Assembly (NCBI GenBank): GCA_032358255.1
Contig: JAULBX010026785.1
Coordinates: 1 to 43,767 of the forward strand
Direction of reading: 5' to 3'
DNA from: Heterotrichella gracilis
Lineage: Eukaryota; Sar; Xanthophyceae; Tribonematales; Xanthonemataceae
Length of the DNA: 43,767 bases
In this document: positions 1-43,767 of the stretch, in pieces
How positions within the stretch are numbered: position 1 is the first letter of the stretch
How the letters are laid out: each line of letters begins with the position of its first letter
Translations under genes and position numbers: made by a program
Notes under the pieces: model-generated
Databases searched by the model: none
Told to the model about the DNA's origin: nothing
What the model saw: the letters and a program-made list of their open reading frames with translations, nothing else

Positions 1-46
1 ATGTAGACCAGGCTGGGCTGAGATCCACCTGGCATGAGGAGCCTCC

Positions 47-183
47 TAGGCTATATAGTATATAGCAACACCCAATGAAGTGAATTCAAATTCCAATTCA
101 GTGACCTACTAGGACTCCTAGTAGGTCACTGAATTGGAATTTGAATTCACTTCATTGGGTGTTGCTATATACTATATAGCCTA
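47..183. repeat. perfect 137-bp palindrome
   Basis: The two arms are exact reverse complements around the central base 115, with no spacer. The arm contains GCAACACCCAATG, and a further direct copy of that motif follows at 189-201. Such a perfect palindrome is either a fold-back (MITE-like) insertion or an assembly hairpin artefact. The extra partial copy outside the palindrome favours a real repeat element. Confidence 0.9.
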
Positions 184-560
184 TAGTTGGCAACACCCAA
201 TGTATATGATATGCAATTTTCCAGCTGTGAGTACTACTGCAGATAGACGTCTCAGATCATCAATGATTGATGCATCGTAGTGCCGTCGCCGGCGCACCAC
301 CAGGTTGACTCCAGCTGTTCCGCCCGAATCGGTGCCGCAGCCAGGCAGCATGCCAAGTGGCCCAGCCTGAGGCCCTGGGTACCCATGTGGTGAGCACATG
401 TGGGCGTTTGTTTCTTTCTCGACGCAATGTGCAGCGTAGCGCTCAGCCTGCTTAATTCACCAATGATGGCATCCGCAGACGCGTCGTACTTCAAATAGTA
501 TTAATAACTTGTTAAATTATCAAGTAAAGTCACTGTGACTGCCAGAGTCAGTAACATAAT

Positions 561-583
561 ACGCCAATTACTGTAATTGGCGT
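561..583. repeat. 23-bp perfect palindrome
   Basis: ACGCCAATTAC and GTAATTGGCGT flank a central T at 572. A GGCCCGGGCCCCGGGGCCCC-like block follows immediately. No gene context explains it. Confidence 0.7.
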
Positions 584-1390
584 CAGGCCCGGGCCCCGGG
601 GCCCCAGTTTGAAACGAGGCGCATGTGCACCGCAGATTCTGAAAACGCTTATTAACCTAGTGATTGAAGCAAGAGAAAATCATTATGCCGCAGCAAATCG
701 TCCCACCATCATGGGTGTGTGAACCCCCCGGTGCACAGGGAGCCTTCCATGGAGCAAATGCATTTTTTGGGCAAAGCTTGAGAATTCACACATGCCATTG
801 GCATTCTAACCAAAGGCTGGACTTGGCCAATTGGAGGCAGTGCACCCCTATCCAAAAACAACGCCTGTGCCTCAAAAAACCACGCTGTAGGCAAAAAAAG
901 AACTAGTGCGGCCCCTGGCTCGCACCAACGCTGTTGTTGTCGAGACCACGAGCCAATCCAGGGACGGCACGTGTCTCACCAAAAAACACTGCAGCGCAAA
1001 GAATAATTTGGTTTGAAAACACAGAATGAGCATGACCACACTGACAGGCTCACCAGGGAACCAGAATGAATGGGCGAGCCGCATGGCTCTATCAAAACCG
1101 CTGCAGTGCACTGTAAAGGCATACACGCAGGACCACCCCGCGTGCACCCACATGGCAGCAAAATAAATCCATCCCACGTCGCTTGCAGCCATGCAAGATA
1201 CCTCTCTCTATGGCATGGCCAGGGCAAAAGCTCACAGCTCACAGCTGTGCAGCAGTGACTGCTGACCTGGCTGTACTGCTGAAACGCATCCACGTATCTA
1301 ACCACACAGCAATTCCCCTCTGCACCCCTCACATGCGCACGCCCCCAAGAGCTAGGGTTTGAACAATGTTCCACATAAAAGTGAAAACCC

Positions 1391-4300
1391 TTACAAGCCT
1401 GCCTTGGCCTCCTCACTCGTGCGCTTCCCGCTGTTGCTGTTCCGCCTCAGCGAGCGGCTGGGCCCAAACGCCCAGTAGCCCTCGAAAATGGCCCCCGCCC
1501 GTTCCCAGCTGGGAACCTTGAGCAATTTCCTGGCGCCCCCCGGGGACCCCACCGGTCCCTGCTCCGCCCCGCTCCACCCCTCAAAGCTGGCGGAGCGCCT
1601 ATCCCCCTTGGGCAGGGGTGCGCGGGGTGAGGACCTGGTGGCGCATGGCACCGGCGCCGATGCGGGCGCCGAAGCGGGGGGGGCCTGCGCGCCGGGACCC
1701 ACCCGTAGGACCCCCATGAGCGCAGATGTGGCGGGGCTCATTTCCCCGCTGCTGCTGCTGGGGGCCTCGGGCACCCCGCCGGGGCCCAGGAGGCGGAAAG
1801 GGGGTTCCGCTGATGCGGTTGAATCGCCAACGGGGATGTCGGGTGCTGCCGTGGCTGAGGCTGGGGTTGGGGCGGTGGCGGTGGCGGCGGGGCGGGGGAG
1901 CACGCCTGGCACGTCAAATGTCGGGGGCTTGATGAACGGCGAGGCGCGTTTCACCCCTGGCGCCGCGCGGGCGGGCTGTGTGTGTAGCCTCGACGCGGGG
2001 TCCGCCTTTTCTGCCCCTGGGGGTGCGAATGGCGAGGCTTTCTTCCAGGGGACGGCAGTCACTTTGACCTCCGAGTGCTGCGCCATGCCGCGGGGGTCGC
2101 GCTCAGAGTACTGCCGCGCAAACGCGCACCGATCCGAGGAACCCGCGCTGCGCTCGGCACCCTCTGCGGCATCCACCGGGCATGTGCCCCCGGGTTGCGC
2201 TGGTTGCGCCTTGGCAGCTGTGCGCCCTCCCATCCCCAGGGGGCAGGTGGCGGCGCCCGGCTGGGGAGGAGGGGTGGTGCCTGGTTGGGCTGGCTCTGGG
2301 AATGAGTACTGCGTTTCCACCAGGTTGCCGTGGATGATGGCCAGGATGACCTGCGGGCGGGTTAAGGGTTTAGGGTTTTGTTTGAAGGGGCGGGGAGGGG
2401 GTGGGGGGCAGGTTACATGCACTGTGACAATGCAGCCAGACTAGCAGGGGGTGGGGCAGGTGCTGGCAAGAAATCGACTGAGACAAAATGAGACTGCAAT
2501 AGGACGAGCGTACCAGGCAGCGCCATTTGCCCCGCTACAGCAGGTGCCCTCCGCTCCTGGGACTCAATTCAATAGGGTTACCATTTAGGGTTTAGGGTTT
2601 CCCAGCGCAGCCCCAACCCGTCCAACCCCCCTTCCACCAGCACCTCCTTCAGCAGCTACCCCTGTTCAGGGTTCGATCAGGGTTTGTGGTTTTAAGTTTA
2701 GGGTTTCACAGCGCAGCCCTACCTCGTCCACCCCCCCTTCCACCACCACCTCCTCCACCAGCTACCCCTGTTCAAGGTTTCGATTCAGGGATTCAATTGC
2801 AGGGTTTAGATTCAGGATTTAAGGTTTCAGAGCGCAGCCCTACCTCATCCACCCCCCCTTCCACCAGCACCTCCTCCAGCACCTGCACCAGGATGCGCCA
2901 GTGGCCCCGATGCACCCCCTGCCGGGCGTTGAGGCGCGCGTGGATGACGTCCATGGAGGGACCCAAGTAGGCCTGGGGACCGTTGAAGGCAATGGCGATG
3001 AACTGGACCTGCGGGGGGTGGGTGGGTGGTTTTCAGGGTTTGGGGTTAGGGTTTTAGGGTTTTAGGGTTTTGGGTTTGAAGAACATGCGATGAACTGGAC
3101 CTGCGGGGGGATGGGTGGGTGGGTGGGTTTTTAGGGTTGTGATTTTATTTTTATACGTGAAGGTTTAGGTTTAGAGTTTAGGGTGCTGCTTGATGAGCGC
3201 CCTGGCAGCTATTGCCTGCAAGAGTGGCCCCAGCACCTCATGCAGAAGCAGTCATAGGGTCAACATGCCTTATGCAGGGTTGGGGTTTGGCTTTGGGGCT
3301 GAGGGTTTGGCGATAGGGTTTCGAATTTAGGGTTTTGCACCTGCTGCTTCATGAGCGCCCTGGCTGACATGGCCTGGAAGAATGGCCCCAGGACCTCATG
3401 CACCAGGATCCTGTCGTAAAAGTTGTCAACCAGTTTGCCCACCACAGCCAGGCCGCCCAGGCGCTCCAGCACGTCGTTGGGGCGGAGGGTGGCGCCAGGG
3501 GAGTTGTAGGGGGAGGAGGCGGGGGTGGAGGCAGGAGGGGGCGCCGACAGGGTGGGCACGCCCTGTGGTGGGGGGAGGAGAATGGTTGGTTTTGAATGCG
3601 AGTGTGTGGGGAAGGAGGGGGGATTTGTTGGCACCCCAAGGGGTACGAGGTAGCTGGCGCGAGAGTGACGAGCAGCACAAGGCCTTGCCCCTCGAAACCC
3701 TACCCTATACCCTTAACCAAGAGTGCACCACAAATCCCCACCACCTGCAGGCCTAGGCGCCTGTCCTGCACCTCCAACCACACACACACTGCCCCCACCC
3801 CCCCTCCCAACCCACACACCACACCCGTGTCATGCACCGCAAATCCTAAACCCTAACCGTAAACCCTAAACGCACCTCTGACATGCTGGGCATGGCTGGT
3901 ATCCTTCCCGACAGCCGCATGCGCTGCCTGTCGTGCACGGCAAACCCTAATCCCTAAACCCTCCCCATAAACCCTAAGCGCACCTCTGACATGCTGGGCA
4001 TGGCTGGCATCCTGCCCGACAGTCGCATGCGCTGCCTGTCATGCTCAGCCTCCATGTCAGGGGGGAGGTGGGCGGCGCGGCCAGGGGAGGAAAGGCTGGA
4101 CTTGTCAATAGTCTGCTGGGGGGGGGGAGGAGGTGGTTAAGCTTCACCACCTGGGTCTCAAAATTTGCAGGGGAGGGAAAGCTGCAAACAAAATCCAGCA
4201 GAAACACTCGCAAAAAAGGCAGAGACTCTCCTTTCCTGGCTGCAACTACCGTAACACTTCGTAAAGTGTGTTTCCAGGGTCCCATGACTGACCTGTGGTG

Positions 4301-7040
4301 CGCTCCTGGTGCGTGCCCGGTCCATGGATGCCCGCATGGACGCAGATGCAAATGGCTTGAGCGTCTCAATGATCTCCTTGGTGTGTGGGCGCTGCGTGGG
4401 GTCCTTGTCCAAACAGTCCCACAGCAGCTGCCGCACGCCCTGGGGGCACTCCTCGGGAACCCTACGCAAGGGTTTTGGCCAGGGGGGGGTCAGCAGTCAG
4501 CGCTTTGCCAGTGCAGGACATGTTGTAATGCAGCAGTTTGGGTGCGCTTGCATTGCGTTGGAAAAACCCTGCCACAGGAATTTCACCCCCTTGTGCGCAC
4601 CTCACGTCCCGGATGTTCCCCCTAACAAAACCCTAGGATTTTAACCCCTGTGTGCGCACCTGACGTCCCGTATGTTCCCCCTGCGCGGCACCCCCCCCGT
4701 GATGATCTCCCACAGAATGATGCCATACGCGTAGATGTCCACATTCTCGTCACACTTGTGGCTGTCAAACAGCTCTGGGGCCATGTAGGCAAAGGTGCCT
4801 TGCATGGCGCAGGTGACAAGGGTGGCGGTGGAGACCTGGGGCGAGGGGAGGTGGGGGGAGGAATCAGCGGGCCGGCAAAACCTGCCCACATGGCGGCCTG
4901 CAGAGTTGCTATCTTCCCCTCCATACATGCTCGATGGCTCAGAGTTTGCAGCCTTTGTTATCCACTTCCACACAGTACTGCTCAAGCCAATGCACTCATT
5001 GTCAGCTTTATCGCACATGGCGTTTCCACAAAGCTTTGTCCCCGTCCCCAAGTACAGGAAGTACCCCTGGCAGGCCCACATCCGCAACATTGGCGTTGAG
5101 GGAGCCTTTCATAAGGGCTTGGGGTTGGGGTTTGGGGTTTCCAGTAGGGTTTAGGGTTACGGGTTTCCCGCCACCCACCTTTGCCAGTCCCACGTCCGCT
5201 ATCTTTGCGTTGAGTGAGCCGGTGAGCAGTACGTTTGCGGTCTTCATGTCAAAGTGGATGATGTGCCTCGAGTGCAGGAAGTGCAGGCCCAGCGCGATGT
5301 CCATAGCCACACGCTTGCCCCTGCAATAAGGGAAACGGGTGTGTCTGGAGGGGAAACCCTTGTGTAGGGTTTACACGTGCAACCTGCAGAGCACGCTCCA
5401 ATGCCTGTAAGCTTTTGACAAAAGAGTGGCAGTGGGAACAGGTAGCAGCGCCCGGCACTCACTTGGTGGCCCAGCGCCCCTGCCCCGTCTCAATGGCGCT
5501 GCGCAGGTCCCCCCCTTTCATGAGCTCGGTGGCCAGGTAGGGCTGCCCCGCCTCGTTCAGCCCCACGCCCAAGAACTGCACGATGTAGGGGCTCTGCAGC
5601 GTGCGCAGCAGCGCAATCTCCCGGACAAACTCCTGCTGGGCCGCCTCCGAGGCCTTACCCTGGGCGGTCAATACTTTTATGGCCACGGGGATGACCCCGT
5701 TCAGCAGGCCGCGGTACACCTTGCCATACGCCCCCTCGCCAAGGAGTAGGTCCTCCCCCTCTGCGCTCTTTTGAATCGCCACCTGGTAACAACCATGGGC
5801 ATTTCAGTACACTTCCCTTGTTGGGGGATCTACTACAGCATTGCAGGTGTTGAAAGTCTAACGACCTTTAAGGGTTTAGGGAAAGAGAAGACTGGTGCAA
5901 ATTGACTGGCGTTGCCTCTCCTTGCCTGTCCTGGTCAAGAAATGCAAGGTCAGAGTACATGCATGCCCAGGGTGGGGCACAATGACCACCGGTGGCCCAC
6001 GCCATACATAGGGCACAATACCCATCTGCTGACTAGCTGAAACGTCTTATGCCTGGAAGCACAGGTTCTCCAGTCACCGCACAATTCCATAGGAAAAGAA
6101 CCGCGCCAATACACTGTGGCGTCAGCACCCCAGTGCCACTGACCAGTTTGAGGCATTGCATGCCAGTGCAATGCATCCTGTCGTAAGATGCGCACATCTT
6201 GGCCAAGCCCCCTCAAGACCCCACACCCACCAGCAACCCTGGCAGCCAAGATACCAGCCTGTGCGCACCATAGTATCCAGTGTGTTCCCTTACCTTTGTG
6301 GAATCCAGGATCCCCGACCCGCAGTCCCCGAGGCCCCGGGAGGCGATATCAATGGACTGCCTCAGCTGCCGCACCTCCTCCTGGTGTTTGAGGAGCGAGT
6401 GGCTGCCCTGGTGCAGCAGCTCGTCGCTGTCTTGGGACATGGTCACCACATAGCCATGCCTGCTCAGGCGCTCATCCTCCTCGGGAGCAGGGGAGTCAAC
6501 TTCCACCGCCCATGTGTTGCGCGCAACGACACCTGAGGTGGGAGTGAATGGAGTTGGTGACTTTGTGTTCCAGGAAGCATACCTGCCCCCACATGCCTGT
6601 GGAGGCAGAGTCGGCAAACGGGCAACACTTGATGTGGGCAGTCCTCATCGAGCCCTTCAAGCATGGTGTCACAGTGCAGGTTGCAATCTGATATTCAGCA
6701 GGCGGTGGTGGGCTGCCCCAGTCACGGCAGCACGCCTTGCTTTACCTTTGGCAACGGCTTTGGCTGGCGTTTTGCTCAAGTGCCTGACCAGGAACAGCAC
6801 CAGTGTGGCAGCAGCCAGGGTGGTGATGGCAACTGCCAGGAAGGAAAACGCTCCATGTAAGCCCCCAGTGACCTCTGCACTCACTGCTGACACTGAGCTC
6901 AAGCCAAACAGGGCCAGGAGGACGTGCGCTGGCTGTGCAGAGCACCAGTGGAGCGCTGATGTGGCTGAAAGGTACACATGGTGGGGACGCCTCCCTGAAG
7001 TGCTGGCATCAGACGGGCAACTCCTTGGACCGTGCTCCAT
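1391..7040 (-). CDS. membrane-anchored TKL protein kinase fused to a truncated hemoglobin domain (copy 1)
   Basis: Ten exons, joined in phase: 7040-6746, 6532-6294, 5782-5463, 5320-5179, 4835-4660, 4461-4293, 4115-3984, 3562-3341, 3008-2844, 2350-1391 (939 residues). Residues about 38-55 and 64-86 are hydrophobic and read as a signal/anchor and a membrane segment. The kinase domain (about 190-435) has a glycine loop GEGAYGKV (193-200), Lys214, catalytic HFDMKTAN (307-314), DVG (327-329) and an APE motif (351-353). It is a non-RD TKL kinase that keeps the catalytic Lys and both Asp residues. Residues about 520-635 are a complete group I truncated globin with Tyr540 (B10), Phe552/553 (CD region), Leu561 (E7), Gln565 (E11) and His588 (proximal F8). 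The tail is Ser/Pro-rich and basic, with a DRRSASFEGWS motif shared with copy 2. The start was chosen because an MEH...STSG N-terminus is shared with copy 2; the frame is open further upstream to 7469. Heme sensing that controls kinase activity is inferred. Confidence 0.88.
2602..2777 (-). repeat. two intronic copies of the exon 9 3' edge
   Basis: Segments 2602-2670 and 2706-2777 are imperfect direct copies of 2828-2890, the last bases of exon 9 (kinase-globin copy 1) with its donor. They lie in intron 9 and are separated by TTTAGGG-like sequence. Confidence 0.85.
3085..3250 (-). repeat. intronic copies of exon 9 5' edge and exon 8 3' edge
   Basis: In the single intron between exons 8 and 9, 3085-3121 repeats 2995-3030 (exon 9 acceptor and first codons). 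Segment 3185-3250 repeats 3341-3407 (end of exon 8). The intron therefore carries decayed copies of both of its borders. Confidence 0.85.
3870..3936 (-). repeat. intronic copy of exon 7 3' edge
   Basis: Near-identical direct copy of 3978-4042 (exon 7 end plus donor), lying about 100 bp further into the intron among CCCTAAA runs. Confidence 0.88.
4585..4623 (-). repeat. intronic copy of exon 5 3' edge
   Basis: Repeats 4649-4690, including the CACGTCCCG/ATGTTCCCCCT segment that encodes the end of the kinase subdomain exon and its donor. Confidence 0.8.
5065..5110 (-). repeat. intronic copy of exon 4 3' edge
   Basis: Minus-strand translation gives GSLNANVADVGLP, a copy of the exon 4 end (GSLNAKIADVGLAK), which includes the DVG metal-binding motif. 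It lies in the intron just after the true exon and is not needed for the reading frame. Confidence 0.85.
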
Positions 7041-9239
7041 GCTGTGGGAGACCCGTGTGTCCACGAAGAGCCTGTTTTGAGGCTGTCTTGTGCTGGTATT
7101 GGAGCTGAGTTTGGAGGTGGTGGTTGTTTGGCTGCTGGCGAGGTGTAGGATCCAGTGGTCGACCTTCTGCCAAAACGCTGGAGGCTGGCCAGCGTGGTTC
7201 AGGAGCGGTTTAACCTGCACCCACGAAGCCATGCGACCTGAGCAGTGCGTTTGCGTTGCACTTTGGACACCGTGCACTATTCTCCCATCGTGCACAACGT
7301 ACAGGCACACTCTCGAGGTGCACAGTAGGCAGATGCCGTCCAAGCATGCGCCGTGCAGGTCGATGCAACGCATAGGACAGTCACTCGCACTGCAACGAGT
7401 TACCATCAGCCAGGAGCAATACGTTGCAACAACCCACTTCACCCTACGCTGCCCGGTAACGTGCAGCATTTACCCATTTGCTGCATGCTGTACCAGAGGA
7501 TGGTGTCTCTAGCTTGGCGAATGAAGCTACAGAGGCTACGTCATGCAGCAGCGTCAGATCAAGTGGCCTAAACAGCCACCACGGCGCTGAATGCAGTTGG
7601 ACAGACGATACGCTACACTAGGATTGCCCGCCTCTAAACGCAAGCAGTGGATGGCGATGACGAGGGGGGGGTGTCTATTGCTTGCAAGTGCCGAATGGGT
7701 GCCCAGTTGGCCATGCTGCACTCGGCCAAGCGCACCTCGACCTCGGTGACACTGCGAAGCTGTAGAGGCAGCCATTGCAATACAGACCAGGCGAAATGTG
7801 CGTTGATGCCCGAAAGGCAGCGGTGAAACCTGTCGTTGAGCTGGAACCGAGCGGCAGACAGGCTGCAATATTGGTGCCAGATGCTGAAACGGACGCCTTT
7901 GTGAGGCAAGGTGATAGACAACAGCTTCAGGTCATAAGAAACGGTGGTCTATAGAAAACGGTACAATGTCTGCAGCTGGGCTTATGCGGCCAAAGGTGGT
8001 GTTGGCTGCTTTTGAGGTTGGAGTCGTCGCCTGCAAAATATCTCGTCGGTGTGGGGCTGTCCTACAAGTGGTGTGGGCCCCGCAAAGTGCATCCACCGGA
8101 TCTGATACACAATATGAGTCAGGGCGTGACGTGAGGCCGCACAGTCGTCACCGCCTGGCCTCGCGTCATGACGGTTCGACAGCGGCTGTACAGTTTTGCA
8201 GCAACCCTTTGCAAAGGGCCTTTGACTACATGGGCTAATTGAAATGGCCCACTTGCCTGGTGTTTCCCAGAGGGCCTCTTGGCATGCAAACAGTGTCACG
8301 CACCTGCTGCAGCGGCCAGGGATGGATGGGTTCTTGGGGTAAGTTTTTGAAGCCCTCATGCAAACCAACCTCTTAACACCCTTGAAGACTGGGACGTGGC
8401 TCACACTGCGAGGGCCATCCAGTGTGCGTTTGCAGGGGAACCTGCCAGGTTCCCCTGCAAAACCGGGTTTTGATAATGGTTATATACATAATCGTGGGCA
8501 AGAAGCTGGCCAAGCCAACCCATGACCAACCTTTGGTTGAAGCAACAAATAGAACCTGGTGGCATGCTTGGCAATGCAAATGCAATCACCAACATGGTGC
8601 ATGATGCGTGTACAGTGCGGGCAGTGCACATTGGCTTTTATGTAAAGCACCAGGTGCCAAAGGAAACCATAGCTCGCTCCGAAATGAAAGCAGGGCTGAA
8701 GACCAGTGCATACATACATTAATAAGTGTCCTGTGCGCCTACATTTATTGGTGGGAAGCTAACTAGGCTGTTATTGAAGCTTGGCCTGAAAGCCAGCAAC
8801 TCTGAATGAAACCACAGCAGCGATGGCTGACCACAGTAGCCAGAAATAATAGAAGTGAAAATGGTGCCCTGACTAAGGACAGCCAGTATATCGCTATGAA
8901 TAACCGGTTGCGTATGATTCACCGCTGTGGGCGCTGGAAAACCCCTTGCACTGCCACTACAACTCTCCCTAGTTGCTCCTAGCAGTATTTATGTGTCTCC
9001 TTCATAGAGGCTGAGCACAGCCCCAATCCTGAAGCATAATTAATGATATTCTGCAGCAAGACATGACCCCCTGGAAGACCAACGGATACTGTCCTGCCCG
9101 ACACTTGCAGCACTGGCGGCAACAAGTTTATGGCATGGAAAATATCAAAACCACTCCATTATTGCCTTTTGTTGTATCCTACTGGTTCTCACACTGACAA
9201 ATACTCCGAATGCAGGGTTACCCTGCTAAATAAATAACC
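7041..9239. other. intergenic region between the two kinase-globin genes
   Basis: About 2.2 kb between the proposed start of copy 1 and the stop of copy 2. I see no convincing exon. ORFs here lack the G/C third-position bias of the neighbouring genes. The region must hold the copy 1 promoter and the copy 2 3' UTR. It also carries a short perfect hairpin at 8429-8461. Confidence 0.5.
8429..8461. repeat. 15-bp-arm perfect hairpin
   Basis: Arms TTTGCAGGGGAACCT (8429-8443) and AGGTTCCCCTGCAAA (8447-8461) are exact reverse complements separated by three bases. It lies downstream of the kinase-globin copy 2 stop; role unknown. Confidence 0.8.
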
Positions 9240-12200
9240 CTACTGAGGGCTCTCGCATTGCCCCGGGCTGGACGCTCCACTGGCGCGCTCCGGCCGATCG
9301 CTGCCGCTCCCCTCCCCCACCCTCCGAACACGCAGGTCCACCGAAACCCGCCTGCCAGTGGGGCGCCGCCGGTCCACCGACGTGCGCCGGCCAGTGGGCT
9401 TGCGCACCTTTGCAGGGGCCGCCGCCACGTTGCTCCACCCCTCAAAGCTGGCGGAGCGCCGATCCTGGGATCCCCGGCGCTCCGCCGCCGCCGCTGGCGT
9501 GGTGGTGGCGCGGGTGACGGTGGGGCGGGCTTCGGCGCGCTCCACCGCCCCGGGGGTCATCCAAAACGGCGCGCTGAACACGCCTGGGGGCCCCGCTTCC
9601 AGCCTCGGGAGCTGCCCCTCGCCGGCCCCATCCTCCGCATCCGAGAGAGTGGGAGTGGTGGTGCCGGTGGCTGGGCTCCTGCAGTCGATCGGGTTCCCGC
9701 CAAGGGGGATGCGCGCAAAGGGGGTGTCCCCGCCGGAGGAGGCGGGGGTGAGGCTGGGAGAGCTGCGCCCAGATGGTGGCGGCCGGGGCGGGATTGACCC
9801 CGATGTGAATGTGGATGCGAACACCGGCGCCCCGGGGGCCGCCGCCGCCTGCACCTTGGCAAACGGCGAGGGGCCCCGGGGAGCAACACCGGGAGGCGCT
9901 GCGCCGGCGCCGCCTGCATGTTGCACTTTGCTGCCTGGCGGCGGCGCTCGTGGCGTGGTTGTCGCGGCGAACGGCGAGGCGCGCTTCTGCGGCGCTGCGG
10001 TGACGGTCACCCCAGGGTGTTGGCGCGATGCCGGGTCCCGGTCCGAGTACAGGCGCTGCATCAGGGCCGATGGGCTTTGAGGGCCTGTACCATCTGCGGG
10101 AGCCTGGGTGTGGTCCCCGGGTTTTGGTGAGTCCCAGCGCCTGAGGGCTGCTGCTGCGGAGGCTGCGTCGGGGAGTGCGTGGGGGGGGTATGGGGTGGTG
10201 GCGCTATTGGTGGGTGGCAGGGGGTGCGGGTGGCTATCTTCCACCTCTGGGAATGCATACTGCGTGTCCATGATGTTGCCGATGATGATGGCGATGGACA
10301 CCTACAAGGGGGGGAGGGGCAGGGTAAGCGCTGCCTACTAAGAGGTGGTGATGCGTTGGTTTCAGAGCATGATGGGTGTCCATCAAGTTGTCGATGATGA
10401 TGCCCGATGGACGCCTGCAAGGGGGGTAGATAAGGGATGAGCCCCGGATCCAGGGATAAGCACTGGGAATGCGTTGGTTTGAGAGCATCTTGCGGATGAT
10501 GATGGCGATGGACACCTGTAGGGGGGGAGGAGCAGGGTAAGCGGTGGTGGTGCATTGGTTTCAGAGCGTGATGGGTGCAACCCATGGTGGATGAGGGAGG
10601 TGCTGTGAACCCTACACCACGACATCGCAGCCCCAGCCGGTGCAACAGCATCCAGCAGTGCATGCACTGCATGCAAGCTGGACTCCCGTCCCCAACCATT
10701 GAAGCCTAAACACATCAGGCCTACACCAGTGAGTCAGCAGTCAGGTCCAGCACGACCCCAACCCAAACCCATATTCCAAAACCCTACCTGCTCCACCTTT
10801 GCCTGCACCAGCGTGTCTGCAAACAGGTCCACCATGACGCGCCAGTGCCCCCGCGTGGCCCCCTGGTCGCGGGCTAGCTGCGCGTGCATCTCCTCGAGGG
10901 ACTGCCCCCCACCCTGGGTGGTGTGCGTGCCGTTGAAGGCAGTGGCCATGAACTGGATCTGCGGGTGGGTGGGAGGGGGGTTAAGTGGGCTGGGAGGAGG
11001 GTGGGAGGGGCACATGTGGTGTTTGTGTGGGTGAAGGGTGTTGAGCAACGGTGGTGGGGAGGGGGCTGGTATGCAAGGCGGGCGTGTTGGTGTGGGTGGT
11101 GGGGTGGTGGGTGCGGTTGAAAGGCGGTTAAGTATGAACTGGGCCTGAGGGTGCGTGGTGTACCCAAGGTGCACACATTGCGGCGTTGCCCTCTCGCATA
11201 TACTGCACGCCATTCAAACTAGTGGAGTACTCGACTGCCAGCGCCGGTGCATGCGGCACCTCCCAGTACCCTTGATAGGGCAATGTGGGCTGGGTTGTGG
11301 TGGACACGCGTCTAGCAGGCCCAAGCGTGCACTTGGTATATTTCAGGCGTGCTTATGAGCGCGCATACACTCAGGACGCCATAGATGGCAGTCTGTGCCA
11401 TATTTAGATGACAGAACAATGTATTTATGCTCCATGGCAGGTATATATCCGCCAATCACGGTCTTACCTGCTGCTTCATGAGGGAGCGCGCACTGAGCCG
11501 CCCAAAGATTGGCCCCAGCAGTTCATGCGACAGCAGGCGGTCGTAAAAGTGATCCGTGATTTGGCCAATGACCGCCAACCCCCCCAGGCGCTCCATGACG
11601 TCGTTTGAGCGGAGGGGGGAGGGGGGGGGGGAGGGGGGGCGCCTCCTCCTGCCCCGGGGGCTGTCCAGGGGGGAGGTGGTGGTAGAGCCCCAAGGGGAGG
11701 GGAGGGGGGGGGTGGCTTCAGGGGAGGGCAGCTCGGAGGGGTAGGGGGAGGCGAGGGGGGAGGGGAAGGGCGAGAGGGATGCCAGGGAGGAGCCGTGGGG
11801 GGAAGGGGAGTGATGGTGGTGGTGGAGAGGGGGGCGGCCCTGGCGGGGAGAGGGGAGGAGAGGGGGGGTGAGTGGTGGTGGTGCGGGTGGGTGGGTGAAT
11901 GTCCATCATGTCTATCTTTGCATGCAGGCGCGCATGCTAGTGTGACGCCTCTCCTGCGGGAATGCCCCTCCTGTACTTGAACACAGATTTCTAATTTGTG
12001 CCCCAGCGATTGACAGGAAACAGAAGCTGGTAAAACCAAAGGGAGAGTTGTACCCATATCCACAGCCCACAGGCCAAAGAGTACCCTCAAAACACGGTAC
12101 CCAGCCGCCCCACATCTGTCCCCAACACTACTCCCAGTGGACTCACCTCTGGCCACCAACATCCACCCACAACAACTGTTAAGGGCTGACAAGTGACCTA

Positions 12201-15200
12201 AACCCTAAAACCCTGCACAAGGCGCTCACCTCAGGCAGGTGGAGTGGCGCCGCCCTCCCCTGCGTGGGGCTCCTCCCCCCCACCCCCACCTCCTGCTCAG
12301 CAGCCGCCAGCCCCTGCATGAGTGCAGCCAAGCGCGCCATGTGCGCCTGGTTGGGGTTGGCCGCTGCCGACAGATCCTTGGAACGACCCGCGGGCAGGCT
12401 TTTGGAGCGGATCCTGGAATTGGCGATCAAGGTTTGGGGATTGGGGGTTGGGGTTTAAGGAGGCCCTTGGAGCGGGGAGCGGGGGGTTGGGGAGGTGTGG
12501 GGTGGAGCGTGGGGGATGCACAGTGATGCTGTTGTAGGTTAAATAGTTCCACATCTATCAAACATTACATTTGCAACAACCCCACAAAAGAACCAGGGCA
12601 GGCGCATGGGGCAGCAGGTGAGCTGGTGAAGGGGGACCAAAATCGGAAGAGCCTGCTGCATGTAACCCACCCACTTGGCCTCGGTTGCCAACGTCGCTGC
12701 CTTTACCCTAAACCCTAAACACTGAACCAATAAACCCTACAGCTCACCCACCTGGCCTCGGTTGCCAGCTTTGCCGCTGCCAGCGAGTGCGGCTTGAGGC
12801 ACTGGATGATATGGCGCGTGGAGGGGCGCTGCGCAGGGTCCTTCTGCAGGCAGTCGAGTAGCAGCTGCTTGATGTCGGAGGTGCACTCCTCGGGCACGCT
12901 GGGGGGAGGGGAGAGCAGAGTGTTGGAGTAGGGTTTTAAGGTGTAGGGATGTAGGGTTTGATGTAAGGCGGACAACCTCTGGTCGGTGATGTCCTGGACT
13001 CAAAGCCTATATTGGGATTTCGTGCGAGGATGTGCTGCGCTGTGGTGTGCAGGTGGTCAGCCTCCAAAGAGCGGCACAGCTCGCTTGCTGGACAACAGGG
13101 AGATTGCTGGACACAGGGAGAGAATATTGGGAGATGGGCTGAAGTACCCAGGGTTGAAGGTTTATCTTTCCAGGGTTTTGCACCGCACCTCACGTCCCGT
13201 ATGTTCCCCCTGCGCGGCACGCACCCTGTAATGACCTCCCACAGGATGACCCCAAAGCTGTAGATGTCCACCTTTTCATCGCACTTGTGGCTGTCAAATA
13301 GCTCCGGGGCCATGTAGGCAAAAGTGCCTTGCATGGCGCAGGTGACAAGGGTGGCATTGGAGACCTGGGGGAGGGGTGGAAGGGCAGTGGGTGCGGCATC
13401 AGCAAATCTCAAACTTTCCAAACGTCCTCAATTGCCTTTTTTCCTTCAAAAAGAGCGCATATTGTGTGTGAGGTGCGTTCCCAGCTATTCAGAGTGTGCA
13501 CCCCCAGTTGTGCATCTGGTTTCTGGGTACACCCCGTGTGCACACCTGCAACCGTTCAGGGTTTAGGGTTTAGGGTTCAGGGTTTAGGGTTTAGGGTTTA
13601 GGGTTTAGGGTTTAGGGTACACCCCGTGTGCACACCTGCAACCGTTTAGGGTTTAGGGTTTAGGGTTTAGGGTACACCCCGTGTGCACACCTGCAACCGT
13701 CGCACCCAGCAAGCCACAGAGCAGGGCCAGGGAAGGGCAGGGTTTTCCAGTAGGGTTTTAATAGGCCCCTGGCCTCACCTTTGCCAGGCCCACGTCCGCA
13801 ATCTTGGCATTGAGTGAGCTGGTGAGCAGCACATTTGCGCTCTTCATGTCAAAGTGGATGATGTGCCTCGAATGCAGAAAGTGCAGGCCCAGGGCTATGT
13901 CAATGGCGATGCGCTTGCCCCTGCGATAAGGGAAACGGGTGTGTCGGAAGGGGAAAACCCTTGTGTAGGGTTTGTATCAATGGCGATGCGCTTGCCCCTG
14001 CGATAAGGGATATGAGTGTGTCGGAAGAAAAACCCTTGTGTAGGGTTTATGTCAGTGGCGATGCGCTTGCCCCTGCGGCCGAGAAAGCGGGGCGTCGGGG
14101 GTAGGAATCATTGCATGTCGTGTGTTGCGCTGCCCACGTGGGGTGGCTGCGGGAGGGGAATGTGCAGCCAGGAAACCCTTGCACAGGGTTTGAGCCAGGG
14201 CGCCGCCGATGGTGATGCCCTAGCACCCTCCAATGGGCAACAAGCCCATGCATGCCCACGCCAGCCCAGCCTCACACAAAACCCTCGACAAAACCCTCCC
14301 CGACTTGGTGCCCCGGCACCCCTGGCCAATTCCTGTTTGTACTGTTCAGAACCCATGCGTGGGCTGGCAGTGGGCCCGCGTGTGTCACATGCCAAGCCCG
14401 CCAAAAGCCAGCCACCCATCTACATGCAACCCTACACCCTAAAGTAAGAGTATTCAACAGCACAGCCGCCAGCAGCACACCCGGCACTCACTTGTTGGCC
14501 CAGCGGCCCTGCCCAGAGTCGATGGCGCTTCGCAGGTTACCCCCCTTCATCAGCTCGGTGGCCAGGTAGGGCTGCCCCGCCTCGTTCAGACCCACGCCCA
14601 AGAACTGCACGATGTAGGGGCTCTGCAGCGTGCGCAGCAGCGCAATCTCCCGCACAAACTCCTGCTGCGCCGCCTCCGAGGCCTGCCCCTGTTGGGTCAA
14701 TATTTTTATGGCCACGGGGATGACGCCGTTCAGCAGGCCACGATACACCTGGGGGGGTGGGGGGGGTGGAGGGAGGTGATGGTGGGGATGGGGGGTTGAG
14801 GACAAAGAGGGTGCAAGCAGGTGTGCCCGAGGGGGGTGCACCTAGCAGCAGGTTTGGGGGACATTGTGTGTGGCCAAGGTTGCACTCATATTTGATAGTT
14901 GCACAGACTGGAGTGCCGTCACAGCTGAAGCGTGCGAGTGACTGGTTCAGGGCCTTATGATGTGGTATTACCCTTGCTCAGGGTCTATCAGTGGGCCAAT
15001 CCCCTGATTTAGGTTTTGTAGTGGACCCATTTACACTAATATTGGTAGAGTGTAAATGGGTCCACTCCATAAGACCCATTGCCCCTCATCAATGGGGCAA
15101 CGTGTGTGCTACTACTCTGGCGCAGGGGCGTGAGGGTGCGCATAACCCTGTCCAAGGGTGTTGGTGGCTGTGTGCTGTGCTGGTGGTTATACAACAACAG

Positions 15201-16389
15201 CTTGATGATGTAAAGCTTTCATTACCACGAGAGCAATAAAAACCTGACGGTGATTTTTTATCGTAAGAGTGCAGGAGCCTCCCACCTTGCCATAGGCGCC
15301 CTCCCCCAGCAAAATATCTTGCGGGTCCTCCCCCTCTGTCTGCTCAATCTCCACATTGGCCGGGTCCAGAATCCCAGAGTGGTAGTCCCCCAGGCCCTGG
15401 GATGCCACGTCGATGGAGCGGCGCAAATTCCGCATGTGCTCCTGGGTGGTGGTGGATCCCCGGCTGATCAGCTCGTCGCTGTTGAGGGATTTGAGGTCGT
15501 CCCGGGGGTTGAAGCTGTGGGCGGGCGTCAAGGATTTGTCGCTGGCATCGCCCCAGGAGTTTCGGCGCACCTCGGTGGGAGTGATAGCTGCAAAACGGGT
15601 GGGTTGGATGGGTATTGGATGTGGGTGGCAGATATGGGGGGTGGAGAAGGGGCTTGGGGACTTGGAGTACCCAGCGTTAAGAGGTGGGAGATGGGTGAAT
15701 CAGGTGTAATTGAGAGGGGTGGCGGAGACTATTCCCGCAGGGGGCCAGTCAGTGCACAGGGGTTGTTGTTGCCAGGGTTCCCAGGCCCCAAGACTGCACC
15801 CTGCCTGCAGTAGGGTTCCACCTAGCGGGCATGGCAGTTGATCAGTGAGCTGTGACGCAGCAAGTGGCCCACCTTTAACGTACCAGGAGTGCAACCAATG
15901 CACAAGGACAGCTGCGGCAATAAGCCATGGAAAACAACCAGGGCTGGTCATGCACTTGCGGGCTGTGCTTTCAAGCACACGGGCAGCTTTGGCACAGGCT
16001 GTGACTCAGTGCCACGGCACAACAGCCAAGGCTGACGCCACCCCACCCCTGCACCAAGGTGTAGCCCTCTCACCTGGTCCCCTGTGTCGGTACTCGCTCC
16101 GCATCAGGAGCAGGCCCAGCGCGATGATGAGCAAGGAGCCAAACACACCTGCCAAAGTGGAGGGGGAACTCACGTCCAGGCCAGCAATTATAAGCTCTGC
16201 GTTGGCAGTTGCACAGAGGCACATCCCCAGGAGGGTCTGGAGCTGCATGGCTGATAAGCTGAGGAGCTTGGCGGGTGGGAGGCGGTGGTGGGAGGTGGTG
16301 GTGGTGGTGGGAGGTCGTGGTGGTGGTGGTGGGTGGTGGGTGCCAGAGGTGCTGGCTGTGGGTGGGTCCCACTGGTGGCTGTGCTCCAT
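9240..16389 (-). CDS. membrane-anchored TKL protein kinase fused to a truncated hemoglobin domain (copy 2)
   Basis: Tandem paralogue of the gene at 1391-7040. Ten exons, all in phase: 16389-16074, 15587-15286, 14748-14492, 13920-13779, 13364-13189, 12898-12752, 12413-12230, 11839-11468, 10958-10788, 10301-9240 (1042 residues). Residues about 48-64 are a hydrophobic signal-like stretch and about 80-96 a membrane segment followed by Arg-rich sequence. The kinase has GEGAYGKV split by an intron at GK|V, Lys221, HFDMKSAN (314-321), DVG (334-336) and YMAPE. A Ser/Pro/His-rich linker leads into the globin with Tyr607 (B10), Leu628 (E7), Gln632 (E11) and His657 (F8). The tail carries DRRSASFEGWS and two GRRxSVD motifs, plausible basophilic phosphosites. 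An alternative in-frame Met lies at 16452. The acceptor of exon 8 sits in a C-rich tract and is the least certain junction, although the frame stays open through it. Confidence 0.87.
10365..10535 (-). repeat. two intronic copies of exon 10 5' edge
   Basis: Segments 10365-10422 and 10480-10535 repeat 10242-10312, the acceptor and first codons of the last exon (GATGATGATGGCGATGGACACCT-like). Both keep an acceptor-like end on the minus strand. Confidence 0.85.
12657..12712 (-). repeat. intronic copy of exon 6 3' edge
   Basis: Repeats 12738-12785. The minus-strand translation ATLATEAKWVG mirrors the true exon end (AKLATEARWVS across the donor). Confidence 0.82.
13528..13700. repeat. compound telomere-like array
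   Basis: Three copies of a 29-30 bp unit beginning GTACACCCCGTGTGCACACC (13528-13557, 13618-13647, 13672-13700) are separated by uninterrupted TTTAGGG runs. The array sits inside an intron of kinase-globin copy 2. TTTAGGG is the Arabidopsis-type telomere unit, used by several green algae. Confidence 0.92.
13902..14080 (-). repeat. about 75-bp tandem repeat of exon 4 5' edge
   Basis: The true exon 4 border (GCGATGCGCTTGCCCCTGCG with its acceptor) and its intron flank recur at 13977-14048 and, partly, 14049-14080. The corresponding intron of the paralogue (5321-5380) has a single copy, so the expansion followed the gene duplication. Confidence 0.9.
15021..15065. repeat. 17-bp-arm hairpin in intron
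   Basis: GTGGACCCATTTACACT (15021-15037) and AGTGTAAATGGGTCCAC (15049-15065) are perfect reverse complements with an 11-base loop. They lie in intron 2 of kinase-globin copy 2, the intron that copy 1 lacks at this position. Confidence 0.9.
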
Positions 16390-17763
16390 GGCGACTGGTT
16401 CAAGGTTTGGAGCTGGGCACGTGTCCTGTGGAAGAGTTGGACGGGTTTGCATAGGATTGTAGCATGAGGGCTACCACCTCAGAGCATTGGACGCCACCTA
16501 AAGCGCAGTAGTCCTCTACAACCACGGTTACATACCCGTGCTACGTTTAGCCAGGCCTCGAAAGGACACCTTTTGGGCGTTATAACTCATAACAGTGGCT
16601 GTAGTACCCACCCAAGCAATGTTACGTTTGTTTCAACCACACTGCCTCGTACAGCGGTGTTGGTGGTCTTTAGTCACAAGCCGATCCAGACAGGTTAATA
16701 CAACTTGGAGCCACTTGCGCTTTGCCCAGACAGTTTTGCACACCGCCCAATACCACACACACGATCGCCATCGTAAAAGCCCAAGCCGTGAAGAAGTGCA
16801 CGACGCTGGAGGAATGGCAGCGGGGTTGTTCTACGGTACCAGGGTACGTACCAGCTCGAACCAAGGGCAGGAAAGGACCTTCAAGGCCCAAGGTTTAGAA
16901 GCAGCCCTCCATAGCTGGTGGGTTGCTGAACAGAGACAAGGCAAGCGTTTCACCCGTGGCGTTTCACATGGCCCTGATTGCGAGTTCGAGGTTTGCATGC
17001 ATGCTTTCAAACGCAAACCAGAGTGCGCGACGCAGGAGGTGCACAGGAAGCAGAGCAGAGGTTTAGGACAAGAGCAGAGTCACACTAGGAGCATTATGCG
17101 CACACTTCTTGACCAATTCTCGCCACTCAAAACCTCGGTTTACACTTTTTACAGGTTCAGACTGTTTAGGCTGGCGTGCAGTTGCAACAAAATGGCATTC
17201 TTTTCCTTTTCTGCGCTTCCCGCTGCCAGTACAGTACAAAGCCAGACCGCCAATCACGTCATCTGTGGCGATTTGGCTCCCAGTTTGGGGCAAGTTTGTG
17301 ATAGAAAGGACCTGCTGCTGCCAAACCAAACATTTACTGGTGTGTGCTATAGCTGTCTTGCTGCAAAGGCTGCAGTGGGTGACTGAGAGCATTTCGAGGA
17401 ATGCTGACCTTGGGTGTTGTGTGCTTGGGGGGTGAACCTCTACCACCTTTCACCAGATGTGCACTGTTGCAGGCCTATTCCTGAATCAGAAAGGGTCCCC
17501 TGCAGCTACCCCAGATACGGGTCCATCCACCTACTGATTCCAATACACTGGCAGTTGCCTCATCCCTAGCCACCTATTCAAATACTCTGGGCCATCGGCA
17601 CAGCCAGCAGCACCAGAGCCCACCCAACGGCACACAATAACGGCACGCTGCGGCGCCCACCCAACCCCCCGGCACCCACCACCGCCCCCACCGCGGTGCA
17701 ACAAACTGGCAAACGCCAGATCAATACCCGCCAATTCAAACGCCAATGCCAACAGCCACACCC
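16390..17763. other. intergenic: kinase-globin copy 2 upstream / SYF1 downstream
   Basis: Holds the promoter of kinase-globin copy 2 and the 3' UTR of the splicing-factor gene. Minus-strand TGTAA motifs (plus TTACA) near 17140-17155 are candidate polyadenylation signals for the latter. A plus-strand open frame (16595-17386, 263 codons) has no coding-like third-position bias and no recognisable motif, so I do not call it. Confidence 0.45.
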
Positions 17764-20700
17764 CTACCCCGTCTTGCGCTTCTTGAACCTCTCCAGCGCC
17801 CCCATGGCCTCTGGCCCGGTGCCAATTGACCCAAACACACCCTCGGGCACAGCAGCCTGTTCAAGCTCCATGTCCTCCCCTGCGCCTTCCTCCCCTTCCT
17901 CCCCTGCCTCCTCGTCATCATCATCCTCCCCTAGGGCAATCTCCTCGGGGTTGGATGCTGCTGGGGGCCCGCCTGAGAGGGAGCACAAGGCACAGGTTAA
18001 AATCTCAAGATACTGGTCTAGTTTACCCTGCTAGGGTTTCTTTCCGGTTCGTAGGGTTCCCCAGGGCAATCTCCTCGGGGTTGGATGGTGGTGGTGGACC
18101 GCGTGGGCGGGAGTGACAGGGGTCCAAGCGCAATGTGCATGCAGGTCTTGTTGGCAGCACTATAGTAGCAACTGATGTTGCAGGCCACGGCAGGGCACTG
18201 CAGTGGCCTGTCACATGAAGCCATCCCAACAACCCGCGACCTACCCACCCACCCACCCACCCCACCCATGTGCGCCACCGCCCACACCGCCCTCTGTCAG
18301 CGGGTCAGGGTATGTTGTCCCAGCACTACAAACCCCAGCAAAGCAAACAGCCACCCCACAACCCGCCACCCATACCCTGCTCCTCTACACCCCCCATCCC
18401 CCCCACCCACGCAACCATGCTTCCACCCCCCACCCATCCCCACATCCACCTGCACCCCCACCCACACCACCCCCTGTCACATCCAGCTCCCACCCCTCCC
18501 CACACCCACCTGCACCACCGCCCACGCCGCCCTCTGTCGGCGGCTCTGGGTTGATGGTGCCCGCACTCACAAACCCTGCCAGCTTGGTGCCAGCCGTCAG
18601 CCCGCCAGTGGCCGCAGCCTCAAGGGCAGCCATGTCATCCTCGGGATCACGCGGCCGCTTGCCGAAATCCCGGGCGCCAGCCTCCACGGTCCCTGGGAAG
18701 GAAAAGGAATGTAAGCAAGTGGCCATCAATGTTACACCCATCGCCGAATAATCAGCCCGTCCTGTGCCCTGGTCTTTCCTAAAGATGTAAAATGGACACG
18801 AGCTTTTGCAACAAATGTCCATGCCAGCACACCCATCCCCCCTCCACCGCCACCACCGCCCACCTGTGGCCGGCCCCGCGCCCCCCTCCACCACCGCGGT
18901 GTTGTAGTGCTGCTGCGAGAATGCAGCCGCCACCGACCGCTTGATGCGCAGCATCTCCCTGAAGGTCTCCTCGTTGCCATGTGCCACCTCAAACTCGTTC
19001 CAGTCCTGCCAGAAGGCGCGGTCGGCGCGGGGGTCGGACAGGCTGCGGGGCAAAGGGTTTTGTTAGGGTCTGTGGTAGGGTTTGGGATAGGGTTTTGGGT
19101 GCCACTGCCAGATGTGGTTGTACTGCTGCGCACGGTTTGCTGCATATTCAGGTTTGAGACCTGGCAATTACCCTAGAACGGGCATAGCTACACCGCCCCT
19201 GGGCAATCCCACGCTAGGGTTCACCAAGTCAGGGTCCAGAGTAGGGTCCAGGCTGGGTCCAGGTTAGGGTTTCACGCTAGGGATCAGGCCCTGCTGCCAG
19301 CAAGCATGCACATAGGTTGTCCTTAGGGTTTAGGGTTTTAGAGGCCAAGCCCGTACCTTGATGCGTGCACGTAGATCGCCCTTGCCCTGTCTATTTCGCC
19401 CAGCCTGCGCTCCAGCTGTGCGTACCGCAGGCACAGCGTGCGGCAGTCGGCATCCGCCAGGTTGTGTGGGGGGGTTGCCTCGATGGCGCTCTCATAGATC
19501 TCGCGCACCTGGTACAAGGGGGTTTTGGGTTTAGGGTTTAGAAATAGGGTTTGATTAGGCACAGCGTGCGGCAGTCGGCATCCGCCAGGTTGTGTGGGGG
19601 TGTTGCCTAGATGGCGCACTCCTAGATCTTGCGCACCTGGTTGAAAAGGGGGTACTGGGTTGCGGGTTGGAGTGTAGAGTGTGGGCCCCTTGATGGCGCA
19701 CTCGTAGATCTTGCGCTCTTAGTAAGGGGGAGGGAGTCTGAATCCTAATACCGATGACATTACAAGGATATATTAAATATTACAACATTTATTGACCGTC
19801 ACATTCAGGAAGCCAACCCGGGCTAACAGATATACAACACTAATAAGAATATTAATAGTTACAATAATCACACAATACGCGATTGCCACCACCAACACCA
19901 CTACCAACATCACCACCCACCTTGCCGACCCCAAAAAACTCGGAAGCGCGTGAGATGTAGAGCTCGTACACCCCCAGCCGCTCCCCCTCAGGCACCTTCT
20001 GCACCGCCTCCTCATACACAGCCATGGCGCTGCGGGACAGGCCGTGCGCCTCCTCAAAGGCTGCGTACTGCAGGAACAGAGGCTTGCACTCCGCGGGGGG
20101 CGCCTGCGGGGAATAATCAAATTCAAATTTTGAATAAAAGTGTACCAATCTTTTGCAACAAGCATTCAGCTATACAAGCGTGTTTTTTGCCTACTTCATT
20201 TCAGACTTTGGAGAGTTTAGGAACTGGGGTGCCGTGCGCCTTCTCACACTCTGCGGGGGATATTCAAATTACATGGCTAGATATTTGCGTTACCACAATT
20301 TCACGGCACGGATTTAACTCACCACTGTGGCAACTACAGACACTGAAGGGTCAAAGGTGTAGGGTGTCTTGGCCATGATGTGACATTGTTGGTACTGCTC
20401 CAAGAACAGCCCAAGTACGTCTCAGTACGGCCCTCAAAAACACCCTACCCAACAGTCACTGTGCCAACCAACCCCACCCTACCCAGAAAAACCCTCGCAA
20501 AAACCCTCCTCGCCTCGTCAATCGCCTGCCTGAACAGGTCCAGCGCCCGCCCCAGCTTCCCCTCCCCCACCTCACCCAGGGCGCATGTTCAAGTGCAAAA
20601 CTGGCGCCAACAACATATAAAGAAAGCCCTCCGCGCAGCCCTCAACGCCCACCACCCCACCAGTCCCCCATCCCAACCAACCACCACCCTGCTCCGCCCA

Positions 20701-23700
20701 AAACCCCGCCTCACCTCGTCGATCGCCTGCCTGAACAGGTCCCGAGCCCGCTCCAGCTTCTTGCCCCCGTACCGCTCCACAAAGAGCTTGAGGTAGGCCG
20801 ACCAGATGTCGCGCACGTGCGGGTACTTGAACGCAGCCACGCCCCGCTCGTACGCCTTGAAGCTCTCCTCGAAAAAGTGGTGCTCCTGGGGAAACAAAGG
20901 ACTCAATTATTTTTTCTGGCGGCAGATTTGATATCAATATAGGTATGGGTGTTGCTACTCCTAACTACAGTAAAAAAAAAACTGGGAACTTCCTTATATA
21001 CAACCCTATTGGAAACCCTACTGCATGCCCCACCTGTAGGAAGCTCGCAAAGTTGAGGATGATCTGCGGCGTGGCTATCTTGAGGTCCAGCATCTTCTCG
21101 TACACCGCCTTGGTGCTCTCCAGTGTGCCCAGGGACTCCTCCAGGTCGCAGTAGAAGGTCCACAGGCGCTGCGAGCGGTACAGCTTCAGCTGCACGGGAA
21201 GGTCCTGGCGCTCCTGCGGGCAAGGGGTTGGGTAGATTTTAGGGTTGTAGTAAGGGTTTAAGGGAGGTTTAGGGTTCAGCTTCACAGGCACTGTGAGTGG
21301 TACAGCTTCATCTGCACAGGCACCTAGCGCTCCCGCAGGCAAATGGGTTTAGGGTTTAGGGTTGAACTTCACAGCAGCCCTGGGATTAACACGCACCAAC
21401 TGCACAGCAGGTCCCGGCGCCTGTATCGCGGCATGACAACCGGTGCAACGATGGCCTTGCGCAGCGATGTTCCAGGGCCCGCTTCAAGATATTGCGGCAC
21501 AGCTCCATTTCTGCCCAAACCCTACCAAACCTTACCTTCAACCCTACCAAAACCCTAAGAAACTTCCGAAAATAAACGCACCTCGTATCGCGGCATGACA
21601 TCCGGTGCCGCGGTAGCCCGCCGCATGAGCTCCAGCGCCCGCTTGAAGTTCTTGTGGCGCAGCTCCATTTCAGCCCACTCACACCACACAGTGGCGAGGT
21701 CATCCACGTACTTGAAGGTGGCAGCGGTGGCTTTTTCAAAGATGACGCGCGCGTTGGGCAGGTCCCCGTGGCGCTCGTACAGCTTGGCGAACGCGATCCA
21801 GAGGGTGTTGGGCTTGCCCAGGGCCTGCAGGGGTGAGAAAAGGGAGGGTGAGGGTAGGGTTGGGGTGACGGTGTGTGCGGGAGGTGGATTATTAAAGAAC
21901 CAAATGAGATGAGGCATGAAACCACATACATGAAGCACGAAACCACATACATAAATTGTAAATGTTTTTTGCAAAGAACACCATCTCCCCCAAAAACATT
22001 AACCTTTCAATTAGTACATAATGTATTCTCCTCTATTCCTTTTCAGTATTATTATTTTTCGCGCCCCACCTTCTCCACGTCCACCGTCATGACCGCCTCT
22101 GTGTACGTAAGGTGGCGCACGCATGGCAATACAATTCTTTTTCAAATCAAATCTTGCTCTTCTTTTCCCAAGATTGTCTATGCACATTTTCCACGCCGAA
22201 GTTACTTTCACCCTTTATATGTTGACCCCATTCCCTCACATGTTTTGCCCCGCTCCCCACCTTTTCCACGTCCACCGTCTTGACCGCCTCTGTGTATGTG
22301 AGGATGGCGCGCGTGGGGTCATCAGCAAACAGCCTTGCCCGCTTGTGCCACTCGTGCACATTGTGCGGGTTCTGGCGCAGCTTGACAGAGGACAGCAGCT
22401 CGGGGCGCCGGGCCATGAGGTTCTCAAGCCGCGCCAGCCTGGAAGGGGGTTGAGGTTTGGGGTTTGGTGGGGTTCAAAGGGGTTGGGTTTACTAGGGGTC
22501 GTCAGGAGTCGTCGTTAGGTGCGTATGCTTGCTCTGCACATGTGCATGCTCTGGCGCAGCTTGACAAGCAAAAACAGATTGGGGGGCCGGGCCATGAGCT
22601 GCCGCTGGCTGGCCAACCTGCGAGTATGTAGGCTTTACAGTGTTGAGGGTTCCCTAAGGTTCACAAAGGTATGCAGGGTTTGCAACAGGGGGATTCAATG
22701 GAGTTTGATAGGGTTCAACGCTATACGCGTGACCAGCAGCGGGAGCACTCGGGTCAGTTGGGTGCACAAAGAATGTAGGGTTCCGTGTGCAGGATTTACG
22801 GGTGAGGCCTAACCAAGGCTTTTGAGCCTGGGGTGTTACGTTTAGAACCTAGGGATAAGGTTTAGGATACCTGAGGTCCACGTCGTTCCCGTCGTCTTTG
22901 AGCAGAAAGTCCTCCCCGTCGCTCTCCTCCCCTTCCCCCCCCTCCTCCTCATCATCCCCCAGCTGCTCCATCTTGGCAGCCAGCAGCGACTCCTCAAACG
23001 CGGTCAGCGCGTCGAAAATGAGGCTGAAATCGCGCACAGTGATGACGCTGGTAAGGCCCTCCTCGTATACATCGCGCGCGGACTCGAAGAGGCCCCTGCG
23101 GATGTAGTAGTCTGCCAGGGAGGTCCACAGGCGACCCACCTGCAGGGGGGGGAATCGGAGGAGGGTTTAGGGTTCAGGGGGTGGAATCGGAGGAAGGATT
23201 AGGGTTCAGGGGGGGGAATCGGAGGGGGATTAGGGTTCAGGGGGTGTGCAACGGGCCGGTAGGGTTGTGTGATATACTTGTGGGTATATGCCACACTCCC
23301 CACACACACACCATACCCACCACACACACCACATCCATCCGCCACACACCACACACCACCACATCATCCGTGTAGTGCCTGATACCTGCACTCAAGATCG
23401 CATCCGTCGCCACCCCCCCAACCTCCAACGGGTACCGGTATCGACTCTAATTGAAGGTTTGCCACCGAACCCCACACAGCGCCACACCGATTTCCCCCCA
23501 CACCCACCAACCTTACCCACCCCAACACCCACCCCACCCACCTCATCCGTGTAGCGCCTGATCCCCGCCCTCAGAATCGCATCCACCGCCACCCCCTCCA
23601 CCTCCAACGGGTGCTTGGTCACCATCTCACACAGCTCAAGCCACAGCGCGTGCTTGGATTTGCCCTCCAGGGATCGGAAGGTGTCATCGTCGAGCACGAG

Positions 23701-25586
23701 GGACAGGCGCTGCGCGGCGGCCTGCCACAGGCCCTGCGGGGTGAAGTGAAGAAGCAAGAGTTTAGGATTTAGGGCTTTAGGGTTTGTGCACAAGTATAGG
23801 GTGTTAGGGTTTGTGCACGAGTCCAGTGCTTGGGATGGGATGGTGCCATTGTCAAGAACCAATGACAGGCGCTGCGTAGATGCATGCCAGAGAGACGGGG
23901 AGCGCAAGGGTTTAGGCAAGTTTTCCCCCATGTGCGCGTGCCTAGTCCAAACCCTAACTTGATCCCTAGTCCAAACCCTAACTTGATCCCTAGCGCAAAC
24001 CCTCGCCCATCCCCTCGCCCACCTTTGCCTTGCAGTAGGCTATGTACTCCTCCACGTGCGTGGGCTCAAGCTTGAGGTAGCGCCGGTACACGCGCATGGC
24101 GGTCTCAACGGGGATGCCGGCCTGCATGATGAACTTCTGCGGAAGGGGGTGGGAGCGGGTTAAAGTCTGGTGGTGATGGGGTGGGAGCAAAGAGCCACCC
24201 CAAGCTAGGGTCTCGCCCACCACAACAGCGTGGGTGTCACTCCTGCACGCCACGGGCCAGACCCAGCTACCTCAAAAACCCAAGCCTGAGGTCCGCACCA
24301 TGTACTGCTGCCACACGCAATCGTGCTGGAGTGAAGGCTCCCCTGCAGCGCGTCACCCACGCCTGCCCCACCAGCAGCTGCAGGTAGCTTACCTACACCC
24401 TAGCTTAGGATTCACACCAAGCACAGCTGCGTCTACCTGACTACCGTACTGCCATTCCAACCCACACCATGTATGGCTGCCACATGAGATCATGCTGCGT
24501 GGCGGCAGCCCATGCTGCGCCCAGTCAAACGTCCCCCCCCTGCAAATGATCCAGCAAGGGCGCCCAACCACGAGCTGCGCATACCCTAGTCACACCCTAG
24601 CCTAGGGTCCACACCATAGACACTCCAAATGCGACTGACCACCACATAGGACTCGCACCATGTACAGCTGCCACACGCGGTCGTGCTGCGTGGCGGGCAG
24701 CGCGGCCAGGGCGCGGTCGAACGCCCGCCTGCAGCGCGTGACCCAGGCCTGCCCCACCAGCAGCTGCAGGTAGTCCAGCCACACGCGCGGCATCTTGTGC
24801 ATGGACACCAGCGCGCGCTCGTAGGTGTTGTTCAGCGCCTCCATGGCGGGGTGGTTGAGGGCCAGGCCGCGCACCGCCAGGCGGCGCTCCGCCAGGTAGG
24901 CGTGCCATAGCTGGGAAAAGGGGAGGGCACGAGTGAGGAAGGGGTGCGTTTGAGTTGACAAGGTGTCAGTAACAACCCGCCCACCCACTGACCCCACCAC
25001 CTGCCCATGCATGCATAGTTAACTGACCCTGCTGGTGCAGGTCTTGGGCCAGAAGGATGGCAATGCTTTGGAAGCTACTGCACCACCAGATGACCTGCCA
25101 TATTCTGCTGCTTGTGTGTAGTGCATACAGCTCTATGCAGGCAGCGATGGCGCCTAGTGGGCCGATATGCACATATGTGCCCAATCATCACCCGTGTGGT
25201 GGCCTCGCGGGGTTGATGACCCCGTGACAAGAGGCCCATCTACATGCATGCATATAGAACACATCTACAAGCAGTGCGGATGGCCCAGCAAATGAGGCTC
25301 CCACCACCCCATATGCATGCATATGCCCATTCCCCCATCCCACCTTGTAGCTCCCGGGCAGCGCGCTCAGCGCGCGTTCGTACAGCAGGTACCTCCGCTT
25401 GGCGGGAGCGTCCTTCCTTGCCTCCAGGTAGCGCCACCACATCTTGAGCGAGTAGGGGTTCCGCAGGAGCTCCTCTTCGTACAACAGGTCATCATCCTGG
25501 GGGAGCAGGTCGTCAAACGAGGAGCTGGCTCCGTTGCTGGCGACCGCCGAGGTGGAAGCTGCGGCTGGCTCTGGTGGCTCCACCAT
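17764..25586 (-). CDS. SYF1: pre-mRNA-splicing factor SYF1 / XAB2 (HAT-repeat protein)
   Basis: Fourteen exons, all in phase: 25586-25344, 24910-24659, 24136-24023, 23733-23542, 23139-22871, 22438-22261, 21824-21582, 21213-21034, 20885-20715, 20103-19921, 19508-19357, 19042-18864, 18692-18510, 17972-17764 (915 residues, slightly longer than animal XAB2). SYF1 is a scaffold of the Prp19-associated/NTC part of the spliceosome; in animals XAB2 also links to transcription-coupled repair. Family signatures run in order: NPYSLKMWWRYLEARKDA near the N-terminus, LWHAYLAERR, ADYYIRRGLFESARDVYEE, NPHNVHEWHKRA, FEESFKAYERGVAAFKYP, YGGKKLERARDLF, LGEIDRARAIY, FWQDWNEFEVAHGNEET, and a C-terminal NPEEIALGEDDDDEE acidic stretch followed by ALERFKKRK. 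The repeats are tandem HAT/TPR-like helices over the whole length. The donor of exon 2 (ATG|GTGCGA) was chosen by alignment to the family. A Gly/Val-rich insert precedes the NPEE motif. Confidence 0.95.
18061..18117 (-). repeat. intronic copy of exon 14 5' edge
   Basis: Repeats 17932-17990, the acceptor and first codons of the last SYF1 exon (GGGCAATCTCCTCGGGGTTG). Minus-strand translation retains NPEEIALG. It could act as a decoy acceptor. Confidence 0.88.
18269..18340 (-). repeat. intronic copy of exon 13 3' edge
   Basis: Imperfect copy of 18505-18580, the Gly-rich end of SYF1 exon 13 with its donor, embedded in a C-rich, low-complexity intron. Confidence 0.75.
19559..19722 (-). repeat. 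intronic copies of exon 11 5' edge
   Basis: Segment 19559-19642 is a close copy of 19432-19513; on the minus strand it still reads TPPHNLADADCRTLCLR. A shorter copy of the acceptor side lies at 19690-19722. The first copy could be spliced as a longer or alternative exon. Confidence 0.9.
20510..20572 (-). repeat. intronic copy of exon 9 3' edge (SYF1)
   Basis: Repeats 20711-20770 (CCTCGTCAATCGCCTGCCTG), the end of the exon encoding RARDLFRQAIDE with its donor. Confidence 0.88.
21270..21530 (-). repeat. intronic copies of exon 8 5' edge and exon 7 3' edge (SYF1)
   Basis: Segment 21270-21345 carries decayed copies of 21180-21225 (start of exon 8). Segment 21418-21530 is a diverged copy of 21581-21680 (end of exon 7, RATAAPDVMPRYE). 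Both borders of one intron have been copied into it. Confidence 0.82.
22064..22125 (-). repeat. intronic copy of exon 6 3' edge (SYF1)
   Basis: Direct copy of 22250-22320, the end of the exon encoding TEAVKTVDVEK with its donor. The intron around it is AT-rich, unlike most introns here. Confidence 0.88.
22536..22622 (-). repeat. intronic copy of exon 6 5' edge (SYF1)
   Basis: Diverged copy of about 22360-22440 (GCATGCTCTGGCGCAGCTTG), the acceptor side of exon 6. Exon 6 therefore has decayed copies on both sides. Confidence 0.8.
23365..23435 (-). repeat. intronic copy of exon 4 3' edge (SYF1)
   Basis: Copy of 23536-23610; on the minus strand it reads ATDAILSAGIRHYTDD, mirroring the true AVDAILRAGIRRYTDE and donor. 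Confidence 0.88.
23822..23895 (-). repeat. intronic copy of exon 4 5' edge (SYF1)
   Basis: Copy of 23680-23735. Minus-strand translation LWHASTQRLSLVLDNGT mirrors the true LWQAAAQRLSLVLDDDT. Confidence 0.88.
24294..24580 (-). repeat. two intronic copies of exon 2 3' edge (SYF1)
   Basis: Segments 24294-24392 and 24464-24580 are degenerate copies of 24652-24770, the end of exon 2 (DRVWQLYM). Both begin near a CACCATGTA-like donor border and diverge progressively, consistent with successive duplication. Confidence 0.83.
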
Positions 25587-26483
25587 TGTGACCAGCGTGT
25601 GTGAGGTGGTAGGGAGCAGGCCCGGTTTGATCCTCCTCAGGGTTCAAAGCTGGCCATTGGGGTGGGAGGCTGGGTGAGGGTGGCAAGGTGGGCTTCCCTC
25701 CCCAGGCGGGTTTTCAAGTTGTAGTTTTTTGTATCGAAGGCTGTACTTCCTTACGGCTGCGTATACGTACGTGGCTGGCTGGCAACTTGAAGGCAAGGGA
25801 GAGGTGGGTTTCACTCGAGTCCACGGCTCCTACATGCAGAGCTGGACTGGTCGAGCCTGGTGCACACCAGAGAGTACTGCCTGACTCAGCTGAAGATAAG
25901 CAGGGAGCTGCTTGTCAGGGTACCAGCACCGTTGGCGTGTTAGTACTGTAGCCAGCCCAAAAAGATTTTGGCAATTGCTGGATGTTGCCAACAGCTGCGG
26001 GGAGGTACAACATTATTTTTTCCGTCTCCCCTTGCGCCGCTCAGACTTCCGCCGGCCGGGCGCGCAAGCGATCGCCCGATCGAATGTCGTCATGCCCGCC
26101 CGCGGCGCGCAGACGGACCCCTCGCACAGATACGCCTTTCAAGGCGCACGATGAGCCGGCTGGTGAACAGCTGACCATGCATCGAGGACAACGCGCACTT
26201 TTGGAAAAAGTACAGGTACCTTTTCGTCGCTTTTTGAACCTGTGGCCCAGCGAAGACGACCACGACAGCAAGAACTGCAGCAATCCTTTTGGGACAAAGC
26301 CTTCTAGAAGGATACGCGAGCGTCAAACGACACCAACCCGAGCCAAACCTTCGCCTGCTTATCTGCAACGCTGAACCTAGAACAGTGGCACAACTTACAG
26401 ACAGTCCTGTGTTGTGGCCGAGCGACCTTCGTAGGCGAGGTCCCTGTTGCATTGGGCTTTTGTTCAGACAACACAACCCCACC
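25587..26483. other. intergenic upstream of SYF1
   Basis: Upstream region of the SYF1 gene. I see no convincing exon or motif. The short frames here lack the third-position bias of the flanking genes. Confidence 0.4.
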
Positions 26484-26714
26484 ATGACTGCCGCCACCCA
26501 GCAGCCCACCATCAGTGTTCACCGCACCATGCTGGTGAATGACGAGCGCTTCAACCCAGACGTGGCCTGGCAGCGGTGGGTAGGGTGGAGCGTGAAGAAA
26601 GGCGTGCGGCTACACAGGTCGGCAAGCTTGGCCAACATGGCGACTGAGCTCCTGCCCGTGAACGACAGCAACTCCTCCGTAGCAGTTGGTAGAGCATCCT
26701 CGGTGGACCAGTGA
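26484..26714 (+). CDS. small hypothetical protein, 76 residues
   Basis: ATG in a good eukaryotic context (CACCATGACTGCC) opens a 76-residue frame ending at TGA 26712-26714. Codons in its first two thirds end strongly in G or C, like the confirmed exons nearby and unlike neighbouring random frames. The product is polar, with MLVNDERFNPDVAWQRW in the middle, and has no membrane segment. I recognise no family. It is divergent with the SYF1 gene (start-to-start about 0.9 kb). It could be a single-exon small gene or one exon of a longer gene: a GTAGGG donor-like site falls inside it at about 26580. Confidence 0.4.
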   Translation: MTAATQQPTISVHRTMLVNDERFNPDVAWQRWVGWSVKKGVRLHRSASLANMATELLPVNDSNSSVAVGRASSVDQ

Positions 26715-28979
26715 GGCCTTTTGCCGGCGTTATCAGCTACATGCTGCCGTTTCCAGTATAGAAATTTGCCACACAGGGTCCAACTGTCTGAGGTGGGTGG
26801 TCTCACATGCCCCCAGGCATGCGGCAGGTTGTCGCGACATGTCGATAGTTCACACTCACCACCCAGACCGCCACTGGGCGGCTGCAAGACTCGTGTTTAT
26901 TTATTGCTCAACCTTTCCGTTGGGGTTTGGGACGCGCTTCGTATAAGAAGAGCTATAAATGGTGTTGCCAGTTGTTTTATGTTGCTGTTTTTGCTGTAGC
27001 TACCTATTTTCCAGCGCTCGAATTTGTTCCAGCGTTTGGTATCCCATATTGGGCTGGACTCCCAGCTATATTAACGGGGGTTTTCTTCTACCGCGCGTCC
27101 CCGCTACATGGAACACACTCTTGTTGCCACTGCCGTATGGGCACTGCCACGTTGAGCACTCACGAGAGGCCAGCACGCGTACCCTTTGTTGAAACGGGAA
27201 TAACTATTTATTGGGCAAAGTAACTGCCAGCAGAAAGGTTTGCAGTGCTCTGGAACACGTTTTCCTGTGCCTGGCATGTTTCAAGACCACGCCCCCAAAC
27301 TTTGTTTTTCATGCTGGGCCCTTTTATTATCATTTGAATTGGTTCATATTTTATCCGCTCTGCTTGCGCACAGCCAAGGGAAAGTTTTGTATTCATTCCT
27401 TCCAGCTGCACCTGAGAGGATTAAGCATCAAGGACGTCACCAGTGGTCATGGTTAGGGTTTCAATTCACATGCTCTGATGAGCTGCACACCCTAGCCCCG
27501 AACAGATACCCCCCTGTCTTGCCAACATCCAACCAGTGTGTTTGCTAGCACACAGTCAGTTGGGTGCCAAATGGCATCCCTGTAACCACGTTCAAACAAC
27601 AGTATTGCAACGGTTTTTGTGGTTGTGGACCCCTTACCAATGTGTACCTACACTGCCAGTGCGCCGCACTTGGGCTGCAACCTTGACAAAGTGTGCAGGT
27701 TGATACCTTGCCCTTTTGCAGCGGACCCGGTGCAAAGGCCTTTGCACGTGGGTACAGCACCCAGAGGCCAGGGTGGAAATGATTGTCTGCGCCCAGGGCC
27801 CTCATGCCAGGCAATGGGAGGAATGTGGTTGCATGCTTTTGGTTGCGGCGTGACACGACACACTGCCAATTGCCAAGTGACTTGTAAGAGTCAGTTACAC
27901 ATGTTCCATCCTTGTACGGCATGTTACATCAGTAGCCATCGCACCGGTGTGCAAGCATACCATAGGGGCATTTCCAGGATGACCAAACTACCCTTAGCTA
28001 GGGTAACGTTGGCTGGTACTACCCTGCTAGTGGTGTACCTGGTACGCTACTAGCCTGCCCGTGGTATACCTGGTATGCTCAGTGAGCGCTCGTAGTTGCG
28101 TCAGGATGCCACTGCATGATGCTGCCATTACTAATTGTCAATGATGGCCAGACTGGGTGTAGACAGTCACTGGGGTTGACAAAGCCTTGGAGCCAGGGTT
28201 AAGCCTTGGAGCCAGGGTTGAGCCAGGGTTAAGCCTGCTGAGCAGTCCCTGCAAGTTGTTGTGCACCGTCGCTGGGTTGTTATTCACCCTACTCAGCTAT
28301 AGCTGCGCGTCAAGCAGTGCTAGCTTTCTGGCCCCAACCATGCATGCCCCAACCATGGTGTGCACCGAGTGTTACTGTGGTCTGAAGAGGCTCTGAAGTA
28401 TTTTAAAACCAATGGTTGCATGACTGGATGACCCCCTAGCAGGATCGCTTTTGCCAGACTCACTTTGAAGAGGCTCAGACATGGTGCGTTACTGCTGCTG
28501 CGGCATGAAACTGGAAATTAGCGCATCATTTTACCAGGGAGGGGTACTTGTGGTGGTGGGGGGTGTTCATCCACATTTTCTAGAGAGATTGGAGGAATGC
28601 AGTATGTAAAGATGCCTGAAATTCTAGTTAACTTTATGTGCTTCACATGACCATGCTGCACATTATCACCACCTGTGGCATCTAGGAGTAACTAGGAGAA
28701 ACTGTTTATGGGGTCCCAAATTAGATGTGGCCTTGACTAGCCTCGCGCATGATCAAGAGAGATCTGTTCAACAGGCTGGACGGTGTGCTGATTGTCATTT
28801 CCTTATTGGTTCATGAACACGCCCGTTGATTGCATCTTTGAATGAATTATCATGCATTTACTCGTTGTTTGGTTGTTCTGAACAAGTAAATCACTGATTG
28901 CAAGGGCATGCACCAAGGCAGGCGGTGTCCCAGGGTATCCCTTTCAGGTGTTAGACAGCTATATATATGTGCAAGGCAC
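26715..28979. other. no gene seen
   Basis: No convincing exon. Minor tandem repeats only: a 31-bp unit containing TGGTATACCTGGTATGCT-like sequence at about 28030-28080, and GCCTTGGAGCCAGGGTT twice near 28181-28220. Confidence 0.4.
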
Positions 28980-29420
28980 ATGCGTCCCCAAAGCCCAGCA
29001 TACGCCCAATCCCCTATCGCAGTTGTACCCCCTCCCCCTGGGATCTACATTGCAGTGTATGCATGCAGGCCTGTCACCGTCGCCCTTGTGGACCTAAATT
29101 CTACTGTGTAACACCCTAAACACGGTATGCCTCCCTGGCTGCCTGCGTGCCCGGCAGGCTAAATCCGCCCCCTACCGCAGGGCCTGCGCATATAAGCAGT
29201 GCCTACAGGCGCCCCTTATGGACCTGAATCCAAACCCTAAACACAGTATGCCTCCCCGGCTGCTCCATAATATTGCCTAGATATGCCCCCCAGGGGTAGG
29301 GCCGCAGGGCCTGCGCATACCGGTACCTGCAGTGCAGTAGATGCCTGCAGGTGCCCTTTGTGGACCCAACCCCAAATTCTAAACCCTAAACCGTAACACA
29401 GTGTGCCCCCAATGGCTGCC
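28980..29420. repeat. imperfect tandem repeat, period about 130 bp
   Basis: About three and a half diverged units, each with ...TGCAGGGCCTGCGCATA..., ...TTGTGGACC..., CCCTAAACACAGTATGCCTCC. CCCTAAA telomere-like motifs mark the unit borders. The array runs directly into the left arm of the segmental duplication. Confidence 0.75.
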
Positions 29421-31590
29421 TCCGTGCCTAGACCTAAACCACAAACCCCATGCCTACTCCTACCTGCATCCGTTAGGTGCATATTACCAGCGCTGAATAC
29501 TCCTGCAGCCATAGCCCAATGCCTGCATCTGTTGCAAATGGCATCCCCTGGTAAGAATGCACACCATGATGGGGTAAAGTGGAGTACAGATCTGATGTGC
29601 CCTCACTCACTGCGATGTTGTCAAATTGAAACAGACAATTCTGAAGAAAGTGACACACCAGGATGGTCCATTGGCACAACAATGCGACACTGCAGTCCAT
29701 GGGCCTACTATGGACCGGGCTGGTGAAGGTAAGACCCCAAAACCCTTTCAAGGGGCGATAACCCTTGCATCCAATTTTTTGCCTGGTGCTCCTAGACCAG
29801 ACAATAGCATTGGATGGACCCCAAACACTGTTCGCAGCGCTCAGGTCCTGGATATGTACAAAACCCCGAACTTCGAGCTCTGCAACCATACTTCAAGAGT
29901 CTTTATGTGAAGTTGCACTCTGGTCACCAGTTAGAAGTTAAAGTTTTTATGGACCACGCACCGGGTGCTAATTAAGTTGAACTAGTATACTGTACTATCG
30001 CTTCGACGTGGCAACCTCGAGGTCTGGTCAGAAGGACCTGAGTGGCCTTGGCATGGCATTGCGCACTGCGGCTGTAGCCCAAGCCTGGCCTGGTTGCCTC
30101 CCGGAGGGCCTTGCAATTGCATGCAACTTCAATCCAGACTGTTTTACCACGAGCAGACTGAGTCACTGATTCAAGGAGGACATGCAGGTTGGTCTGACCG
30201 TTGATCAATTAGTTTGGGCCAGGCTTAAGCCTTGACAATAACATAGCAATATCTCTTTAGTACTACTAAAGGGAACTTTGAAGCTGACAGCCTGTTCGTA
30301 TGTGTTGTTAGCCAGTGCTCACACTCAGTAACGGTTAACCTCGGAGGGCACTATCAGGCTGATTCTGTCTTAGCAGAGTGTGTACTTGGCTGGTCTCAGA
30401 CTACTGAGTACACACTGTGAGGCTCTGCCAGTGGCTGATATTGGCAAACAACACTGTGATGATCACAGAGCCTGAGCTAGTCTAGTATGCGATACTAGTG
30501 ACTATACACTCATGTGCACATTCAACTGCACTGTACATCATACATGTTATTGACTATCAGTGGTTCAGCTCACCTTCCCATACTGGAAGAGCTCCTGACT
30601 GCCATACTGGCAGGACTCATGCACAGCCAGAATCTACTCCAGTAGGAGGTATTAGCAAGCTGAATTCATGATAACGATTGACAAGGGTGCTGTCCTCTGA
30701 GCTAGTCACTCTGGCAACTGCCCCGCATGGTACCGATTGCACGCCTCACACTTGAAGCCCCTAGAAGGGCATTGGTACTGTGCACCTAGGCATGGGGCAT
30801 GATGATTCGAATTCACGATTCAATTTGGATGCCAGTATCAACAGTGCTGGCAGGCTGCCCATATCAACAGCGGATGCATTAGGCTAAGCATATGCAATAT
30901 TGTCCGGGACTCTAACAGTTAGTTAGTCACTAAATTACTATGAAAGGAATCATATGGGTGACCAATATGACTTACATGAATTTATTGCCAAGCGCTCCCG
31001 GGGCGGTAGTGGCACAAATCATTATCACCGCGCCAATCAGGTTTTCATGAAAATAAATGTTGCGTGCTTTGTTTGCAAACCACTGAGTGCACCAGATGCG
31101 CAGGCCTGCTCACTTCCTCAGACCACACATTCCTTGCATGCTACAGGTGGAGGAATATTACATCATACACACCCGTGCATGAACCGCATGCTTCAACAGT
31201 CCATGATGGGTTGGATGGTGACCATGCATGATCACCATCTAGTAAATGCGCTGTTAAAGTTCAAACAGAAGCAAATGCACACTTCCTTCCTTCCTGCAGG
31301 GTGACCTCAGTCAAGCTTGCACCTTCCCCGACCCCAGCTCCTGGAGCAGTTGCGGCGTAGCCTCTGGCTTGGGGACAAGGCTTCAGGCGGGGCACGGCCT
31401 GGCTGGCGGTAAGCATGCACTGGGAGCTAAACCCTCAACCCTTAACACATTGATGGGGCGCCTGGATCATGGTCACCTGGCACGTATGTGACGCATGCGC
31501 AGTGTGCAGCGCTGCCATGAGCTGCAGAGGGTGACTTGGTGCATGCAATATTCTGAAGCAAGCTGTGTGTAGTGCATAGGCCTGCACTAC
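29380..31590 (+). repeat. segmental duplication, arm A
   Basis: Collinear, diverged copy of 34400-36770. Matching landmarks: GACAATTCTGA...GAAGTGACACACCA (29633/34732), AACCCTTTCAA...CCCTTGCAT (29740/34845), ATTCACGATT (30815/35744), TTCCTTCCTGCAGGGTGACC (31284/36477 region), TGGCTGGCGGTAAGCATGCA (31400/36590) and ACGCATGCGCA (31492/36660). Overall spacing is about 5.1 kb. Best conserved is an exon-like block at 31302-31410 bounded by a CAG acceptor and GTAAGC donor. Confidence 0.85.
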
Positions 31591-31607
31591 ATGTATAACA
31601 TGAATAT

Positions 31608-31670
31608 AAATCCATCCATCCCATCCATCCATCCATCCCATCCATCCATCCATCCCATCCATCCATCCCT
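31608..31670. repeat. CCAT microsatellite
   Basis: ATCC/CCAT tetranucleotide array with periodic single-base interruptions giving a longer higher-order period. It lies at the end of arm A of the segmental duplication, between the exon-like block and the first methyltransferase exon. Confidence 0.95.
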
Positions 31671-32030
31671 TATAAATATATATGCCGTGTTAAGCATATT
31701 CTTTTGCTTGCCGCTTCCTCTCGCATGTGCCCCTAACGACAGACAATCTGCGTCTTTGAACATGACAGAGTTGAAATGCTATCCCAATTTTGCCATAACA
31801 GCAACTTTACTAGGAATGAAAAGACAAAAATGGACCCATTGTGTTTATCATCGATGATGACATGCAGCTTGAACCCCATCTTTTTCTCCTCGCAGGCAGC
31901 CCAAAGGTTCCAGAGGTCCCACCCCCAGACCCGAAATGGCGGCCCCCGCCCCGCCCGTTATCCGCTCTGCAATTGAAGCCCCTGCCCCGGCCCTCACCAA
32001 CCCCGTGATGCCACCGCCGTCCAAGTGGCC

Positions 32031-33873
32031 ATGGGGCGGGCAGTCGAGACGACCCTTTCTGACGGCATCATCTACGATCCCCTGGCACGTGCATTCTGCC
32101 TGCCAGATGGGGCGCAGGGTGAGCAAGGTACGAGGGCAATTTGGGGATGATGCAGGGTGGACCAGTGGCACCAGGTGTTGCCAGCCCATGCATATGTACA
32201 TTCCCACGTGTGGCAGGTATGCAACTATTAAAAGGAAAAATGAAAAACAAAGTAAACAGCTCGCATGCAAATTGTAACTGTGCCCAGCACGTGCGCGCCC
32301 ACCCCTCTTGTTCACCCAACTCCCCCTGGGCCACCACACATATCCCTCACCAATCCGCTGCTTACCTTCCTCTCCGCCTGCCGTGCCGTGCAGCCCCCTC
32401 CCCTCCAGCCAGTGCCACCCCGCGCATGGTCAATTTCATCGCCCTCCGCGCGCAATTCATCGATGACCAGCTCATGGGCGCCCTGGCTGCTATAAGGCGT
32501 TGCAGGTTGACACCTGGCAGTGGAGCACCTCAACCACCCAAGGTAGGCACATGCACACGCATGGCGCCTGCCATTGTGGCATGAGTTTAGAGTTTGTCAA
32601 ACAAATTGCCAGAGCCAGTACCATGCAAATGCAGTCATCCAAATCAAATCCGAGTTCCCTAAGCCCCTGTGATGTACTGAACCTGGTCCAGGTCGCGGAC
32701 TTTAATATATCATGTGACATATTAAGGTCATCCGGACTGAACCACAGCCACAATCCCAATAATGTGCATAGAAACCAACCGTTGGCACACACCCCACCAG
32801 GCCCAGGTTGTGCTCCTGGGTGCCGGCATGGACTCACGTGCCTGGCGCCTGCCGCTGGGTGCTGACGTGGCATGGTTTGAGGTGGACCGCGCTGACGTCA
32901 TCGACTACAAGCTGAGTCAGCTGGAGGCAATCAGGGCGCAGACAAATGGCAAGGAGGGGAGATGGAATGCCAGGTTCAGTATATTACAATTCGTTGCCTG
33001 CCCAATGCCCAATGCCCAAAGTTTGCGCACTGAGGTTGGTTGCTCACTTTACTCACCCCAACCCAAACCCCACCTCTCACACACAACGTGTCTGTGCTGG
33101 TGTGGTGCCAAGTCCTCTGCTACAATATCATCCACCCTGTTAGTACCTGAAAACAAACCCTTTGGGCTTGCATCCATATCTTCTAGCATGCACGGATTCA
33201 CAGATTTAGAAGATTATTCCTATGTGGAACATTACCGTACACCTTTGCCCATTTTATCTCACCCCAAAAACATCACCCTTAACCCTTAAAACCATTATGT
33301 GTGGTTCTTGAAACCATATTTGTGGTTCTTGAAACCCTAAACCCTAACCCATTCCATGCATGCAGGTTCCCCCTGCTCACCAGCTCCTACACCCCTGTGG
33401 CTGCTGATTTCACACATCCCCTGTGGTTCATACACCTCACCGCCGCCGGCTGGGACCACTTGGCCCCCACCGTCTGGGTGGCCAAGGGCCTGCTCTACTA
33501 CCTCAAACCACAGCAGGCGGAGGCGCTCCTTCAGTCCCTGGCCACTCAATCAACCCCCGGCAGCAGCCTCATCTTCACCATGCTGAACCAGGCGTCGCAT
33601 GATGTGATGCTGGCGGCTTGCCAGCCTGGAGGGTTCTTGGAGCATATCAAGAGCATGATCGAGTCATTCGCCTGGGCTGTTCCTGGGGATAGGGGGGAGG
33701 TGTTGATGGAGTATGTTAGGAAAAACCGGTGGGGAGGGGAGAGCGATGGTGGCAGTGTTGATGTTGTGGAGGTCCATGATGCTGCCACCATGTATGGTGT
33801 GCGGCTGCGCTCCCAGGGGAGCAACTCTGCAGGGGAGGAGGCCAGGTATTACGTGGTGACTGCTGGTCTGTAG
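32031..33873 (+). CDS. SAM-dependent methyltransferase, LCM (PF04072)/TIGR00027 type, first exon disrupted
   Basis: Exons: ?-32118, 32394-32542, 32801-32973, 33366-33873; junctions 1-2, 2-3 and 3-4 agree in phase. Motifs: DATAVQVAMGRAVETT (from 32007, typical family start), RAQFIDDQL, the SAM-binding VVLLGAGMDSRAWRLPL, acidic WFEVDRADVIDYKLSQL, and GLLYYL near the PTVW-like segment. From Met 32031 the product is 305 residues, close to family size. A strong acceptor (TTTTTCTCCTCGCAG) puts the first exon start at 31896, but the domain frame has an in-frame TGA at 31974-31976. The frame open from ATG 31936 runs out of register by one base. This is either a base-call/assembly indel in the C-rich stretch, use of the later Met 32031, or a young pseudogene. 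Substrate unknown: family members methylate carboxyl or hydroxyl groups on varied targets. A TGTAA motif lies at about 34495, which would give a 3' UTR of about 0.6 kb if used. Confidence 0.75.
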
Positions 33874-34399
33874 ATATGAACACCAACCTGAGTATCAAGA
33901 CACTACAAGACTTAACCCTGGCCCCGTTTACGGTGTGCCATGCTGACAAACATACTGAAAAGTTTACTTGGGTTACTCAAGTGCAGGCACGTAGGGATCC
34001 TGGAAGGATCAGCGTTTTCAAGTTTTCCGAAAAAGCTCAGCATAGATTGCCCACGCCTTGCAAGGCTGCTGCATCCACTCTGTGGCCGTTACTGTAGTCC
34101 TTGTGTCTTGAATAGTGTTTGGCATGTTTAAATAAACTTGAGCAAGGTCAGGCTGGGTGACGTTGTACCATTCAAGCCGTTGTCATGCCACAAGACGTAT
34201 TCAGGACATAAATGGGAGGTACTAATGCTGCATTGTGGGATTTTAGAACCTTGTTTAGCAGAACCAGGGGGTATTCTGTGTAGCAGTTGACTGCAATTGC
34301 AACCCTTGAGCACTGGGTGCATAAATATGGTCTGCGCGCATGTGCATATCTTGGGCATTTGTGGGTTAGCACTGTTTGACAGTCTTGCTGCTGCTGCAG

Positions 34400-36770
34400 A
34401 GTTTAATTCAAAACCCTAAACCCTAATACAGTGGGCTCAACGGCTGCGCCTCAGGGCCTGTTAGCTACAACTTTATAGACCTACTAAGCCCTACTGTAAC
34501 ATCCGTTTGAAAGTATGAACCCCACACCTACATCCGCTGCAGTCCTATGCATCTATCATATTATAATTTTATAATATAGGACGCATATGAACCCGCACGT
34601 TCACAGCGTTGTGAATACTTCACTGGATGCGGGATGTGGCATAGCCCAATAGGGTCTAAGAGTGGAAACTGAAAAGTTGCTGCCCTCAATCACCGTGATG
34701 GTGGCAAATTGAAACAGCATAATTCTACATAGACAATTCTGAGGAAGTGACACACCAACAGCCCGGGCCTAGGCCTAGAGGCACAATGCCACAGTGGAGC
34801 TGCCAATCCATGGCTTGCATGAATTCGAAGGTACGACCCTACAAACCCTTTCAAAGGGTTTCAGCCCTTGCATGGAATTTGTGGCGGGTGCTTCAGACCT
34901 TCGCATCGACTGCATGGAGGCCCCAACCATCACAACCACGCATCGAACTTGACACTTAGGACTTTCTCTATGTGCACTCTTACACTTACAGTGTACATCT
35001 TTCCCTCGTGAAATTAGACCCTCATCTTGAAGGTTGTACACCGGTGCAATATCTTGCTTCAGCGTTGCAACGTCAGAAGGCATGCGACTGTCACAGTGAG
35101 AAAAGTTGCAAGCAAGCAGCCTCGGGTTCCAAACCCACGGTGAGACCTGAACGCACCCTGTTCACGGTGCCCCGGGGAGGCCTGTTTCCAACGCAGCCTC
35201 AAGTTGGTAAACAAGCGAATTTGAGTTGACGTTTCCTTGCCAGTCGCTTCAAAGCTTCAGCCAGTTATTTCACTGCCTGATGAGGAGGAGGACGGGTATG
35301 TGCCACACTGGGCAACAGTGTACAGTTCAAGGGCTTGACTCAAGAACCTTGCAAATATCGCTAACGTAACCTTTGCAGCCTAGGCTGTTGTGCTGTCCGC
35401 ACATTGCGTAGCCTAGCTCCAGTACACACTCTGGCTCACATTTACGGTGTGTGTACCAGAATGTTTACTAGAGCTAGACTACGCAATGCGCACATGCCAG
35501 TCAGTCCAATACCTACGAGCTAACTAGCTTGAAGCTGAATTCATCAAGAGTTTGCGTCTTTGATCTTAGTCAACCCGTGTCTCACAATAGCGTTACTTAC
35601 TATTAGCTGCAGCATGGGTGGCTATTAGTTGAGTGCCAAGCAAGTTGACTGAGCACGCGCCTCACCCTAGCAGGGTATCTGGCACTGGTGCACATCCTGG
35701 TCCCGGGAAACCCTAGCCAAGGGCATACAACAGGCAGTCACAAATTCACGATTGAATGCCTTATCACAGCAGCGTGGCCATGTCAACAGCGGTTGCATTA
35801 GCATGCTCGGGACATGCACAATACAGTACAACACCTCATCAGGTGATCTGTCATGGTGCATCCGCTATTTAATAAATGGGCAACGGTTATGGGGAGAGGA
35901 GCACTATGGCAGATACCCGCCATTGCCATGCCTTGCAAGTGTGAGGCGCTCACTCATTTTTATAGATGTACATACGCCACATGAGGATGTCGCAAGGTGC
36001 CTGGTGCATAGCTATTAGCTTAAGGCATGCCCCGGCGGTTCATGCATGGCAGGCCTCTGGATATTCAGTAAAATAGCATGACATGGAGTTGGACGGTCTG
36101 ACGTGTCTGCATGCAGTTGTTTATGCGCATTTACATCCCACGCGACCTTAAAAACATGTCAATTTTTCAGAAGTCATTGATGTGCCACATGGGGTACACT
36201 GGGGCGCCAGGCGGCAGTAATCACTTAATCTGATTGAGCATTATACCGGCCCATCGATTTTCCAAGTCGGTCAAATTTGAGGTTAAAAAAACTGTGCGTG
36301 CTTTCAAAGTTGTTTGCACATACATGGCAACTGAAGCACAGGCCTGCACAGTTCCTTTCGACCAACTTACATTATTCACACCAGCACTAGTGCATTGACT
36401 GCAGACTTCAAAGGCGCTTGCTGGGGTTGATGGTGATCATGCTCAGATCTGAAGGCACTGACAAATTTTGCAATCTTCCTTCCTGCAGGGTGACCCCAGG
36501 CCGGCTCGCAACTTCCCTGATCACAGCCCTGGAGCAATTGCAAAATAGCACCTGGCTTCAGGACAAAGATTCAGGCGTGAAACGGCGTGGCTGGCGGTAA
36601 GCATGCACGTGTGCGGGCTGGATGGGGCCCCTAGAGCGGGGTCTTCTGGCATGTATGTTACGCATGCGCAATGGGCGTGAGCCTCAATAGGGTGCACTTC
36701 ACAATCACGTCACTGGTGCATGCAGTATTTCAATGCAAGCTGTGCATGGCAATGGCTGCGTCTCCTTAGA
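34400..36770 (+). repeat. segmental duplication, arm B
   Basis: Partner of 29380-31590 in the same orientation. It retains the exon-like block at 36488-36598, whose open frame reads ALEQLQNSTWLQDKDSG; the arm A block encodes LLEQLRRSLWLGDKASG in a frame shifted by one indel. No methyltransferase exons follow arm B. Confidence 0.82.
35400..35491. repeat. hairpin with about 36-bp arms
   Basis: CATTGCGTAG...CTAGCTC...ACTCTGG pairs with CCAGAAT...GAGCTAGACTACGCAATG. A comparable but more decayed hairpin occurs at the matching place of arm A (around 30395-30415, TGTGTACTTGG/GAGTACACAC). Confidence 0.75.
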
Positions 36771-38314
36771 GGCACGCTTGCAAACAGTTTTATTACTGTA
36801 TATATACCAGTATGTGATAGACTGCAACGGATGCCATGTACAGCGTAGCAATACTGAGTCTCAATGCCTGTCAATCATGGTGCTATAAAGTTATCCGTAA
36901 TTTTTACTGACAATAGTAAGGACAGAAAACTAATCCAGGGTTGATAGTGTGATAATCTTCTGTTACTACCATTGCCAGTAATAATCGAACGAATTACTTT
37001 GCCATAATTATTATCAAAACGACAAATAAATTATCGCTTCTCCCAGCAAAGGGAAGACATTATGCAGCCTGCTGACTTCCGATTCGGAAGAAGCTGGATA
37101 TTCGAGATGCATGTGTTTCAACATGGTTAGTCGCACAAGGTTGGTGGGGAATACAAATGTATTATCTAATTATGTACAACACTTGCAGTAAAGGTACTAA
37201 CATGACAAGGTTTAACCCGCCGGTAATACCTTTACTGGCAGAATTGTACATAACTATAACATACACTTTGTGTTCCCCACCAACGAACTCAGTTCTATAT
37301 CTAATACTTGTCACAGTATGTTGAAAAAAGCCTGTACTGCAAGGTGAAGCATACAGTATCTACAATTATAGCTATGATGCAGCTCATGACTACATGCATT
37401 TCAAATTTTGTACTGACAGTGTACATTGGGGCCCACAATACACTGCACGCCATGGCTGGAGTCCCATTCACGCATTTGACCCAGGGGCTTCTCCGAGAAC
37501 GGCATACGGGCCGTGGCAGCGCTTCTGTAATCACACACTCGTGGCAGCACAGGGCTGTGGCCTCATTACTGTGTGAGCTCACACGTAGCTCAGTCACTCA
37601 GGATCTCTGCGATCAAGTCAGACTTCCAGGGTTCGGCTGTTCCAGCAGCTGTTGTGGAGCGATGCGCATGTCTTACAGCCTGGGTGCACATCATCGTAGC
37701 CCGCAGTGTATAACATCTGTGTTCATGATGGCTAATGATCATTGGCTACCTGCTGAAGGGCATTGCTTGTCAGCTGCTCTTCAGGTAGTTGGAGTAGTGT
37801 GCTACCTAAAGGCAATGAGTGTTGCGGCTAGGCAGCACACTGCTGCACCTACCTCAAAAGCAGTTGATCAAGCGACGCCTTGCCGACAAGCCACACCTTG
37901 CAATAAGGAGCCAATGATGATGGACTTTAAGCCATTGGCGACTACAATGAGCTCACTCATTGTCGTAATGAAACTTGCTGTTGGGAAACGTTTTGTGTTT
38001 TTGAAAAACAATATATGATGTACATCAGATTTATGCTGTATTGCGCACTCATGTTCAAACTGTGCACACTGTTTTGAAAATCAGTGTGCATGAAGCTCTG
38101 GTGTGGCCAATGCAGGCAGTGCGCACCTGTCCACAGCGACCCAGCGGCCAACTTATGATCGCTAGGATTCCACAAGACTCTGCCAGAGTGGGCAGTGAGT
38201 AGTTGGCGTTGACGCCGTTGCAGTAACCTCCTCGAGGACCAAAGGGTAGACTTCAGCAACCTCCAACTTGACTCCCCTGCCCGCCACTGAGTCAGCACCC
38301 GTCACCTCCCCACC
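36771..38314. other. no gene seen, fold-back element inside
   Basis: AT-richer than the rest. It contains the 37140-37284 inverted repeat. A 236-codon open frame (37308-38018) has no coding-like codon bias and no motif and is not called. The end of the stretch is the upstream region of the first small membrane protein gene. Confidence 0.4.
37140..37284. mobile_element. fold-back (MITE-like) element
   Basis: A 145-bp inverted repeat. GTTGGTGGGGAATACAAA at the left end pairs with TTTGTGTTCCCCACCAAC at the right end, and pairing continues inward through TTATGTACAA and GCAGTAAAGGTA with few mismatches (arms about 62 bp). No coding capacity. Non-autonomous inverted-repeat elements look like this. 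No clear target-site duplication is visible. Confidence 0.7.
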
Positions 38315-38542
38315 ATGTCTGTCCCCATCTTCATCCCCCTGTGCTGCGAGATAGGCACGCACGACAACCCCTGTCGCTTCAAGATCATTGGCCCTACCCT
38401 AGGGTTTATTGCGGGCGTGCTGACAGCCATAGTGGCCTGGCCCGTTGGCGCGCTGGTGTGGATATGCAACCGCAAGGGGGGAAATAACATGTTTGCTGTG
38501 CCCTACAACACGTACAATGCATTACGCGCCTTCCCCATCTAG
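38315..38542 (+). CDS. small membrane protein, 75 residues, tandem family copy 1
   Basis: ATG in context CCCCACCATGTCT; ends TAG. One hydrophobic segment (about residues 25-50, IIGPTLGFIAGVLTAIVAWP onward). The N-terminal head holds Cys pairs and NPCRFK; the tail carries KGG, PYNTY and ends FPI. It aligns without gaps of note to the 75-residue product at 40123-40350, sharing NPCRxKxIGPTLGF, AWPxGAxVWI, KGGxxxxF, PYxTYxA and a C-terminal FPI. Conserved length, C-terminus and codon bias make this a real gene. I do not recognise the family; a single-pass membrane protein with Cys-containing polar ends is all the sequence supports. TGTAA at about 38998 is a possible polyadenylation signal. Confidence 0.8.
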   Translation: MSVPIFIPLCCEIGTHDNPCRFKIIGPTLGFIAGVLTAIVAWPVGALVWICNRKGGNNMFAVPYNTYNALRAFPI

Positions 38543-40122
38543 TTGACGTTGCTGCACATACTTTGGTGTGGGTGGCATGCAGTGTCCGGCGTGGGTGGTT
38601 CCCACGGAGTCCTGTTTTTGGTTGCCATCTTGGTGTTTGTGCTTGTGGATGTCCAGTTGCAACCAATCGGTGGCCGCAAATGGCAACGGTTTTGCCGCAG
38701 CTATGTCCAATTTGGGGCTGCAGCATGCTTGAGTTGAAGTGTCTCTGACGTTGCCATAACAGTTGCAAGCATGACTCAATATATACAATTCCTGTATTCA
38801 ATTAGCGCTGTGAGCTTCAAGCTGCTTGCGACAGGTCCAACACTGGCCAGTGCTTACAAAGAATGTCAGTCATGCTCGAGCACATTTGTAACACAGTTGA
38901 ATACGCACTGGATGTGTGCACTGGTTGTAATGGTACCGTGGCTGTGTGCTTGAATGCAAGCCTGCGGCTTTTGGAATTGCAAGCATGCCCAGCTCATTGT
39001 AATACAGACCCCATAAAAGAAAAAAAAGTTATTTTTGCCAACCCAGCCCAGCCCAGTCTTGGTGTTGCAGGGCCTGGCATGCTCCAGCTTGGCATTGCCT
39101 ACGTGCACATGCTATCACTGCGTGGCCAAGTTCCCTTGCTGGCACACCCCATAGAGGGGTTGGCTGCTTACAGCTTGCTGCCTCGATGGGCTTGGCCACA
39201 AAACCCTTAGGGTTGCCTCGCGCACTATGGCGCAGCTACACACAACCGGACCAGCTGCGGCATAGCGCACCAAGCAAAGGAGTTGTTGCTATTTATCCTG
39301 ACTAACTCCTGATACACGCCGGTTTTGACAGCAGGTAAACACGATCTCGTCGCCCACCAGAGTTCTTTTCCACACTGACTTTGACGAAGTGCAGGTAGCC
39401 CACCGCTCAGCTTGTCACGACAACCTGCAGGTTCAAACCACAACACACGGGCTTGTGACTCCCAGCGCAGATCGTGACCCGAAATTCGTTCAAAGGTGAC
39501 AAACCGCTGTGCTGGAAATAACCCAACTTAGAACGGCAGGTTTGGGTTTGGCTGTCACGACCTCCTGGCCTACTGGGCACTTTTAGTCAGCGCATCCTCT
39601 TTCCACCTTTGGGCCCCCACGGCAGCCCAGATCCTATAATATCTTTGAAACGAACGATGCATTGTGTACCTGTGGTCCAACCAGGTTCGAGCCGCCTTGC
39701 TGCGGACCTGAGCTTGCAAAATAGTTGTTGGGTGTTGTGCATGCATGCATGTGACCAGTAACACAACTGCAAGGATGACTCCTTCCCCCGGTTTCTCAAC
39801 CTATTATGCTGATTTCACTACCCCTGTTGCACTGTATCACCTTGCACGGTGGTATACACACCCATTCAGGTTGTACGAATTCGTAGGTCACAGCCAAGGC
39901 CTTAGGCCCTAAGTTAGGGTCGTCAGTGACCTAGGGTGGCTTCAACAGTGACCTAGGGTGCTTTCAACAGTGACTGACCGCGGCGCTGCCATACTAACGC
40001 ACACCCTTGTTGTCATTCCTGCAGGCCACGCCTTGCCCAACTCAAGGACCACCCACGCGGGAATCCCAGCCTCCACCCCTCCTTTCCCCATCATTGCCAA
40101 GACAACCCTCTGACCTGTCACC
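38543..40122. other. spacer between the small membrane protein genes
   Basis: No convincing exon. A CAG acceptor-like site with a pyrimidine-rich lead (TTGTTGTCATTCCTGCAG, ending at 40024) lies about 100 bp before the second ATG and may close a 5' UTR intron. Short direct repeats of CAGTGACCTAGGGTG occur at 39925-39975. Confidence 0.4.
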
Positions 40123-40350
40123 ATGGGCGGCTTCATCTGCATCGAGCTGGGCACCAACGACAACCCCTGCCGCTGCAAGGTCATCGGCCCTACGCTAGGG
40201 TTCCTCATCGCCCTCGTGGTCCTGGTGCTGGCCTGGCCTCTGGGTGCCATTGTGTGGATCTTCACCTGCGGCAAGGGAGGCCATGCCAACCGCCTGTTCC
40301 AGACGCCCTACCACACGTACGGCGCCATCAAGAACTCATTCCCAATATAG
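40123..40350 (+). CDS. small membrane protein, 75 residues, tandem family copy 2
   Basis: ATG in context TGTCACCATGGGC; ends TAG. Paralogue of the product at 38315-38542 with the same length and layout: polar head with Cys residues (NPCRCK), hydrophobic segment IGPTLGFLIALVVLVLAWPL, then VWIF, a CGKGG turn and a conserved tail (PYHTYGA, FPI end). Codons end almost always in G/C. TGTAA follows at about 40916. Family and role unknown; the strict C-terminus suggests a binding or sorting signal, which is inference. Confidence 0.82.
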   Translation: MGGFICIELGTNDNPCRCKVIGPTLGFLIALVVLVLAWPLGAIVWIFTCGKGGHANRLFQTPYHTYGAIKNSFPI

Positions 40351-42555
40351 CACTGCTGCCTTCTTCCGCCATACAGTGGCACGTTACACCACACCAAGAT
40401 CAACCACAGCTGTGGCGCCCCTCCCAAGACTTGGCACTTAGTGCATCTTGCTTGATATAATGAAGCATGACTTATTCCCTTGGGGTAGGTATTGCACCCT
40501 CAAGGCCCTTATGCGTGTTCCCAGTTACGTTAAGTTAATGCCCATCCTGTGTGACTGCTTTGTTGTCACGCCATGGTATATGACTTACCAAGTAAAGGCC
40601 ATATGTTGCCTTGACTGAACAACCCCTTTGGGTACTACCTCAACCTGCATGACAGCAATCATCGCTGACACTAGCATATGACAGCAATCATCGCTGACAC
40701 TACCAATAAGTTTATGTTTCATCGGCGGCCTTGAAAGTTTTCATATAGTTACTACTGTACCAGCTTGCAAAGAGTGTGTTTCACCTGGCAGCGCTGCGGC
40801 ATGCTGTCATGCACGATGCAGTTAACACTGTCGGGACTCCCTTGCCACTGGGTTGACCTTTTCTTGACATGCACTGTGGCACAAAGACTTGCACTTCAGT
40901 GCAATCAACCTTGACTGTAAACAAGAGAGAGCCTTGATTTGAAATTCAATGATGAATGTGACAGTCACTGCCTGACGGCGTCACAGACTTTTAAATTACT
41001 CACCCGCCAGGCTGATCGGTGTCGAGTCCGTTACGGTACGTCAAAATATCACGTTGAATGTCATCACAGCAACACACTGTATACAGTGTACAGTAATACT
41101 CTGTATACACAGCCACTGGAAAACATCACAGCGAAATATTTTATACATTGTATGTCAAGCCTTAGAAGGCTTGCTGTCAGTGAGCAGACGCCATTAGAAG
41201 AACCAGCAATTAACTTAATTGAATTGCCAATTGAAGACACTGCTATCATAATGCCCGCCCTAGTGTCAACCAACCTCTGCAATCCCCTGGTCCGTCCGCT
41301 CAGCCTGCCCAACCCCCACCGCCACCCCTCACCACGTCAGCCCAGCTCAATAATTCACGCCGCACCCGTCCCCGCTTTACTACCGCCAGCTCGTACTTTG
41401 CTCCCCGTGACTCATACACTGACAGACATTAATCGGGGCTATGCTTTGGTGCTATGCCCTTGTTAACCACGCCATGTTCCACTGGTTGCTGCCCGGCTTG
41501 TCTGTGTTTTTCAACATTGCTGGTTGTGGCTTGCCGCCGTGTGTGGGGGCGTTTTGTTTCTTTCTTTCTTTCTAATGGCATTCCAAGGCTTGCAAGTCAA
41601 TTGTCGAAGTGCTGCGCGAATGCCATTTAAAGTCACTACTGTACATAGCCCTCGGGACTGTGACCAGCGCCTAGCCGATGCAAAACACAGTGTACCCTCC
41701 TAGGAGTTGTGCAGCCAACCCACAAGACATCAGATTCTGCAGACATTTGCCCTGGCATGCCTCACCAAACACAGCCTGTGCATTGACCCATCCCGCAACA
41801 AACCAACTCGAACCCAACACCCCTAAACCCCACAGAAACAGAAACAAACACATGGCCCCAAGAGGCCCCTAGCCCCCCGAGGGCCCCCACGCCCAACCCA
41901 TAAACCCCCACCTCTTTTGTCCACAGCACTGCAGCACAACCCATACCAAAGCGAGTTACCGTAACAACAAAAAGCACAATAATGAAGAAAAGCTGGCCGC
42001 CGCAGTTCGGCAGGACCACAGGGGTGCACCCTTGTGACGGTACTGGTAAAAAGGCCCTCCACAGGTGCGTGGGCCCCTTGAACCTCCCTACGTACAGCTA
42101 ACAGCTGGGAAAGCACAACAAGCGAGGCAGGCAAGGTCTACAAGCAGTGGCCCATTTCAAGGCGCTGCCTGCCCGGTAACCAAACCCTCATGCAGCACAC
42201 ATGGCTTCCCCTGCGCTGCCCCTGCGCAACCCCCCTTGACCACGCACCACCAGCCGGGTGCAATGCCCCGTGCCCCGTATGGCAAGGGCCCCCTGGCGCA
42301 TCATTCCACGTGCCACCACAATCACGCACATGCTCGGTTCATTGTGCATGGGATCAGCATCTTGGCAGCGCGTTGCAGCAATCAAACATGGGTGTAGGAG
42401 CCCTGGTTGCTGGTTGCGCCCCCCCCCCCCCCATTCCACCCACCCCCCACCCCTCGCTTGCGTCACCTCCATCGAGCCCCAGGGTCCAACCCAGTGTGCA
42501 TTACTCCCAGCATCCTGGTGGTGAATGTGGCGAGGGTTCAGATTCGGTGCCCCCT
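40351..42555. other. no gene seen
   Basis: Convergent intergenic space between the plus-strand small-protein gene and the minus-strand tubby-like gene. It holds a 25-bp direct repeat (40649-40673, 40678-40702), a TTTC run near 41550-41570 and a 14-C homopolymer at 42419-42432. A 175-codon frame at 40939-41466 has no coding features. Confidence 0.4.
40649..40702 (+). repeat. 25-bp direct repeat
   Basis: ATGACAGCAATCATCGCTGA plus CACTA occurs twice with exact identity, 4 bases apart, downstream of the second small membrane protein gene. Likely a recent slippage or tandem duplication event. Confidence 0.9.
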
Positions 42556-43417
42556 TCACGCCAGGATCTTGGTGTCGAAGGTGGTGAGGGCGATAGCAAA
42601 CGCCTGGAGCGCCGGCACTGTGCATGGGTCGAAATCCAGTATGAATGTGTGCTGGTCCACCTTGCCAAACTGCATCAGGACCTTTGTCGGGGTCTTGCTG
42701 TCCACCGCCACAAGCTGCAGGTGGGGAAATGAGGGTATTAGTAGTGAAATCAGGGATGAGAAAGAACCGGAGCTGCCACCAGCGGCACGCACGCAGACAG
42801 AGGAGGGTATTGGGTAGGGTTTAAGGTAGGGTTTTGCTGTTGATAGTCCAGTATGAATGTGTGCTGGTCCACCTTGCCAACTGCATCAAGACCTGGGTGG
42901 GGATCTTGCTGTTAACCGCAAGCTGCACACAAGGGAGGAAACATCAGGGTTTGAGAAAGAAATGGAGCCACTGCCAGCAGCAAGCATGCGGGCGGAGAAG
43001 GGTATTGAGTCGGGGTTGAGAGTAGGGTGTTGCATGAGGCTCTGCTGTTAAAAGTTCAGGGTAAATGTGTGCTGGTCTGCCTTGCCAAACTGCAGCAGAA
43101 CTCTGGTCGGGGTCATGTCGCCACCGGCAACAAGCTGCACACAGAAAGTGGGGGTAGGGTTTGCAACTGGGGTTTGGGCAGGGTTTCGCTGCCGGCTGCT
43201 AGGGAGCTGCAGCCACATTTAAATAGTACCCTAGTCAATTCCTTACAGCAAAATGTATTCCGGCTTTTCCTCCTTATTGTAATCACACACTCGCACCACC
43301 CACCTGGAAGTTCTTGACTGATGCCAGCTTGACCCTGCCCCCAAAGTTGAGGCACCAGCAGCGCAGACCCTCCTTCCACAGCGGCTGCTTGTTGCTCAGC
43401 TTGGCACCAGGCAGCGC
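42556..43417 (-). CDS. tubby-like protein, last two exons (5' part outside window)
   Basis: Exons 43417-43304 and 42714-42556, in phase, give the last 90 residues of a Tub domain. First exon: [20 protein letters not shown] then [13 protein letters not shown]. Last exon: [17 protein letters not shown] then [15 protein letters not shown] and a short end. The NFQ, MQFGKV and [13 protein letters not shown] segments are diagnostic of the tubby C-terminal barrel and its central buried helix. Tubby-like proteins bind phosphoinositides and, in ciliated cells, help deliver membrane proteins to cilia; the lipid-binding residues lie upstream of this window. The C-terminus after DTK differs from the common family ending. 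Gene partial at the window edge. Confidence 0.9.
42845..43140 (-). repeat. two intronic copies of the tubby-like last exon (5' part)
   Basis: Segments 42845-42930 and 43052-43140 copy the acceptor and first about 28 codons of the last exon. The copy at 43052-43140 keeps its acceptor and an open frame ([17 protein letters not shown]) that then meets a TAA, so it could serve as an alternative terminal exon. The copy at 42845-42930 has lost a base and is frameshifted. Confidence 0.88.
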
Positions 43418-43467
43418 CTGGAACAGAGAGGGAAACAAGCTTTAGGGTTTTGTATTTAGGGTTTATA

Positions 43468-43602
43468 GCAGTCCCTCCTTCCAGGGGCTGCTTGTTGGTC
43501 AGCTTGGCACCTGGCAGCGCCTGGACAAGGGGGAGGAACACAAGCATTAGGGTTTGGTGTTTAGGGTTTCTGGCAGTCCCTCTTTCAACAGCGGCTGGCA
43601 GC
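43468..43602 (-). repeat. copies of the tubby-like penultimate exon 5' edge
   Basis: Segment 43468-43524 copies the start of exon 43417-43304 (LPGAKLTNKQPL) with an acceptor but a one-base loss. Segment 43573-43602 is a shorter remnant. TTTAGGGTTT runs separate them. Confidence 0.85.
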
Positions 43603-43698
43603 AGGCGATAAACATACGTCAGGGTTTGTGTTTCTGGCCTGGAAATGGGGAGGGAAGACGGGTTGTTTGTTGGACAGCGTCACACCTGGGAGAACCAC

Positions 43699-43718
43699 GG
43701 GGGGGGGGGGGGGGGGGG
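43699..43718. repeat. G20 homopolymer
   Basis: Twenty G residues followed by an A-rich tract up to the window end. A length this extreme is prone to sequencing error. Confidence 0.9.
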
Positions 43719-43767
43719 ACCCCACAAAAAAAACACAACAAAAACAAAAAGATTTGTGTCAGCCACA

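Follow-up and report, generated by a model that had tools for sequence, protein, structure and literature searches.

Globin-coupled sensors carry their globin at the N terminus. The globins of these sensors are of the 3/3 type, as stated in PMC7082302. Fusions of 2/2 hemoglobin (2/2Hb) domains to "protein kinase" have also been found before (introduction of PMC7082302, with its references 16-19, including Vinogradov 2011 and Hade 2017). That passage leaves the organism, the kinase type, the domain order and the anchor of the fusions unstated, and as far as its one sentence tells, the domain pair is like that of the genes described here. A fuller account of 2/2Hb-protein kinase fusions was not found in the literature searched, and the passages used of PMC4439042, PMC3820574, PMC3287990, PMC5745447, PMC4101818 and PMC4620153 contain no fusion of a truncated hemoglobin (trHb) to a kinase in algae. 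Two bacterial CheA proteins (P0123 and P0124) likewise have a trHb within a signalling kinase, but they are chemotaxis histidine kinases, and the trHb is inserted within CheA. In raphidophytes an algal trHb is likewise attached to a larger enzyme, the partner being, according to passages of PMC4620153, a nitrate reductase and not a kinase.

The window, i.e. the whole stretch of 43,767 nucleotides that was analysed, contains two genes whose spliced models, with GT-AG introns, are predicted to join a kinase and a trHb in one open frame (Table 1). They would work like globin-coupled sensors in that a heme globin would govern a signalling output. In contrast to those sensors, the predicted proteins combine a kinase of the eukaryotic Ser/Thr type with a trHb of the 2/2 type placed C-terminal to it, and with no 3/3 S-family globin they would not be classified among them. 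The initial annotation had called this an architecture not known to it as described, which was too strong in view of the 2/2Hb-protein kinase fusions mentioned in PMC7082302.

The predicted order of domains is the same in both genes: hydrophobic N-terminal anchor, TKL-type kinase, linker, group I trHb and low-complexity tail. All 18 introns of the predicted splice models, whose splice sites were picked by eye and with a purpose-made aligner, are GT-AG, and there are no internal stops; the two continuous frames of the initial annotation were recovered with the same extents. Tandem repeats occur in the introns, as do sequences copied from the edges of exons. At the N terminus the best 19-residue Kyte-Doolittle mean is 2.56 in gene 1 and 2.39 in gene 2. 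Judged by hydropathy, the two N-terminal hydrophobic stretches adjoin closely in both genes, leaving no space between them for an ectodomain. The tails are 33% identical and have the stretch DRRSASFEGWS in common.

Table 1. Predicted features of the two kinase-globin genes in the window
Feature	Position	Strand	Residues and remarks
Gene 1	1391..7040	-	Anchor, TKL-type kinase, trHb, low-complexity tail; 938 aa, 10 exons, 9 GT-AG introns
Gene 1, weaker hydrophobic, signal-like stretch			About aa 40-58, N-terminal to predicted helix; hydropathy only
Gene 1, predicted transmembrane helix	6786..6842	-	About aa 67-85, exon 1; hydropathy only
Gene 1, kinase domain	4338..5761	-	aa 186-432, exons 3-6; PF07714, E 5.8e-47
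Gene 1, kinase-globin linker	3984..4112	-	Exon 7
Gene 1, group I trHb	2288..3469	-	About aa 522-640, exons 8-10; PF01152
Gene 1, C-terminal low-complexity tail	1391..2287	-	
Gene 2	9240..16389	-	Architecture as gene 1; 1042 aa, 10 exons
Gene 2, weaker hydrophobic, signal-like stretch			About aa 53-71, N-terminal to predicted helix; hydropathy only
Gene 2, predicted transmembrane helix	16102..16158	-	About aa 78-96, exon 1; hydropathy only
Gene 2, kinase domain	12775..15327	-	aa 193-439, exons 2-6; PF07714, E 3.1e-48
Gene 2, kinase-globin linker	12230..12413	-	Exon 7
Gene 2, group I trHb	10239..11596	-	About aa 590-710, exons 8-10; PF01152
Gene 2, C-terminal low-complexity tail	9240..10238	-	

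The kinase domains keep the catalytic motifs GEGAYG (Gly loop), VAIK (Lys), HFDMK (catalytic Asp; HFDMKxxN in gene 1) and DVG (metal-binding Asp). In the PDB comparison the nearest plant structure was CTR1 (3ppz). Among the 60 listed of 329 PDB matches, CTR1, IRAK4, MLK4 and BRI1 prevailed, but first place went to an EGFR chain (two copies), after which came some Tyr kinases. The similarity to CTR1 makes the TKL type named in the initial annotation the probable one. When residues 185-625 of gene 1 were used as query, 271 proteins were found at E<=1e-10 among 8000 candidates scored. Of these, 120 were listed. DVG was present in all nine relatives checked and HFD in three of them. The plant and algal TKL/RLK kinases, such as CTR1 and those of Parachlorella, Apatococcus and Coccomyxa, are alike in the kinase domain (identity up to 44-45% to the nearest), but PF01152 was found on none of the 120 listed relatives and a globin HMM built here gave no match in them (best E 0.73); the window genes, for their part, are without a large ectodomain. 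Searches starting from the globin side gave a similar picture: with the gene 2 globin, within the full-length protein, no protein reached E<=1e-3 among 67 candidates, and with the two globins of a third family member (C150, see below) there were four matches among 5226 candidates, none listing a Ser/Thr-type kinase domain. No other Ser/Thr kinase-trHb protein was found in these searches, which depend on common 5-residue words and on protein length.

Group I truncated hemoglobins are defined by the AB and EF glycine motifs. In the globins studied here the AB pair GG is invariant. At the EF position both window genes read NG, and several relatives read EG. Excised domains matched PF01152 (Bac_globin) with 36.3 bits for gene 1 and 24.8 bits for gene 2, above the cut-off of 21; in whole proteins the values were 32.0 and, slightly below the cut-off, 19.6 bits. 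NCBIfam trHb models gave no match for six globins tried, the window pair included, and Protoglobin (PF11563) stayed under its cut-off for the window globins. In the PDB search the top matches were THB1, HbN, cyanoglobin and chains named group 1 (THB1 E 9.5e-15 and HbN E 7.5e-11 for gene 1, THB1 E 4.4e-10 for gene 2). HbO and the Geobacillus/Bacillus trHbs, which belong to group II, matched far more weakly. These results support the initial assignment of the trHbs to group I, and not to group II or III. The putative heme-pocket residues are Tyr B10 539, Leu E7 560, Gln E11 564 and His F8 587 in gene 1, each one lower than first annotated (540/561/565/588), and Tyr B10 607, Leu E7 628, Gln E11 632 and His F8 657 in gene 2, exactly as annotated. 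M. tuberculosis HbN keeps the same set. The group I trHbs Chlamydomonas THB1 (4xdi), cyanoglobin and HbN (1idr) share with the window globins a GG close to the N terminus together with Tyr B10, Gln E11 and His F8, and Leu E7 is as in HbN. The window globins differ from these three in reading HW where the others read HF, in the EF pair NG and in their predicted fusion C-terminal to a membrane kinase. The gene 2 globin is divergent and has a 2-residue insertion ahead of the F helix.

The initial annotation had spoken of a tandem pair. Both genes are present and the pair is a tandem duplicate, but the annotation was too narrow in scope, as the pair belongs to a bigger family of about 11 genes, in some of which about five or six globins follow one another. 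Nine further genes of the genome have a kinase of this type followed by globin units on the same strand, which makes 11 with the window pair (two of them known from exon-level matches only, for one or both parts), and the number of globin units per gene ranges from one to about six. At 11 of the 15 globin loci detected in the genome a kinase of this clan lies immediately 5' on the same strand. Recurring in nine further genes, the order goes beyond coincidence: by a rough estimate that assumes 150 randomly placed kinase genes, a random globin locus would have a 0.3% chance of a kinase of this kind in the 2.5 kb 5' of it on the same strand. The reading of a region upstream of the C161 globin (L025) as armadillo-like repeats was dropped for want of a Pfam match. 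The third member, C150, could be assembled to 1005 residues without the last exon, its exons joined by GT-AG introns. It has a pair of hydrophobic stretches at the N terminus, a kinase (E 1.2e-53) and PF01152 matches at two places (91 bits combined), the last exon of globin 1 continuing straight into globin 2. Two intron positions within the globin, identical in phase, are common to the six closely read loci. A PF01152 search of the unspliced genome missed the window globins, we believe because an exon on its own is too short and too divergent; once spliced, the domains are matched.

In the kinase tree, which took in nine of the 120 listed outside relatives and nine globin-less loci of the genome and omitted the unreadable C277 and C376 gene a kinases, nine globin-linked kinases fell into one clade (96/98) with five kinases for which no globin was detectable within the stretches fetched. 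The globin label required 2 changes, compared with a mean of 7.8 after shuffling, and none of 500 shuffles was as low. The globin tree (nine kinase-linked units, the L039, L040 and L041 units omitted) gave the same numbers, 2 changes versus 7.8. Two label changes in each tree fit a single ancestral fusion, and one gain of the fusion plus one loss would be the simplest reading; the globin-linked kinases were on one side of a branch in 0% of 200 bootstrap trees. The family probably grew from one fusion between a kinase of this algal clan and a group I trHb.

We consider it somewhat better than an even bet (probability about 0.55) that these genes form a family of heme-globin kinases, tethered to the membrane and expanded in this lineage, whose most likely role is the sensing of NO/O2. 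The architecture, the retained kinase motifs and heme-pocket residues, and the family with its clustered members are seen in the sequence, and the kinase-globin fusion itself is well supported, whereas gas sensing is inferred. The protein, made from a single fused mRNA, would be inserted in the membrane with a single pass, its cytosolic side consisting of the TKL Ser/Thr-type kinase, a flexible linker and the heme-binding group I trHb. A small ligand, most likely NO and/or O2, would bind or react at the heme and alter the globin, and the altered globin would change kinase activity or dimerisation, so that the gas or redox state at the membrane would be converted to phosphorylation. With linkers as long and variable as those in the kinase-globin genes, a rigid allosteric coupling is not favoured; the globin would act by proximity and not through a rigid joint.

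The fusion could also be real with the globin serving as a tethered heme enzyme, an NO dioxygenase or nitrite reductase, that alters NO near the membrane and does not switch the kinase directly. We regard this as the less likely use of the globin, though one with several points in its favour: according to passages of PMC4620153, single-domain algal THB1 is an NO dioxygenase that partners nitrate reductase, to which raphidophytes fuse a trHb; the gene 1 pocket aligns with that of HbN; and an enzyme would account no less well than a sensor for the runs of globins in C277 and C376. On the other hand, Pfam finds no reductase domain in the window proteins, and the keeping together of kinase and globin in about 11 genes suggests a functional link between them.

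It is rather unlikely, and more so than a tethered enzyme, that the globin serves for oligomerisation or docking, with heme dispensable in many members and the kinase answering another cue. The loss of Tyr B10 or His F8 in some units would fit such a role. Damaged pockets in some relatives also count against the sensor reading: in C413 B10 is Leu, E7 is Phe and E11 lacks its Gln, and there is Tyr at F8 in C106, His at B10 in C270 and Phe at B10 or Val at F8 in two C376 pieces, with E7/E11 variable along the long globin runs of C277 and C376. So do the divergence of the gene 2 globin and the low scores of some pieces, with 12.4 bits in C270 (first half) and 10-18 bits in C277 (six first-half pieces). 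A docking role would also be in line with globins evolving faster than kinases. Between genes 1 and 2 the kinases are 85% identical (NG86 dN 0.10, dS 0.49) and the globins 54%, with least change at second codon positions, whereas linker, N terminus and tail are 30-33% identical; dN/dS (NG86) is about 0.68 for the globin and 0.21 for the kinase, a weaker constraint on the globin that likewise counts against the sensor reading. In addition, terminal extensions of Chlamydomonas THB11 promote oligomerisation in vitro, as mentioned in PMC7082302. Against a dispensable heme, both window genes retain the whole pocket set, and of the pieces from kinase-linked loci that were read as sequence, 18 of the 20 second halves have His F8 and 17 of the 20 first halves have Tyr B10. 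These counts omit four partial pieces (L023 at 6879; L041 at 634, 730 and 829) and a duplicate first half with Asp at B10 (L041 at 2655), whose inclusion gives 17/21, and the two sets of halves are not strictly from the same 20 units, L040 having one unpaired half of each kind.

That kinase and globin are separate adjoining genes, the fusion being an artefact of the gene models, is improbable. Splice sites set by eye and with a purpose-made aligner leave some room for such an error, and at three of the nine loci examined there is a Met in the open frame ahead of the globin. However, at the other six, the window pair included, the open frame into the globin has no Met, 11 genes share one order and strand, their frames are consistent with one another, as are the intron phases, and the C272 model leaves only about 20 residues from the kinase end to the globin. 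Decay of the window genes is the least probable of all, for although globin and tails change fast and the introns are repeat-bearing, the frames are open over 938 and 1042 codons, all introns are GT-AG and the kinase is strongly constrained.

If the sensor-kinase reading is extended to the clan, its algal membrane kinases may use one to about six consecutive trHbs to sense gases directly in the cytosol, and the number of globins may set sensitivity or cooperativity. The clan would then be a eukaryotic counterpart of the bacterial globin-coupled sensors, built independently from 2/2 globins; we put this forward tentatively, with less confidence than the reading for the family. Little is settled about the direct sensing of NO and O2 by algae and plants; canonical soluble guanylate cyclase, according to passages of PMC4620153, is absent from higher plants and present in Chlorophyta. 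Kinases with built-in heme globins would, if the reading is true, add another route, by which one protein turns a gas signal into phosphorylation, and globin-based signalling would have had an independent origin from 2/2 globins. The natural members, which differ in globin number (one, two and about five) and in some cases have broken pockets, would constitute a ready-made set for comparison.

The initial annotation had read each of the two genes as a kinase and a truncated hemoglobin (trHb) encoded in one continuous frame, and both parts of this claim held. In our models (see table) all 18 introns of the two genes are GT-AG, the frame is open throughout (938 residues in gene 1 and 1042 in gene 2), and Pfam assigns to both proteins the kinase profile PF07714 (E 5.8e-47 and 3.1e-48, respectively) and the Bac_globin profile PF01152. 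The only difference between the models is an intron within the glycine-loop exon, absent from gene 1 and present in gene 2 and four relatives.

Features of the window and of stretches (L) of other contigs (C) of the same genome
Feature	Sequence	Positions	Strand
Gene 1, first five exons	window	7040-6746, 6532-6294, 5782-5463, 5320-5179, 4835-4660	minus
Gene 1, last five exons	window	4461-4293, 4112-3984, 3562-3341, 3008-2844, 2350-1391	minus
Gene 2, first five exons	window	16389-16074, 15587-15286, 14748-14492, 13920-13779, 13364-13189	minus
Gene 2, last five exons	window	12898-12752, 12413-12230, 11839-11468, 10958-10788, 10301-9240	minus
Exon-edge tandem copies (108-bp and 77-bp units)	window	3845-4044, 13896-14077	
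Exon-edge tandem copies, spotted by eye	window	2652-2843, 10302-10527	
SYF1-type HAT-repeat splicing factor gene (PF23231, PF23220, PF23233)	window	18388-25643	minus
Leucine carboxyl methyltransferase-like gene (PF04072)	window	32741-33870	plus
Run of about five globin units 3' of one kinase	L041 (C277)	234-6676	
Run of about five globin units 3' of one kinase	L040 (C376)	4148-9896	
Kinase-linked globin with Tyr in place of proximal His F8	L029 (C106)	4902-5072	
Globin locus without kinase	L025 (C161)	3738-6841	

Telomere-type CCCTAAA/TTTAGGG words occur 46 times in the window (1-43767), against 4.8 expected; 28 lie inside the two genes, all of them intronic in the models (e.g. 13554-13700, 2369-3332). 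The introns also contain tandem copies of adjoining exon edges, often beside CCCTAAA words. These copies could be traces left by the growth or repair of introns, and might provide alternative splice sites.

In the whole proteins PF01152 scored 32.0 bits for gene 1 and 19.6 bits for gene 2 (cut-off 21), and on the excised globins 36.3 and 24.8 bits, the gene 2 globin thus passing only as an excised domain. NCBIfam, a prokaryote library, gave no trHb match to either globin. Among solved structures, Chlamydomonas THB1 and M. tuberculosis HbN matched the globin of gene 1 (E 9.5e-15 and 7.5e-11) and that of gene 2 (E 4.4e-10 and 1.6e-6). When aligned with HbN, gene 1 matches it at all four pocket residues (Tyr B10, Leu E7, Gln E11 and His F8), and gene 2 has identical letters in the same columns, so that the heme-pocket residues named in the initial annotation are retained in both genes.

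Both kinases retain the glycine loop, VAIK, HFDMKxxN and DVG motifs. Since DVG was found in all nine outside kinase relatives checked and HFD in three of them, these odd motifs are a feature of a wider group and not signs of decay. Among the protein database matches listed, the nearest named kinases were from Parachlorella, Apatococcus, Elliptochloris and Coccomyxa; one species from each of the first three genera was checked and all three fall within Trebouxiophyceae, which suggests that the host is a trebouxiophyte green alga or a close ally of that group. In both proteins the N terminus contains two hydrophobic stretches, the second stronger than the first and followed by basic residues; from hydropathy and the positive-inside rule we infer that kinase and globin would lie on the cytosolic side.

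When the kinase tail and globin of gene 2 were used as query against the organism's own genome (68.5 Mb, 903 contigs), more loci carrying both parts were found. Exons were placed with tblastn and a purpose-written spliced aligner. Kinase exons were followed by globin exons on the same strand in C150 and C749 (two globins each) and in C272 and C413 (one each). Searching for kinases and for globins brought in C106, C270, C277 and two genes in C376 as well. The stretches fetched contained five globin second halves in C277 and five in C376 gene b, for which a search match supplied a sixth; C376 gene a and the C277 kinase are defined by exon-level matches only. Together with the window pair this makes at least 11 kinase-globin genes on nine contigs, and 11 of at least 15 globin loci are kinase-linked, both totals being lower bounds as each search scores best candidates only. 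The loci without such a kinase are C141, C556, C161 and C306. The C161 globin, of the same clade, is preceded by open frames without a Pfam match, and its locus is perhaps another trHb fusion.

Several observations favour the reading that kinase and globin form one protein. The C150 member, assembled without its last exon, has 1005 residues with N-terminal hydrophobic stretches, a kinase scoring 182.7 bits and two PF01152 stretches scoring 91 bits together. The final exon of its first globin reads on into the second with no intron between them. In the C272 model about 20 residues and one intron separate kinase from globin. The open frame leading into the globin contains no Met at six of nine loci, including both window genes, and one or two at the other three. 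Two phase 0 globin introns, one after Gln E11 and the other before the last helix, are shared by the six loci examined in detail. At the level of sequence, the predicted kinase-globin architecture is supported.

In the loci whose sequence was read, 18 of 20 second-half pieces of globins retain His F8, and 17 of 20 first-half pieces retain Tyr B10. Since there are exceptions (C413, C106, C270 and pieces of C376) and the E7 and E11 letters are changed in the long globin runs, the usual mode of heme binding need not hold for every unit. In the C106 gene, which has Tyr at F8, the kinase is one of those most closely related to the window-gene kinases.

Nine globin-linked kinases were placed on a 27-row kinase tree, where they fell into one clade (support 96/98) with five globin-less kinases of the same genome; four further globin-less kinases lay outside. 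The globin label required two changes on this tree, compared with a shuffled mean of 7.8 (none of 500 shuffles as low), and none of 200 bootstraps (0%) needed only one. One gain and one loss of the globin is the simplest reading, the tree being compatible with others too. A globin tree (27 rows, nine kinase-linked units) gave the same counts; it grouped the kinase-linked units, with the C161 globin among them and the free-standing C556 globin as sister, and paired the gene 1 and gene 2 globins (100/100). The two trees suggest that a C556-like globin probably became fused to a kinase of this clan a single time and that the fused gene then multiplied. Between genes 1 and 2 the kinases are 85% identical (dN 0.10, dS 0.49) and the globins 54% (dN 0.38, dS 0.56), indicating that constraint on the globin is weaker yet visible; N terminus, linker and tail are most diverged (30-33%).

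The initial annotation knew of no description of a eukaryotic Ser/Thr-type kinase fused to a truncated hemoglobin; as a claim that the fusion type is unreported, this does not hold. The introduction of PMC7082302 states that genome data revealed 2/2Hb domains fused to 'protein kinase or nitrate reductase', as well as multi-2/2Hb-domain proteins; no fuller account of 2/2Hb-protein kinase fusions was found in the literature searched. None of the 120 protein database matches listed for the kinase (best 120 of 271) carried a globin, and the C150 globins had only four matches: a five-globin Astrephomene protein, a multi-globin eukaryotic transcript and two bacterial CheA histidine kinases (P0123 and P0124), in which two and one inserted trHb domains, respectively, represent a different sort of trHb-kinase fusion. 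Fusions of this type have therefore been mentioned before, whereas the predicted membrane-anchored TKL form, the expansion to about 11 genes and the globin runs look new.

Because the kinase-globin linkers vary in length between about 20 and about 265 residues, we favour control of the kinase by proximity, cis-inhibition or dimerisation over a rigid lever. Single-domain algal trHbs act in NO metabolism, according to PMC4620153, and by this analogy NO would be the likeliest ligand of the globin, with O2, CO and redox state as other candidates.
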